Positions 1 through 64,000 of a DNA stretch of 64,000 nucleotides are shown here, in pieces. The position numbers and the translations under genes are program-made. The notes below the pieces were generated by a model, which worked only from the letters and a program-made list of their open reading frames with translations, made no database searches and was not told the DNA's origin. Position 1 is the stretch's first letter. Every line of letters begins with the position of its first letter. Source of the stretch: an uncultured SAR86 cluster bacterium (GTDB taxonomy: Bacteria; Pseudomonadota; Gammaproteobacteria; Magnimaribacterales; D2472); contig CACJJI010000001.1 of assembly GCA_902593675.1 (NCBI GenBank), forward strand, positions 320,957-384,956, written 5' to 3'.

Positions 1-2
1 TA

Positions 3-749
3 ATGGAGTTAGTTTTAACTAATTTATTATTGATAGCGCTTGGTGGCTGTCTTGGAAGTTTTGCTTCAGTGTTAATTTACCGGCTGCCATTAGAAAACAG
101 TGAAATTAATATTTTACAGCCTAGATCATTTTGCCCTCTTTGCAAAAATCAACTAACAATTATGCAGCTGATTCCATTCGTAGGATATCTTTATACCAAA
201 GGAACTTGTCGAACGTGTAATGCCAAAATAAGCCCCACCTATTTTATTCATGAAGTATTAATTACTGCTTTTATTATATTAATATTTTATAAAATGGAAT
301 TTGCCGCTCTTTCATCATGGCTGATAGTTTTAATTGTGATTTGTTTGTATATTCAATCAATAATAGACATCCAGACTCTCCATTTATTTCAGCCCCTGAG
401 CATTATTTTGGTTATGACTGGATTATTTCTTAATATATCAACTGAATTTTTTACAATTCCTTTAGATGCTTTACTTGGATTAATTTTTGGATACGGAATA
501 TTATTTTGCATTAATCATCTTCATAAAATGGTGCGATCGATAGATGCAATTGGGTCTGGTGATTTTTTATTGCTTGGGGGAATTGGGTCTGTTTTTGGAG
601 CTTCAGCTTTAGGGCCAATTCTATTGATTGGGTCAAGCATTACTTTATGCCTATACCTTTTTAATAAGAATAAAGATAAAGAGTTGCCATTAGGATTTGG
701 CTTGGGCTTAGCCGGAATTGTTTATTGCTTAATGTTTATTTATATTTAA
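3..749 (+). CDS. pilD: Prepilin peptidase / type IV leader peptidase (A24 family)
   Basis: Two CxxC pairs (CPLC, CRTC), multi-TM protein, IGSGDF (GxGD-type) aspartyl motif. Confidence 0.85.
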   Translation: MELVLTNLLLIALGGCLGSFASVLIYRLPLENSEINILQPRSFCPLCKNQLTIMQLIPFVGYLYTKGTCRTCNAKISPTYFIHEVLITAFIILIFYKMEFAALSSWLIVLIVICLYIQSIIDIQTLHLFQPLSIILVMTGLFLNISTEFFTIPLDALLGLIFGYGILFCINHLHKMVRSIDAIGSGDFLLLGGIGSVFGASALGPILLIGSSITLCLYLFNKNKDKELPLGFGLGLAGIVYCLMFIYI

Positions 750-1648
750 TCTTCTTTAAGACTAGGAGGAAAAACTCCCTCGTGAAATGGATATGGCAAA
801 GATAACATGCCCAAATTTTTAAATTCATCAATAAATCCTTCCATCACTCCATCAATATCCTGTATTGACCAACTCTCATCTTTTTGTAAAGTTTTGCCAT
901 AGTGCGGTTGAACCATCAAGGCCAGTCTTTGCCCTCCACATCCAAATATTTGACCGCTAATTTTATTTGCTAAATGGCTGGATAAGTATGTAATTAAGGG
1001 GCCATTTGATGTTGGGTCAATGAATGACAGATTATCATTGTCCATATTTTTGCTTGAGGCAAAAGTTGCCGACATTCTAGTAGAGCCAGTTGGTCCAATT
1101 GCATTTACTCTAATCCCATATTTCGAAAGTTCAATAGCCCAGGTATATGTCATAGAGGCAATAGCCCCTTTTGCTGCGGCATAATTTGTTTGTCCAAAAT
1201 TTCCAAAATGAGCACCAGAAGTAGTATTAATAATTGAGCCTCCCCCACCAGATTCTTTCATTTTTAATGCAGCATATTGAGAGCACCAAAAAGTGCCTTT
1301 AACATGAATATTCCAAACTGAGTCGAATTCCTCATCGGTCATTTTTAATAGAGATTTATCTCTCAAAATTCCTGCATTATTAACAAGAATATCAACACTG
1401 CCGAACTCTGCAGCACATTGATCAATTAGGTTAGAACAACCCTTTCTTGAAGAAATATCGTGAGCACTAATCTTAGCTTTGCCTCCTGCATCTTCTATTT
1501 CACAAACAACTTTTTTAGCCTCTTCAACATCTATATCATTGACCAAAACAGAAGCGCCTGATTGGGCCAAGTGAAGACAGTGACCTCTTCCTATACCTCT
1601 TCCTCCACCTGTAACGATTGCAGCTTTATTTTTAAGCAATTCCTTCAA
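746..1648 (-). CDS. SDR family oxidoreductase (17beta-HSD/MFE-like)
   Basis: TGGGRGIGR cofactor motif, NNAG, YAAAK catalytic motif. Confidence 0.85.
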   Translation of the reverse strand: MKELLKNKAAIVTGGGRGIGRGHCLHLAQSGASVLVNDIDVEEAKKVVCEIEDAGGKAKISAHDISSRKGCSNLIDQCAAEFGSVDILVNNAGILRDKSLLKMTDEEFDSVWNIHVKGTFWCSQYAALKMKESGGGGSIINTTSGAHFGNFGQTNYAAAKGAIASMTYTWAIELSKYGIRVNAIGPTGSTRMSATFASSKNMDNDNLSFIDPTSNGPLITYLSSHLANKISGQIFGCGGQRLALMVQPHYGKTLQKDESWSIQDIDGVMEGFIDEFKNLGMLSLPYPFHEGVFPPSLKED

Positions 1649-1750
1649 GGCACTCTCCTATGAAAAATTTAACTATGACTATATTTTTTAACATAACAAA
1701 TGCAAAATAAATAGAGTAGTAATTCATAGTAATATAAATCGAAATAAATA

Positions 1751-2524
1751 ATGGATGATCTAACAAAAAGAAAACTGTTTCCTGAAGGCTCCGCGGTTGT
1801 TATTGGGGGCAGTGGAGGTATAGGTTCATCGATATGTAAAACATTTGCTGCTCATGGGGTACCAGTAATATTCTCATATCATGGAAATGAAACAGCAGCT
1901 AATAATCTTAAAAAAGAAATTTTAGACTATGGTGGAATTGCTTCCTCTCAGAGATTATCAATAAATAAAAAAAATGAAGTAGAAAGTTTCTTTAAGAACT
2001 TAAAAGACGAACGTATTCATAGCATAGTCAATGCAACTGGATCAGATATAAGAATGAAATGGATCAATGAATTGTCCTATGAGGAATGGGATGATGTAAT
2101 GCGAACAGATGCTGATGGATTTTTTAATATTATAAAAAATAGTCTTCCTATTCTAAGAAAATTTGGAGGTTCGTATACAACTCTAAGCTCAATTGGTTTA
2201 TCCAGATGGCCTGTAAAAGATGTTCTTTCTGTTGCACCTAAGGCTGCAATTGACGCCTTAATTAATGGTATTGCAAAAGAAGAAGGTCGAAATAATATTA
2301 GAGCCAATTCCATACAACTTGGAATCATAGAGGCGGGAATTTTCTTAAGAATAAAAGGTAAAGATTATGATGACCGATATATAGAAGCTGCAAAAAATAA
2401 TACCGCTCTTAAAAAATTAGGTGAAGCTCAGGATGTTGCAGATGCTGTCATCTTCCTTGCATCAGATAGAGCTAAATATATAACTGGTCAAACGTTATAT
2501 CTGGATGGAGGCTACAGAATTTAA
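1751..2524 (+). CDS. SDR family protein with atypical active site (SVAPK in place of YxxxK)
   Basis: GGSGGIG nucleotide-binding motif and C-terminal GQTLYLDGG; the catalytic Tyr position reads Ser. Confidence 0.8.
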   Translation: MDDLTKRKLFPEGSAVVIGGSGGIGSSICKTFAAHGVPVIFSYHGNETAANNLKKEILDYGGIASSQRLSINKKNEVESFFKNLKDERIHSIVNATGSDIRMKWINELSYEEWDDVMRTDADGFFNIIKNSLPILRKFGGSYTTLSSIGLSRWPVKDVLSVAPKAAIDALINGIAKEEGRNNIRANSIQLGIIEAGIFLRIKGKDYDDRYIEAAKNNTALKKLGEAQDVADAVIFLASDRAKYITGQTLYLDGGYRI

Positions 2525-2544
2525 TATAAAAATAAGGAGGATTT

Positions 2545-2949
2545 ATGCCTACAAAAGAACAAATTGAAACAACAATGAAAATTCATTTTAATTCTTGGAA
2601 TAATGAAGAGAAGGAAAAATGGATGGATAATTGGACTGATGATGTGGTGATGTTTGATCCTGTAGGAGGTCCTGATAAAAATGGAAAAATAGCCCTTGAA
2701 GAAACTTGGCGAAATAGTTTTAAAGATGGGCATCATTGGAAAATAGAGCCAGTTTTTATGCAAATATGTGAAAATCAAGCAGCTCTTCATGTAAAAAATT
2801 ATGGAACTGTAGAAAATGAACCAATAGAACTTGATAGCATTGAAATATATTGGATAAATGACGATGGGAAAGTTTACAAAGTCCAAACATACTTTGGGCC
2901 CCCCGAAGGAAGAACACTTGATCCATTTTTTTCTAAAAAAGATATTTAA
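2545..2949 (+). CDS. NTF2-like / ketosteroid-isomerase-fold protein
   Basis: 134 aa, TDDVVMFDPVGGPDKNG resembles the KSI region around its catalytic Asp. Confidence 0.7.
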   Translation: MPTKEQIETTMKIHFNSWNNEEKEKWMDNWTDDVVMFDPVGGPDKNGKIALEETWRNSFKDGHHWKIEPVFMQICENQAALHVKNYGTVENEPIELDSIEIYWINDDGKVYKVQTYFGPPEGRTLDPFFSKKDI

Positions 2950-2988
2950 AGCTTATCTTGGTATATAAATTTTTACGTAAAAATTTAG

Positions 2989-4590
2989 TTATACCCAATT
3001 CTCAAAGGAAGATAGGGTTTTCCCTGCAATATATGCGAAGGTAAGTGCAGGACCAATTGTGCCTCCACCTCCTCCATAACTTGGTCCCGGAGAGCCTACT
3101 CCAGAAGAATTCCCAGAAGCACAAAGTCTTTTGATAGGAATTTCATTTACATCTAACACCTGTGAAAATTTATTTACTCTAGGGCCTCCACATGTTCCTA
3201 AATGAGCAGGTGCAATTTCTGCACCATAAAAAGGTGGTTGGTCGAGTGGCTGAAGAGCTAAACTAGTGTCCTTAATACCCATCCTATCGTAATGAGTTTC
3301 GCCTCTGTGAAAATCTGGATCAATGCCTAACAAGGCATTTTTATTGAAATTAGAAATGGTTAATTTTAAATTATTTTGATTAATACCTAACTTTTTGGCT
3401 AGCCCCTCTATAGTGTTAGATTTAACAAACCAATTAGGTAATGACTGATCAAATGTTTTGCCACCCAGTGTGCCATTTAGTCTTACTTTATGATCAAATA
3501 TTTGAAAAGCTGGGATATTTTTATATTTTAATGCTCCCCAATTTTCTTTAGCATGAAATGAACGCCATGAAGAGTCATAATCTGCTTTCTCATTTGAAAA
3601 TCTATTTCCATAACGATTTACTAAAATGCAGCTAGGATAATATTTTTTTTCAGTCACGGCATTCAAAGATCCTAAAGCTCCAGCCTCTCCTTTGTAGACC
3701 ACACTTCCCCATACCTCATTCATATTTCTTAAATCTGCGCCAAGTTTCATCGCCATCTTTATACCATCTCCGGTATTCGATTTGACTCCAACCCCATAAG
3801 AAGGAATTGATAAAAAATTTTTTTTCATTTGTTCATCGTGATCAAAGCCACCACTTGCTATGAGAACTCCTTTTTTTGCTTTTAAATTATATAACTTTCC
3901 TTTTGAGCTATATGCGACTCCAAGAACTTCAGAAGAGCCGTCTTCATTTTCTCTGCTAATTAACTCTGTAGCTGGAGTATCTAAAAGCATTTCACCACCT
4001 AGATTCTTAAAAGTATTTAATAAATGAGAGATCAAAATTCCTCCAAAATGAGCTCCATCTGGCCCTCCAGTATCGGGCTCAATACTGCGGCCCTTAAGAA
4101 CACTCCCTTCCCAATCAGTATGATACTCTGAAGCCTCTCCCATAATTTTTGAGACCCTCCATTTTAATGAGGTGTTATCCTCAAGAAATTTGACCATTCT
4201 TGGACCTTCTGCAGCAAATGCCTCAATCAATTCTTGATCTGCCTGTCCTTGTGAAAGTTGATTTAAATACTTTAATGAATTGTCTTTTGAATCGGTAAAT
4301 CCTTCCCTCTTCATAACATGATTGTTTGGTACCCAAGCAACACCTCCTGAAATTGCAGTTGTGCCCCCAGCTGAGCGAGCTTTTTCTAAAACAACAACTC
4401 TAAGTCCTTTTTTTAGCGCTGTAATAGCGCCAGCTAACCCTGTTCCTGATCCTATAACTACAATATCAGTTTCGCCATGCCATATAAAATTATTGTCTTT
4501 AAGAGGTTTTTTTAAGCTAAGGAGAAAACCTGTACCTATAAGACCAATGAAGCTTTTGAAAAAAAAATCTCTTCTTTTAAATAGGCCCAT
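2989..4590 (-). CDS. FAD-dependent 3-ketosteroid-dehydrogenase-like flavoprotein with predicted Tat signal
   Basis: N-terminal KRRDFFFK plus hydrophobic stretch; GSGTGLAGAITA FAD motif; C-terminal YGGGGGTIGPALTFAYIAG. Confidence 0.8.
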   Translation of the reverse strand: MGLFKRRDFFFKSFIGLIGTGFLLSLKKPLKDNNFIWHGETDIVVIGSGTGLAGAITALKKGLRVVVLEKARSAGGTTAISGGVAWVPNNHVMKREGFTDSKDNSLKYLNQLSQGQADQELIEAFAAEGPRMVKFLEDNTSLKWRVSKIMGEASEYHTDWEGSVLKGRSIEPDTGGPDGAHFGGILISHLLNTFKNLGGEMLLDTPATELISRENEDGSSEVLGVAYSSKGKLYNLKAKKGVLIASGGFDHDEQMKKNFLSIPSYGVGVKSNTGDGIKMAMKLGADLRNMNEVWGSVVYKGEAGALGSLNAVTEKKYYPSCILVNRYGNRFSNEKADYDSSWRSFHAKENWGALKYKNIPAFQIFDHKVRLNGTLGGKTFDQSLPNWFVKSNTIEGLAKKLGINQNNLKLTISNFNKNALLGIDPDFHRGETHYDRMGIKDTSLALQPLDQPPFYGAEIAPAHLGTCGGPRVNKFSQVLDVNEIPIKRLCASGNSSGVGSPGPSYGGGGGTIGPALTFAYIAGKTLSSFENWV

Positions 4591-4596
4591 TGTTAG

Positions 4597-6309
4597 TTAT
4601 ATAGTATTGGACCCACTAATATGTTTACCAGCAATAAATCCAAATGTCATTGCAGGACCAATTGTAGCTCCAGGCCCTGGATATGTAGTTAATAGGGCTG
4701 GGGTGCAATTTCCAGTTGCATATAAACCTCCAATAGCTTGATTATCATTATTAAGAACTTGCCCATATTCGTTAATTGCCATTCCCCCACAAGTTGCAAA
4801 TTCACCTGGGTCAATTCTCATTGCATAATATGGAGCTTGATTGACTGGACCCAAGCATGGATTGATAAGGCTTTGATCGCCAGAGAATCTATCTCTTTCA
4901 TTATCCCCCCTTTGAAAATCTATATCCTTTCCGGTTTCAGAAAACTTATTAACTTTTTGAATTGTATCTTCAAGACCATCAGGATTTATCCCTGTTTTTT
5001 GTGCGAGCTCCTGAATAGAGTTTGCGCGGGTAATAAAATCGTCATTAAACCAATTTCTATGGACAAATTTTACTAAAGGGTCTGGAAAAAACTTACCTGG
5101 CATAAGTGGTCCTACAGGATAGTTTTTTCGATGATTAGAATCAAATATCATATACATTGGTGTAAAGGACTCTCCTTGTTCCTGTTTTCGCAATACTTCC
5201 AGCATAAAAGTAAGGTAGTTCTGAGATTCATTAGCAAAGCGTTTTCCAGACTTATTAACTGTATAATTTCCTGGCATTGATTTTTCTACTTCGCTGAGTC
5301 TCGGAAAATCTTCATCAGGCGCTTTTAGTGTTGTTACCCACCAAGCTTTATTCATAAATTTTAATTGTGCTCCAATTGCCTCTGCTGCTTTAATTGGGTC
5401 ACCTGTATTCGTCTTTGGTTCGCAACCCCAATCAGTGTTTGTTGGTTTAGGTAAATACTCCTCTCTCATTGCTTGATTCTGCCCAAATCCTCCCGAGGCA
5501 ACGATGACACCCCTAGTAGCTTTAATTCTCAAGATTTGACCATCTTTGTTTACTAATGCACCAACCACTCTATTATTTTCAACAATATATTCTTTTAATT
5601 CTGTTGATCTCCATATTGGAATATTTCTCTTTTTTGCTGAAGAAATTAACCTAGCAACTGAGGCAGCACCAAAAGCCAATCTTCTAGATCGTTTGCGTTT
5701 AAGCCTCCATGGGATATCAAGCCAATACTTGAAAAAAATTTTTAAAAATAATTTAAGCCATCCAGGTGATTGAGTTGTAAATGCATGAGACTCTTCAAAA
5801 TTAACTCCATAACGACCAAAAAGAATTGTTTGTGGGCCTGAGGGGTGTAAGTTATCTACATCATCCTTAAGTGTATCTGCAGAAACTGGAGATGGCTCTA
5901 AGGCTCGATTGCCTAATTTTACTCCAGGAGCATCTTGAAAATAGTCAGGATAATGCTCAAGACTGGTATAACTTACATCGGTATTATCTTCCATAAACTT
6001 TACCATTTTGGGCCCATTCTCAAGATATGCATCAATCATTGGCTCATTAAATTCATCAGAAGGGATCGTTGCTTTTAAATAATCTTTTGCATCTGATAAA
6101 GAGTCATCAGCACCAGCTTGAATAGCATGATGATTATTTGGGATCCAAATGACGCCCCCAGAGGTTGCGCTTGTGCCGCCAATAAGTTTATTTTTTTCTA
6201 TAACTAAAACTTTAGAAGCATTAGTAATATTTGCAGTTAAAGCCGCAGTTAGACCTCCGCAACCACTTCCAACAACCAATACATCTACTGTTTCATCAAA
6301 TTTTTGCAA
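4597..6309 (-). CDS. kstD: 3-oxosteroid 1-dehydrogenase-like FAD flavoprotein (KstD family)
   Basis: GSGCGGLTAALTA FAD motif; TTYPGPGATIGPAMTFGFIAGK C-terminal motif typical of KstD. Confidence 0.8.
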   Translation of the reverse strand: MQKFDETVDVLVVGSGCGGLTAALTANITNASKVLVIEKNKLIGGTSATSGGVIWIPNNHHAIQAGADDSLSDAKDYLKATIPSDEFNEPMIDAYLENGPKMVKFMEDNTDVSYTSLEHYPDYFQDAPGVKLGNRALEPSPVSADTLKDDVDNLHPSGPQTILFGRYGVNFEESHAFTTQSPGWLKLFLKIFFKYWLDIPWRLKRKRSRRLAFGAASVARLISSAKKRNIPIWRSTELKEYIVENNRVVGALVNKDGQILRIKATRGVIVASGGFGQNQAMREEYLPKPTNTDWGCEPKTNTGDPIKAAEAIGAQLKFMNKAWWVTTLKAPDEDFPRLSEVEKSMPGNYTVNKSGKRFANESQNYLTFMLEVLRKQEQGESFTPMYMIFDSNHRKNYPVGPLMPGKFFPDPLVKFVHRNWFNDDFITRANSIQELAQKTGINPDGLEDTIQKVNKFSETGKDIDFQRGDNERDRFSGDQSLINPCLGPVNQAPYYAMRIDPGEFATCGGMAINEYGQVLNNDNQAIGGLYATGNCTPALLTTYPGPGATIGPAMTFGFIAGKHISGSNTI

Positions 6310-6318
6310 TTATTATTC

Positions 6319-7389
6319 CTATGAAAGATTTGATTCCCATTCAAGAGTCTTAGATAAGGCTGGTGAAACCTCAGATCTATCTAAATAGAATTGATTGTAC
6401 CATTCTCGTAATTTATGCACTGGGCCATCTCCATCACATAATAAAGGGTTATCAACTCTCACTTTGTTATGCCATATCTCAACATCTTGCTTAAATGACA
6501 TTTGAGTCATTTCTGTATACATATCTACCATTTCTTGATTCTGCTCATCTGTGAAACTATCATTCTTTTCGACAATCACTCCATGCCTTAAAAGAAAACT
6601 ATCTTTATCAATCGGCACATGACTTACCAATTGAACTGATTTTTGCTTCATTCCTTGACCTTCATTCGTCATCCAACACATCATATATGCTGGACCAAAA
6701 TAAGTAGCTTTTGATTTCATTATCCCGCCTTCATCATACTCCGAGCCTTCTAAATTTTTTCCTTCATTAATTTGCGTTAATACGTGACCTTCAAAGATAT
6801 TCTTAAACCGAGTTGCTGTGACCCCATGAACAGTTTTAAAATGAGCCATATCAGCCATATTATCTATTAACTCCCTGCAGTTAATATTTATAACATTTTC
6901 CTCTAGCACCCAATCTGACCATTTGTCAGAAAAGCATGCTTCTTCTCTAGGAATGATTTCATGGTCTAATGGCTCGGAACCTTCTGGGTCATTCCATACA
7001 AACAATAATTTATTTTCTTCATGCACTTTCCAACTTTGAATACATGCGCCTTTAGGAATTTTTTTAGCATAAGGAATATCTAAACATTCTCCATCCTTTC
7101 CCCAACCCCATTCATGATAAGGACACCTAACCATATCACCATCAACCTTGCCCATGCTGAGATCACCTCCCATATGAGGACAAGCAGCCTGTAGTGCTAA
7201 AGCTTCGCCTTTTGAGTTACGAAAAACCACTAATTTAGTTCCAAAAGCATTAACGCCAACTGGTTTGGACGTAAAGGATTCAGAAAGCCCTAAAGTATGC
7301 CAACCTCGACCATACCTATCTGGTGGCGGTGTTTGATCTATTATTCTTATTTTTTTATTACTCAAAATGCTCCCCCATTTTTTATGCAA
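6319..7389 (-). CDS. kshA: Rieske oxygenase, KshA-like (3-ketosteroid 9alpha-hydroxylase oxygenase component)
   Basis: Rieske CPHMGGDL...CPYHEWGWG; mononuclear iron site NMADMAHFKTVHG; C-terminal CDGDGPVHKLREWYNQFY. Confidence 0.82.
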   Translation of the reverse strand: MHKKWGSILSNKKIRIIDQTPPPDRYGRGWHTLGLSESFTSKPVGVNAFGTKLVVFRNSKGEALALQAACPHMGGDLSMGKVDGDMVRCPYHEWGWGKDGECLDIPYAKKIPKGACIQSWKVHEENKLLFVWNDPEGSEPLDHEIIPREEACFSDKWSDWVLEENVININCRELIDNMADMAHFKTVHGVTATRFKNIFEGHVLTQINEGKNLEGSEYDEGGIMKSKATYFGPAYMMCWMTNEGQGMKQKSVQLVSHVPIDKDSFLLRHGVIVEKNDSFTDEQNQEMVDMYTEMTQMSFKQDVEIWHNKVRVDNPLLCDGDGPVHKLREWYNQFYLDRSEVSPALSKTLEWESNLS

Positions 7390-7390
7390 T

Positions 7391-8623
7391 TTATAACATT
7401 AAATTTTCTGTCTCTATACCCAAAAAACTTGAGCCATAATCCATGGCAAAAGGATCAGAAATATTTGCAACATGAACTTGTGTCATCATAATATCCAAAA
7501 ATTTATTCGTAATCTCATTGCCTAAATAAACCGTTGACCCACCACTTGCTTTGACTAACTTTAAAGCGCCAGCAACACACCTATCATTAATGGTGCTTAC
7601 TTGATACCTATACCTAATCCGATCATTGATATCAATCTCTTTAGATTGATTGGCTGCATCCATCATAGATTTAACATTTGCCTCTATGTTATGCCACAGC
7701 TGATCTATTTCGGTAGAAATTTCTGATGCTAAGGTTAATGTTATGGGATTTGTTTTTGCCTCTACTCCAAAGCTAGAAACTCTCTCTTTTGCCCCCTCAA
7801 TAAATGCATTTAAAGCTCCTTTATAAGCCCCTAAAGCAGGTATGGCTACTGCATGAGTAAAAATTTGTCCAAATGGAACTTGATATAAAGGACCGTTATT
7901 AGAATTATCTGGATTATTATTCAAAAAAGCGTCTTTTAGATAATGGATCCTATGGCCTGGAACAAAAATATTTTCTACTTTAATTCTTTTACTGCCGGTG
8001 CCCTTCAAACCATAGGTATGCCAATTATCAATAATTTCGTAATCGTTTCTTGGTATTAGCAAAGTTACAAAACTATCAAGCCCTTTGGAAGGATCAAGAA
8101 TTGCTCCACCAAAAAACCAATCACAGTGATCACTGCCTGAAGACCAATCCCATTCGCCAGAAACCATAAAACCATCATCTTTAGGCTGAGCCATAGCTTT
8201 TGGAGCATAGGATGAAGAAATTAGAACTGAATTATCTTCACCCCATACCTCATCCTGAGCCTTCTCATCATAGACAGAAATTTGCCAGTTATGCACTCCT
8301 ACAGTTGCATAGACCCATGCTGATGGCATGCAGGCTTCTCCAATAATAGAAGTTACTTTGTAGAAAACTATTGGATCCATTTCATAGCCTCCCCATCTTT
8401 TTGGTTGTACGATCTTAAAGAAACCAAGATCTTTAAAATCCTGAATAGTATCATCTGTAAGTCTTCGCAATTTAGCTGTTTCCTCTGCTCGACTTTCAAG
8501 CACAGGCTTTATATCTTCAGCTCTTTTATACAATTCTTCAGGAGATGGAATTAGATTTTCAGTCATCTTATTAATACCTCTAGCAAAAAAATAAAAAAAT
8601 ATATTAATTAATAATATACACAT
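7391..8623 (-). CDS. hsaA: Acyl-CoA-dehydrogenase-fold flavin-dependent monooxygenase, HsaA-like
   Basis: Pattern PKRWGGYEMDP, GVHNWQISVY, SGEWDWSSGSDHCDWFFGGA typical of HsaA/HpaB-type oxygenase components; M at about residue 20 (MTENLIPSPEE) is a more likely start. Confidence 0.8.
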   Translation of the reverse strand: MCILLINIFFYFFARGINKMTENLIPSPEELYKRAEDIKPVLESRAEETAKLRRLTDDTIQDFKDLGFFKIVQPKRWGGYEMDPIVFYKVTSIIGEACMPSAWVYATVGVHNWQISVYDEKAQDEVWGEDNSVLISSSYAPKAMAQPKDDGFMVSGEWDWSSGSDHCDWFFGGAILDPSKGLDSFVTLLIPRNDYEIIDNWHTYGLKGTGSKRIKVENIFVPGHRIHYLKDAFLNNNPDNSNNGPLYQVPFGQIFTHAVAIPALGAYKGALNAFIEGAKERVSSFGVEAKTNPITLTLASEISTEIDQLWHNIEANVKSMMDAANQSKEIDINDRIRYRYQVSTINDRCVAGALKLVKASGGSTVYLGNEITNKFLDIMMTQVHVANISDPFAMDYGSSFLGIETENLML

Positions 8624-8815
8624 ACTTTATTTTTTCAAAATTACGTTGATTTAATAAAAAAGATCAAATCATGCAAATAAACATACTACTTATGAACTTT
8701 TATTAAACTGGGTTGTCTTATTAGTAAGTTGGTTAAAAATTTTCCTCTAAAATTTTTTCCCTAAGACCAATTAGAGCGGGTTAGCCATGCCCGCTTGCTC
8801 CTTTTAGATAATACC

Positions 8816-9004
8816 CTATTGAAGCTTTGGATTCCTGCTAATATTTTGTATCTCTTTGATGACACCTTCCCAAATGAGCCACTCCTCGGTGTTTAGATTC
8901 GCAGCGTATTCAGCAGCTCTCAACATAGCTATAGATTCAGCATCTGCACCATATTGAGAAATTAGATCAATAGCAATTTGATAATTAGAGTTCGGAGCAT
9001 TCAT
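8816..9004 (-). CDS. Hypothetical small protein (62 aa)
   Basis: Intergenic ORF with plausible composition; no family recognised. Confidence 0.45.
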   Translation of the reverse strand: MNAPNSNYQIAIDLISQYGADAESIAMLRAAEYAANLNTEEWLIWEGVIKEIQNISRNPKLQ

Positions 9005-9093
9005 TTCAATAGTATTTTATGAAGGTATTTCCTTTATAAGACTTCTTCATAGACAGGGTATTTTAAACCTATAAAATTATAAGTAAAAATTTT

Positions 9094-10053
9094 ATGAACG
9101 TTTACTGGTTTCAAGATTCAAAAACTGGGCACCTAAAACAAGTGCAGGCTCTTTTAGATCAACTTAAAAAAGAGACAGAACTCTCGATAACCACAATCAA
9201 TTATTCCAATCGCAAAAGTTTACCTGAAATGCTTTCTAATAAAAATGAGTTAGATGGTCCAACAATACTAATAGGTGCGGGTCATGGCGTTTATTCAAAA
9301 ATTCTTCAGGGGAAAAAATATTTAAGAAAACTGAATGATCAGGACATATTCTCAATTGCTGTGCTTCGTCCAAGCTATAAAATAAATTCTTTTGATTTAA
9401 TTGTTGCTCCAGAACATGATTTTCGCAGAAGAAATCTTCCTAAAAATGTTATTTCATTTCAGGGCTCTCTAGCACCTACGTCTCAAACTCCAATTGATGA
9501 AAATAAGGCAATAATAGCTATTGGAGGGCCAAGCAAGCATTATAAATTTGATCAAGAAATTTTAATTGAACAGCTTCACTATATTTTAAGCATACATCCA
9601 AAGCATAAATTTAAAATTTTTAATTCTCGTAGAACACCTGATGCCCTCAATTTAAAGTTAAAGAATGAGCTTGATAACTACTCTAATGTAAAATTTATTC
9701 ACTTGAGTTCACCAGAGTCTAATACATTTCAAGAAACTCTAAATGAATCTGCTTTGAAGTTTGTCACGCCTGATAGTTCAAATCTTGTATTTGAGGCATT
9801 ATCTACCCAGGGGTATACCTATTTAATACAAATAGAAAGGTCTAAATACAGACGGATTTTTGGTGCTAAAAAAATAAGAGAGTTGATGATTGAGTTAGTT
9901 AAATCAAAGCGAGTTGGTGTAGTAAGCATATTAAATAAAAAAGGAGGGATAAATATTTCTAAAATTGAAAATCCTTCGCTGCATTTTGAGCCTTTAGCAG
10001 AAGTTGAAAAGGTATCATTTTCTATAATGAAATTTATCAATAATCACGAATGA
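9094..10053 (+). CDS. ELM1/GtrOC1 family putative nucleoside-diphosphate-sugar epimerase (former DUF1022)
   Basis: N-terminal VYWFQDSKTGHLKQVQALL and SSNLVFEAL motif; overlaps the downstream glycosyltransferase by 4 nt. Confidence 0.7.
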   Translation: MNVYWFQDSKTGHLKQVQALLDQLKKETELSITTINYSNRKSLPEMLSNKNELDGPTILIGAGHGVYSKILQGKKYLRKLNDQDIFSIAVLRPSYKINSFDLIVAPEHDFRRRNLPKNVISFQGSLAPTSQTPIDENKAIIAIGGPSKHYKFDQEILIEQLHYILSIHPKHKFKIFNSRRTPDALNLKLKNELDNYSNVKFIHLSSPESNTFQETLNESALKFVTPDSSNLVFEALSTQGYTYLIQIERSKYRRIFGAKKIRELMIELVKSKRVGVVSILNKKGGINISKIENPSLHFEPLAEVEKVSFSIMKFINNHE

Positions 10054-11027
10054 AAATTACTCATTTGCTATCAAGCAAAATCTTTGCGGGGATTGAACAG
10101 CATGTTTATGAGCTGTCATCATTCATGTCTGATGCGTCTGATCAATTCATTATTTGTGATAAAGATATACATCATCATATGGATCGAATTAAAACCACTG
10201 ATTTGAACATCGGGTCAAGATATTCTCCTTTTAATACATACAAATTAATTAAGTTTCTTCAAACAAATAATGTTTCTATTTTGCATTGTCATGGAGCTAA
10301 ATCGAGCGCCATTGGAAAAGGAGTAAAGATTTTTAGCAGTATTAAGGTTGTATCAACAATCCACGGCCATAAAAAAAATAACAGCGCATTTACAAATGTG
10401 GATGCTGTTATAGGAGTCAATGAGTTGCTTGGTAAAAATATTCCTAATAGTACTTATATCCCTAATTGGTTTAATCCATCGCATGCAGGAGAGCGATCAT
10501 CTCGCAGTGGACCCATTATTGCTATTGGTAGGCTTGAAAAAGTTAAAGGTTTTGATCAACTTGTTAAAAGTTGGATTAATATCAATGAACGTCTAGAAAT
10601 TATCGGACTTGGACCAGAAGAACCTACCCTTAATCAGCTCATACAAGATTTAAATCTTCAGGATCGTATTCAAATTATTACAAATTGCGATTATGACAAT
10701 ATTGAAAGTAAATATAAAACAGCCAGCGGACTCATTGTATCGAGTCTCAAAGAAGGAGGTCCTAGGGTTGTGCTAGAGGCCATTAATCATGAAATACCAG
10801 TTCTTGGATCAAGAGTTGGAATCATTCCTGATTTGATTCCTAACGAATGTATATCAGAGCCTGGCAATCAAGAGAGTTTACAAATTTTGTTAGAAGAAAT
10901 GATACCTCTGTTACCTCAATTAAATATGGAGGGTATCAAGGCAGCTCTAATTGAAAATTATTCAGTTGCAAGTGCTGCTAAGAAAACCAAAGAAATTTAT
11001 GAGGCTTTGCTTAAAGCCAATTCATAA
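10050..11027 (+). CDS. Glycosyltransferase family 4
   Basis: GRLEKVKGFDQLV, SLKEGGPRVVLEA (EX7E-type) motifs. Confidence 0.85.
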   Translation: MKITHLLSSKIFAGIEQHVYELSSFMSDASDQFIICDKDIHHHMDRIKTTDLNIGSRYSPFNTYKLIKFLQTNNVSILHCHGAKSSAIGKGVKIFSSIKVVSTIHGHKKNNSAFTNVDAVIGVNELLGKNIPNSTYIPNWFNPSHAGERSSRSGPIIAIGRLEKVKGFDQLVKSWININERLEIIGLGPEEPTLNQLIQDLNLQDRIQIITNCDYDNIESKYKTASGLIVSSLKEGGPRVVLEAINHEIPVLGSRVGIIPDLIPNECISEPGNQESLQILLEEMIPLLPQLNMEGIKAALIENYSVASAAKKTKEIYEALLKANS

Positions 11028-12091
11028 ACATTCATTGTTGCATTGACCAAAGACTCTTTTGTAAATTGTTCGGGTATAGATTCAGGCGGTGGAGTTACTA
11101 AAACTTGATCAATTTGTTTGGCAAGCATCTTCACATTTCCATAATCAACCAAGCCAATTGGATTAATAGAGTTAATTGATTCTTCGACGCCACCTCTATC
11201 CCAGCCCATGACATGACTCCCGCAAGCAGCCGCTTCAATAATGGTTCTGCCAAATGGTTCAGGCTTAGATGATAAATTCATAACGATATTTGAAATTTTA
11301 TAAACATCGGCAATATCTGATCGAGCGCCACAAAAAGTAAGATGCTCAGTAAGATTTTTTTGTTTTATTAGTTTGTTTAAAAAATTGAAATAGCTTCTTT
11401 TATTTGTTGCAACTGGGCCTGGAATAATGCCGTGAAACCGCGATGTATCTATATAAGAAAAAAGGTCGATAAAACTCTCTATGCCTTTCCAGCTGGTTAT
11501 TCTTCCGGGCAGATTGAGAATAATTTTATTTTTTGTTTGAGGAAACTCATTAAACCAAGCTTCTTTCCATTCTTGACTTAAAGGCGATCTATTAAATTCA
11601 TGGAGATCGCATCCACGATATATTAAATGTAAATTAGATTCATCTACAGAATAGTTTTGCTGGATATATTTTTTTACAGTTTGAGAGATAGCAATAATTT
11701 CATCTGCATAAGACATAGATTTGCTGTAAAAAGGTTTGCTATATAAGCCATGAAATGTGGAGATGATAATGGGTTTTTTTCCCTGAAAATTTTTTAGTGC
11801 AAAGTAATTTATCCAAGCTGGAAATCTTGATCGGACGTGAACTATGTCGGGCTGAAACTCCAAATAAATCTTTTTTAAATTACGAATTTGCGATAAAGCT
11901 CTTATATTTTTCTTTGCTATTGGAAGGTTATAATGTTTTGCGCCATGGTCATTCAATAAATCTACTAGTTGTCCACCAGCAGAGATAACTGCAGAATCAT
12001 GGCCGCGTTTTATCAGATGATCGGAAAGATCTACTGTGCCGCGCTCAACACCACCAACTTTTAACTCCGGCAGCAGTTGCACGACTCTCAT
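10997..12091 (-). CDS. Glycosyltransferase family 4
   Basis: LPELKVGGVERG N-terminus; SSKPEPFGRTIIEAAACG motif. Confidence 0.87.
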   Translation of the reverse strand: MRVVQLLPELKVGGVERGTVDLSDHLIKRGHDSAVISAGGQLVDLLNDHGAKHYNLPIAKKNIRALSQIRNLKKIYLEFQPDIVHVRSRFPAWINYFALKNFQGKKPIIISTFHGLYSKPFYSKSMSYADEIIAISQTVKKYIQQNYSVDESNLHLIYRGCDLHEFNRSPLSQEWKEAWFNEFPQTKNKIILNLPGRITSWKGIESFIDLFSYIDTSRFHGIIPGPVATNKRSYFNFLNKLIKQKNLTEHLTFCGARSDIADVYKISNIVMNLSSKPEPFGRTIIEAAACGSHVMGWDRGGVEESINSINPIGLVDYGNVKMLAKQIDQVLVTPPPESIPEQFTKESLVNATMNVYELALSKAS

Positions 12092-12094
12092 ATA

Positions 12095-13300
12095 TTATTC
12101 GTATCGCAGCGCTACAGCTGGCTCTAATTGCGCTGCTTTCCTTGCAGGCCAAATACCAAAAAATAACCCAACACATGCTGAAAATATTACAGAGCCCAAT
12201 ATCGCTGAAAAAGGTATGGTAAAGACCCAATCTTGAAAAACTGTTACTAAAAAATATAAGCTAGAGCCAAAAATGACGCCGATAATACCGCCGATAATAC
12301 ATAGAGTTACAGCCTCAATAATGAATTGCAAAAGTATTGCTTGTTGAGTTGCACCTAAAGCTTTTCTTAAGCCTATTTCTCTTGTCCTCTCCGTCACAGA
12401 AACTAGCATTATATTCATTACGCCAATGCCACCAACCATAAGACTAATACCAGCAATACCAATCAATAAAGCTGAAAAGATGGCCGTTGCCTGTTTTTGC
12501 AAATCAGTAAACTGTGACCAATCATTAATTCTAAAATTGTTTTCCTCACCTGGGCCTATGTCATGCTCCCTTCGAAGAACTCTTTCAATAGATATCATTG
12601 CCTCTTCAGGCGTATAGGTATTTGGGACTTCCACGCGAATTGAATCGACTCTATCTCTTCCAAATACCCTATCGGAAGCTGTTAAAAGTGGTATGTAAAT
12701 TTGCTCATCGGGATTAGACCAACCTGTAGACCCCTCAGATTTAGTCACTCCTATAATCTTAAAAGTTACACCTCCAAGGTCAATCTCCTGCCCAACCAAA
12801 GCCTTTGAAGATGTTTTGAGCTCTGTGCCAACGCTTGAACCAATGACTGCCACTCTTTTCCTAGCCAGATCATCTCTTTCAGTAAAAAATGCTCCTTGGT
12901 CAATTTCATAGCCTTGAATGCTCAAATAAGTTTCTCTAGCGCCGATAACTGAAATACTTATACTTTCATTTTTATATTTGAGAGATTTGCTGCCTCGAAT
13001 TTCTGGCGACACCCTCCATTTTATCTCATCATCTTTGATTAATGCGTCGGCGTCAGAAATTGAGAGTGGTGCTGCACTTATTTTTTGACTACCCCTGCCA
13101 CGAGATGGATATACAGACAATGTGCGAGCAGATAAGTTGGTGATTGAATCATCGATTGCTCTTTGGGCGCTTGATCCAATTCCAACCATGGCAATAACTG
13201 AAGCTGTACCTATAACAATAGCAATGGTTGTCAAAAGAGATCTTAATAGATTAGCCCTAATGGAATCTATGGCTGTGGAAATAGATTCTTGCAATACCAT
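12095..13300 (-). CDS. ABC transporter permease, MacB/FtsX-like
   Basis: LRSLLTTIAIVIGTASVIAMVGIG N-terminus; GIGVMNIMLVSVTERTREIGLRKALGA motif. Confidence 0.93.
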   Translation of the reverse strand: MVLQESISTAIDSIRANLLRSLLTTIAIVIGTASVIAMVGIGSSAQRAIDDSITNLSARTLSVYPSRGRGSQKISAAPLSISDADALIKDDEIKWRVSPEIRGSKSLKYKNESISISVIGARETYLSIQGYEIDQGAFFTERDDLARKRVAVIGSSVGTELKTSSKALVGQEIDLGGVTFKIIGVTKSEGSTGWSNPDEQIYIPLLTASDRVFGRDRVDSIRVEVPNTYTPEEAMISIERVLRREHDIGPGEENNFRINDWSQFTDLQKQATAIFSALLIGIAGISLMVGGIGVMNIMLVSVTERTREIGLRKALGATQQAILLQFIIEAVTLCIIGGIIGVIFGSSLYFLVTVFQDWVFTIPFSAILGSVIFSACVGLFFGIWPARKAAQLEPAVALRYE

Positions 13301-13303
13301 AAG

Positions 13304-14500
13304 TTAACCAAACCTACCTTTTACTCTTTCAGAAAATTTTTGTTGGTATTTAATGAGACCTTCGCTTGGAAGCACATATACAACCTCGTCATACTCTATG
13401 CCTTGTTTGACCTCAACATAGTTCAGATCTGTTTTTCCAACCTTGACCCAAATCGGTACTGCTCCCCTCTTAGTTTTTTTTAGGACTATGTAAGCATCAA
13501 AATTTTCACCTTCAACTTTTTTAGTCAAAAAATTATTTAGCTCATCTTCTTTAATCCCAAGCAATGGAGCAACTGATCGGATATCCTTTCTTGTTCTTAA
13601 AGAACCTGCTGGTAATGCTAGAGCAACCTCTTCATTTAAAATTTCAATTTCAACATCAGTATTCATTCCTATCAGAAGTAAATTTTCTTGATTTTCAATG
13701 TCTATTAGCACAGGAAATGTTGTAACATTTTGATCAATTTTTGACATAGGTTCGATCTTAGAAACAACTCCTACAAATTTTCTATCTCTGTATGCAGAAA
13801 CCTTTAATGTAACTTCTTGACCAATAGTAATCTTTCCAATATCTATCTCATCGATTAATGCTCTAACTCTAACTTTATTTAGATCTGCCATCTCCATTAA
13901 TAATGTTCCACCGCCCACAGCCGAAGTTGGAGAAGTAATTACTTGACCTACTTCAGCTGGTCTACTGATAACAGTCCCAGCAATTGGCGACCTAACACTT
14001 GTGTCATCTAATGCTATTCGAGCATTTTCTAAAAACACTTCTGCTCTTACTAGCTGAGCTCTTGCTGAGGAGAATGACTCCTGAGCATCTTCAAATGATT
14101 TATCAGAAATATTCCCTTCATCATGCAGTCTTTTAGAGCGCTCAAATTGATTTTTAGCATTACTTAAACGAACTTTAGCAACCTCAAGGTCTGCATTAGC
14201 TTGAGCTAAAGTATTTGTTGGAGTTCTTTGATCTATTCTTGCGAGAACCACGCCCTCATCGACATAATCTCCGATTTCAGCTCCCAAAAAAAGAATTTGC
14301 CCAGAAGCCTTGGATTTGATTTCAATTGAGGAGATAGCCTCTACTGTTCCAGAAGCTTCAACCGTAAGTTCTAGCTGTTGAGATGCCGCTTCTTTTAAAG
14401 CATAGAATTTAAATTCTTCTTCTTCTTTGCCTCCACCACAACTAACAATTAATGCCGTAGACAAAATAATGCTGAAAGTTTTAATTATTGAGTGCTTCAT
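13304..14500 (-). CDS. Efflux periplasmic adaptor (MacA/HlyD family), predicted lipoprotein
   Basis: Lipobox LIVSC; VEASGTVEAISSIEIKSKASGQI; coiled-coil hairpin region. Confidence 0.92.
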   Translation of the reverse strand: MKHSIIKTFSIILSTALIVSCGGGKEEEEFKFYALKEAASQQLELTVEASGTVEAISSIEIKSKASGQILFLGAEIGDYVDEGVVLARIDQRTPTNTLAQANADLEVAKVRLSNAKNQFERSKRLHDEGNISDKSFEDAQESFSSARAQLVRAEVFLENARIALDDTSVRSPIAGTVISRPAEVGQVITSPTSAVGGGTLLMEMADLNKVRVRALIDEIDIGKITIGQEVTLKVSAYRDRKFVGVVSKIEPMSKIDQNVTTFPVLIDIENQENLLLIGMNTDVEIEILNEEVALALPAGSLRTRKDIRSVAPLLGIKEDELNNFLTKKVEGENFDAYIVLKKTKRGAVPIWVKVGKTDLNYVEVKQGIEYDEVVYVLPSEGLIKYQQKFSERVKGRFG

Positions 14501-15186
14501 GATTTTTCCTTTCTAATGTCTGATTCTATCAAACCATCCTTAATAAATATTGTTCTTTGAGCTTCTGCAGCTACTTCATTCTCGTGAGTAATTAGAATAA
14601 TAGTTTGACCTTGTTGATGAAGATTATGAAAAAGCTGCATCACATCATGCCCAGTTTGGCTATCTAAGTTTCCAGTAGGCTCATCAGCAAATAGAATAGA
14701 AGGGTTGTTAACCAAAGCTCTCGCTATGGCAACTCTTTGCTGCTGCCCTCCTGAAAGCTCAGATGGCTGATGATCCATTCTTGATTCAAGCCCAACCTGA
14801 CAGAGAACATCCTTACCTATTCTGAGTTGATCGTTTTTGCCTACTCCTGCATATTTTAGAGGTAGCATGACATTATCAAGAGCACTGTTGCGTGCCAACA
14901 AATGGAAATTTTGAAAAACAAATCCAATTTCTTTATTTCTTATGCTTGCAAGCTCATCGCCTTCAAGCGAACTAACTTCTTGGTTATTAAGATAGTATGT
15001 ACCATCTGTTGGACTATCAAGACACCCGATAATATTCATTAGCGTTGATTTACCTGATCCTGATGGACCCATAATTGCTATAAATTCCCCTTGCTCAATA
15101 CCAAAACTCACACCTCTTAAGGCTTCAACGGTTTGCGTACCAAGCAAGTAATGTTTGGTAATATTTTTAACTTCTATAACATTCAT
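14497..15186 (-). CDS. ABC transporter ATP-binding protein, MacB/LolD-like
   Basis: Walker A GPSGSGKST, signature LSGGQQQR, Walker B ILFADEPTG. Confidence 0.96.
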   Translation of the reverse strand: MNVIEVKNITKHYLLGTQTVEALRGVSFGIEQGEFIAIMGPSGSGKSTLMNIIGCLDSPTDGTYYLNNQEVSSLEGDELASIRNKEIGFVFQNFHLLARNSALDNVMLPLKYAGVGKNDQLRIGKDVLCQVGLESRMDHQPSELSGGQQQRVAIARALVNNPSILFADEPTGNLDSQTGHDVMQLFHNLHQQGQTIILITHENEVAAEAQRTIFIKDGLIESDIRKEKS

Positions 15187-15638
15187 GCTGGCTTACATAT
15201 AAATACAGGTATTTCTCTAGAGGTATTACTCTGATAGGTTTCATAGTTAGGATAAAATGAACAAATTAATGGCCATAACTCATCCTTCTTCTCTTTGGAC
15301 ACCTCTTCTGCTAGATAGTTCCCTTGCCCATCAATGGTTGTGATCTTAACTGCTGGGTGAGCTTTAAGATTGTAATACCAATCAGGATTCTTTGGCATGC
15401 CTCCAAGAGATGCAACCAGAATTGGCATACCATCTTGATGAACATAAATTAAGGGAATATTTCTTATTTTATTAGATTTAGCGCCCTTGGTTTCTACAAC
15501 CATAATTGGAAAGCCGCCCGGCCACTTATTCCATAATTTGCCGTTACTAAACAAAAATATAGAGGCTTGGAATTTAGCAAAATATTTAATCATTCGCTTC
15601 GCGGTTTTAGCTTGCTTTGTAGAATATTTTTCAGACAT
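15183..15638 (-). CDS. DDN/FDOR-type (nitroreductase/cation-responsive) family protein
   Basis: TKGAKSNKIRNIPLIYVHQDG...VASLGGMPKNPDWYYNLKAHPAV, hallmark of the DDN family. Confidence 0.85.
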   Translation of the reverse strand: MSEKYSTKQAKTAKRMIKYFAKFQASIFLFSNGKLWNKWPGGFPIMVVETKGAKSNKIRNIPLIYVHQDGMPILVASLGGMPKNPDWYYNLKAHPAVKITTIDGQGNYLAEEVSKEKKDELWPLICSFYPNYETYQSNTSREIPVFICKPA

Positions 15639-15747
15639 GGTTATAAAGATGTAAAGTTTACTTTACATTAAAAACTATACAATAAAAAGTTCATAGGGTT
15701 TTAATAATTGTTATTAGCTAGAAGGAATAATGCTTTGTGCTTAAGCT

Positions 15748-16914
15748 TTATTCGAAAGAAGCTATTCCAGTTTGAAAATTGCCAAGAATCAGCGCATGTA
15801 AATCATGAGTGCCCTCATAAGTATTTACAGCTTCGAGATTCATTGAATGTCTGACAACATGATACTCATCAATGACTCCATTTCCTCCATGCATATCTCT
15901 TGCCATCCTAGCTATATCTAGGGCCTTGCCACAGTTATTGCGCTTGATAAGCGAAATCATTTCTGGGACCATTTTATCTTCATCAATCAACCTTCCAACG
16001 CGGAGGGCTGCCTGAAGACCAAGAGAAATCTCTGTTTGCATGTCGGCCAATTTTTTTTGAATTAATTGCTTGCTAGCTAAAGGATTACCAAATTGCACTC
16101 TATCTAATGTGTACTGTCTCGCTGCATGCCAACAAAACTCGGCCGCGCCAATGACCCCCCAAGCAATTCCATATCTGGCTAAGTTTAAACAGGTAAATGG
16201 GCCTCTAAAGCTTTGTGCTAAGGGTAAAACATGATCATCTGGAATAAAAACATCTTCCATAAATACTTGACCAGTGACAGATGCACGAAGTGCAAATTTT
16301 CCACTCATTGGTTTTGCTTCAAGTCCCTTAAACTCTTTTCTTGCAATGAAGCCTCTCAATACTCCTTGCTCATCTTTGGCCCAAATTACAAAAACATCTG
16401 CAATAGGCGCATTTGTGATCCATGTTTTTGATCCATTTAATTCATAACCACCATCAACTTTCTTAGCTCTTGAAAGCATGCTACCTGGATCTGAGCCAGC
16501 ATCAGGCTCTGTCAAACCAAAACATCCTACAAGCTCTCCTGTAGCCATTTTTGGCAGCAATTCTTCTTTTTGTTCCTCAGAACCAAAATTATAAATTGCA
16601 TACATCGATAGCGATGACTGAACACTAAACGCAGATCGATAACTGGTGTCAACTCTTTCAATTTCTCTTGTTATCAATCCATAAGCAACGTAATTAATCC
16701 CGGCACAGCCATAACCTTTAATGGTTGCCCCTAAGATACCAAGATCACCCATCTCCCTCATAATTTCAGGATGAAAAATCTCATTTCTGTTTGATTCTAT
16801 GATCCTTGGCATCAATGATTTTTGACAATATTCCCTAACATTATCTCTAATCATTCTTTCTTCCTCAGAAAGCTGATCATCAAATTTAAAAATGTCTTCC
16901 CAATTATTTTCCAT
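15748..16914 (-). CDS. gcdH: Glutaryl-CoA dehydrogenase
   Basis: [44 protein letters not shown]. Confidence 0.9.
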
Positions 16915-16931
16915 AAATCATTACCCAAAAA

Positions 16932-16956
16932 AAAGCCTGAAACTAAGTCAGGCTTT
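16932..16956 (-). terminator. Rho-independent-like hairpin downstream of the TBDR at 16973-19171
   Basis: AAAGCCTGA-ACTAAG-TCAGGCTTT stem with flanking A/T tracts. Confidence 0.75.
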
Positions 16957-16972
16957 TAATTATATTCGAGAT

Positions 16973-19171
16973 TTAGAATTTATAGTACAAATCCATTCCT
17001 ATAGTTCTTGGATGACCATAAAAATCTAAGGTTAGTTGCCCAAAACCAGGTCCAAAAGGAATCATATTTACTACATAAGACGCATCGTTAAGGTTTTTAA
17101 TCCAGAATGTTAAATCCAGATTATCCATTGGACTAGTCATCAATCTAAAGTCAGTAATATTCCTAGCCTCAACATGAGTTAAAGCAGATCTAGGATCTTT
17201 ACTGCTATATGGGAAAGCATTATGTTCACCCACTCTAGAATGATCTAATCGAATACGATAATTCCCAAAATCTTTTTCCAATGAAGCATAAATCATAGAC
17301 TCTGGTGCATAGGGGAATAACTCTGGAGCAAACCCATCAGGAGCCATAACTGATTCAGTATACTCACTATCTAAGCTTCCATAATTTAAGCTGAATTGAG
17401 TTGTATCATTAAGTAATGCTACTGCCTCAAGCTCAAAACCAGATTGCTCTGCAGAATTGTTAAGAACTACAGATGCAGCAGCTTGTTCTGCTGTAAAATA
17501 TGCAACTTGCATATCTTCATGCTCATTATCAAAAAAAGCAGCATTGATTGAAACTCTGTTATCCATGTATCGCCCTTTTAAACCAAACTCAACTGATTCA
17601 ATAAGCTCAGGACCATACCCTGCTCCTGCTTGTGCTGGATTAGAGGCTTCAGTGTTATAACCTCCAGCTTTAAATCCATCTGCAGCTTTGGCATATATAT
17701 TTGTTGTGTCGCTTAGCTGATGAGAAATAATAAAGGTATTACTGGTATTACTGTCACTTCTTTGTTGATCAACAGTCCAAAAACCTGAATATGAAGCATA
17801 ACCTTTTTTATCTTCTTCGGTTCTTCTTGATCCAACAGTGATATCAGTCCTATCGCCAATATCAAAAGTTACCTGAGCATATAAAGCACTCGCATCGCCA
17901 CCACCAGAATATTTTTGATCAATAGCGAAACCCCCTAAGAATCCTGATTGCGGGTTATCTGTAAATGCATCATCGTCAAACGAATAATATCCAGCAACAT
18001 AGCTCATAAAATCATTTGAACCAGTTAGTTGTAATTCAAGTGTTTTAGAGGAATAAGAGGTATGTCTTGCGGTATGGAAAATATAATGAGGTGTTCCATC
18101 CATATCTAATTGATCATCCCAGTCAAGTTTTCGATCAGCTAAAGTGAGCTTTAATTCGCCAAGAGCTGTTTGACGGGTGATTATTAAATTTACACCTTCA
18201 ACTACTGAAGTCTCATACATCTCATTGTCAAGTGACGTATATCTATCTCTACCTAAACGATCATAAAGCTGGACAGGGGCTACCCATAAACCGCCTGTGG
18301 CTGGAGATGGTCCAAACCCAAGAGCTGGGGCCCACCAATCAGCCATATTTCCAAGCTGAGGATGAGGAGGAGTATTATCTTGATCTGTCCAATCAAAAGA
18401 CAGATCTACCTGAGTATTCTCGCCAGCATAATAGAGCGAAAATTTAAAACCTTTTGAATCAATAACATCTAACTCTTTAGTTGGCGGATTGATGTTATTT
18501 GGAATCACGCCAGGTTGAGTTGCAGGTTGGTATGGTCCTGGATTGTTTTTTACGAAACCATCTCTAGATTTATTGTGTAGAACAACTTTGGCAAAAATAT
18601 CTTGCCCGATTTCATAATCTGCAATTAATCGACCCTGCTTGAGGCCATAGTTACCAATTGTAACTGCGCCTGAAACACCAGCACCTGAAGGTTTTTTACT
18701 TATAAAGTTTACCGCTCCAGCAAGAGTATTTCTTCCATAAAGTGTTCCTTGAGGTCCTCTTAAAATCTCAACTCTCTCTAGGTCAACGAGATCCCATATT
18801 CCACCTTGAGTTTTACCCATATAAACTCCATCAACATAAGTACCAACTGAAGGCTCCCATGTAATAGCTGGGTTCATGGCTACACCACCACGGATCGCCA
18901 AAGAGGCTCCCGTATTGTTAGCAGGTGCCGGTAATAACATCACATTCGGTGCAATTCCTTGCAAATCAACAACATTTTTAATGTTTAAATCTTGAATTGT
19001 TGCCTCAGTTACCGCTGTAACGGCAATAGGTGTATCTTGAAGTGATTTCTCAGTTTTTTGAGCAGTAACAACTACCTCTTCGAGCACAGCATCAGCAACT
19101 GAAAAGACTGAAAAACATGCCAATGGAAGAGCAAAAAATGTAAATTTTAGATTATTCATAGTATCCCCCAT
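16973..19171 (-). CDS. TonB-dependent receptor
   Basis: LEEVVVTAQKTEKSLQDTPIAVTAV plug start; LERVEILRGPQGTLYGRNTLAGAVNFISKKP; C-terminal aromatic residue. Confidence 0.95.
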   Translation of the reverse strand: MGDTMNNLKFTFFALPLACFSVFSVADAVLEEVVVTAQKTEKSLQDTPIAVTAVTEATIQDLNIKNVVDLQGIAPNVMLLPAPANNTGASLAIRGGVAMNPAITWEPSVGTYVDGVYMGKTQGGIWDLVDLERVEILRGPQGTLYGRNTLAGAVNFISKKPSGAGVSGAVTIGNYGLKQGRLIADYEIGQDIFAKVVLHNKSRDGFVKNNPGPYQPATQPGVIPNNINPPTKELDVIDSKGFKFSLYYAGENTQVDLSFDWTDQDNTPPHPQLGNMADWWAPALGFGPSPATGGLWVAPVQLYDRLGRDRYTSLDNEMYETSVVEGVNLIITRQTALGELKLTLADRKLDWDDQLDMDGTPHYIFHTARHTSYSSKTLELQLTGSNDFMSYVAGYYSFDDDAFTDNPQSGFLGGFAIDQKYSGGGDASALYAQVTFDIGDRTDITVGSRRTEEDKKGYASYSGFWTVDQQRSDSNTSNTFIISHQLSDTTNIYAKAADGFKAGGYNTEASNPAQAGAGYGPELIESVEFGLKGRYMDNRVSINAAFFDNEHEDMQVAYFTAEQAAASVVLNNSAEQSGFELEAVALLNDTTQFSLNYGSLDSEYTESVMAPDGFAPELFPYAPESMIYASLEKDFGNYRIRLDHSRVGEHNAFPYSSKDPRSALTHVEARNITDFRLMTSPMDNLDLTFWIKNLNDASYVVNMIPFGPGFGQLTLDFYGHPRTIGMDLYYKF

Positions 19172-19248
19172 ACGTAAATGAATGTTTCTAATATACAGTT
19201 AATCAGAATTTATGAGCATATGTCTAGTTTTTTTACAAAAAAATATAC

Positions 19249-19482
19249 CTAGACCTTCTCAATTCTTATAATTCCAAAGCGTGGCGAAGAAAATTCTATA
19301 TTTGATTTCTGGAGAATATTAGATGCTATTTCTATCATTTTATTACTATTTCCGCAGATAATTATTAAAGGCAGTTGATCTTGATATTGATAGACAAAAT
19401 CTAGCACTTCATTACTTGCATCTTGGTGCTTTACTCCATGCAAATCTAAATGAGTTATACCTCGTTCAAGAAAGGTCTTCAT
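19249..19482 (-). CDS. Small stand-alone Smr-like domain protein
   Basis: THLDLHGVKHQDA matches the LDLHG Smr signature; second motif degenerate (IICGNSNKM). Confidence 0.6.
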   Translation of the reverse strand: MKTFLERGITHLDLHGVKHQDASNEVLDFVYQYQDQLPLIIICGNSNKMIEIASNILQKSNIEFSSPRFGIIRIEKV

Positions 19483-19504
19483 TGGATCAATGCAGTGATT
19501 TTGT

Positions 19505-20731
19505 TTAATTTAGATTGGTTTGCACGGTCATAACATCCATTCTTCTTGCATTATGATGATCATAATCATAGATAATCTCATTGCCCAAACTAAGATTTGG
19601 AAACCGTTTGAATAATTCTTTCAACATTACTTCTGTTTGAGATCTAACTAATGTGACACCTATACAATAATGAGGACCCTGCCCAAAAGAAATGCTCTTA
19701 TCATGATCTCTCCTGATATCAAATTTTCTTGGATTTTCATATATCTTTGGATCCATGCCTGCAGTGCTTGTAATAAGTTGAACCATTTGCCCTTTTTTAA
19801 TTTCATGACCATTGAGTTCTATATCTTCAGAAGCATATCTAGCTAAACCTGTCTTACCTGATGATTCATATCTCAGTGTTTCTGAGATGGCTCCTTGAAC
19901 GAGGCTTTCATCATTTTTTAACTCATCTAGCTGATCAGGATGCTGTAATAAAGTTTTTATCAAATAGCTATGAAGGTCAACAGCTGTATCTGAGCCTGCT
20001 CCCAAAACTGCTCCAACAAGAGCACACATCTCTAAATTTGATAGCTTTGAACCTTGATCCTCTGCCAGAATCAAAGTTGAAAGAAAATCATCGCCAGGAT
20101 TCTTTCTTCTTTCATCAATTAATTCATTGAGAAGGATTAGCCCCTCTGGAACTCCCTTGATTGCGTCCTTTCTTTCCTCTGGAGTTAGCATTGGGTTTAT
20201 CCCTCTTACCACCCCATATGCTAAAGAATCAAAAATAGGGAATTTATCTCTTGGGATTCCTACTAAACTTGCTATGGCTTGGGTTGGAATAATTTCAGCA
20301 ATTTCTGCAGCAAAATTAAAGGAATCTGGGGTCCCAATTTCGTTAAATCTTTCTTCAACCAAGATAGTAAATCTCTCTTTCATTTGCTGCATAATTCGTG
20401 GAGAAAATGCAGGTAATGCTAATTTTCTTAATCTCAAATGATTTTTTCGATCTAAGAAAAAAAGATTATTGTTCATTAGTTTTTCAAAAGGGTCCATATC
20501 TTTAATTGCTTTTTTCTCTGGAGCGAATTCCCACAAATTAAAATCTGTTGATAGTCTGGGATCCAATAAACATTTGATAATATTTTCATGTCCTGTAACT
20601 AACCATGCCTGCCATTGATCAAATCTAGAAATTGGAAATTCAGAGCTTAATTTTTCTAGAGTTGGGATAGGATCATGAATAAAATCCTTGGATGAAGGAT
20701 TAAAAAAATGATCAACAGTTTGAACGCTCAT
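19505..20731 (-). CDS. Cytochrome P450
   Basis: Heme ligand motif FGQGPHYCIG; I-helix GAGSDTAVD; ETLRYES (ExxR). Confidence 0.95.
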   Translation of the reverse strand: MSVQTVDHFFNPSSKDFIHDPIPTLEKLSSEFPISRFDQWQAWLVTGHENIIKCLLDPRLSTDFNLWEFAPEKKAIKDMDPFEKLMNNNLFFLDRKNHLRLRKLALPAFSPRIMQQMKERFTILVEERFNEIGTPDSFNFAAEIAEIIPTQAIASLVGIPRDKFPIFDSLAYGVVRGINPMLTPEERKDAIKGVPEGLILLNELIDERRKNPGDDFLSTLILAEDQGSKLSNLEMCALVGAVLGAGSDTAVDLHSYLIKTLLQHPDQLDELKNDESLVQGAISETLRYESSGKTGLARYASEDIELNGHEIKKGQMVQLITSTAGMDPKIYENPRKFDIRRDHDKSISFGQGPHYCIGVTLVRSQTEVMLKELFKRFPNLSLGNEIIYDYDHHNARRMDVMTVQTNLN

Positions 20732-20743
20732 AATTAAATTTTT

Positions 20744-21622
20744 TTAGAAAATGTTGGGGTTGGGTAGATCCCCTCTTGAGATAATAGAATCAACACGATC
20801 CTTAAATGCTTGTTCACTTTTTTCATTTACAGGATTAATCCAATACTTTCCTTCTAGAATTTGAGACAGGCAGAATGAAGCAACCTCTTCTGGCTCAGTT
20901 GTCTCCATTTCAATTCCCATTGAGCTCATCATTTCTAGCATATCTTCCACGGAGGAGATTGGATGTTCTGGAGCATTTGGGTCTCTTGCAAGTTCTTCAG
21001 GGCGGTTCCTTTCAGCTGAAAATAGCTTGGTTCTAACTGTGTGTGGGCCTGGAAAAAGAATTGAAACCTTAACATTTGCATCAGCCTGCTCAAGTTGAAG
21101 TTTCAATACCTCCGAAATACTAGAGACTGAAGCTTTGGATGATGTGTATATAGGTGTAGAAGGTAAATTAATAAATGCGCCATTACCTGAACACGTGTTA
21201 ATAACTCTGGACTCTTCCCCATGAGCTAACATCCTAGGGACAAACGCTTGAATGCCATGTAGTACCCCCATAACATTTACACCATAAGCCCATTCCCAAT
21301 CATTTGGTTTTGTCTCCCAAATTGGAAGCAACTCTGCAGGGGCAACTCCAGCATTGTTAAAAAGTAAATGTACTGGCCCATGTTCCGAATCACACCAGCC
21401 TGCAAGGTCTTTCATAGACTCGATGTTTGAAACATCTGCAACCTTAGAGCAAACATCAAGCGATTTATTTGCAAGTAAGGCTGTTGAGCTTTCAAGACTT
21501 TCTTTTTCCACATCAGTAAGAATTACCTTTGCGCCCTCTTTTGCTAAAGCTTCGCCAATTGCAAACCCAACACCAGATGCGCCTCCAGTAACGACAGCCA
21601 ATTTGCCATTAAAATCTTTCAT
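20744..21622 (-). CDS. SDR family oxidoreductase
   Basis: TGGASGVGFAIG, NNAG, YTSSK. Confidence 0.9.
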   Translation of the reverse strand: MKDFNGKLAVVTGGASGVGFAIGEALAKEGAKVILTDVEKESLESSTALLANKSLDVCSKVADVSNIESMKDLAGWCDSEHGPVHLLFNNAGVAPAELLPIWETKPNDWEWAYGVNVMGVLHGIQAFVPRMLAHGEESRVINTCSGNGAFINLPSTPIYTSSKASVSSISEVLKLQLEQADANVKVSILFPGPHTVRTKLFSAERNRPEELARDPNAPEHPISSVEDMLEMMSSMGIEMETTEPEEVASFCLSQILEGKYWINPVNEKSEQAFKDRVDSIISRGDLPNPNIF

Positions 21623-21631
21623 ATTTAATCC

Positions 21632-22399
21632 TTAGGCAGAGTCATACCTAGAATGCATAAAGGGTACATATGACATCGCATCTACCTCTTCCATGACTGA
21701 TGCATTGGAAGATGAGGTGCCTTCCTCCCAAACTAAAGAAACCATTTCTTTAACTGGTAAATCAACAACAGGATCAACCGGTGATTCTCTAAGTATAATC
21801 TCCCCATCAAGCTTTGTATGAACAGATTGAGTTCTGTGCATATTAATTTTTACAAGTAATGGATTTTGATCAACTGCTTTGTGCTGCTCGCACGAGGGGA
21901 ATACCTTAAAACAGTATACGTCGTCTGTAAAAGAAGATGTCTCTAGTGAATCGGTAGTTTTGCCTTTTAATTCTATATATGTAATGCCATGCCTGGTTAC
22001 CGTTGCAACACAATTATCACCATCTTTTGATGCTGTAACATCTGCTATTTTCTTTGGCTCCCCATATGTTTCTCTTCCTCCAACAACAACTCCTTCAGTT
22101 TCCATAGGCATAGTAATTTCATAAATACCCTCTTTTCCTTTATACATGCAGTTAACGCCAAAGGTTGCAGCTCCAAAATCCATTCCACCATTCAAATCAA
22201 CAAAAACCCTAGAAATTACTATTCTTACCATAGGATCAGCATGAGCCTCTAATGGCGCTGGAATTAATTGCTCTATAAGGCCGGGTTCAGTTTTGTACCA
22301 AGCTTTTATGGCATGCATATTTGCATCAAAAAATTCTAAGTTATTTTCTGCAGCCTCAATTAGCTGCTCAGGTGTTTTAACAAATCTAAGCTGTGTCAT
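21632..22399 (-). CDS. Acetoacetate decarboxylase family protein
   Basis: GGRETYGEPKKIADV resembles the catalytic-lysine region of ADC. Confidence 0.8.
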   Translation of the reverse strand: MTQLRFVKTPEQLIEAAENNLEFFDANMHAIKAWYKTEPGLIEQLIPAPLEAHADPMVRIVISRVFVDLNGGMDFGAATFGVNCMYKGKEGIYEITMPMETEGVVVGGRETYGEPKKIADVTASKDGDNCVATVTRHGITYIELKGKTTDSLETSSFTDDVYCFKVFPSCEQHKAVDQNPLLVKINMHRTQSVHTKLDGEIILRESPVDPVVDLPVKEMVSLVWEEGTSSSNASVMEEVDAMSYVPFMHSRYDSA

Positions 22400-22607
22400 A
22401 ATTTTTTCTCTCCCTGTATTTGCCTAATCATACATTTTCTAAATTATATTTAACAATAATATAACTCGTAATTTAACATGATGCATTTATGAAAAAATGT
22501 GTTGATTCAAATAATTAATAATGAAATCATGATAAATATGTATTTTCAAAAATAGCTTCAAACCAATATAATTTGATTTGAGCTGTTAACAAAGCAAGGA
22601 AGTAAAA

Positions 22608-23609
22608 ATGCCAAAACAAGAATTTCCATTTCCAATGCCAAACGGGTGGTTTTGCGTAACCAGAAGCCATGAGCTAAAAGCCGGAGAAGTGCAATCTTTA
22701 AAATTTTGTGAAAAAGAGGTAGTTGCTTTTAGAACTGAAAGTGGTGCTCCAACTGTACTAGATGCATTTTGCCCTCACTTGGGAGCTCATTTAGGTGAAG
22801 GAGGTTGTGTGCGTGGTGAAACCATAGAATGCCCTTTTCATGCATGGCGGTGGAATGCAGACGGAACGTGTGCTGAGATTCCATATGCTAAAAATTTTCC
22901 TCCAAAAGCCAAGGAAACAAGAATCTTTAATTATCCAGTCGTAGAGGTGAATGGATTTATTTGGGCTTGGCATCATCTTCACAAAGAAGAGCCAACTTGG
23001 GAAGTTCCTGTAATAGAGGGTTTTAATGGCGATGACGAGAAATGGGGAAAAGTATATCACTACGATTACAACATCAATACTGTCTTACAAGAAATAGCTG
23101 AGAATGATGTTGATCAAGCTCACTTCCCAAAAGTTCATGGATCTCCCAGTCTGCCAGAAACTGAAGCAATTACGGAAGGAATATACAAAAAGACAATTGC
23201 TGAAACATTAATGGATCCGAGTAATGATAGTGTTTCTGAAGAGTTTAAAGTAAAAGATCATGGGATGTTTACCACTACTTTCACAAGAGAGTCTTGGGGC
23301 CTAGGAACAGTTGGATTGCGAATGGTTAATTTGCCACCAAGCGGAGGAGAATTCATCATGGTTAACGCCTCGTGTCCAGTTGATAATTCCAATTCTATCT
23401 TACGCTGGTCAATGAGAGTCTCTAAAGATATTGAAGATGAGCTTGGAATGGCGATCATTGATGGCATAGCGAATGGTGTCTTAGATGACATGCCAATTTG
23501 GGACAACAAAAGTTATGTTGCTGATCCAATTCTATGTGATGGCGATGGACCAATTAATAAATTTCGTAAATGGGTTAGTCAATTTTACTCTGAACCTATA
23601 CAAAACTGA
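22608..23609 (+). CDS. Rieske oxygenase, second KshA-like paralog
   Basis: CPHLGAHL...CPFHAWRW; ENDVDQAHFPKVHG; C-terminal CDGDGPINKFRKWVSQFY. Confidence 0.87.
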   Translation: MPKQEFPFPMPNGWFCVTRSHELKAGEVQSLKFCEKEVVAFRTESGAPTVLDAFCPHLGAHLGEGGCVRGETIECPFHAWRWNADGTCAEIPYAKNFPPKAKETRIFNYPVVEVNGFIWAWHHLHKEEPTWEVPVIEGFNGDDEKWGKVYHYDYNINTVLQEIAENDVDQAHFPKVHGSPSLPETEAITEGIYKKTIAETLMDPSNDSVSEEFKVKDHGMFTTTFTRESWGLGTVGLRMVNLPPSGGEFIMVNASCPVDNSNSILRWSMRVSKDIEDELGMAIIDGIANGVLDDMPIWDNKSYVADPILCDGDGPINKFRKWVSQFYSEPIQN

Positions 23610-23612
23610 TCA

Positions 23613-24194
23613 TTGGCTAAAGTACATTTTTTTTACTCAACAATGAATGCAGGCAAATCGACTGCATTACTTCAATCAAACTACAACTATCATGAGCGAG
23701 GCATGGAAACCTTGCTGTTTCTTCCAAAAATTGATGCTGATAGCAATGATGGAAAGATACACTCAAGAATTGGATTGAAAAAAGATGCACATTCAGTAGA
23801 TGTAGATTTCAATTTCTTTCATTTTGTTTCTCAAGAACAAATAAAAAAAACCATTAGCTGTATTTTAATTGATGAAGTTCAATTTCTTACAAAAGAACAG
23901 GTTAGGCAAGTTTGCAAAATTAGTGATGAGTTAAATATTCCTGCGATGTGCTATGGGATTCGTACTGATTTTCAGGGCAAGCTTTTTGAAGGAAGTTCAG
24001 AATTGCTAGCTCTGGCAGATAACTTAATTGAATTAAAAACAGTATGTGATTGTGGTAGGAAAGCTATTATGGTTGTTCGGCTTGATGAAAAAGGAAAAGT
24101 TGTAACTAGCGGCGATCAGATTAAGATTGGAGGCAATGATACTTATAAGGTTTATTGTAGAAAACATTTCAGAGAGTTAACTAGGCTAATTTAA
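23613..24194 (+). CDS. tdk: Thymidine kinase (TTG start)
   Basis: FFYSTMNAGKST P-loop, CILIDEVQFL, CDCGRKA and CRKH zinc ligands. Confidence 0.92.
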   Translation: MAKVHFFYSTMNAGKSTALLQSNYNYHERGMETLLFLPKIDADSNDGKIHSRIGLKKDAHSVDVDFNFFHFVSQEQIKKTISCILIDEVQFLTKEQVRQVCKISDELNIPAMCYGIRTDFQGKLFEGSSELLALADNLIELKTVCDCGRKAIMVVRLDEKGKVVTSGDQIKIGGNDTYKVYCRKHFRELTRLI

Positions 24195-24736
24195 TAACGA
24201 ATACCTCTTTTAAATAACTTTAAACGTTCATAAGATGGATCTTTTTTATTTGGGCTCCCAATATCGGCCCCCTGGATCATCGAATGAGTCAAATTTACTT
24301 TTGATGGATCATTTACATAGACCCAATCAGCATCAACTGCCCTGCTAGAAAATTTCCATACAGAATTTCTTTTTTCATATTCATCGAAATATCTACCGCC
24401 AATTAAGACATCATAATTTCCTTCTTCAGTTAAAACTTGATGGAAAGCAATAATGTAGGTTTCACCTTCAGCCTTATCACCATTTAGTTTAATATTGTGA
24501 GTGGTCACATTGTGATGCAAAATGCCCATTGATTTTTGTATCTCAGGAAGAAGATCAATAAATTCCATAGCCTTGCCTTTAAAAAAAGATCCATGATCAT
24601 CATAAGCATCCTCATGGTAAAGTGAACGCATTAAATCATTGTCATGACGGTCAGCTGCTCTGCAGTATGTGCCAACTAATTCTCGGATTGATTCCTTATC
24701 AAGGATTTCTTGAATTTTACTATCTATATCACTCAT
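24191..24736 (-). CDS. SnoaL-like/NTF2-fold protein
   Basis: ESIRELVGTYCRAADRHDNDLMRSLYHEDAYDDHG. Confidence 0.85.
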   Translation of the reverse strand: MSDIDSKIQEILDKESIRELVGTYCRAADRHDNDLMRSLYHEDAYDDHGSFFKGKAMEFIDLLPEIQKSMGILHHNVTTHNIKLNGDKAEGETYIIAFHQVLTEEGNYDVLIGGRYFDEYEKRNSVWKFSSRAVDADWVYVNDPSKVNLTHSMIQGADIGSPNKKDPSYERLKLFKRGIRY

Positions 24737-24804
24737 ACTAATTACCTTTAATTAAATCTTTAATTTAATATAAATGAAAACTTTTTTATATGAAAATTGA
24801 CTGA

Positions 24805-26937
24805 ATGAATAGGCAAATTAAACATCCGCTTCTTGCTTCGCCTGCTTCGATTGGAAGCTTGGAATTAAAAAATAGAATGATTATGGCTGCAATGGGTTCA
24901 AATTTTGCTTCAGAAGATGGTTGCACGACTGAGAAATTAATCGCTTATTATGAAGAGAGGGCCCGAGGAGGAATCGGGTTAATTATTTTAGAAACCTCAG
25001 CAATCACTTGGCCCGCAGGAGCGTCCATGCCAAATATGATAGGTTTTTCTAAAGATGAATTTATCCCTAGTCTTCAATCCTTGACCCAGCGCATCCATCA
25101 ACATGGCTCAAAAATAGCTGCTCAACTTAATCATAGTGGAAAAATAGCTCAAGAGGATGTTATTGCCGGAAGACCTATTCCAGTTCCCTCAATACCAAAA
25201 TCTGAGCCAAGTGACATGTTTGGCTTGCTAACTCAAGATGAAATTATGAATTTTATTAAAGCTGGTGGGCCTGATGGAAAAGGCCCTCGTTATCATGAGC
25301 TATCAGTGGATGAAATCCATAAAGAAGTTCAGCACTTTGTGGATGCTGCAAAACGAGCTAAAGCCTCAAATTTTGATGCAGTAGAAATTCATGCTGGTCA
25401 TGGCTATCTTATTTCGAGCTTCCTTTCTCCAGCAATTAATAAAAGAACAGATGAATACGGAGGAACTGTTGAAAATAGAGCAAGGCTACTTGTAGAAATT
25501 ATTTCTCAAATAAAAAAACAAGTAGAAGACTTTCCTATACTAGTTAGACTTGACGCTAACGAATACCGTATAGAAAACGGAATAACTCCTGCTGACTTTT
25601 TAATTACTGCTTCGATGGCACAAAATGCAGGTGCTGATGCAATTGATGTAAGCGCATACGGAAATACAAGTAAGGGGATAGCATTTACCGAAGCACCACT
25701 TGTTCATGAACCAGGCGGATTTTTAAATTTTGTAAAAATGGCTAAAAGAGAGCTAACTATACCCATCATTGCAGTTGGCAGAATTGAACTTGATGTTGCA
25801 GAAAAAGGATTAAAAGATAATGAATTTGATTTTTTAGCCATGGGAAGGAAAGTATTGGCTGATCCTGGCCTACCAAACAAAATTATTTCAGGTCAGGAAT
25901 ATCTTATTAGACCCTGCATCTATTGTTATGTCTGTGTTAGTCAAATTTTTATCAATAAACCAATGAAGTGTGCAGTAAACTCTCAACTTGGTAATGAGCA
26001 TCGTAATGAAAATATCATTCATTCAACAGCCAATCAAAAGAAAATATTAGTAGTTGGTTCTGGTCCAAGTGGCATGGAATCAGCAAGACTTCTAGCAATG
26101 CGAGGTCATCATGTTGAGGTATGGGAAAAAGATAAAGACATTGGAGGTACTATTAGGGTTGCAGCATTAGCATACGAACCAAATGGTCGTCTAATAAGTT
26201 ACCTAAAGAATTCTCTAGATGAGCTAGGAGTTAAAATAAAACTAAAGAAAATAGCAACGGCTGGGTCAATTAAAGCCTTTAATCCTGACCATGTAATAGT
26301 TGCAATCGGCGCTAAAAGAAATGCCCCATCAATAAAGGGAAAGAATAATAAGAATGTTTTTGATGGAGAGCAGCTTAGAGGATTATTATTTGGTGCAGAT
26401 GCAAATGCCATTAATAAACTTTCAATATTTCAACAATTAATTTTAAAAATTGGAAAAGCATCTCAGTTATTAAGAAATATCTCTGCGCTAAGGTTTCTTA
26501 GTAAAATCTGGATGCCTCTATCAAAAAATATTATTGTCATAGGAGGAGATTTGGTTGGTTTGGAATTAGCTGAATTTCTTGTAGAGAGAGGCAGGACTGT
26601 GAAGGTGCTCGAGCCAAGCAGCTCACTTGGTCCCAACTTAAGCATTGTTAGAAGATCTAGAGTTGTGCATATGTTAAAAGAACATGGTGTAGAACTTTTA
26701 ACTAATGTAATGATCAAGGAAATTTGCGATCAAGAGGTAATTTTTAACCATGAAGAAACTGAAAAAACGCTGCAGGCCGATCAAGTAATTATCGCCCTAG
26801 GAACCAATGCTAATTTAGAGCTTTCCGATGAACTCAAGAGACTGAATGTACCACTTACCTCAATTGGAGACTGTACATCTGTGGGTTATATTCATGGAGC
26901 CATAGCTGACGCAAGGGAAGCTGTAATCAATCTTTAA
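24805..26937 (+). CDS. NADH:flavin oxidoreductase / 2,4-dienoyl-CoA reductase-like (OYE barrel plus FeS plus FAD domain)
   Basis: HAGHGYLISSFLSPAINKRTDEYGG; Cys cluster CIYCYVC...C; VVGSGPSGMESARLLA. Confidence 0.92.
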   Translation: MNRQIKHPLLASPASIGSLELKNRMIMAAMGSNFASEDGCTTEKLIAYYEERARGGIGLIILETSAITWPAGASMPNMIGFSKDEFIPSLQSLTQRIHQHGSKIAAQLNHSGKIAQEDVIAGRPIPVPSIPKSEPSDMFGLLTQDEIMNFIKAGGPDGKGPRYHELSVDEIHKEVQHFVDAAKRAKASNFDAVEIHAGHGYLISSFLSPAINKRTDEYGGTVENRARLLVEIISQIKKQVEDFPILVRLDANEYRIENGITPADFLITASMAQNAGADAIDVSAYGNTSKGIAFTEAPLVHEPGGFLNFVKMAKRELTIPIIAVGRIELDVAEKGLKDNEFDFLAMGRKVLADPGLPNKIISGQEYLIRPCIYCYVCVSQIFINKPMKCAVNSQLGNEHRNENIIHSTANQKKILVVGSGPSGMESARLLAMRGHHVEVWEKDKDIGGTIRVAALAYEPNGRLISYLKNSLDELGVKIKLKKIATAGSIKAFNPDHVIVAIGAKRNAPSIKGKNNKNVFDGEQLRGLLFGADANAINKLSIFQQLILKIGKASQLLRNISALRFLSKIWMPLSKNIIVIGGDLVGLELAEFLVERGRTVKVLEPSSSLGPNLSIVRRSRVVHMLKEHGVELLTNVMIKEICDQEVIFNHEETEKTLQADQVIIALGTNANLELSDELKRLNVPLTSIGDCTSVGYIHGAIADAREAVINL

Positions 26938-28019
26938 GCATGGTCTCCTAAAGCTTCTTTGATTGCTGAATGGATTATTTGTCCATTCTGAATATTAAGG
27001 CCGTTCATAAGGTGCTTGTTTTCATTTAACGCTTGATTAATGCCCTTGTTGGCAAGCTCTTTTATAAATGGCAGAGTGGCTCTATTTAATGCGCTGGTTG
27101 CTGATAAAGGAACCGCTCCAGGCATATTGGTTACACAATAATGTAAAACGCCATTTTCTATGAATGTTGGTTCATCATGGTTGGTAGGTCTGCTTGATTC
27201 AAAACATCCCCCCTGATCGATTGATATATCAACTAACACGCTACCCTCTGTCATACTTCCAAGCATCTCTTTAGATACAACTTTAGGCGCCTCTTTACCT
27301 ACCACATATACTGATCCAATAACTATATCTGATTTAGATATTGCATCTTTTATTGCATCAGGAGTAGAAATAATATATTCAATCCCCTCATCACCAAACT
27401 CTGACTTGAGTTCTTCTAATTTTGAGTGATTGAGATCAATTGCCTTAACATAAGCATGATTAGCTTTTGCTTTTGCTATTGCCTCTTTACCCGCAACACC
27501 CGCCCCAATAACAGTGACTGTTCTAGGATCAAGATTGCTTAATAAAGTGCCTCGACCATTGTTAGGTTTAAGTAGATGATATGAACCAACAACAACTCCA
27601 AGCTGACCTGCTATAGCACTCATTGGAGCAAGCAAAGGCAAAGAGCCATCATCGGAAGTAACAGTCTCATAAGCAATACCAGTCACCCCAGTTTCCAATA
27701 GTTTTTTTGCCTGCACAGGATCACCCGCTAAATGAAGATAAGTGAACAATGAAAGATCATCTCGAAGGAACTGAAATTCAGTTTCAACTGGTTCTTTAAC
27801 TTTAATAATTAAATCAGATAATTGATATACTTCTGCAGCTGAGTCAAAAATTTGCGCTCCAGCTATTTCATATAACTCATTAGTAAAACCAATTTCATAA
27901 CCTGCATTAGATTGGACAAATAATTCATGACCAAGATCAGTAAGAATTTTGACTGATTCTGGAGTCAGACCAACTCTGTGTTCGTTATTTTTAACTTCGG
28001 AGGGAACACCAATTTTCAT
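26934..28019 (-). CDS. ald: Alanine dehydrogenase
   Basis: MKIGVPSEVKNNEHRVGLTP; VTVIGAGVAGKEA; SIDQGGCFESSRPT. Confidence 0.95.
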   Translation of the reverse strand: MKIGVPSEVKNNEHRVGLTPESVKILTDLGHELFVQSNAGYEIGFTNELYEIAGAQIFDSAAEVYQLSDLIIKVKEPVETEFQFLRDDLSLFTYLHLAGDPVQAKKLLETGVTGIAYETVTSDDGSLPLLAPMSAIAGQLGVVVGSYHLLKPNNGRGTLLSNLDPRTVTVIGAGVAGKEAIAKAKANHAYVKAIDLNHSKLEELKSEFGDEGIEYIISTPDAIKDAISKSDIVIGSVYVVGKEAPKVVSKEMLGSMTEGSVLVDISIDQGGCFESSRPTNHDEPTFIENGVLHYCVTNMPGAVPLSATSALNRATLPFIKELANKGINQALNENKHLMNGLNIQNGQIIHSAIKEALGDHA

Positions 28020-28077
28020 GAAGCTAATCTAACATAAAATTTTATCAACCTGATTAATTAAAAACATTGTCCTCGCT

Positions 28078-29067
28078 ATGCTCAGTTCTATTGGCAGTAA
28101 TATTAAGCAATATGGTATCCTTTTTTTAGAACAGATTCCTTTTTTGGCTTACTTATTTATCATGATAGAAACAAAAACATTTTCACCAAATGGCTTTAAT
28201 AGCTTTGCTATACAAGCTTATCGTTTAGTGTTTGGTCGTATTTTACCACAGTCATTGTTTCGCGATAAAATACCTGCTGAAGTAGATCGCAAGGCAGTAA
28301 AGGGAAAGTTTGATTTAGAAATTGTTAGTCACTGTTGGGGTTATGCCAACATGTTAACCTATCAATTAAGTTCGTTTGTAAACTATCCACCAACAAAACT
28401 AAGTTTAACTGTGACCGTTTTTTATGCTGAAGAAGATAACAAAACAAAGGCTACATTGGACTTCTTTAGTCAAATAACCATGCCAAATATCACTTGGAAT
28501 TTCCACCCACTTTCCAAAGGAAAGCTCTTTAGACGTGGCATAGGTCGAAATATGGCTGCGCGGTCAACAGAAGCTGACTGGATATGGTTTACAGATTGCG
28601 ACATTATCTTTTATGAAAACTGCTTAGACTCACTAGCCGATAGTTTACAAGGCGAGAAAGGTTCATTGTTTTTTCCTAAAGAAGAAAAAATCACTAAGAT
28701 GTTAAAAGATGATGACCCATTATTGTTAAATGATGCCCAACCACAAGTTATCGATATAGAAACAGAAAATTTCAGTTTATACGAGCGTGATAAATCCCGT
28801 GATAAAGCACGCGGCGCATTTCAAATTGTTCATGGTGACGTTGCTCGTGCTATCGGTTATTGTGAAAAACTGTCAATATTTCAAACTGAATCTGACCGTT
28901 GGCGTAAAACCTATGAAGACACCGCCTTTCGCTGGCTACTTGGCACTGATGGTGAGCCTAAGCATATTGACGGTGTTTTTCACATTCGTCATGTTACAAA
29001 AGGACGTTATACTGAAAATTCTCAATTGTCTAAAGTGCGTAGTAATATCCGTTTAAGCCAAAAATAG
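28078..29067 (+). CDS. GT-A-fold glycosyltransferase, foreign codon usage; start uncertain (MIETKTFSPNG at about 28162 possible)
   Basis: IVSHCWGYANMLTYQLSSF, WIWFTDCDIIFYENCL (DxD-like); Arg codons mostly CGT/CGC. Confidence 0.75.
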   Translation: MLSSIGSNIKQYGILFLEQIPFLAYLFIMIETKTFSPNGFNSFAIQAYRLVFGRILPQSLFRDKIPAEVDRKAVKGKFDLEIVSHCWGYANMLTYQLSSFVNYPPTKLSLTVTVFYAEEDNKTKATLDFFSQITMPNITWNFHPLSKGKLFRRGIGRNMAARSTEADWIWFTDCDIIFYENCLDSLADSLQGEKGSLFFPKEEKITKMLKDDDPLLLNDAQPQVIDIETENFSLYERDKSRDKARGAFQIVHGDVARAIGYCEKLSIFQTESDRWRKTYEDTAFRWLLGTDGEPKHIDGVFHIRHVTKGRYTENSQLSKVRSNIRLSQK

Positions 29068-29070
29068 ATG

Positions 29071-29091
29071 CCCTTGAAGATAAATCAAGGG
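29071..29091 (+). terminator. Hairpin after the glycosyltransferase
   Basis: CCCTTGA-AGATAAA-TCAAGGG followed by an AT-rich stretch. Confidence 0.5.
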
Positions 29092-29248
29092 ATATTTATT
29101 TTACTAAAAGTCTTACCTAACTTGAATATTAAAATGATATGAAACTAGACTAGGAAGCATGCTGAAAAGATTAAAAATAAAAATATTTTATTTCAGTTCG
29201 ATTGCTTCGAGTCGAATTTTGATTTTTAATGATTATTCTTAGTATTAT

Positions 29249-29992
29249 TTGGATCAAAATTGTTGCATGGCATACATACAACAAAAAGCAGTTAAGTCCC
29301 ACATCATGTTGTTTGATGCAGGCCATTTCCCTGTACTTGTCCCAAAAATGTTTACAGGTCAATATTGGAAGACACAAAATGCCATAACAGGACAGGCAAC
29401 CGGCCGTGGCACCACCTACTTTTTTCAACATAACAAAAATGAATATGTGTTACGGCACTATCGTCGCGGTGGCTTGATTGGAAAAATACTAAGTGATCAA
29501 TATATGTATACAGGTATTGAAAAATCACGAGTATGGCAAGAATTTAAGCTACTACAGCACATGAAAAATATGGATTTAAATTGTCCAACTCCGATCGCAG
29601 CGATGTTGAAGAAGACAGGCTTATATTACCAAGCCGATATCATTTCAAAAAAAATTTCCGGCGCTAAAGACTTACATCATATTTTACTAGCAAACAGCTT
29701 AACAGCTGATGTATGGAAAAAAATTGGGCAAACCATTGCCAAATTTCATCATCATCAAATTTATCACCACGATTTAAATATCCACAACATTATGCTCGAT
29801 ATAAAAAACGAGGTTTGGTTAATTGATTTTGATAAATGCGGAATTAGACAAGGCAGTAATTGGAAAAACTCAAACATGGTGCGTTTAAAGCGATCGTTTG
29901 AAAAAGAAAAACGATTACGTAATATTTATTGGCAACCGGCCGATTGGCAAATGCTAATATCTGCCTATAACGAAGCGGCAATGGCTAATTAA
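29249..29992 (+). CDS. kdkA: 3-deoxy-D-manno-octulosonic acid (Kdo) kinase; ATG at about 29270 is a more likely start than the TTG at 29249
   Basis: LRHYRRGGLIGKIL; IYHHDLNIHNIMLD and LIDFDKC kinase motifs typical of KdkA. Confidence 0.87.
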   Translation: MDQNCCMAYIQQKAVKSHIMLFDAGHFPVLVPKMFTGQYWKTQNAITGQATGRGTTYFFQHNKNEYVLRHYRRGGLIGKILSDQYMYTGIEKSRVWQEFKLLQHMKNMDLNCPTPIAAMLKKTGLYYQADIISKKISGAKDLHHILLANSLTADVWKKIGQTIAKFHHHQIYHHDLNIHNIMLDIKNEVWLIDFDKCGIRQGSNWKNSNMVRLKRSFEKEKRLRNIYWQPADWQMLISAYNEAAMAN

Positions 29993-30036
29993 GTCCAATA
30001 GGCTTATGAGCAATAAACATATTCCTAAAAACAGAT

Positions 30037-30112
30037 TGGTGGAGCTAGGCGGGATCGAACCGCCGACCTCTTGCGTGCCACGCAAGCGCTCTCCCAGCTG
30101 AGCTATAGCCCC
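30037..30112 (-). tRNA. tRNA-Ala(GGC)
   Basis: Reverse complement GGGGCTATAGCTCAGCTGGGAGAGCGCTTGCGTGGCACGCAAGAGGTCGGCGGTTCGATCCCGCCTAGCTCCACCA folds as a cloverleaf; loop GTGGCAC; encoded CCA. Confidence 0.97.
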
Positions 30113-30123
30113 AAAAAATATGA

Positions 30124-30153
30124 ATTATATATCACGAATATCTGTTGAGTTAA
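30124..30153 (-). promoter_or_regulatory. Putative sigma70-type promoter for tRNA-Ala
   Basis: On the minus strand TTAACT-18 nt-TATAAT, with -10 box 12 nt upstream of the tRNA 5' end. Confidence 0.5.
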
Positions 30154-30200
30154 TTATTTGATATATTGATCAAAAACAGAGCAATCTCAATTGATATTCA

Positions 30201-31658
30201 ATGAAAAATAGACCTGTCCTTGTTGGTATTGGCTCACTGCAGCAAAAAGGCTCATTTTCTGAGCTTGATGAAGCGCTAATTTTAATGGAAAAAGCAACCA
30301 TTGAAGCAATTGAAGATAGCCAATCTCTAGAAATCAAAAACTATATTGATGAAATTCAAATACCCAAAGGTTACTGGGCCTACAGAGATCCTGGCAAGTG
30401 GATAGCAGAAAAGCATGGATTCTCTAAAGCTAAAACAAGTGTTACAAAGATTGGAGTCCTACAACAAAACTTAATTAATTCTGCTTGTAAAAAAATTATA
30501 AACGGTGACATAAGAGCAAGTCTTATTGTTGGAGGTGAAGCAAGGTTTAAAAAAATTCAGGCTCTCAAAGAAGGACTGGTTTTTGAGGAAATGCAGCTTA
30601 ATGTTAATCCAGATCATTATGTTAAAGCTAAAGAAGACTTATATGTTCCCGAGGAGCTTGAAGCCCTAGGAATGATGGCCGTTGGCTATTACGCAATCAT
30701 AGAAAGCGCCATGCGTCATAAAAGCAAACGCTCCATACAGGACCATGAAAGGTTTCTTGGTGATTTTTATGCAAAGTTTTCTGAAATTGCTGCTCAAAAT
30801 CCTCATGCATGGAATCAAAAAATTTTTACCTCAAAGGAAATTCAAAATCCATCAGCTAAAAACCATAGAATTGCCTACCCTTATAACAAACTTCATAATT
30901 CAAGCTGGAATGTGAATCAAGCTTCAGCTTTAATTATTACTAGCGAAGAAATTGCAAATAAATTAAGCATCCCATCGGCTCAACGAGTCTACCCATTAGT
31001 CTCAAGTGAAACCAATCATATGATTGGAGTGATTCAAAGACCTGATATTACACATCCTGTTGGTCTTCAATTGGCAGCTCAATTCTTGCTTGAAACAGCT
31101 GCAAAAAATAAAGTTATCCCAACTTTGTACGAGCTTTATAGCTGTTTTCCTGTGGCAGTCCAACTATTCGCTGAATCATTAAATGTGCCTGATAATATTG
31201 ATAAAACCATAACCGGTGGAATGCCTTTTGCTGGAGGACCTTTAAATAATTATATGTTGCATGCAACAGCACAAATGCTTATGAGGATCCGAAAACATAC
31301 AGATGAAATAGGTCTGATCACTGGTGTTTCCGGGATGATGACTAAGCAAGCTTTAGCGATATGGGGTAAGGATCCATTGATGGATTTTGAAGCAAAGGAT
31401 GTTACCGCAGAGGCAGAAAAATTAGAAATTCCTGTACCTATGTCCAATCTAAAAGAAGGCATTGCCAAAGTGATTGGTTGCACTACTCTTTACGAAAAGT
31501 TAAATCCCACTAAAGCTGTTTTTTATGCTGAAGATTCACAAGGCCGTCGATTAGTATTAACATCAAATGAAGAAAATATTATCAAACAAGTAGAGGAAGA
31601 AGAATGCGTAGGACTAAAAATCAATTTTTCAAACAAGCAACTGGTATCATTTGGCTAA
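30201..31658 (+). CDS. Thiolase-like / acetyl-CoA acetyltransferase family protein
   Basis: [48 protein letters not shown]-terminal domain [18 protein letters not shown]. Confidence 0.75.
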
Positions 31659-33040
31659 TTGCCTCTTTGCAAATACATGCGGATTCTAGTCTAAATCTGA
31701 GCATTAACAAACATCAAGATACCTTTGAAACCGCAGCAATGAAAATTTGGGATTGGGCTGAAGTTGGATATCAAGAATACAAAAGCTCAGAACTTTTAAA
31801 AAATGAATTGAGATCTAATGGATTTTCAATCCAATCAGGGGTTGCAGATATTCCAACAGCATTTATTGCAGAATATTCAAATGGAGGTCCAGTTGTTGGA
31901 ATTTTGGGAGAATATGATGCTTTACCAGGTCTAATGCAAACAGCCTCACCCTTCAAAGAAATCAAGGAAGGCGTTGATGCAGGCCATGCATGTGGACATC
32001 ATTTATTTGGAGCTGCATCAGCTTGGGCCGCAGTAGCAATAAAAGAATGGTTAGTAAAGACTAAAACAAAGGGAACAATTAGGTTTTATGGAACTCCCGC
32101 TGAAGAAGGTGGCTCAGGAAAAGTGTATATGGTAAGAGCCGGATTATTTGATGATGTTGATGCAGTGCTTCATTGGCACCCCAGCAGCTCTAATGCAGCA
32201 AATGCTGAATCCTCCAACGCAAATAAGTCTGCAAAATTTAAGTTTCAGGGTATTTCTGCTCATGCAGCAGGCTCACCACATAAAGGTAGATCTGCTTTGG
32301 ATGGTGTTGAAGCAATGAACATAATGGTGAATATGATGAGAGAACATATCCCGCAAGAGTCACGAATCCATTACGTTATTACAAAGGGCGGATTGGCACC
32401 AAATGTAATACCAGATATAGCAGAAGTTTATTACTATGTGCGCAATCCACAAAGAAAGAAAGTTCAAGAAATTTTCAATTGGGTTGTAAAAGCAGCTGAG
32501 GGGGCTGCTATGGGAACAGAAACAACCATGACCTATGAAGTAATGCATGGAAATTATTCAAAGCTTCCCAATAACACTTTGCAAAAAGTTATGCATAAAA
32601 ATTTAGTTACTCGTGGCGGAATTAAATATTCAAAAAAAGAAAATGAATATGCGGAGACTATATACGCCACCATGGTTTCTCCAGGCAGCAAGATTGGAGA
32701 TCAGGAAAAAATTAAACCCTTTAAAGCAAGTCACACTTATGGCTCAACAGACGTGGGAGATGTAAGTTGGGTGGTCCCTCAGGCAGGTCTCAGAACAGCT
32801 ACTTGGGTTCCGGGAACAGCTGGTCATTCATGGCAAGGAGTGGCTGCAGGCGGAACATCAATAGGGTTAAAAGGAACTAAACTAGCAGCTCAAGTTCTGG
32901 CAGATACAGCTCAAGATTTATTTAAAAATCCTAAGATTATTGAGTCAGCTCATGATGAATATTTAGAAAGAGTTGGAGCGAACTTTGAATATTACCCCTT
33001 ATTAGGGGATAGAAAACCGCCTTTAGATTATCGCAATTAA
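31604..33040 (+). CDS. M20 family amidohydrolase (AbgB-like) with predicted signal peptide
   Basis: [39 protein letters not shown]-terminal signal peptide-like [18 protein letters not shown]. Confidence 0.88.
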
Positions 33041-33948
33041 ATTTTGATCAGTTGATCTAATTTGCCTGAAAGCTTTTCAAGAAAATTAATAAATGACTTG
33101 GCGCTCACAGATAAGGGTTTTTCTTTGTTGCTGATCATGCATATTTTATAACCAATCGCTGGCTCAATTTCATGAATTGAGATTTTGTCCCCATATATTG
33201 CAGCACTGAAATCGTCAATAATTGCATAACCAGAACCTTGTTCAACCATAGCTTTTGCCACTTGAATAGTTTCAGTCTCTGCAATCCAATTGACTGTTAT
33301 TCCTTCTTTCTTTAAGACATCATCAAGATTATTTTGTGCTGCATTAGTTTTTAAATTTTTAATCTTTATAAAAGGTTGATTTTTGATTCCTTTTAGCTTG
33401 AAAGTGCTCTCTTTTGGTGCATTCTTATTTGATGCTATAAGAACTAACTTTCCTGAATGCAAAACAGTCTTCTGGAATAGATCAAAATCATTTGGGTTGA
33501 AACAAATAACCAAGTCAAAAGTGAGCTCCTTTAATTGATCCTCCAGATCTGAGCTCTGTAAATTTACAATATTAAACTTAGTATCAGGATTAAGTTTCAA
33601 GTATTTATTTAATAAGTTTGGTAGCAAGCCCAGTCCCAAGGATGGAGTGCAACCAATATTGATAGTAGAAGAAGGATCGGAAACAAGATTTTCAGCAATA
33701 TTGTTAAACTTTGAGATCTGCTGATTTACATCAGCAGCATGTTTAAAGAGAATATCCGCCTCTGGAGTTGGCGAAAGTCGTCTGGCATGCCTTACAAACA
33801 GCTTTAACTGTAATTTATGTTCAGCATATGCAAGAGTTTTACTCACAAGCGGCTGAGAAACATTGAGAACTCTAGCTGCACGCGTTAATGAGCCCTCATT
33901 ATATATATGATAAAAAACTTCAATATGTCTTGAACTAATCATAGTCAT
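33037..33948 (-). CDS. LysR family transcriptional regulator
   Basis: RHIEVFYHIYNEGSLTRAARVLNVSQPLVSKTLAYAEHKL wHTH. Confidence 0.95.
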   Translation of the reverse strand: MTMISSRHIEVFYHIYNEGSLTRAARVLNVSQPLVSKTLAYAEHKLQLKLFVRHARRLSPTPEADILFKHAADVNQQISKFNNIAENLVSDPSSTINIGCTPSLGLGLLPNLLNKYLKLNPDTKFNIVNLQSSDLEDQLKELTFDLVICFNPNDFDLFQKTVLHSGKLVLIASNKNAPKESTFKLKGIKNQPFIKIKNLKTNAAQNNLDDVLKKEGITVNWIAETETIQVAKAMVEQGSGYAIIDDFSAAIYGDKISIHEIEPAIGYKICMISNKEKPLSVSAKSFINFLEKLSGKLDQLIKI

Positions 33949-33973
33949 TAAAAGTTATTTAATGTTATCTAAG

Positions 33974-33990
33974 TATAACAAATAGTTATA
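33974..33990. promoter_or_regulatory. Putative LysR-type operator (T-N11-A dyad)
   Basis: TATAAC-AAATA-GTTATA perfect dyad in the divergent LysR/TBDR spacer. Confidence 0.6.
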
Positions 33991-34092
33991 TATAAGGCTC
34001 TTATTTTTAGCAATAAAATTGACTAAATATCATAAAAAATTGCCTTCAACTGTTACTATTAAATTAAGAGAAATATTTATTTTGGGGAAAAT

Positions 34093-37065
34093 ATGAAATT
34101 AACAAATCTTAAGTACGCATTTGCTTTATTGCTATTGCCAATCTCTCTCAGCGTCTTTGCTCAAGAAGACTCAACAAAATTAAGTGATGTTGAGGAAGTT
34201 GTGGTCGTAGGATCACAAATCAAAGGGGCAAAAATTACAGGTGCTTTGCCTGTATCAGTCTTTTCAGGAAAAGACATAGAAGCATTAGGTGTTGATGGTG
34301 GTGATGAGCTGCTTGAAAATATTGCTGAGCAAGGTCTGAACTACTTCAATGAAGCTGAAGATGCATCCGGAGGTGTGAACGCATCTCGTGGGGATGTTGG
34401 AGCATATAACTTAAGGAATATGGGTGTTGGTAATACCCTTACCTTGCTTAATGGAAGAAGGCTCGTTAATAACGGAACCTATCAAACTGAATTAATTGGT
34501 GGTGATTTTGTTCCTACTGTCTCAGTTAACTCAAACCTAATACCAACATATGGAATGGAAAGATTGGAAATCTTGCGTGATGGTGCCTCGGCTATTTATG
34601 GCGCAGATGCTGTAGCGGGAGTTGTTAATAACGTGCTGCAAAAAGATTATGAAGGCTTAATGGTTAGAGCCAAAGTTTCTGCATATGATCACTTTGAAAC
34701 TGAAGATAATACTTTTAATGTGAAATGGGGTTCTTTCTTTAATGATGGAGCAACTAATGTAAGCGTTTTCTTTGATCACTATGATCGTGGGAACATTAAT
34801 GCGCAAGAAGATCCAAGATGGGGCGCAGGAGATCATAGACCATTTGTTGCGGATGACTCTCCATGGAAAACAAGTACTTCATTCAGGAATCTAAGCTCAA
34901 ATTCAATCTATGGGCAATTTGATATGGTGAGCTCGAGGGAGCATGCTGGTGAAAGCTACAATCATGTTTGGACTGATTCAAATGGTGAATTTGAAGTATT
35001 TCCACTTGGGGATTCTAAATGTACAAATAGAGGGCACCCTCTTTTTGATACTGGATTTGGTACATGTATTGCTCAAGATGGTAATGGAGCTCTTAGAAGC
35101 AACTTTTGGGGACCAACTGATGTGAGATCACAACTTGTCAGAAATAATATGGTGATATTTATTAATCATGACATGGGAAATGGTGTTGAGTCTTTTACAG
35201 AAATTGGAGCCTATAACTCAGATAGTGATAGAACAGCTCATGCATCTTATGCATTCTCTTCATCAAAACATAGAGTTGGTCCAGATAACTACTATCTCAA
35301 TCAACTTAAAGTGAATGTGGATGGCGTCCCTACTGCCATATTTGCCGGTAAGAATCTTTACATTGATAATTATCGCTATGAAGAAAGACAAAGACTTGTA
35401 AATGTAAAAAAAGAAACTTACCGATTCTTGCAAGGTTTCAGAGGTACTTCAGGTAATTGGGATTGGGAAACAGCATATGTTAGCTCAATTGCAAGACATA
35501 GAGATGTAACTAGAAATAGATTATCCAATAATCTATTAAAAGCTGCTTTATACGACCCTACTCCAGCTGCTTACAATCCATTCAGCGCAGGAGTGAACTC
35601 TAATATAGAAAGAGCATTGATAAGTGTTTACAGAAAAAATGAAAGTACTTTGGATATGTTTGATTTTAAAATGTCGAACGCATCCTTTATGACTCTTCCT
35701 GCCGGAGATGTTGGTCTTTTACTAGGTTTTGAGTATCGAGAAGAGGAAGTTATTGATGATAGAGATCCAAGATTGGATGGAACTATCACTTATACTGATT
35801 ACGAGGGCGATACTTATCCATTAGTTTCAGATGTTGTGAATTCATCGCCTACGCCAGACGTTTCTGGTTCAAGAGATGTGACATCGTTATTTGCAGAGCT
35901 ACAAATTCCATTAACAGAATCAATCAATGCGCAGTTGGCTGTCAGGAATGAGGACTTTTCCGACTTTGGTGATACCACAGTTGGAAAACTAGCCCTTGGC
36001 TGGGAAGTTGCTCCTTGGATGACATTAAGAGGCTCATTCTCAACAGCATTTAGAGCACCAAATATAATCCAAATCAACGAAAAAATTGTTGCTAGATCTG
36101 GAACAAGATACGACCGTGCTGCTTTCAGAGTAAATGAAGTTCAAAGTGTTGAGAATGTCATTGACTCTGACTCACGTTATACAATTCAAAGGGTCGCAAC
36201 TGGAGCCGAGGGCCTTGAAGCTGAAGAATCAGATAATACATCTTTCGGTGTGGTCTTAACTCCAATGGATGGCCTGATTGTAACTGTTGATGCCTGGACA
36301 ATTGAAAAAGATAAAACCATTGGTTTGTTTGGTAGAGAAAACCAGACTGTTAATGATATGTTGTTGCGTTTTGCTAATGGTCTCAATAATTGTGATACCT
36401 TTGCTGGAGACCCGCTCGTAGTCAGAGAGGCGCCTGATGCCGGAGATGCTGCGGGCTTTGCTGCTGCAGGTGTTTGTCCTTTTGGAGACATTAAGTATGT
36501 AACAAACAACTATACCAATATGGCTCTTAGAACTATTGAGGGAATGGATGTAGGAATCTATTACGATATTCAAACTGATTATGGTGATTTTGATTTGAGA
36601 TATATTGGAACTTTTCTTGATAAATTTGAGCAAAAAGCAAGTGGTGAATTTGCTGCTTTGCAAGCTAAGAAAGATAGTGGTGAAATCCCAGAATCAATTC
36701 CATTAAAAGGATTTGGTGACTTGCTAGAAAAAGATGGGATATATGATAACAAGCATACTATTAGAGTGTCTTGGGATAAAGGTCCTTGGGGTGCCAGCCT
36801 AACTGGATTAAGAAAAGGTTCATTTGTTCAGACCTCATTAGGACTAAAAAATGGAGTGCCGTACTTGGTTCCTGAAATGACAACTATGGATGCAACTGTT
36901 TCATATAACTTTGATCTAGGTGGCCACAAAGCAAGACTTAGGTTTGCTGTGAAAAACCTTGAGGATGAGAGAGCCCCTACTGCTGATAGATATTACGGCT
37001 ACTATGCAGATGCTCACTCTGACTGGGGTAGAAATTATTACTTAGATTTAAGAGTTACATTTTAA
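34093..37065 (+). CDS. TonB-dependent receptor
   Basis: DVEEVVVVGSQIKG, NLRNMGVGNTLTLLNGRRLV, LEILRDGASAIYGADAVAGVVNNVL, C-terminal F. Confidence 0.95.
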   Translation: MKLTNLKYAFALLLLPISLSVFAQEDSTKLSDVEEVVVVGSQIKGAKITGALPVSVFSGKDIEALGVDGGDELLENIAEQGLNYFNEAEDASGGVNASRGDVGAYNLRNMGVGNTLTLLNGRRLVNNGTYQTELIGGDFVPTVSVNSNLIPTYGMERLEILRDGASAIYGADAVAGVVNNVLQKDYEGLMVRAKVSAYDHFETEDNTFNVKWGSFFNDGATNVSVFFDHYDRGNINAQEDPRWGAGDHRPFVADDSPWKTSTSFRNLSSNSIYGQFDMVSSREHAGESYNHVWTDSNGEFEVFPLGDSKCTNRGHPLFDTGFGTCIAQDGNGALRSNFWGPTDVRSQLVRNNMVIFINHDMGNGVESFTEIGAYNSDSDRTAHASYAFSSSKHRVGPDNYYLNQLKVNVDGVPTAIFAGKNLYIDNYRYEERQRLVNVKKETYRFLQGFRGTSGNWDWETAYVSSIARHRDVTRNRLSNNLLKAALYDPTPAAYNPFSAGVNSNIERALISVYRKNESTLDMFDFKMSNASFMTLPAGDVGLLLGFEYREEEVIDDRDPRLDGTITYTDYEGDTYPLVSDVVNSSPTPDVSGSRDVTSLFAELQIPLTESINAQLAVRNEDFSDFGDTTVGKLALGWEVAPWMTLRGSFSTAFRAPNIIQINEKIVARSGTRYDRAAFRVNEVQSVENVIDSDSRYTIQRVATGAEGLEAEESDNTSFGVVLTPMDGLIVTVDAWTIEKDKTIGLFGRENQTVNDMLLRFANGLNNCDTFAGDPLVVREAPDAGDAAGFAAAGVCPFGDIKYVTNNYTNMALRTIEGMDVGIYYDIQTDYGDFDLRYIGTFLDKFEQKASGEFAALQAKKDSGEIPESIPLKGFGDLLEKDGIYDNKHTIRVSWDKGPWGASLTGLRKGSFVQTSLGLKNGVPYLVPEMTTMDATVSYNFDLGGHKARLRFAVKNLEDERAPTADRYYGYYADAHSDWGRNYYLDLRVTF

Positions 37066-37081
37066 TATTTAGGCTAAAATT

Positions 37082-37110
37082 AAAGGGAGCTTTAGCTCCC
37101 TTTTTTTTAT
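37082..37110 (+). terminator. Rho-independent terminator after the TBDR
   Basis: AAAGGGAGC-TTTA-GCTCCCTTT followed by a T tract. Confidence 0.9.
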
Positions 37111-37118
37111 AAAGAATT

Positions 37119-37982
37119 ATGTATAAATTTATTTTTACTTTTCTATTTTCTTCTATTGCCTGGAGTGCAAAGGCTGATACTCTTGAATATAAGTTCGACG
37201 GTTGGTCCGGTTCTTCTTTACCTGCCTACGTAGCTAAACCCAATAAAATTAATGCTGCGACAAGACTGGTGGTTGTAATGCATGGACGAAAAAGAAATGC
37301 TGAGGAATACAGAGATCAATGGGTCAAAGCATCTCAGGAGTTAAATCTTTTAGTAGTTGTTCCTGAATTTAGTGAAAAGAACTTTCCAGAAGTATGGGGT
37401 TTTAATTATGGGAATATCAAAAATAAGAACCTAGAGCCCATCAAGCAAGATTTACATGCATTTAGTGCTATTGAACCTCTTGCTAAAAATGCATTGAAAA
37501 AATTTAAAATTAAATCAAAGAACTGGGGTATATATGGCCATGGTGCTGGAGCACATTTTGTACATCGGCTTGTACTTCATCATCCAGAGGTATCATCCAC
37601 CCTGGCAATTGCAGCTAATTTGGGATGGTATCTGTCAATGACTGATCAAGAGTGGCCTTTTGGTTTAACTAATTCAAATATAGATGACATCAAACTAAGA
37701 CAAGCTTTTAGTAAGTATTTCTTATTAATGCTTGGAAGAGCAGACACCTCAACCAAACCAAATACTCCATACGTAGCAGATCATTGGGATATTATTAATT
37801 TGCAGGGAGAACATCGACTTGCTAGAGGAAGAAACTTCTTTAAATCTGCAGTTGCGAAATCTAAAGAAGTTAACCAATTTTTTAAATGGGGGATGGTTGA
37901 AGTGCCAACCACCAAGGGCCACAGCAATACAGAACAAATGGTTCCTTATGCTGCTGAAATGTTTTATGCGAGACTAAAATAA
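37119..37982 (+). CDS. Exported alpha/beta hydrolase (PHB-depolymerase/esterase-like)
   Basis: Signal peptide; LVVVMHGRKRNAEEY; IYGHGAGAHFVHRLVLHHP. Confidence 0.7.
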   Translation: MYKFIFTFLFSSIAWSAKADTLEYKFDGWSGSSLPAYVAKPNKINAATRLVVVMHGRKRNAEEYRDQWVKASQELNLLVVVPEFSEKNFPEVWGFNYGNIKNKNLEPIKQDLHAFSAIEPLAKNALKKFKIKSKNWGIYGHGAGAHFVHRLVLHHPEVSSTLAIAANLGWYLSMTDQEWPFGLTNSNIDDIKLRQAFSKYFLLMLGRADTSTKPNTPYVADHWDIINLQGEHRLARGRNFFKSAVAKSKEVNQFFKWGMVEVPTTKGHSNTEQMVPYAAEMFYARLK

Positions 37983-39418
37983 TGCAGGCTTACAAAAAAA
38001 GAGGTTTTTGGGTTGGATTAGCAGCTTTCTTTTTTATTCTTCTGACACCAAACCCAGAGTCTCTCTCACCAATAGGCTGGGCTGTTGCTGCAGTTACTGT
38101 TTTGATGGCTATATGGTGGGCAACTGAGGCGGTTCCAGTAGCCGTTACTGCGCTATTACCATTAGCATTATTTCCAATGCTGCATGTAACTGATTTTAAA
38201 ACAGCTGCCCTGCCCTATGCGAACCCAAATATTTATTTATTCATGGGTGGCTTTATTTTAGCCTTAGGAATTGAATCGTCAGGATTGCATAGGCGGCTGG
38301 CATTAAAAATGTTAATAGCTGTTGGAAATAGTGGAGCAAAATTAGTCGGGGGATTTATGCTTGTTTCTGCCTCCATAAGCATGTGGGTGATGAATACATC
38401 GACCACTCTAATGTTATTGCCAATTGGATTAGCTGTATGTTCAAGTGTTGCCGAAACTATTCCCAATTTTTCAGCAAAAGAAAGAAAAAGCTTTGAAATC
38501 TCACTTTTGCTTGGTATTGCCTATGCAGCTTCAATTGGGGGCATGTCTACTTTGGTAGGAACAGCTCCAAACATAATATTCGTTGGCTTTATACAAGAAA
38601 CATATGGTATTGAAATTTCTTTTGTTGATTGGATGAAATTAGGAGTACCTTTAGCTATCCTGATGCTGTGCGCATCTTGGTATGCAATAACAAAAATAGT
38701 TTATCCTGTTAATTTCATAGCTAGCATTGAAACAAAGCTACAGCTTCAAAATATGCTGACTGATTTAGGCCCTCTGGGTAGAGATGAAAAAAAGGTTTTA
38801 ATCATTTTTTCTTTAGCAGCTAGCGCTTGGATGTTCAGAACATTGCTTGATAATTTTGTGCCTTTATCTGGCCTAACTGATGCAGGGATTGCCATATTTG
38901 CAGCATTGAGTTTTTTCTTCATTCCTTCCGAGAATGCTAAGACAGATTTACTGACTTGGGAGCAAGCTAATAAACTTCCATGGGGCTTGCTTGTTTTATT
39001 TGGTGGCGGGTTATCTTTAGCAGCATCAATTGGATCTTCTGGTCTTGGTAGCTGGATTGGGGAAGGTTTAACTATCTTAGAGAATGTTCCGCCTATTGTC
39101 CTAATACTAGCAGTTGCGACTTTAATTATATTCTTAACTGAGATCACATCTAATGTTGCAACCACATCAACATTTTTACCAGTTGTTGGGGCAGTTGCAG
39201 TTGCTATTGGAGTAGCGCCAGTAGCTTTAACAATTCCTGTTGTGTTAGCGGCAAGTTGCGCATTCATGCTTCCAGTAGCAACACCACCTAATGCGATCGT
39301 TTTTGGGTCAGGTAAAATAACCATCCCGGATATGATAAGAGCAGGCTTTGCATTGAACATTATAGGAGTTTTCCTAGTTACTATATTTGCCTTCTATTTA
39401 GCTCCAATGATATTTTAA
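37982..39418 (+). CDS. SLC13/DASS family sodium-coupled anion symporter
   Basis: MWVMNTSTTLMLLP and EITSNVATTSTFLPV (SNT-type) motifs; LPVATPPNAIVFGSG. Confidence 0.9.
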   Translation: MQAYKKRGFWVGLAAFFFILLTPNPESLSPIGWAVAAVTVLMAIWWATEAVPVAVTALLPLALFPMLHVTDFKTAALPYANPNIYLFMGGFILALGIESSGLHRRLALKMLIAVGNSGAKLVGGFMLVSASISMWVMNTSTTLMLLPIGLAVCSSVAETIPNFSAKERKSFEISLLLGIAYAASIGGMSTLVGTAPNIIFVGFIQETYGIEISFVDWMKLGVPLAILMLCASWYAITKIVYPVNFIASIETKLQLQNMLTDLGPLGRDEKKVLIIFSLAASAWMFRTLLDNFVPLSGLTDAGIAIFAALSFFFIPSENAKTDLLTWEQANKLPWGLLVLFGGGLSLAASIGSSGLGSWIGEGLTILENVPPIVLILAVATLIIFLTEITSNVATTSTFLPVVGAVAVAIGVAPVALTIPVVLAASCAFMLPVATPPNAIVFGSGKITIPDMIRAGFALNIIGVFLVTIFAFYLAPMIF

Positions 39419-39423
39419 AATCT

Positions 39424-41127
39424 ATGACTCTGAGAAATATTTTCTTCTTACTTTTATTTATTGCTCCTAGTGCATGGGGGCAAGTTAGATATATTGATTA
39501 TCCGTCACCTTTTCATCCTACTATTGGAAATTCTGGAATGGTCGTTTCACAAAACCAGTCCTCTTCAGATATTGGGGTAGAAATTTTAAATATGGGCGGT
39601 AATGCAATTGATGCAGCGGTTGCGGTTGGATTTTCTTTAGCAATCACTCTACCTAGGGCAGGCAACATAGGGGGTGGAGGCTTTATGCTTGTTTATTTAA
39701 ATGATGAAAAGAAAACAATAGCTGTAGATTTTAGAAGTGCTGCGCCGAAAAATCTTTCAAAAAATGATTTTCTTTTTTTAAAGAATAATTATGATCAAAG
39801 AAGATATGGCTATAAAGCCTCCGGTGTTCCTGGGACTGTAGCGGGATTATTACAAACTCATGATCGTTATGGAAAATTACCATTAAAAAAAATATTGCAG
39901 CCTGTTATAAAACAAGCCCAAAAAGGAATTCAGGTTAGCTATGATCTCAATCAAGCAATTGGTAGCGCTGATCAGATAAGCCTAAACAATGAGTCTAAAA
40001 ATATTTATTATCAAAATAACCGCCCAATAAAAGAACATTTGTTAATGAAGCGACCTGATTTAGCTTGGACTCTTCGTGAAATAGCGCGAAATGGCGAAGA
40101 AGCTTTCTACACAGGCTCTATTGCCAAGAAGATAGTTCAAGCTATGCAAGAAAATGGCGGATATATTTCTGCCAAAGATCTTCAAGAATATAAGCCTAGG
40201 TTTGCAGAACCTATCCAAACAACTTATAGAAATCACATGGTTCTTGCGCATCCTCCTCCAGCTGGTGGTGCTGCAGTATTACTTGAAGGATTAAATATTT
40301 TAGAAAACTTTAGTACTGATGAAATTGGGCCAAACTCAGCAAGCTTCCTGCACTTATTTGCAGAAGCATTACAACGCGGACATATGGATAGATCAAGGTA
40401 CATGGGAGATCCTCAATTTTATGACGTCCCGATAAAAAAAATAATTTCAAAAAAAAGAGCAAATTCTTTGGCTAAGACTATTAATTTTGAGAAAGCCACT
40501 CCACCAAGCACATTAAATCCTGATTCATTATTTTATGAGGGCGAAAACACGACTCACTATTCAATCATTGATAAACATGGCAATGTTGTTTCTAATACTT
40601 ACACATTGGGCTATTCATTTGGCTCAGGAGTAACTATCCCTGGAACAGGAATTCTTATGGATAATCAAATGAATAATTTTGCTTATCAGTATGGAGACCC
40701 TGAAGTCATTGATCGCTCTGCAAGCATAGGCAATCGATTTGAGCCAGGCAAAAGACCCATGAGCACCATGACACCTATTATCATCTTTGATGAAAACAAT
40801 GAGCTGAAACTCATCACAGGATCTCCTGGAGGTGCATTAATTCCTGCTGCGGTATTAAGAGTTGTAACTGGGGTCATAGATTTTAATTTAAATCTCGGTG
40901 AGGCCACCATGCTCCCAAGACTTCATAAAGATTGGCCTTATAAAAATTTACGTTTAGAAAAAGGGTTTAGTCAAGATACTCTACAAATACTTGAATCATA
41001 TGGTCATGAACTCGAAGAATCAAAAACTATGGGTTCAACACAAAGCATTTTAATCTCTTCAAAAGGCAAAGAAGGTTTTGCTGACTTAAGAAGACCCAAT
41101 GCAGGCGTGGCAATTCAAATTGATTAA
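39424..41127 (+). CDS. ggt: Gamma-glutamyltransferase
   Basis: Signal peptide; GGNAIDAAVAVGFSLAIT; TTHYSIIDKHGNVVSNTYTL (cleavage/nucleophile Thr); GSPGGALIP. Confidence 0.93.
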   Translation: MTLRNIFFLLLFIAPSAWGQVRYIDYPSPFHPTIGNSGMVVSQNQSSSDIGVEILNMGGNAIDAAVAVGFSLAITLPRAGNIGGGGFMLVYLNDEKKTIAVDFRSAAPKNLSKNDFLFLKNNYDQRRYGYKASGVPGTVAGLLQTHDRYGKLPLKKILQPVIKQAQKGIQVSYDLNQAIGSADQISLNNESKNIYYQNNRPIKEHLLMKRPDLAWTLREIARNGEEAFYTGSIAKKIVQAMQENGGYISAKDLQEYKPRFAEPIQTTYRNHMVLAHPPPAGGAAVLLEGLNILENFSTDEIGPNSASFLHLFAEALQRGHMDRSRYMGDPQFYDVPIKKIISKKRANSLAKTINFEKATPPSTLNPDSLFYEGENTTHYSIIDKHGNVVSNTYTLGYSFGSGVTIPGTGILMDNQMNNFAYQYGDPEVIDRSASIGNRFEPGKRPMSTMTPIIIFDENNELKLITGSPGGALIPAAVLRVVTGVIDFNLNLGEATMLPRLHKDWPYKNLRLEKGFSQDTLQILESYGHELEESKTMGSTQSILISSKGKEGFADLRRPNAGVAIQID

Positions 41128-41674
41128 AGCTTTAGCATTCATTCACAAGATGGATGGGTTGTCTGATGGTGATTTTAGGGATTACTATGAAAACCAACAT
41201 GCTCCCCTTGCCTCTTCACTTCTTTCTTTGGAGGGCTATGAGCGAAATTATGTAAACTCAGAACTGAATCCACTATATAAATCGCTAGGATCAATAAGTA
41301 TTTTTAAATACCAATCAATGGAATCATTAGATGTTGTTGGAAAACAAATGTCTTCTGATACTGGCGATATATTGCGAAATGATGAAGTGAAATTTATGAA
41401 TGTTCCAAAAAACTATTTTGTTTTAACTCAATCAGATCAATTGACTGAAATGGAATTTAATAAAAAGATTTTTTATTCTGTGAGGGATATGGAAAACTTA
41501 AATCTATTAGATTCTTATGACGGCATAAAAAAAATTTCAGACAATCTAGTTATTGAACCTAATGAAGTCTTTGGTATTGCTGAGTATGGAATCACTAAAG
41601 AAGCATCTTTAGATACCTTGGAACATTTAACTCAAGAGCATCCTCAGGCAATAATTACCTCATGCGTTTTCTAA
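41099..41674 (+). CDS. EthD-domain-like protein (start uncertain; ORF overlaps ggt by 29 nt)
   Basis: AFIHKMDGLSDGDFRDYYENQHAPLASSL. Confidence 0.65.
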   Translation: MQAWQFKLIKALAFIHKMDGLSDGDFRDYYENQHAPLASSLLSLEGYERNYVNSELNPLYKSLGSISIFKYQSMESLDVVGKQMSSDTGDILRNDEVKFMNVPKNYFVLTQSDQLTEMEFNKKIFYSVRDMENLNLLDSYDGIKKISDNLVIEPNEVFGIAEYGITKEASLDTLEHLTQEHPQAIITSCVF

Positions 41675-43068
41675 GTGGAATCAGCTAAATATTTAAGCGC
41701 TGCATCAATTCTGTTGTTCACCTCAACCAAATCAAATAATGAAAGTGTTAAGCCCAAGGAAGGAGATTGAATAGATCCAGTCATTGCAATTCTTATTGGT
41801 TGATTAAGTTTTGGAGTTGGTAAGCTTAATGCGGTTTGAGCCTCCTGCAATGCATGATCTATAGATTCTTCATTCCAAGCTTCTAATTTATTTAATTTTC
41901 TTTGTACATATTCCAAAACAGACTCCGATCCAATTAAAAACTTATTTGCTGCTTTTTCATCATATGAATTTACTTGAAAAAAGTAGGGTATAAGATCTTT
42001 GGCAACTCCAAGGAGTGTTGGCTTAGAGCTCCTCATGGCTTCAATAATCTCATTGCTATTTTGCTTTTGAGTTAAGTCAATTTCAACGCTATTAAGAAAT
42101 GGAATCAATCTGTCCTTAAAATCATCAAAAGATAGTGCGGCTAAGTGATAATTATTAATCCAGTCTAGCTTTGCTGGGTCAAAGACAGCGCCCGCCTTTT
42201 GAACCTCTTGAATTCTAAAATCAGAGATCAGATCATCTAGATAAAAAATTTCTTTGTCGCCTTTAGACCAACCCAACCGAGCAAGCATGTTTATCATGGA
42301 AGACTCTAAGTACCCTTGATCAAAATAATCCTGCAAGCTTGTAACAGCATTCCTCTTTGATAACCTTTTTTTATCTTGACCTAGCACCATTGGTAAGTGC
42401 GCATACTCAAGAGGCGGATAACCTAAAGCTTGTTGAATGTGTATTTGTCTGGGTGTGTTGCTTAAATGGTCCTCTCCCCTTACTACGGTTGTAATTCCTT
42501 GATTAAAATCATCAACGACATTACAAAGATGATATGTTGGAGATCCGTCGCTTCTAAGAAGAATCAAATCATCTAATTCAGAATTCTGAAAAACCACTTC
42601 GCCTCGAACCAAATCATGAAAAACTAACTCCCCATCTTTTGGTGTTTTTAACCTAAGGACCGTTTTGTCAGACCGTTTCAGTCCAAGATTTCTGCTTCTT
42701 CCGTCATACATAGGTTTTTTACCAGCTAATTCCTGCTCTTTGCGCATTTCTTCTAGAGCTTCTTTTGAACAATCACACCAATAAGCATTTCCAGATTCTA
42801 TTATTTTATCTACAGCCAACTTATATAGTTCAGATCTTTCGGATTGTCTAACAGGAGGCTCATCAGGATTAATGCCAATATCAGACAATCCTTTTAGAAT
42901 ATTTTCTTCATACTCTTTCGTTGATCTTTCACGGTCTGTATCTTCGACTCTGATTAAGAACTTTCCTTTGTTTTGCTTAGCATACACATAGTTAAATAAT
43001 GCAGTCCTTACTCCCCCTATGTGCAAGGCTCCGGTCGGACTGGGTGCAAATCTTGTAACCTTTGTCAT
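41671..43068 (-). CDS. gltX: Glutamyl-tRNA synthetase
   Basis: RFAPSPTGALHIGGVRTALFNY; KRLSKRNAVTS (KMSKS-type). Confidence 0.97.
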   Translation of the reverse strand: MTKVTRFAPSPTGALHIGGVRTALFNYVYAKQNKGKFLIRVEDTDRERSTKEYEENILKGLSDIGINPDEPPVRQSERSELYKLAVDKIIESGNAYWCDCSKEALEEMRKEQELAGKKPMYDGRSRNLGLKRSDKTVLRLKTPKDGELVFHDLVRGEVVFQNSELDDLILLRSDGSPTYHLCNVVDDFNQGITTVVRGEDHLSNTPRQIHIQQALGYPPLEYAHLPMVLGQDKKRLSKRNAVTSLQDYFDQGYLESSMINMLARLGWSKGDKEIFYLDDLISDFRIQEVQKAGAVFDPAKLDWINNYHLAALSFDDFKDRLIPFLNSVEIDLTQKQNSNEIIEAMRSSKPTLLGVAKDLIPYFFQVNSYDEKAANKFLIGSESVLEYVQRKLNKLEAWNEESIDHALQEAQTALSLPTPKLNQPIRIAMTGSIQSPSLGLTLSLFDLVEVNNRIDAALKYLADST

Positions 43069-43763
43069 GATGAGTCTCTTTTTGAATTAATTGCAGCAAT
43101 TCTTTGATCGTTTGCCAACATATCCTCCTTAGAGACAATGATTTTTGGAATGGGAAATTTCTTTAAATCAATATTGAGTTCGCTCGTTTCACTTTCAAAA
43201 TTAGAATTTATATTTGATGCAATGAATTCAAACTTACTTTGACCGCCAGTTAAATGAATATATACGTCTGCTAGAATATTTGCATCTAACAAGGCGCCAT
43301 GAAAGCTTCTGTCGTAACCGCTTATCTCAAATCTATTTGCAAGGGCGTCTAAAGAGTTTCGCTGACCGGGGAATTTACTTCTTGCCATTAGCAAAGTATC
43401 TTCAACTTCACATATTTCCTCAAGCGCTGGATAATTCGAGGAGACTCTCTTTAACTCAGCATTGAGGAAACCTAAATCAAACGCAGCATTATGAATAACC
43501 AATATACTACCTTCTACAAACTCTAAAAACTCCTCTGCAATCTGTGAGAACTCTGGCTCATTTGAAAGCCGCTCCATTGAAAGGCCATGAACTTTTTCAG
43601 CTTCCTCATCAATAGATCGTTGAGGATTTAAATATGAGTGAAAATGAAGATCTGTTCTTTTTCTATCAGCAAGAGCAACTGCACCTACCTCAACAATTCG
43701 GTGACCTTGCTCAACCTCCAGTCCGGTTGTTTCAGTATCAAGAACAATGAGTTTTTTTGTCAT
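43065..43763 (-). CDS. dnaQ: DNA polymerase III epsilon subunit
   Basis: [51 protein letters not shown]. Confidence 0.95.
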
Positions 43764-44194
43764 AAAATGGAATCGATTCCTTTGTTTGCCAATAAATCAG
43801 CAGTTTCATTGCCAGCATCTCCTGAATGGCCTTTTACCCAGTGCCATTGTACTTGATGCTGAGAAATTAATTGATCTAATTTTTGCCATAATTCTTTGTT
43901 TTTCACATCTTTTTTTGCAGCAGTTCTCCAATTATTTTTTTTCCAATTTTGAATCCATTGAGTTATACCATCCATTACATACTTTGAGTCAGTATATAAC
44001 TCTACACTGCAACGCTCTTTTAAAGCAGCCAGACCCTCGATTGCTGCAGTAAGCTCCATTTGGTTATTGGTTGTATTGAATTGACCGCCAAAAATTTCTT
44101 TTTCTATCGCATCTAACCTTATAAGTGCGCCCCAACCTCCCGGACCTGGATTGCCTCTACACGCACCATCAGTATAAATAATTACCTGTTTCAT
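43760..44194 (-). CDS. rnhA: Ribonuclease HI
   Basis: [49 protein letters not shown]. Confidence 0.98.
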
Positions 44195-44344
44195 GAGTTA
44201 AAATATGACATGGATGCTTATGACTAATCAATTTATAAAAGCTTATACTAATCATTATATTTGGTTAATTGTAACTAATGAAGACAATCTTTTACTTACA
44301 TATAAAGAGCTGGGACTTATTCACAAAATATAAAATTTAATATC

Positions 44345-45796
44345 ATGAATAAATTCTTATTAATTTTTGTACTAATTGGAAGCTCAAGTTGTGAACTACC
44401 TTCAATTATTCAAGCTGATCGATACATTGAGCCTATCCCATTAAAGGCATCTGAAAGCCTCCCACTTTACACAAATGTTTGGGACCGAATAAAAGCAACT
44501 AGCTCAAATGAACAAGTCAAGCTTGATGAAAAAACCCTTCAATACATTAACTCTTACCTTGCTAACCCTGCTCAGCTGAATAAGCTGCTTGAAAAAGGAA
44601 GATATTTTATTTTCTTTGTTCTTGAAGAATTAGATAGATACAGGCTTCCATCTGAGCTAGCGCTTCTTCCCTATATTGAAAGTAACTATGACCCATTTTC
44701 CATCTCGGCGTCAGGAGCAATGGGACTATGGCAGTTTATGCCTGCAACAGCAAGGATATATGACCTTAAAGATACATGGTGGTATGAGCAAAGACATGAT
44801 CCTTTGGTATCATCAAAAGCGGCTGTTAGATATTTAGCCTATCTTCACAATAGATTTAACAAAGAAATTACATACACTCTTGCTGCATATAATGGTGGCC
44901 CGACTCTTCTTGAAAAGCAAATTAAACTTAATAGAAGAGCAGGCAAGCCGACTAATTATGAAAATCTTAAGCTTCCAAAACAAACTAAGGAATATGTACC
45001 TAAATTTAAGGCGATACTTGAATTAGTTCTTAACGCTCAAAAATATGGAATTATTCTGCCAGATTTTCCTAATAAAAAAGTTTTGGGCAGCATAGAACTT
45101 GACGGTCAAGTTGAAATATTATCCTTCAGCGAATTTGCTGGCTTAAAGCCTGAATTTGTATATAAATTAAATGCAGGATATACAAAATGGGCTTCGCCTC
45201 CCGGAAATAAGACTACCTTCAATATCCCGGTGGAGTTAGAGGAAATTTTAAACCTCAAAAAAGATAACTTTATTCAAACAAGTCAGATCAACTGGGTCAC
45301 ACATAAAGTTTCAAAAGGAGATAGTTTGTGGAAGATTGCTGAAGAATTTGATACTGAGGTCAATGTCTTAAAAAAAGTTAACTATCTAACTTCTAATGTC
45401 TTAAGCTTAAATCAAGAGTTATTGATTCCGTTAAGCAACGACCAAAATCAAACATTTATCCCCTATCAAGCTCATATTATTAGCGAAGGCGATACGTTAT
45501 GGAATCTTGGAATTCAATACAAAATCTCTCCTGCAGAAATAGCTAAGAATAATGGATTAAGAATGAATTCACCCTTAACAATCGGCAAAGAATTAAATAT
45601 AGGAAATAAAAATATTTACCGAACAATTAACTCAAAAAAAAGAACGATTTTATACAGTGTTAAACAAGGGGATAGTCTTTATCGAATAGCAGATATCTTT
45701 AATATTGAGATCTCAGATATTAGAAATATCAATGAATTATCAAACAATGAAATTAAGCCTGGGCAAGTTTTAAAAATTATAATTAGAGCATATTAA
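44345..45796 (+). CDS. mltD: Membrane-bound lytic murein transglycosylase D with LysM domains
   Basis: LLPYIESNYDPFSISASGAMGLWQFMPATARIY; repeated LysM motifs (VSKGDSLWKIA, ISEGDTLWNLG, VKQGDSLYRIA); SSSC lipobox. Confidence 0.95.
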   Translation: MNKFLLIFVLIGSSSCELPSIIQADRYIEPIPLKASESLPLYTNVWDRIKATSSNEQVKLDEKTLQYINSYLANPAQLNKLLEKGRYFIFFVLEELDRYRLPSELALLPYIESNYDPFSISASGAMGLWQFMPATARIYDLKDTWWYEQRHDPLVSSKAAVRYLAYLHNRFNKEITYTLAAYNGGPTLLEKQIKLNRRAGKPTNYENLKLPKQTKEYVPKFKAILELVLNAQKYGIILPDFPNKKVLGSIELDGQVEILSFSEFAGLKPEFVYKLNAGYTKWASPPGNKTTFNIPVELEEILNLKKDNFIQTSQINWVTHKVSKGDSLWKIAEEFDTEVNVLKKVNYLTSNVLSLNQELLIPLSNDQNQTFIPYQAHIISEGDTLWNLGIQYKISPAEIAKNNGLRMNSPLTIGKELNIGNKNIYRTINSKKRTILYSVKQGDSLYRIADIFNIEISDIRNINELSNNEIKPGQVLKIIIRAY

Positions 45797-46647
45797 TCTG
45801 AGGAAATTTTAGGATCTAACGCATCCCTCAAGCCGTCACCAAAAAAATTTAATGCAAACAGGGTAATGGTAAAAGTTAATCCTGGGTAGATTAACAACCA
45901 TGAATATTCCTCCATAGATTCAACACCATACCTAATCAAGGTACCCCAGCTACTCATTGGTGGCTGAATTCCAAGACCTAAAAAGCTTAAAAATGCTTCT
46001 AGCAACATAACCTGAGGAATGGTTAATGTTGCATAAACAGCGATAGGACCAAGAATATTTGGAAATATATGCTTTCTGAACATTTGCATATTTGTAACTC
46101 CCATGGCCTTAGCTGCTAAAACATACTCTTGATTTTTTATTGTTAAAACCTGTCCTCTAACAATCCTTGCCATAGTTAGCCATTCAACAGCTCCTATAGC
46201 AGCAAATAAAAGCCAAATGTTTCTTCCAAAAATTACCATCAACAAAATAATAAAAATAATAAATGGTAATCCATATAGCACATCAACGATTCTCATCATG
46301 ACAGAATCAACTCTGCCACCAAAATATCCAGCAATAATTCCCCAACTGACACCGATAACCAAAGCAACACCAGTTGCAACAAATCCTACCAACAGTGAGA
46401 CTCTAGCGCCATATAAAATCCTGCTAAATAAATCCCGACCAAGAGTGTCAGTGCCTAGCAAAAAATCAACAGAGGGTGGTTGCGCTCCTAGCTCAAGATT
46501 TTGATATGCATAAGAATGGGGAGCTATCCATGGTGCAAAAATAGCAAGAAAAATTAATACCAAAAGAATGATTCCACCAGCTAAAGCAGCCTTGTTGGCA
46601 AGCAATCTTCTCCAAGCATCTGACCATAATGAACTGTCTTGACTCAT
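45793..46647 (-). CDS. oppC: Oligopeptide ABC transporter permease OppC-like
   Basis: HSYAYQNLELGAQPPSVDFLLGTDTLGRDLFSRILYGAR; EAFLSFLGLGIQPPMSSWG. Confidence 0.93.
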   Translation of the reverse strand: MSQDSSLWSDAWRRLLANKAALAGGIILLVLIFLAIFAPWIAPHSYAYQNLELGAQPPSVDFLLGTDTLGRDLFSRILYGARVSLLVGFVATGVALVIGVSWGIIAGYFGGRVDSVMMRIVDVLYGLPFIIFIILLMVIFGRNIWLLFAAIGAVEWLTMARIVRGQVLTIKNQEYVLAAKAMGVTNMQMFRKHIFPNILGPIAVYATLTIPQVMLLEAFLSFLGLGIQPPMSSWGTLIRYGVESMEEYSWLLIYPGLTFTITLFALNFFGDGLRDALDPKISSD

Positions 46648-47567
46648 GCCTCACTCCTAGCACGAGGATTCATCAGCAAAACAGCGATATCAGATAAAAG
46701 ATTAAAGAATATAATTAGAGTTGAAAAGAAAATGGTGGTGCCTAAAATCATTGTGTAGTCTCTATTGAAGGCTGCTTCAACATAAAATCTACCTAGACCT
46801 GGAATCTGAAAGATTGTCTCTACAACGAAAGATCCTCCGATTAGTCCTGCGACTGCAGGCCCTAAAAATGAAACCACCGGGACAAGCCCGCCTTGGAGCG
46901 CATGATTAATAATTACCTTATATTCTGGTAATCCCTTTGCTCTTGCTGTTCGAATATAATCTTGGCTGAGCGTTTCCAGCATGCCTCCTCTGCTCAACCT
47001 TGCAATATAGGCGGCATATGCAGCCCCAAGAGTCACAGATGGCAAAATCTTATCTCCAGCAAGAGAATCCCAACCAGAAACAGGTAAAACCTCAAGATGA
47101 ATGCCAAAATATAAAACCAATAATGGGCCTAGTAAGAATGTAGGCATACAGATTCCAATCATTGCAATAGTCATAGGTATATAGTCTAGCAATGTGTTTC
47201 TCTTTACAGCTGCGGTGACCCCTGCAAGACTGCCAATGATCATGGCAATAATAATGGCATAAAAAGCTAACTCAAAGGTTACTGGCAAACCTGTAAAAAT
47301 CATCTCTGTTACTGATCTTCCTGGATACCTAAATGATGGTCCAAAATCTCCTTGAATGAGATTAAACATGTAATCTCTGTATTGAATAATTAAAGGGGCG
47401 TCTAAGTTATAGACTGCATTTAAATTCTTCATTACTTGAGGTGGAACAACTTTTTCTGCATCAAATGGACCACCAGGTGCCATACGAACTAAGAAAAATG
47501 TCAAAGATGCAACTACCAAAATAACCGGAATAGCGATTGCAATTCTTTTGAGGATAACTTGCAGCAT
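46644..47567 (-). CDS. oppB: Oligopeptide ABC transporter permease OppB-like
   Basis: FFLVRMAPGGPFDAEK; YIRTARAKGL; ETIFQIPGLGRFYVEAAFNRDY. Confidence 0.93.
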   Translation of the reverse strand: MLQVILKRIAIAIPVILVVASLTFFLVRMAPGGPFDAEKVVPPQVMKNLNAVYNLDAPLIIQYRDYMFNLIQGDFGPSFRYPGRSVTEMIFTGLPVTFELAFYAIIIAMIIGSLAGVTAAVKRNTLLDYIPMTIAMIGICMPTFLLGPLLVLYFGIHLEVLPVSGWDSLAGDKILPSVTLGAAYAAYIARLSRGGMLETLSQDYIRTARAKGLPEYKVIINHALQGGLVPVVSFLGPAVAGLIGGSFVVETIFQIPGLGRFYVEAAFNRDYTMILGTTIFFSTLIIFFNLLSDIAVLLMNPRARSEA

Positions 47568-47575
47568 TTATTAGA

Positions 47576-49180
47576 TTATCTTTCTAGATAAATAAATTTT
47601 GGATGATGCGTATCCAAAAGATTTGGATGCCAGCCTTTAACATCGCTTGATAACTGATATTGCCGAACATAAGTATAAATAGGAATGATAGGCATTTCGC
47701 TTATTAACAATCGCTCTGCCTGCATAAGATAATCGTATCTCAAAGATTGTTCATTTGTTGAATTTGCTAACTCTAACAGTTGATCATATTCTTCATTTTC
47801 CCAGCCAGTTTTATTATTACCTCTATTAGGTCTCAATGTATCTAAAAATGTGTTTGGATCTTCGTAATCTCCAATCCATCCTGCTCTAGATATCTGAAAA
47901 TCACCAGTCATTTCTCTAGCCAGATAAACTTTCCAGTCTTGATTAACTAACTGTACGGAGATCCCTAAATTTTCTTGCCACATCTGCTGAACTGCCAGAG
48001 CTATTTTTCTATGCCCTTCTTGAGTATTAAATAGAATCTCCAGGACAGGGAAACCTATACCATCTTTATAGCCAGCTTCAGCTAACAGGGTTTTTGCCAA
48101 AGATGGATCAAATGGGATTTCGGTATCAGGCTCGTAACCCGCTGAGCCAGGCGGTGTAAAAGAATAAGCAGCCTTTTGCCCACATTTAGAAACCTTATCA
48201 ACAATTTGATTTCTGTTCAAAGCATAAGCCAAAGCCAATCTAACTTTTTTATCTTTTAAGACAGGATGCAGAGTATTAACTCTATAAAAATATGTACCCA
48301 TGTAAGGCTCAATTCTTAAATTAGGGTTGTTATTTTCAATATAGACTGGACATTTTTCTAAAGGGACAACATTTGTAACATGAAGCTGACCGGCTCTAAA
48401 CATTCTATCTTCAGTAGATTCATTAGACACAGGATAGTATCTAATTTCATTAAGTTTCACTTTATCTGCATCCCAATACAATGGATTTTTTTCTACTGTA
48501 ATCTGCTTATTAAGTTCCCAAGATTTTAAATTCATTGGGCCATTGCACACAAAGTTGCCGGGGCGAGTCCACATACCATTCCGATCATCAATCGAGCCAT
48601 GCTTTAGAATAGTTTCTTTGTGAACAGGATATGTGCTGTAATGACTCAAGAGTCTTATAAAAAAAGGTGTGGGATTTTTTAACTCTACTTGTAACTCATA
48701 ATCATTTATAGCTTTTACGCCAACTGTTGAAAAATCATCAGTTTTAGCTTGGTGAAATTCAGCAGCACCCTTAACATAATAAAGCATATCTGGGTATTGA
48801 GAGCCTAATGATGGGGTAAGAATTCTCATCCAGGACCAAACAAAGTCACCAGCAACCAACGGATCTCCATTAGACCATCTAGCATTCTTATTCAGGTAGA
48901 ATGTATAAGTTTTGCCATCAGGACTAATTGTCCAAGATTCTGCAACGCCAGGTAAATTCTCTCCGCCTTTAGGGTTTGCAATTGTTAGCCCTTCACACAT
49001 GGAGATTAATAAGTGATGTTCTGGGACACCAGTTACAATGTGCGGATCAAGTCCTTGAGGCTCACTACCATTGCCAAAATGAAATATCTGAGCATCTAAC
49101 CCAGCATCAACAGGTGAGACATTTTCGCCACAGCCAATAAGAAAGAATAGAAATAAGAAAGGGATATGTTTATTTTTCAT
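47576..49180 (-). CDS. oppA: Oligopeptide-binding lipoprotein OppA-like
   Basis: LFFLIGCGEN lipobox; GSEPQGLDPHIVTGVPEHHLLISMCEGL; KTYTFYLNKNARWSNGDPL. Confidence 0.92.
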   Translation of the reverse strand: MKNKHIPFLFLFFLIGCGENVSPVDAGLDAQIFHFGNGSEPQGLDPHIVTGVPEHHLLISMCEGLTIANPKGGENLPGVAESWTISPDGKTYTFYLNKNARWSNGDPLVAGDFVWSWMRILTPSLGSQYPDMLYYVKGAAEFHQAKTDDFSTVGVKAINDYELQVELKNPTPFFIRLLSHYSTYPVHKETILKHGSIDDRNGMWTRPGNFVCNGPMNLKSWELNKQITVEKNPLYWDADKVKLNEIRYYPVSNESTEDRMFRAGQLHVTNVVPLEKCPVYIENNNPNLRIEPYMGTYFYRVNTLHPVLKDKKVRLALAYALNRNQIVDKVSKCGQKAAYSFTPPGSAGYEPDTEIPFDPSLAKTLLAEAGYKDGIGFPVLEILFNTQEGHRKIALAVQQMWQENLGISVQLVNQDWKVYLAREMTGDFQISRAGWIGDYEDPNTFLDTLRPNRGNNKTGWENEEYDQLLELANSTNEQSLRYDYLMQAERLLISEMPIIPIYTYVRQYQLSSDVKGWHPNLLDTHHPKFIYLER

Positions 49181-49196
49181 GCAGGTATTATATATA

Positions 49197-49225
49197 AAAA
49201 AAAGGCCGGTAAACCGGCCTTTTTA
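49197..49225 (-). terminator. Rho-independent terminator downstream of the TBDR at 49242-52202
   Basis: AAAAGGCCGG-TAAA-CCGGCCTTTTT. Confidence 0.9.
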
Positions 49226-49241
49226 ATTAGTTTATGCTCTA

Positions 49242-52202
49242 TTATAGTGAGATCTTAAATCCACCATAAACGAATGCTCCACCAGGTAAGTCCCAAGCAA
49301 AGTCAAAGTTTTGAGCAAATGCATCATATGCAACTGGAGGCTCTTCACCGAATAGGTTTCTAGCTCCAATAAACACATTGATTGAATCACTGTATTGATA
49401 ATCAACTTGCAAGTCAGTGTAGTACTCAACTTCCATTAGATTGTAACCATAGTCTCCAAAGTTATTAGCATCGTCTGGATTAGAACAGTCATCATTTAAT
49501 CCATAATATGTAGACAACCAACAATCGTCTTTGTTGTCATCTAAGAATCTAAAGTTAAGAGATGTAGTGAAGTCATTGTACTCCCACAATACAGATGCGT
49601 TAGCTCTCCATCTGAAGTCAGCACCACCATCATACCAACCGAATGACTCGGATGGGGTTGAAGATGCTGCTTGAGCAAATTCATCTTTAGTGTAATAAAC
49701 CATGTCAAAACCTGTAGTGAATGAACCATAGTTTTCAACATCGAATGAGTAATTAATTACAAAGTCAACACCTGAAACATTTTGCAGAGCAGAGTTAACT
49801 TGAGCTGTTCTAACAGTCTGAAGACCACCGTTACCTGTTCTTGTTACGAATGTACAGAAGTTATCGTCTTGTTGAGTAGACTCAACATAACATCTGTTAA
49901 GAACTGTTCCAACACCAATTGAGTTAAAGATATTTTCTAATTCAATTTCCCAGAAATCAACACTCATGCTTAAGCCATCGATTTGGCTAGGAGTGTATAC
50001 GATACCAACGGTAGCATTTTCACCCTCTTCAGGAGCCAAGAATGGGTTACCACCAACAAATGCTCTAATTTGAGTGGTTGGTTGCTCAGCACCGCCTGCA
50101 GGGACACCAGCAGCTAAACAGTTAGCCTGAGTTCCAGCAGATTGTGTTGGGAATTGATCTGTATTACATGGATCTGTAGCTTGTGGGAAAGACTCACCGC
50201 CGCCTCGATACAAGTTTCCTACAGTAGGAGCTCTAAAAGTTTCACCCATAGTTGCTCTAACTAGAACATCATCAATTGGTCTCCATCTGATACCAATCTC
50301 ACTGGTTGATGGCTTTCCTGGGTTATTGGTATTTGGAGTAAATCCAACCATACCACCAGCAGTGTAATCTGAAGTTCTTGCTGAAAGTGTTACTTCTAAC
50401 TCTTGAGCACCAGTTACACCTTCAAGAAGTGGGATATTAATCTCAACGAAATATTCCTCAACAGAAGTTTTACCTGAGGTAGGCTCTCTGTAGTTGGTAG
50501 AAGAACCACCGGAAGTAATAAGCGCATCTGGAGTATCAAAATAACCTGCTGATCTTTTCTCATAACCAGCAGCAAAGAAAGCTGTTCCATAAGGCATTTC
50601 AAATAAAGGACCTGAGATTTCAGCCCAGTAGTTGTCGCTATCAAAGGCTGCATTTTGCACTCCATCATAACCAACATAATCTACCATGGCATCATATTCA
50701 GCCTGTGAAATTCTTCCAGCAGCAAGACCAAGATCTGGTCCACCAAATATATTAAATGGAACACACTGAGAAACAGGAGCTTCTGGAGTTCCACAAGTTA
50801 ATGCACCACTAACTGGATCCCTAAATGAGTCTCCAACTGCTTTTCCTAAGTGAACAAGGTCAACAAAGTTGTACAACTTACTATCGTATTGAGCATCATT
50901 AATTTGAGTACCAACACTCCAGTTATAAGTATTACCACCAAGCTCAAGATTACCATCTAATCCAAGCCTTATACCGAAGATGTCATAGTCATAACTATAA
51001 ATCCTAGGACCAATAGCAATAGCTCTAAAACCAAAAGATGTGTCTTGATTCAAGACATTGAAATAACCGCCAGCAGTAGCAAATCTACCATTATTAAGCT
51101 GCCACTGAGGTCCAGCTCCACCATATGCAGTCATTGGAACCTGCGCTAGCTGATTATCACGTCTTGATTTTGTGTAGTTGATTTGAACATATGCAGTTAC
51201 ATCATCTGAAATATCATAGTCAGAATATGCATATACAGAGTATTGATCAATTGGGTTTTGCACATGGTTAACTGGAGCATAGTTATAACGTCCAGCATTT
51301 GACCATGGAATAAAGTGCTCCGGTAAAGCACCTGATTTACCAGGCTCTAAATATTTATTTAAAGAAAAGTATCTACCATAAGCAGGGAACGATGATCCAC
51401 AAACAAAACTATCACTTGCTGGAGCAAAGTTACCATAACCTGAGTTTTGTTCAGGGCTAGGTCCTAAGTTAGTTGGGGAGTTTTGAGGACCAGTACCACT
51501 ATTTGGCACGTTAGAACAACCATAATAAGGTTGATTTGCTCTTGGAATTTGACCTGCCATAATTTCTTCTTGAGCAGCAAATGATAGAGACAGAATGCTA
51601 GAAGACTTTTCTGATGTGCTTCCAAATTGCATGCTGATGGAATCTTGTTTTCCGTAACCAGCATCATATTCACCTGTGAAAGCTCTCATTTCAAAACCGT
51701 CATAGTCTTTCTTAGTAATAATGTTAATTACCCCTGCAACTGCATCGGAACCATAGATTGAAGATGCTCCATCCTTAAGGATTTCAACTCTTTGGATGAT
51801 AGAAGCAGGAATTGTGTTCATATCAACAGCACCAAAAGCGTCTGTGACCCATCTTCTTCCATCAACAAGAACTAGAGTTCTTCCAGCCCCAAGGTTTCTT
51901 AATGATATTTCGTTAGAACCATCACCACCGTTTGTAGCAGTTGTAACTGGTCGGATACCATTACCATCATTAGATGAGATACTTTGTAAGATATCACCAA
52001 TGTTGTTAAGACCTGTTCTCTCAATAGCAGCATCAGAAATAATTTCTAAAGGCTTTGAACTATCAAAAACTGATTTCTTGATCTTAGAACCAGTAACGAT
52101 AACCTCTTCGACATCATCTTCAGCCTCTTGAGCGAATGAAGTATTTGGCATTAGGCCTAAAGATAGGACCGCAACCAAAGAAAATTTAATTAATTTAGAC
52201 AT
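49242..52202 (-). CDS. TonB-dependent receptor
   Basis: DVEEVIVTGSKIKK; NEISLRNLGAGRTLVLVDGRRWV; RVEILKDGASSIYGSDAVAGVINIITKK. Confidence 0.95.
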   Translation of the reverse strand: MSKLIKFSLVAVLSLGLMPNTSFAQEAEDDVEEVIVTGSKIKKSVFDSSKPLEIISDAAIERTGLNNIGDILQSISSNDGNGIRPVTTATNGGDGSNEISLRNLGAGRTLVLVDGRRWVTDAFGAVDMNTIPASIIQRVEILKDGASSIYGSDAVAGVINIITKKDYDGFEMRAFTGEYDAGYGKQDSISMQFGSTSEKSSSILSLSFAAQEEIMAGQIPRANQPYYGCSNVPNSGTGPQNSPTNLGPSPEQNSGYGNFAPASDSFVCGSSFPAYGRYFSLNKYLEPGKSGALPEHFIPWSNAGRYNYAPVNHVQNPIDQYSVYAYSDYDISDDVTAYVQINYTKSRRDNQLAQVPMTAYGGAGPQWQLNNGRFATAGGYFNVLNQDTSFGFRAIAIGPRIYSYDYDIFGIRLGLDGNLELGGNTYNWSVGTQINDAQYDSKLYNFVDLVHLGKAVGDSFRDPVSGALTCGTPEAPVSQCVPFNIFGGPDLGLAAGRISQAEYDAMVDYVGYDGVQNAAFDSDNYWAEISGPLFEMPYGTAFFAAGYEKRSAGYFDTPDALITSGGSSTNYREPTSGKTSVEEYFVEINIPLLEGVTGAQELEVTLSARTSDYTAGGMVGFTPNTNNPGKPSTSEIGIRWRPIDDVLVRATMGETFRAPTVGNLYRGGGESFPQATDPCNTDQFPTQSAGTQANCLAAGVPAGGAEQPTTQIRAFVGGNPFLAPEEGENATVGIVYTPSQIDGLSMSVDFWEIELENIFNSIGVGTVLNRCYVESTQQDDNFCTFVTRTGNGGLQTVRTAQVNSALQNVSGVDFVINYSFDVENYGSFTTGFDMVYYTKDEFAQAASSTPSESFGWYDGGADFRWRANASVLWEYNDFTTSLNFRFLDDNKDDCWLSTYYGLNDDCSNPDDANNFGDYGYNLMEVEYYTDLQVDYQYSDSINVFIGARNLFGEEPPVAYDAFAQNFDFAWDLPGGAFVYGGFKISL

Positions 52203-52301
52203 ATAAACTCCCTAAAAGTTTGTTAGTACCGCTAATTGTTGCCATTTTGATGCAATATGTCAACTTTTTGTAACAATTAGAATTGAGATAATTATGTTAA
52301 A

Positions 52302-52328
52302 AAAAAGGGGCGCAAAGCACCCCTTTTT
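52302..52328 (-). terminator. Rho-independent terminator downstream of the TBDR at 52347-55337
   Basis: AAAAAGGGG-CGCAAAGCA-CCCCTTTTT hairpin (GC pairs continue with one wobble on the minus strand). Confidence 0.85.
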
Positions 52329-52346
52329 AGTTTTTTTACTTTTTTC

Positions 52347-55337
52347 TTAATATTGAAGTGTCAAATTTAAGAAAATGTACTGACCAAAGGCATCAAAGTA
52401 ACCTGGGAAAGTATTACCATTACCTGGCGCTGTACCAGCATCAGAGGTATATTCTGGTTCCTCATCAAATAGATTGTTGATACCAAATGTAACCACTAGA
52501 TTTTCTGTAGGCATATGCTGCAGAGTTAAATCAATATATGTGATTGCATCAAAGTCAATCTGGTTTGAATTAAGGTCATCAGTTTCACCAAGATATCTTA
52601 AACCTAGTGTGACATCTGTATCATACTCTGTGGTAAGTTTTGCTTGATATTTACCTGCAAATTCAGGCAAAGGATTCTTTCCACATGAACCGCCCCAATT
52701 ACCAGAACATGCAATCGGTGCTGCACCTGGAAGCTCAGTAATATCATATGTATCAAGAAGTGTTGTAACACCTTGAAGTTCTATTGGACCCCATGCGGAC
52801 TCTAAAGAATAATCAAATATTATATCAACACCACTTGTAGTTTCTTCACCAATATTAGTAAGCTGTTGTGAAATGTATCCACCTGATAACCACAATGATC
52901 CTGTACCAGCTTGTCTATTGATCAAGCCGCAGTATTGAGCACTTCCAGTAGAAATACATTTGTCAAGAGCAGTCTTTGCGCTAACTGTACCAATACCATC
53001 TTCAACAGTAATATCAAAATAATCCAATGTTAAAGTTAAACCAGGAACTGATTCAGGAGTAAGAACAACACCAATGGTTGTAGACTCTGATTCTTCAGGA
53101 GCAACCTTAGGATTACCACCACCTTTAATGTTGTACTGATCAGCTGGAGAATTTAAGTCTGTGTTATATAGACTTGCTGGCAAACCAGTCAATGCACATT
53201 GTGCTTGAGTTGCAGTAGCAGGATCTCCATTTTGCTGAATTGAACAAGGGTCGTTATCAAGATCGACAAGTCCATCACTAACAGCTGAATAAAGCTCTGA
53301 AATATTTGCATGACGCTGAGCAGTTTGAAACGAAGCTCTCAATGAGACGCTATCATTCACTGTCCAATAAGCACCAAGCTTACTTGAATCAGTTTCAGCA
53401 CCAGTTGAGTATTCTGCAGATCTAAATCCAAGATCAAGACTTAAGTCAGCAGTAACTGGAATACCAAATTCAAAGAAGAATTCATCAACATCGTACATGC
53501 CACCAATAGGTAATGTAGCTCCACCTGATCCAGATCTATCACCCTGTTTAGTAGGAGTATCAGGTCTGAAGTCTGTTTCAAGTTCTTTAGTTTCAAAACC
53601 AATTACAGCTGAAACTGAACCTGGGGCTCCTGGAATTGTCCATCCAGTATCACCAGTGATATAACCTGAAAAAATCTTTTGCTTTCCATCTCCATTAATA
53701 AAGGTTGATTTAGCAAGATAGTCTTGAGCGGCTTGGCCACCATCAATAACCCCTTGAATACCTTGATCGCCAGGTAAACCACCTTGGAAAAGGTTATAAG
53801 GAATACAATCTGCGTCAATACCTTGAAGCTTAGATACACAAGTTGGAACTCCGTTCACTGAAATTACGTCAACCGCTCTGTTGATTGCAGTAACTGAAAG
53901 ATCGTTTCTATATTCATTGGCATAATTAACAACTGAGTTTTGATAATAAACGTCATAAGACCAATCATCATTTATGTCGCCTCTAACGCCAATTGTTGTG
54001 TTATAGCTCTTATACATTTGGATACCCTGTCTTGGGTTACCCTCAACATTTCTTTTTAAAGAATACAATGGAGCTTTATAGCCAATTATAGAGCCATCAC
54101 CTACAGCAATATCAAGCCCTGAAATATATGCTAATGCAGCAGATGCTGATGCAAAGTCAGGAGCATGAGATCCACCCATACCTACCCAATCACTACAAGC
54201 GACTTTATATTGTTGTGCTGAGAGCAATGAATTATAACAAGGAAGGTCTGTGATATTTCCAAAAGTACCGGAATATGCGATCTGAGCATTTGATTCTGAT
54301 TTCATGCTAGTGAAATCTAGATATACTTCTGCTTTGTCAGTTAATTCATATTTACCAAAAAACCCTACATTTAGCCTATCATCTGGTCTTTGAAAGAAGT
54401 TAGTTGGATTATAGTTATATGTCTGACCTGCTCTTGGAACAAATTCATTCCCTTGAACTTTGAGATCTAAACGAGTAACTGAAGGATCTATATTAACAAA
54501 TCCTGCTCCACCATATCGACCAAAATCAGCCCATCTTCCTGGAGGAATAGTTGATGATCCTCCACATCGAGTGGTACCCCCACTTAAAGCACAAGCACTG
54601 ATATCAAAATCACCTTGGAGTATAGGTTGAGTATCTGTGTGCTCCATGTATGCTGTTATGTGACCTCTTCCACCATCAATATCTCCACCAAATGCTATGG
54701 AGAACTTACCAGTGTCACCAGTTTGAACATCACTTGGTGCTTGTTTATAACCGTAACTTTTTACAAGCTCTCTTAAGGAACTATTATCGTTTTCATGGTT
54801 ATAAAAGCCATGAGAATATGCGGCTTTGAATCCATTAAACTCGTCATCTAATATAAAGTTCACAACACCTGCAACAGCGTCAGAACCGTATACAGAAGAA
54901 GCACCACCAGTTAAGACTTCCACTTTGTCTAAAAGCAAAGTAGGAATAGTATTTAGGTCAGCACAGCTACCTCCACCCGTCGTACCTGGAACAAGCCTTC
55001 TTCCATTCATCAAAACCAATGTTCTAGAACAGCCTAAGTTTCTTAAATTAACAGTAGCTGTACCATTAGAACCGTTTGAGTTGGTAATAGATTGGCCAGG
55101 AGAGATCTGAGGCATATCATTAAGATAATCCTCAACCCTAGTTACACCAGCCTCGATTATATCTTGCCCATCGACAACAGCGATTTGAGAAGAGCTGATA
55201 ATGTTAGGATCAATAATCCTTGATCCAGTTACAATGACTTCTTCAACATCTTCATCAGAATCTTGAGCAATTGCTAGAGGTACCGATAAAGAGATTATTG
55301 CAAAAGCACTGAATAAATATTTATTTAAATCAATCAT
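52347..55337 (-). CDS. TonB-dependent receptor
   Basis: DVEEVIVTGSRIID; TVNLRNLGCSRTLVLMNGRRLVPG; KVEVLTGGASSVYGSDAVAGVVNFIL. Confidence 0.95.
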   Translation of the reverse strand: MIDLNKYLFSAFAIISLSVPLAIAQDSDEDVEEVIVTGSRIIDPNIISSSQIAVVDGQDIIEAGVTRVEDYLNDMPQISPGQSITNSNGSNGTATVNLRNLGCSRTLVLMNGRRLVPGTTGGGSCADLNTIPTLLLDKVEVLTGGASSVYGSDAVAGVVNFILDDEFNGFKAAYSHGFYNHENDNSSLRELVKSYGYKQAPSDVQTGDTGKFSIAFGGDIDGGRGHITAYMEHTDTQPILQGDFDISACALSGGTTRCGGSSTIPPGRWADFGRYGGAGFVNIDPSVTRLDLKVQGNEFVPRAGQTYNYNPTNFFQRPDDRLNVGFFGKYELTDKAEVYLDFTSMKSESNAQIAYSGTFGNITDLPCYNSLLSAQQYKVACSDWVGMGGSHAPDFASASAALAYISGLDIAVGDGSIIGYKAPLYSLKRNVEGNPRQGIQMYKSYNTTIGVRGDINDDWSYDVYYQNSVVNYANEYRNDLSVTAINRAVDVISVNGVPTCVSKLQGIDADCIPYNLFQGGLPGDQGIQGVIDGGQAAQDYLAKSTFINGDGKQKIFSGYITGDTGWTIPGAPGSVSAVIGFETKELETDFRPDTPTKQGDRSGSGGATLPIGGMYDVDEFFFEFGIPVTADLSLDLGFRSAEYSTGAETDSSKLGAYWTVNDSVSLRASFQTAQRHANISELYSAVSDGLVDLDNDPCSIQQNGDPATATQAQCALTGLPASLYNTDLNSPADQYNIKGGGNPKVAPEESESTTIGVVLTPESVPGLTLTLDYFDITVEDGIGTVSAKTALDKCISTGSAQYCGLINRQAGTGSLWLSGGYISQQLTNIGEETTSGVDIIFDYSLESAWGPIELQGVTTLLDTYDITELPGAAPIACSGNWGGSCGKNPLPEFAGKYQAKLTTEYDTDVTLGLRYLGETDDLNSNQIDFDAITYIDLTLQHMPTENLVVTFGINNLFDEEPEYTSDAGTAPGNGNTFPGYFDAFGQYIFLNLTLQY

Positions 55338-55535
55338 TTTAAAATACTCCTAAGTTTTAAATACACAAATGCCTTTACATTTCGTGCAATGGACGATTAT
55401 ATGCCTGTTTCGGTGAAAGAAACAAGCTTATGTTAAAAAATGATTTATAAATCCTATGGCATTCATTCACCTTATTAACGATAAACGAACTGTTATATAA
55501 TACATAACAAATTAGCTATCAGGAAAAATAATACA

Positions 55536-56321
55536 ATGTTACAAAATAAAAAGATTCTAATAGCAGGACTTGCCAATAAACACTCTATAGCGGCTGGTAT
55601 TGCTCAAGCAATGCACGCTCAAGGAGCGGAACTAGCCTTTACATATCAAAGCGATAGGTTAAAGGGAAACGTTGAAAAGATAGCTTCAGAGCTTGGATCT
55701 AATTTATTATTTGAATGCGATGTTGCCTCTGATGAGAGCATTTCAAATATGTATCAAGAGCTATCAAAAACATGGAAGTCTTTTGATGGGTTTGTCCATT
55801 CTATTGGTTTTGCTCCAGCCAATGAATTAGAGGGCAATTTTGTTGATGCCTCTACTAGAGAAGGCTTTCAAATTGCCCACGACATAAGTTCGTACAGTTT
55901 CACTGCTATGGCCAAAGGAGCGAAACCCATGTTGAATGAGAATGCAGCTCTTTTAACACTCACCTATTTAGGATCTATACAATCCCTTCCAAATTACAAT
56001 GTAATGGGTCTTGCTAAAGCAAGTTTAGAGGCAAATACTAGGTTTCTTGCTGCTGCCATGGGACCTGATGGTATAAGGGTCAATGCCATTTCAGCCGGGC
56101 CCATAAAAACTCTTGCAGCAATGGGCGTAAAAAATTTCAGAAAAATGTTAACTAATTATGCTAACAGAGCACCTTTAAGAAGAGCTGTCACAACTCTGGA
56201 GGTAGGAAATGTTGCAGCATTCTTGTGCTCAGACCTTGCAAGCGGAGTCACGGGTGAAATTACTTATGTAGATGGTGGTTTCAATACTGCCGCCATGTCC
56301 ATAGAAGAGTACGCTGATTAA
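55536..56321 (+). CDS. fabI: Enoyl-[acyl-carrier-protein] reductase
   Basis: [28 protein letters not shown]...[20 protein letters not shown]. Confidence 0.96.
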
Positions 56322-58180
56322 TTTGAAGCAAGATTCTTTAAACGAACCTTTTGTCCTTTTTTAAAAGCACGATCAATAAACCCTGAAAACTTCTGATTTA
56401 AACTTTCATTATAAAAACCTTGATACTGCTCAAGAGACTCTGAAAGCTCTTCGATTGATGGCACAGACTCATTTGAGGACTTTGCCCAATAACGATCGCC
56501 ATTGAAAGCTTCACTCGAAACCAAGGTTCCCAAAGGTGATTCAAATGTTGAATTAATAATCTCTGATGGAAGCAAGGAAGAAAATCTTTTAACACCTTTA
56601 TAACTTTCTTGAGAAAAAGCACTTAAATCGGGCAATACATTCTGGCCGTCAATAACGCCCTCTGCATCTTTAACAAAATCATTGATGATCATGTTAGCTT
56701 TCTCATTACGCACTTCTTGAATAGCTGAATCAGCAACATCAGCAAAAGGCTGAACAGTTGGCTGAAGCGTCTGTGTCATCATTACAAATGCATAACTTTC
56801 ATCGCCTTCAAAAATTTCAATTTTGTTAGGCAAAATAGAAGAATCAAATAGTTCCGAAGATGCAACATCAACAAAACCATTTAGCTCAATTCCATCTATG
56901 TCCTTTAACCCAGTGACCTGGACTGCGCCATCTATTGAGTCAGCTAATACATTTAAAGTAGCTCCTTCAAGCACTAGTGATTCTAACTCCAGAAAATCAT
57001 CTTGCATCAAAGCTAATGCCTCGGCATCAACAAGCTCAGTTAATAGCTCTTCGGACATTTCAGATTTTGTTCTTATTTGAGGTTTAATAATTTCAGTTAA
57101 TTTTAAAATATGTAGTGAATCCTCGAGCTCTATAATTGGGCTAATGGAGTTAAGCTGCATTGACAATATTGCGTTTTCAAACTCTTCTGGAAATGCATCT
57201 CCTGATGATAAACCCAAATCACCGCCAGCATCTTTTGATGCTAGGTCTTCACTTGATTGAGATACTGCTTCATCAAACGAAAGCTCATTTGATTGAATGC
57301 TTTGGTATATAGAATTTATTTTTTCATAAGCCAAAGATGAGCTTTCATAATTAGATTTTTCAATCATTAGATGAGAAATTCTGTTTTGCAGTTGCCCTTC
57401 AAGGTTGTTTAAATAGTCTGAATATGCCTCTTCAACATAATCTTCGGGAACTTCAACCTGCTCTTTGTACGCATCATAGGTTAAGACAAGATAAGAAAAG
57501 TCTCGTTGCTCTTTTGAAAGAAATAAAAAAGGGTTGTTATCATAAAATTGCTGCCCTTCTTCAAGGCTTGCTTCTTGTTGATTCACCAGCAAATTTTTAT
57601 CTACTTTTATAAAATCTATGTCTCTTGAAGTTTCTAGCAATGAGGCTAAATCTTTTAAGTCACTATCAATTGGAAAAGCAGTGTCTCCCATAGCGGATAC
57701 AAGTTTATCTAATGACATAGTTTCTCTTACAAGATCAATATATTCCTCTGGAGTCCAACCATTAGCTCTTATTGTTGACTCAAAAAGCATTTGATCGAAA
57801 CCATTTTCACCTTGAAAGGTATCAATATTTATAACTTCTCGCTTTGCTGTTTTCTCTGATACCATTAGGCCAAGTTTTCTAGCATGAGAAAGAAGGGTTT
57901 TTTGATTAATAATTTCATTTTTAATTAACTCGGTAGAAACTTCTTCATCTAAATCTTCTAAAGAAAAATCATCGCCATAAATAGATTTAAGTCTTTGAGA
58001 AACTTGATTAGTTGCAAGATTAACATCCATCTGAGATACAGGCTCGCTATTTACAGTCCCATAACTTGTAAAAGCTGTTCCGAAAGATTGTGAGCCTAAA
58101 AATACAAATGGTATTGCAAGAAGGGCTGTAACAACAATAACTCGTTTACCCGACAGAAAGTTTCTTAGTGAATCCATCAT
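56318..58180 (-). CDS. ppiD: Peptidylprolyl isomerase PpiD (SurA-N-like)
   Basis: [29 protein letters not shown] anchor; parvulin-like HLMIEKSNY...[15 protein letters not shown]; lies next to hupB. Confidence 0.9.
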
Positions 58181-58223
58181 TTGAACTTCATCCTTTTTAA
58201 ATAAAAGCTAACAATCATACATA

Positions 58224-58252
58224 AAAAAAGGGTGCTTATGCACCCTTTTTTT
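58224..58252 (-). terminator. Rho-independent terminator downstream of hupB
   Basis: AAAAAAGGGTGC-TTAT-GCACCCTTTTTTT. Confidence 0.9.
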
Positions 58253-58276
58253 AAAGACCTTTATGTCTAAAGTTAA

Positions 58277-58555
58277 TTAAGAGTATTTAACTTTATCTTT
58301 TAATCCTTTACCAGCTTTAAAGCCTGGAACTTTTGATGCAGCAATATGCATTGAAGCACCTGTTTGTGGGTTTCTTCCTTCTCTTGCAGCTCTATGTCTT
58401 ACTGAAAAAGTTCCAAAACCTACAAGCGAAACTGTATCGCCTTTACCTAACGCATCACCTATTGAATCTAAAACCGCATCAACAGCTCTTCCAGCTGAAG
58501 CTTTGGTAACGTCTGCTGATGAAGCAACTGCATCTACTAAGTCTGATTTATTCAT
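58277..58555 (-). CDS. hupB: DNA-binding protein HU-beta
   Basis: [49 protein letters not shown]. Confidence 0.97.
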
Positions 58556-58635
58556 TGAATTCTCCTCTGGTTAATTAATGTACCTAAGCCTATGAAAAGC
58601 TATCACAGAAGAAATGTCAAGCTTTAAAACCTATT

Positions 58636-61047
58636 CTAATGGGGTTTTCTGGAACTTGCTCTGGAGCCAGATGATTTTGGTTTGCTGAGGCTTTTAGCAC
58701 TTCTTCTTTTTTTAACCGGTTTTGGTTCTGAAGTCAGAGCATGAGTAATGGCCTCGTCAACCCATCGAACTGGAAGTATCTCTAATGCATGTGTAATTTG
58801 AGATGGTATTTCTCTGAGGTCAGCAGCGTTGTCTTCGGGAATAATAACTCTCTTGATCCCTCCTCGTTTTGCAGCTAAAAGCTTTTCTTTAAGGCCTCCG
58901 ATTTTTGTTACTTGACCGTGAAGAGTAATCTCACCAGTCATAGCAGTATCAGAACGAACAGGAATTCCGGTGAAGACCGAAATCATTGCGGTACACATAC
59001 CAACCCCTGCACTAGGTCCATCTTTTGGAGTTGCACCATCAGGAACATGAATGTGAACATCAAATTTTTCGTAAAAATTACTTGGAATACCCAGTTTCTC
59101 TGATCTTGATCTAACCACGGTTAACGCAGCTTGAATAGATTCCTGCATGACATCACCCAATGATCCTGTTTTAATAACTTGTCCTTTTCCAGGGACATAT
59201 GATGACTCTATGGTCAAAAGTTCTCCACCAACCTCAGTCCAAGCCAGACCAGCAACCTTGCCAACTATATCTTCCACATCAGCTTCACCAAATTTAAATT
59301 TAGGTACGCCGCAATATTTTTCTAAATTTTTTGGAGTAATATTAATAGAGCTTTTAATTTTCTTAGGATCTGCGAGAACTCTTTCTTTTACTGACTTTCT
59401 AAAGATTTTAGCTATCTGTCTTTCAAGACCTCTAACACCAGCCTCCCTTGTATAGTGACGGACTATATCTAGAATGGACTTATCGCTAAGCTTAACTTCT
59501 TTATCATCAAGTCCATTTCTTTCAAGCTGTTTAGGGATCAGATACTGTTTAGCAATATTTAATTTTTCATCCTCTATGTATCCAGGCAGTCTAATGATCT
59601 CCATTCTATCAAGCAAAGGACCAGGAATATTTAAACTATTAGCAGTGCAAACAAACATCACTTCTGAAAGATCAAAATCGACTTCTAGATAGTGATCCGA
59701 AAAAGTATTATTTTGCTCTGGGTCCAAAACCTCAAGTAAAGCTGATGCCGGATCCCCTCGATGGTCCATGCCCATTTTATCAATTTCATCTAACAGGAAT
59801 AATGGATTTTTTACTTCAACTTTTGAAAGCTTTTGAATAATTTTTCCTGGCATAGATCCAATGTAAGTTCTTCGATGCCCTCTAATTTCTGCCTCATCTC
59901 TGACTCCACCCAAAGACATTCTGGCAAACTTTCTGTTCGTAGCTCTTGCTATCGATTTTCCCAAGGAAGTTTTACCCACGCCAGGAGGTCCCACCAAGCA
60001 CAAAACTGGTGCTTTTAGTTTTTTTACCCTTTGCTGAACAGCTAAATATTCTAAAATCCTTTCTTTCACTTCGTCTAAGCCAAAGTGGTCTTCATTTAAG
60101 ATTTCTGTTGCGGAATTCAAATTTGATTTAACTTTACTTCTTTTTTTCCAAGGAATTCCAGTTAGCCAATCCAAGTAAGAACGAACAACTGAGGCCTCTG
60201 CAGACATAGGTGACATTTGCTTAAATTTGGTAAATTCATTGTTTGCTTTTTTTAGTGCCTCTTTAGACATCCCTGCTTTGGCAATGTCTTTCTCTAATTG
60301 CGAGATTTCATCGCCCTCCTCGCTGATATCACCCAGTTCCTTTTGAGCAGCTTTAATTTGCTCATTTAAGTAATACTCTCTTTGAGATTTTTCCATCTGT
60401 CCTTTAACTCTATTTCGAATTCTTTTATCAACATCCATCACATCTAACTGAGACTCGATGTAAGCGATAAGAATTTCAGCTCTTAATTGGAAATCTGCTG
60501 TTTCAAGAATTTCTTGTTTTTGCTTTATTTCCATTGGAAGATGGCCAGCTATTGAATCAATAATTCTTGATAAATCATCTAAAGCATCAATTGAAGCAAG
60601 AACTTCTGGAGCAATCTTTTTAGTAATTTTTATAAAATCATGAAACTTAGCTTTAATGAATCTTGCAAGATTTTCTCCATCTTTTAAATCAATTGCAGAC
60701 TCAGTGATGAGACTGACTCTAACCTTAGAAAACTTATCATCTGACTCTAACGAATCCATTTGAGCTCTGTGAGAGCCCTCAACAAGAACTTTTACAGTGC
60801 CATCAGGTAATTTTATTAATTGAAGGATGTTAGCAATGGTTGCAACCTTGAATAAATCATCAAACATTGGGGCATCCAATGAGCCATCCTTTTGAGCGGC
60901 TAAAATAATTTTTTTTTCGCCAGCCATTGCTGCATTCAAGGCGTTTATAGATTTATTTCTTCCAACAAATAGTGTTGAAACAACTCCCGGGAAAACAACA
61001 ACGTCTCTGAGAGGAATAAGCGGAAGATCATATTTAATAGTAGCCAT
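58636..61047 (-). CDS. lon: ATP-dependent protease Lon
   Basis: LVGPPGVGKTSLGKSIARA; Ser-Lys dyad region DGPSAGVGMCTAMIS. Confidence 0.98.
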   Translation of the reverse strand: MATIKYDLPLIPLRDVVVFPGVVSTLFVGRNKSINALNAAMAGEKKIILAAQKDGSLDAPMFDDLFKVATIANILQLIKLPDGTVKVLVEGSHRAQMDSLESDDKFSKVRVSLITESAIDLKDGENLARFIKAKFHDFIKITKKIAPEVLASIDALDDLSRIIDSIAGHLPMEIKQKQEILETADFQLRAEILIAYIESQLDVMDVDKRIRNRVKGQMEKSQREYYLNEQIKAAQKELGDISEEGDEISQLEKDIAKAGMSKEALKKANNEFTKFKQMSPMSAEASVVRSYLDWLTGIPWKKRSKVKSNLNSATEILNEDHFGLDEVKERILEYLAVQQRVKKLKAPVLCLVGPPGVGKTSLGKSIARATNRKFARMSLGGVRDEAEIRGHRRTYIGSMPGKIIQKLSKVEVKNPLFLLDEIDKMGMDHRGDPASALLEVLDPEQNNTFSDHYLEVDFDLSEVMFVCTANSLNIPGPLLDRMEIIRLPGYIEDEKLNIAKQYLIPKQLERNGLDDKEVKLSDKSILDIVRHYTREAGVRGLERQIAKIFRKSVKERVLADPKKIKSSINITPKNLEKYCGVPKFKFGEADVEDIVGKVAGLAWTEVGGELLTIESSYVPGKGQVIKTGSLGDVMQESIQAALTVVRSRSEKLGIPSNFYEKFDVHIHVPDGATPKDGPSAGVGMCTAMISVFTGIPVRSDTAMTGEITLHGQVTKIGGLKEKLLAAKRGGIKRVIIPEDNAADLREIPSQITHALEILPVRWVDEAITHALTSEPKPVKKRRSAKSLSKPKSSGSRASSRKPH

Positions 61048-61077
61048 ATAAATATAATGAGGGAGAATTAATTAAAT

Positions 61078-62325
61078 TCAACCAGCAGAAGAGGATTTTT
61101 TCTTGGGAGATTTATAAACCTTAATAGGATCTGTTGAGTGTAAAACAGAATTTTCATCAACTATGACTTTTTCCAAGTCCACATTTGGAAGTTCAAACAT
61201 AGTATCCATTAAAAGCTCTTCCATGATTGATCTAAGGCCTCTGGCTCCGGTTTTTCTTTGAAGCGCTTTCTTTGCAATCTCAAGTAAAGCTTCAGTTCGA
61301 AAATCTAATTCAACATCGTCAATATCAAACAAGTATTTGTATTGGTTAACTAAGGCATTTTTTGGTTCTTGAAGAATTCTAACCAATGCATCTTCATCAA
61401 GCTCATGTAAGGTTGAAATGACTGGCAATCTACCTACAAACTCAGGGATTAAACCAAATTTTACTAAATCTTCAGGCTCTAAAGCTTCAACTATCGAGGC
61501 TACGGATGCTTGGGTATCTTTAACAGCGGCACCAAAACCAATGCCTGATTTGTCTGTTCGATGTTTTATGACCTCATCTATGCCTGAAAAGGCTCCACCA
61601 CAGATAAATAGTATGTTAGATGTATCTATTTGAATAAATTCTTGCTGCGGATGTTTTCTCCCTCCCTGGGGCGGAATTGAAGCAACCGTTCCTTCTATTA
61701 ATTTAAGCAGTGCTTGCTGGACTCCCTCTCCTGATACATCTCGAGTTATAGAGGGGTTGTCTGATTTGCGAGCAATCTTATCGATTTCATCGATATACAC
61801 AATCCCAAGGGCAGCTTTGTCAGGGTCATAATCACATTTTTGTAGAAGCTTTTGAATTATATTCTCGACATCCTCACCAACATAACCAGCTTCAGTTAAA
61901 GTAGTTGCATCTGCAATAGTAAATGGAACGTTTAAGACTCTTGCCAATGTTTGCGCTAAAAGTGTTTTGCCACTCCCAGTTGGTCCAAGCAATAAAACAT
62001 TGCTTTTTTGAAGCTCTATCTCATCTTTCTTAGCATTAGATCTCAATCGCTTATAATGATTGTAAACCGCAACTGAAAGAGTTTTTTTAGCTTTTTCTTG
62101 ACCAATCACATAATCATCAAGTTGCTTAAAGATCTCTAGAGGGGATGGTAGAACATCAAGCACCTCTTCATCATCGGCTTTTACTTCCTCTTCTATAATG
62201 TCATTACAAAGGTCGACGCACTCATCACAAATGTAGACACTCGGTCCAGCAATAAGCTTGCGAACTTCTTCTTGGCCTTTGCCACAAAAAGTGCAGGATA
62301 ATTTATTGTTGTCCTTATTTTCCAT
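61078..62325 (-). CDS. clpX: ATP-dependent Clp protease ATP-binding subunit ClpX
   Basis: [18 protein letters not shown] zinc domain; [31 protein letters not shown]. Confidence 0.98.
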
Positions 62326-62929
62326 TCGTTGTTGGTCTGCTCTCTAGTATTTCATCGATTATGCCATAGGTCTTTGCTTCTTTAGCATTCAAAAAATTAT
62401 CTCTATCGGTATCTTGTTCAACTTTCTTTAAAGTTTTACCAGTGTGCTTAGAAAGAATCTCATTAACCTTTTGTTTAACAAGAATCATCTCTTTTGCATG
62501 GATTTCAAAGTCAGAAGCTTGACCCTGGAATCCACCAAGAGGTTGATGAATCATGATTCGTGAATTTGTTAAAGCAAACCTTTTGCCTTTTTCGCCTCCA
62601 GCAAGCAGAAGCGATCCCATGCTTGCTGCCTGACCTATGCACAATGTTGAAACCTCGGGTGCAATAAACTGCATGGTGTCGTAAATAGCAAGGCCTGAGG
62701 AAATTACACCACCTGGTGAATTAATATAAATACTAATGTCTTTTTCGGGATTTTCTGATTCTAAAAATAGAAGCTGAGCAACTACTAAATTAGAAATATA
62801 GTCGTCTATTGGTCCGGATAGAAAAATAATTCTTTCTTTTAAAAGTCGTGAGTATATGTCAAAAGCACGCTCTCCTCTCGGAGTCTGCTCTACAACCATC
62901 GGCACCAAACCAGAATTTATTTTTTCCAT
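62315..62929 (-). CDS. clpP: ATP-dependent Clp protease proteolytic subunit
   Basis: [14 protein letters not shown] (Ser), [10 protein letters not shown] (His). Confidence 0.98.
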
Positions 62930-62932
62930 AAT

Positions 62933-64000
62933 TTATTTATTTGCTAGTTCTGAAAATTTTATCACCTTTACTTTAGATTTAAGGGCGGAATCTAATTTTT
63001 CAATGAGCAGATTTTCTAAAATCACCATTCTATACTGATCAAGCTGTTGAGGCTGACTTTGAATCCAAGATCTAAATTGCTCACCATCTTTGTACTTCTC
63101 AGCTTCCTCATCTATAAAAGCATTCAAATCATCCTCTTTTACTTCAAGTTCATATTTTTGTACTAAAGCTGAAAACAAGAGATCGAGTCTCACTCTTTTT
63201 TCGGCATTTTCTTTAAAATCTTCAATTGGATAAAGATCCTCAGGAGCATTTTCAACAGTTTGACCCATACGCATTAATGAATCCTTACGCATTAGTTCAG
63301 CCTGCTCAGCAACCGTAGCATTTGGTACTTTAAAATCATTGCTTTGAAGAAGCGTCTCATAAATAGATTCTTTGGTAAGAGATTTTTCTTGTTGCTTGAT
63401 CTCTCCTTCCATTCGTCTTGAAATCTCAGCACGAAAGCTACTTTCATCAGAGACATCTTGCATTGCTAATTTTTCAAAAAGCTCCTTATCAATTTTTGCT
63501 TTATGCATCTCTTGCACTTCATGAACGGTGATAAAGAATTCAGCCTCCTTGCCAGCCAGATCTTTTTTAAAATAGTCTTCAGGAAAATTTGTTTTGAATG
63601 AAAAGCTTTCTCCAGATTTCTTGCCAACTAAGTTGTCCTCAAATCCTGGAATCATAGATTTTGAACCAATAACCAATTTAAAACCTTTGGATTCATTCCC
63701 TTCAAAACCCTCACCATCAATTTTACCTTCAAAATCAATAATTAATTGATCTTTTTCTTTTGCAACTCTCTCAACCTTTTGCCATTCGCAATACCTTTCC
63801 AAAATATCATCAATTGCCAAGTCAATATCCGAGTCGTCAAGAGTGATTTCAGATTTTTCAAAACTTTTCCATCGAGAAAGTTTTGGCTTGATTTCTGGAA
63901 AAACTTCAAAAACTGCTGAATACGAAATGGGCTTTGAAGCATCCTCGCTTTCTATGCTAATTGTAGGTGAAGATGCAGGTTTAACATTCTGCTCTTGAAG
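62933..64000 (-). CDS. tig: Trigger factor, truncated at the window edge
   Basis: The frame stays open past the track's TTG start to position 64000 (manual translation LQEQNVKPASSPTISIESEDASKPISYSAVFEVFPEIKPKLSRWKSFEKSEITLDDSDIDLAIDD); PPIase domain and synteny with clpP. Confidence 0.93.
   Translation of the reverse strand, partial: LQEQNVKPASSPTISIESEDASKPISYSAVFEVFPEIKPKLSRWKSFEKSEITLDDSDIDLAIDDILERYCEWQKVERVAKEKDQLIIDFEGKIDGEGFEGNESKGFKLVIGSKSMIPGFEDNLVGKKSGESFSFKTNFPEDYFKKDLAGKEAEFFITVHEVQEMHKAKIDKELFEKLAMQDVSDESSFRAEISRRMEGEIKQQEKSLTKESIYETLLQSNDFKVPNATVAEQAELMRKDSLMRMGQTVENAPEDLYPIEDFKENAEKRVRLDLLFSALVQKYELEVKEDDLNAFIDEEAEKYKDGEQFRSWIQSQPQQLDQYRMVILENLLIEKLDSALKSKVKVIKFSELANK

Follow-up and report, generated by a model that had tools for sequence, protein, structure and literature searches.

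SAR86 bacteria are abundant in the ocean. Steroid catabolism has previously been reported in SAR86 (Bergstrand 2016, PMC4810484; Ramfelt 2024, PMC11582366), in the same lineage as studied here and with the same gene set (tesI, hsaA, hsaC, hsaD, fadD3, kshA and kstD), and covering several genomes of the "Suzuki" family; the pathway as such is, therefore, not new. The tes cluster of Comamonas testosteroni, which serves the 9,10-seco degradation of testosterone and cholate, encodes counterparts of TesH/KstD, TesI, TesA2/HsaA, HsaD, HsaE, HsaF, HsaG and the ligase that are 37 to 59% identical to the SAR86 proteins, and the SAR86 TesI-like protein is 41 to 44% identical to the product of the gene that adjoins the position of KstD (TesH) in clusters of the Comamonas type. 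KshA and KshB form a two-component class IA system (PMC4064121). Two systems with divided chains have also been described: in NdmCDE (PMC4408171), the Rieske domain and the mononuclear-iron site lie on separate chains and the Rieske domain is fused to a reductase, and the chlorophyllide a oxygenase of Micromonas consists of two polypeptide chains (PMC9615114).

Here, we analysed a 64,000-nucleotide stretch of DNA (the window) from a SAR86 genome of 1.51 Mb and 81% completeness. We suggest, with a probability of roughly 85%, that the gene cluster in the window serves to open rings A and B within an aerobic 9,10-seco pathway for steroids, probably sterols. Four minus-strand genes, encoding HsaA, KshA1, KstD1 and KstD2, follow one another, as an earlier note on this DNA had read them, with gaps of 1 to 9 bp in an operon-like arrangement; the two SDR genes and the SnoaL-like gene that it placed next to this run are indeed present as open reading frames (Table 1).

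Table 1. Genes of the ring-A/B region of the window, with the evidence for each assignment
Feature	Coordinates	Strand	Evidence
SDR1, PRK07791-type relative	746..1648	-	300 aa; NCBIfam NF005861 243 bits, cut-off 373 not reached
SDR2	1751..2524	+	257 aa; Pfam adh_short_C2 145 bits
SnoaL_2-fold protein	2545..2949	+	134 aa; Pfam SnoaL_2 37.9 bits
KstD2, KstD-like flavoprotein with N-terminal Tat signal	2989..4590	-	PDB 7p18, 4c3x
KstD1, 3-ketosteroid delta-1-dehydrogenase	4597..6309	-	PDB 7p18, residues, tree
KshA1, 3-ketosteroid 9alpha-hydroxylase oxygenase, Rieske and catalytic domain	6319..7389	-	KshA_C, Rieske, PDB, tree
HsaA (SAR86 type A), 3-HSA hydroxylase oxygenase, group-D flavin monooxygenase	7391..8623	-	NF045629, 2rfq
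F420H2-dependent quinone reductase family protein	15183..15638	-	PF04075 118 bits
Acyl-CoA dehydrogenase	15748..16914	-	Pfam
Cytochrome P450	19505..20731	-	PF00067 102 bits
SDR3	20744..21622	-	in G147, same run as HsaA-KshA1-KstD1
Acetoacetate decarboxylase-fold protein	21632..22399	-	PF06314 124 bits
KshA2, KshA_C-family Rieske oxygenase	22608..23609	+	KshA_C 110 bits

For all four enzymes, the PDB and profile scores are far beyond chance. First, KshA1 scores 246 bits with the Pfam KshA_C profile and 72 bits with the Rieske profile, matches the KshA structures 4qdc, 4qdf and 2zyl with 326 to 340 bits (4qdc, E 1e-100), carries the Rieske and 2-His-1-Asp motifs and falls within the clade of characterised KshA proteins. 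Second, KstD1 matches 7p18 over its full length (462 bits, E 3e-137), groups in the tree with 7p18 and with proteins from the TesH position in Comamonas, and has no recognised export signal. The four KstD catalytic residues, Tyr119, Tyr318, Tyr487 and Gly491 (R. erythropolis numbering), mapped on 4c3x, are all matched in the alignment of KstD1 (PDYF, QNY and TTYPGPG). Third, they are matched as well in KstD2 (SEYH, ADY and PSYGGGG), which scores 211 bits with 7p18 (E 4e-61) and 175 bits with 4c3x. KstD2 forms a long branch of uncertain position, is not beside KstD1 in two other loci (L002 and L004), and could catalyse a reaction different from that of KstD. Fourth, HsaA scores 344 bits with the NCBIfam HsaA model NF045629, below its strict cut-off of 450, versus 204 bits with the next family (p-HPA hydroxylase), and its best PDB match is 2rfq (279 bits, E 4e-82). 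Because the alignments of its relatives begin at residues 16 to 25, the true start is probably an internal ATG at about 8566. The backbone of the HsaA tree, with supports of 40, is unresolved, and type A is, therefore, not firmly placed. The steroid-like character that the earlier note gave to these enzymes is upheld by phylogeny for KshA1 and KstD1, which group with characterised steroid enzymes.

KstD2 carries an N-terminal twin-arginine motif, which reads KRRDFFFKS in G000, G074 and G076, KKRREFFLKS in G077 and KRREFFLKT in G163, a genome from another SAR86 family; the RRxFFxK core is thus retained in G077 and in the G163 orthologue, which is 80% identical. On this basis, KstD2 is predicted to be an exported delta-1-dehydrogenase. 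A literature search for Tat-exported ketosteroid dehydrogenases found none.

The flanking genes allow more limited inferences. A relative of SDR1 (73%) sits within the side-chain cluster of G163, and SDR1 is possibly a 3-hydroxyacyl-CoA dehydrogenase for side-chain beta-oxidation. SDR2 accompanies the module in seven genomes (G000, G074, G076, G068, G077, G147 and G163) and is a candidate hydroxysteroid dehydrogenase. The SnoaL_2-fold gene is assigned to SnoaL_2, and a ketosteroid isomerase role for it is not supported. G076, G068 and G077 retain the quinone reductase family gene close to the operon, and G068 and G077 likewise retain the acyl-CoA dehydrogenase gene; both genes are possibly accessory to the region. 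In G147 (locus L137), the counterpart of the P450 gene lies directly after HsaA-KshA1-KstD1, and the acetoacetate decarboxylase-fold gene is part of the same run.

The window lacks HsaC, HsaD, HsaB and KshB, as the earlier note correctly stated. Its suggestion that the pathway is incomplete or repurposed is not supported, however, and is largely answered by the rest of the genome, in which the eight key 9,10-seco enzymes (KstD, KshA, HsaA, HsaC, HsaD, HsaE, HsaF and HsaG) are all represented as intact open reading frames. Contig C2 carries HsaC through HsaG, a ligase of the FadD3 type and an operon for the C/D rings with IpdA, IpdB, IpdC-like and EchA20-like genes, while TesI-like and sterol side-chain-type genes are found elsewhere on contig C1. 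The HsaC on C2 has M. tuberculosis HsaC (2zi8) as its best PDB match (209 bits) and reaches 269 bits in NCBIfam, below the equivalog cut-off of 450; the top genome match for HsaD, also on C2, reaches 178 bits, below the cut-off of 400. HsaA, HsaC, HsaD and HsaE are best matches that all lie below the NCBIfam strict cut-offs. By contrast, the EchA20-type model NF006140 (446 bits, cut-off 280) and the HsaF, HsaG, FadD3, Ltp2-type and FadA6-type models are matched above their curated cut-offs. IpdA matches 6co6 with 263 bits, and ChsH2 domains are present. Two other candidates for HsaC were rejected: HsaC2 on C1 as the sole HsaC, the C2 protein having the higher HsaC score and lying next to IpdAB, and a two-domain glyoxalase protein at C3:156415, which is methylmalonyl-CoA-epimerase-like. 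For HsaB, the genome offers a weak candidate, a Flavin_Reduct protein on contig C6 that is unlinked to steroid genes (49.5 bits, cut-off 230). A Fer2 family search for a KshB-type reductase in this genome and nine relatives (ten incomplete assemblies, G163 being 96% complete) found none; the matches were frames of 94 to 136 aa, one frame of 238 aa (G089) and NqrF-sized proteins of 411 to 444 aa. The trees of KshA1 and KstD1, together with HsaC and HsaD in the same genome, bear out steroid or sterol use in this compact marine gammaproteobacterium, and neither of the two outcomes that the earlier note named as refuting its reading, a placement outside the steroid clades or a lineage devoid of ring-cleavage genes, was obtained.

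In the scheme that we infer from the sequences, KstD1 would form the delta-1 double bond of ring A, with Tat-exported KstD2 perhaps doing the same in the periplasm. KshA1, supplied with electrons by a small ferredoxin in place of KshB, would hydroxylate C9, upon which ring B would open spontaneously, leaving ring A as a phenol. This phenol would be converted to a catechol by HsaA. The later steps would be carried out by proteins encoded on another contig of the genome: the HsaC-type dioxygenase would cleave the catechol, HsaD would hydrolyse the product, HsaE, HsaF and HsaG would supply pyruvate and acyl-CoA to the cell, and the C/D rings would be degraded via FadD3, IpdC, EchA20, IpdAB and a thiolase. 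With a full set of genes for breaking down sterols in genomes this small, SAR86 may be a considerable sink for sterols from algae and animals.

Alternatively, the same chemistry might have been repurposed for non-steroid polycyclic or terpenoid compounds, e.g., hopanoids, diterpenoids or algal pigments. The equivalog scores under their cut-offs are in line with this idea, as are further KshA_C proteins of SAR86, KshA2 and KshA4, which lie outside the characterised KshA clade (for KshA2 with exclusion support of 100/100) and which the tree does not support as 9alpha-hydroxylases. However, the genome contains C/D-ring genes with specificity for the hydrindane of steroids (IpdA, IpdC-like, EchA20-like and FadD3) and Ltp2- and ChsH2-type side-chain genes, and in G163 the window genes are joined to ring-cleavage and side-chain genes, which together make repurposing unlikely. 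That the cluster carries out a partial biotransformation only (delta-1 dehydrogenation and 9alpha-hydroxylation) and no growth, the remaining genes being vestigial or separately used, would fit ring-cleavage genes that are far off or on other contigs and the lack of a convincing HsaB or KshB, but is very improbable given eight intact key enzymes, a gene order conserved across relatives and an HsaC-type dioxygenase in 37 of 204 SAR86 genomes, with nearly all members of the pathway-bearing genera having it.

Among the 204 SAR86 genomes, which are incomplete environmental assemblies, a window-type second ring-A/B module is present in seven; KshA1, KstD-A and HsaA-A are found together in one set of six to seven, and type A HsaA is carried by six. 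In the majority of pathway-bearing genomes, HsaA and KstD are instead of type B, and KshA is divided. In G163, about 36 kb of one contig hold the window genes, TesI-like and side-chain genes, HsaC2, HsaD, HsaF, HsaG, the divided KshA and FadD3. Given its distribution, we regard the module in the window as a second, accessory ring-A/B set.

In the core pathway, KshA is split, with the Rieske domain and the catalytic domain encoded by adjacent genes. At 29 loci, the catalytic open reading frame lacks C-x-H...C-x2-H and keeps D-x2-H-x4-H, and in 28 of the 28 loci where the partner is present, the partner carries the Rieske motif. This free-standing Rieske protein (open frames of 132 to 167 aa) is of KshA descent, lies beside the catalytic gene, is 45% identical to the Rieske domain of KshA1 and has the KshA-type stretch DIPYAKKIP; these last two features make an ordinary Rieske ferredoxin an unlikely identification. 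The six best structure matches of the catalytic-subunit model are all KshA (E 1e-21 to 1e-22). A frameshift or assembly error was rejected as the cause of the split, which recurs unchanged at 29 loci with identities as low as 51%, the catalytic chain retaining remnant Rieske strands. In most SAR86 genomes with the pathway, no KshA-clade enzyme other than the divided one was found.

Tentatively, and with less confidence than in the pathway itself, these observations can be joined. The 9alpha-hydroxylase of SAR86 might be a two-protein enzyme in which the Rieske subunit pairs with a KshA catalytic subunit whose cluster-binding loops have been lost, three such pairs forming a heteromeric trimer. 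Its electrons would come from a small ferredoxin and not from KshB. The accessory module, with its one-piece KshA1 and its own HsaA, KstD and HsaC2, might act on side-chain-bearing sterols, the attack starting in the periplasm with the Tat-exported KstD. Inter-subunit electron transfer is already known from trimeric Rieske oxygenases; in the divided KshA, the two halves of such an enzyme are naturally separate, and mixing separately made halves would allow a test of this transfer.

Compared to the tes genes of C. testosteroni, those of SAR86 are spread across several loci and include two ring-A/B modules; the KshA of the core module is divided, and KshB was not found. In the available portions of PMC4810484 and PMC11582366, a divided KshA, two types of HsaA and KstD, a Tat-exported KstD and a lack of KshB are not mentioned; the accessory ring-A/B module, the divided KshA, the failure to find KshB in ten genomes and the Tat signal of KstD2 thus appear to be previously undescribed. 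Both KshA1 and the divided KshA share a clade with the actinobacterial enzymes of M. tuberculosis and Rhodococcus; however, in contrast to the actinobacterial KshA/KshB system, no KshB-type protein was found in the ten SAR86 genomes searched. Finally, the Rieske protein of the divided KshA differs from that of NdmCDE in being free-standing and not fused to a reductase.

The steroid-type genes that the earlier note had placed in the window were all found there as intact ORFs. On the minus strand, HsaA, KshA1, KstD1 and KstD2 follow one another head to tail, 1-9 bp apart; SDR1, SDR2 and a SnoaL-like gene adjoin them, and for the last the label of KSI is not supported, as a SnoaL_2 match at 38 bits is all it has. 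Judged from sequence, the profile and PDB matches of the four operon enzymes are beyond chance: KshA1 scores 246 bits with KshA_C and 340 bits against PDB KshA; KstD1 and KstD2 score 462 and 211 bits against PDB KstD; and HsaA scores 344 bits with the HsaA profile versus 204 for p-hydroxyphenylacetate hydroxylase, with a PDB HsaA match of 279 bits. In alignments, KstD1 and KstD2 both keep the positions of the four known catalytic residues of R. erythropolis KstD1. Near the module, 24805-26937 of the window encodes a protein of 710 aa that resembles NADH:flavin oxidoreductases/dienoyl-CoA reductases (Oxidored_FMN at 221 bits, and Pyr_redox_2).

The assembly holding the window at C1:320957-384956 (1.51 Mb, 20 contigs, 81% complete) carries much more of the pathway. 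Among the named assemblies nearest to it by HsaA are ones from the SAR86 cluster, with 75-94% identity and the same gene order. A glyoxalase-family search led to ~21 kb of contig C2 in which steroid-type genes all point in one direction. There, the top PDB match of HsaC is 2zi8, M. tuberculosis HsaC (the PDB title says BphC), and IpdA best matches 6co6, a CoA-transferase alpha subunit known as Rhodococcus IpdA. HsaD is the top match of the HsaD model genome-wide (178 bits; next, 43). The EchA20-type, FadD3, HsaF, HsaG, thiolase and Ltp2-type models pass their curated cut-offs, HsaE reaches 355 against a cut-off of 409, and the candidate IpdC is assigned by its NMO family (232 bits) and its neighbourhood. 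With the TesI-like and side-chain loci of C1, the latter including a second HsaC-type dioxygenase (HsaC2), the C2 genes bring to 8/8 the key 9,10-seco enzymes named in PMC4810484, where the threshold is six. The earlier note, which suggested use of sterols, steroids or related polycyclic substrates and considered the pathway incomplete in the window or its enzymes repurposed, was right in substance and too cautious on completeness. HsaC and HsaD, sought genome-wide, are on C2; HsaB has one weak candidate; and, setting aside a 238-aa frame in G089, a search for plant-type ferredoxin domains in this genome and nine relatives returned no KshB-like reductase, its matches being short frames of ferredoxin size or proteins the size of NqrF.

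The idea that the operon enzymes are repurposed for something other than steroid degradation is countered by gene linkage in relatives. In G163, from a different SAR86 family, pathway genes extend along ~36 kb of contig C9 in the order FadD3, divided KshA, HsaF, HsaG, HsaD, HsaC2, side-chain set, TesI-like, SDR2, KstD2, KstD1, KshA1; HsaA is not visible because the contig breaks off inside KshA1. In G147, HsaA-KshA1-KstD1 runs straight on into genes for the P450, SDR3 and the acetoacetate-decarboxylase-fold protein, which in the window are found at 19505-22399. Together, these arrangements tie the dispersed loci into one function.

Among 204 SAR86 genomes, 37 encode an HsaC-type dioxygenase. 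Window-type HsaA (71-100% identity) is present in six and a second type (39-45%) in most other pathway-bearing genomes, with three having both. Window-type KstD and KshA1 occur in the same seven genomes; a second KstD type (46-51%), the common form in pathway genomes, is found in nearly all, and the genome studied here carries both. HsaC2 accompanies window-type HsaA in 5/6 genomes, although these co-occurrence figures are descriptive only because they take no account of how closely the genomes are related (G074 and G000, for instance, hardly differ). We interpret the cluster in the window as a second, accessory module, which, given the linkage of window genes in G163, probably serves side-chain-bearing sterols. 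The second-type KstD gene is followed by an SDR gene and then a SnoaL-like gene. F420 biosynthesis genes of CofE-, CofD-, CofC- and FbiC-type (Pfam; L186:11028-16445, C1:110.5-116 kb) lie ~4 kb from it; F420 may be used by an F420H2-dependent quinone reductase family protein (window 15183-15638) and by the luciferase-like protein of the HsaD-G operon.

From its N-terminal twin-arginine motif, kept in orthologues of another SAR86 family, KstD2 is predicted to be a delta-1-dehydrogenase that is periplasmic or attached to the membrane. It is optional, as it is absent beside KstD1 at two loci (L002 and L004). Two gamma-glutamyltransferase-like ORFs (L047:17665-19356; window 39424-41127) have export-like N-termini by eye; one of them falls in the interval from the TesI-like/ligase genes to the window operon.

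Predicted steroid-degradation genes of the genome (window, 64,000-nt stretch of contig C1; L, loci with own coordinates)
Feature	Location	Strand	Remark
HsaA	window 7391-8623	-	ORF; profile and PDB match
KshA1	window 6319-7389	-	ORF; KshA_C and PDB match
KstD1	window 4597-6309	-	ORF; PDB match
KstD2	window 2989-4590	-	ORF; PDB match
KstD, second type	C1:119623-121326 (L187:223-1932)		49% to KstD1
Divided KshA, Rieske-only gene	L063:12013-12456 (C2:171.2-172.5 kb with partner)		147 aa
Divided KshA, catalytic gene	L063:11158-12003 (C2:171.2-172.5 kb with partner)		281 aa; degenerate Rieske domain
Further KshA_C-family Rieske oxygenases	window 22608-23609 (KshA2); C1:101502-102143 (L069)		outside characterised KshA clade
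HsaC, IpdA, IpdB, EchA20-type hydratase, IpdC-like nitronate-monooxygenase-family protein, crotonase	C2 (L049 + L063)		
Two acyl-CoA dehydrogenases, thiolase, SDRs, P450	C2 (L049 + L063)		
HsaD, HsaE, HsaG, HsaF, luciferase-like protein, divided KshA, FadD3-family ligase	C2 (L049 + L063)		
TesI-like flavoprotein	L047:13577-15271; C1, upstream of window		41-44% identity to gene beside KstD in Comamonas-type clusters
Side-chain set	C1:160-175 kb		Ltp2-type thiolase, ChsH2-domain protein, MaoC-like pair, acyl-CoA dehydrogenases, P450, HsaC2

The core finding is already known: PMC4810484 describes the steroid pathway in three SAR86 drafts, and several genomes of the 'Suzuki' family have tesI, hsaA, hsaC, hsaD, fadD3, kshA and kstD according to PMC11582366. 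The passages covered from these papers do not mention a divided KshA, a pair of modules, an absence of KshB or a Tat signal. It is the divided KshA that merits work at the bench. Its smaller protein matches Rieske at 75 bits and no other domain; the next gene encodes a protein with KshA_C at 193 bits and no Rieske match. Aligned with KshA1, this catalytic chain lacks the cluster-binding part of the Rieske domain but still has that domain's outer strands, as well as the DKGHFGPVH iron motif and the Asp further on. All 29 loci, which span three genera in one family and two in a second, share this arrangement, and a Rieske partner with intact ligands adjoins the catalytic gene in 28/28 testable loci. 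The six best PDB matches of an AlphaFold2 model of the catalytic chain (mean pLDDT 76) are KshA crystal structures, which beat other Rieske oxygenases by ~ten orders of magnitude in E-value, and the tree places the divided form with characterised KshA (support 88/93). Its closest relatives outside SAR86 are one-piece proteins in G363, from a thin class sample in which 3/369 genomes, the present one included, had any match. Because KshA1 is absent from most genomes with the divided form, and KshA2 and KshA4, the other KshA_C proteins of kinds seen here, fall outside the KshA clade, the divided pair is the best candidate for the 9alpha-hydroxylase of genomes without KshA1. The divided KshA, known from sequence, has precedents in NdmCDE (PMC4408171) and Micromonas CAO (PMC9615114), both Rieske oxygenases in two chains.
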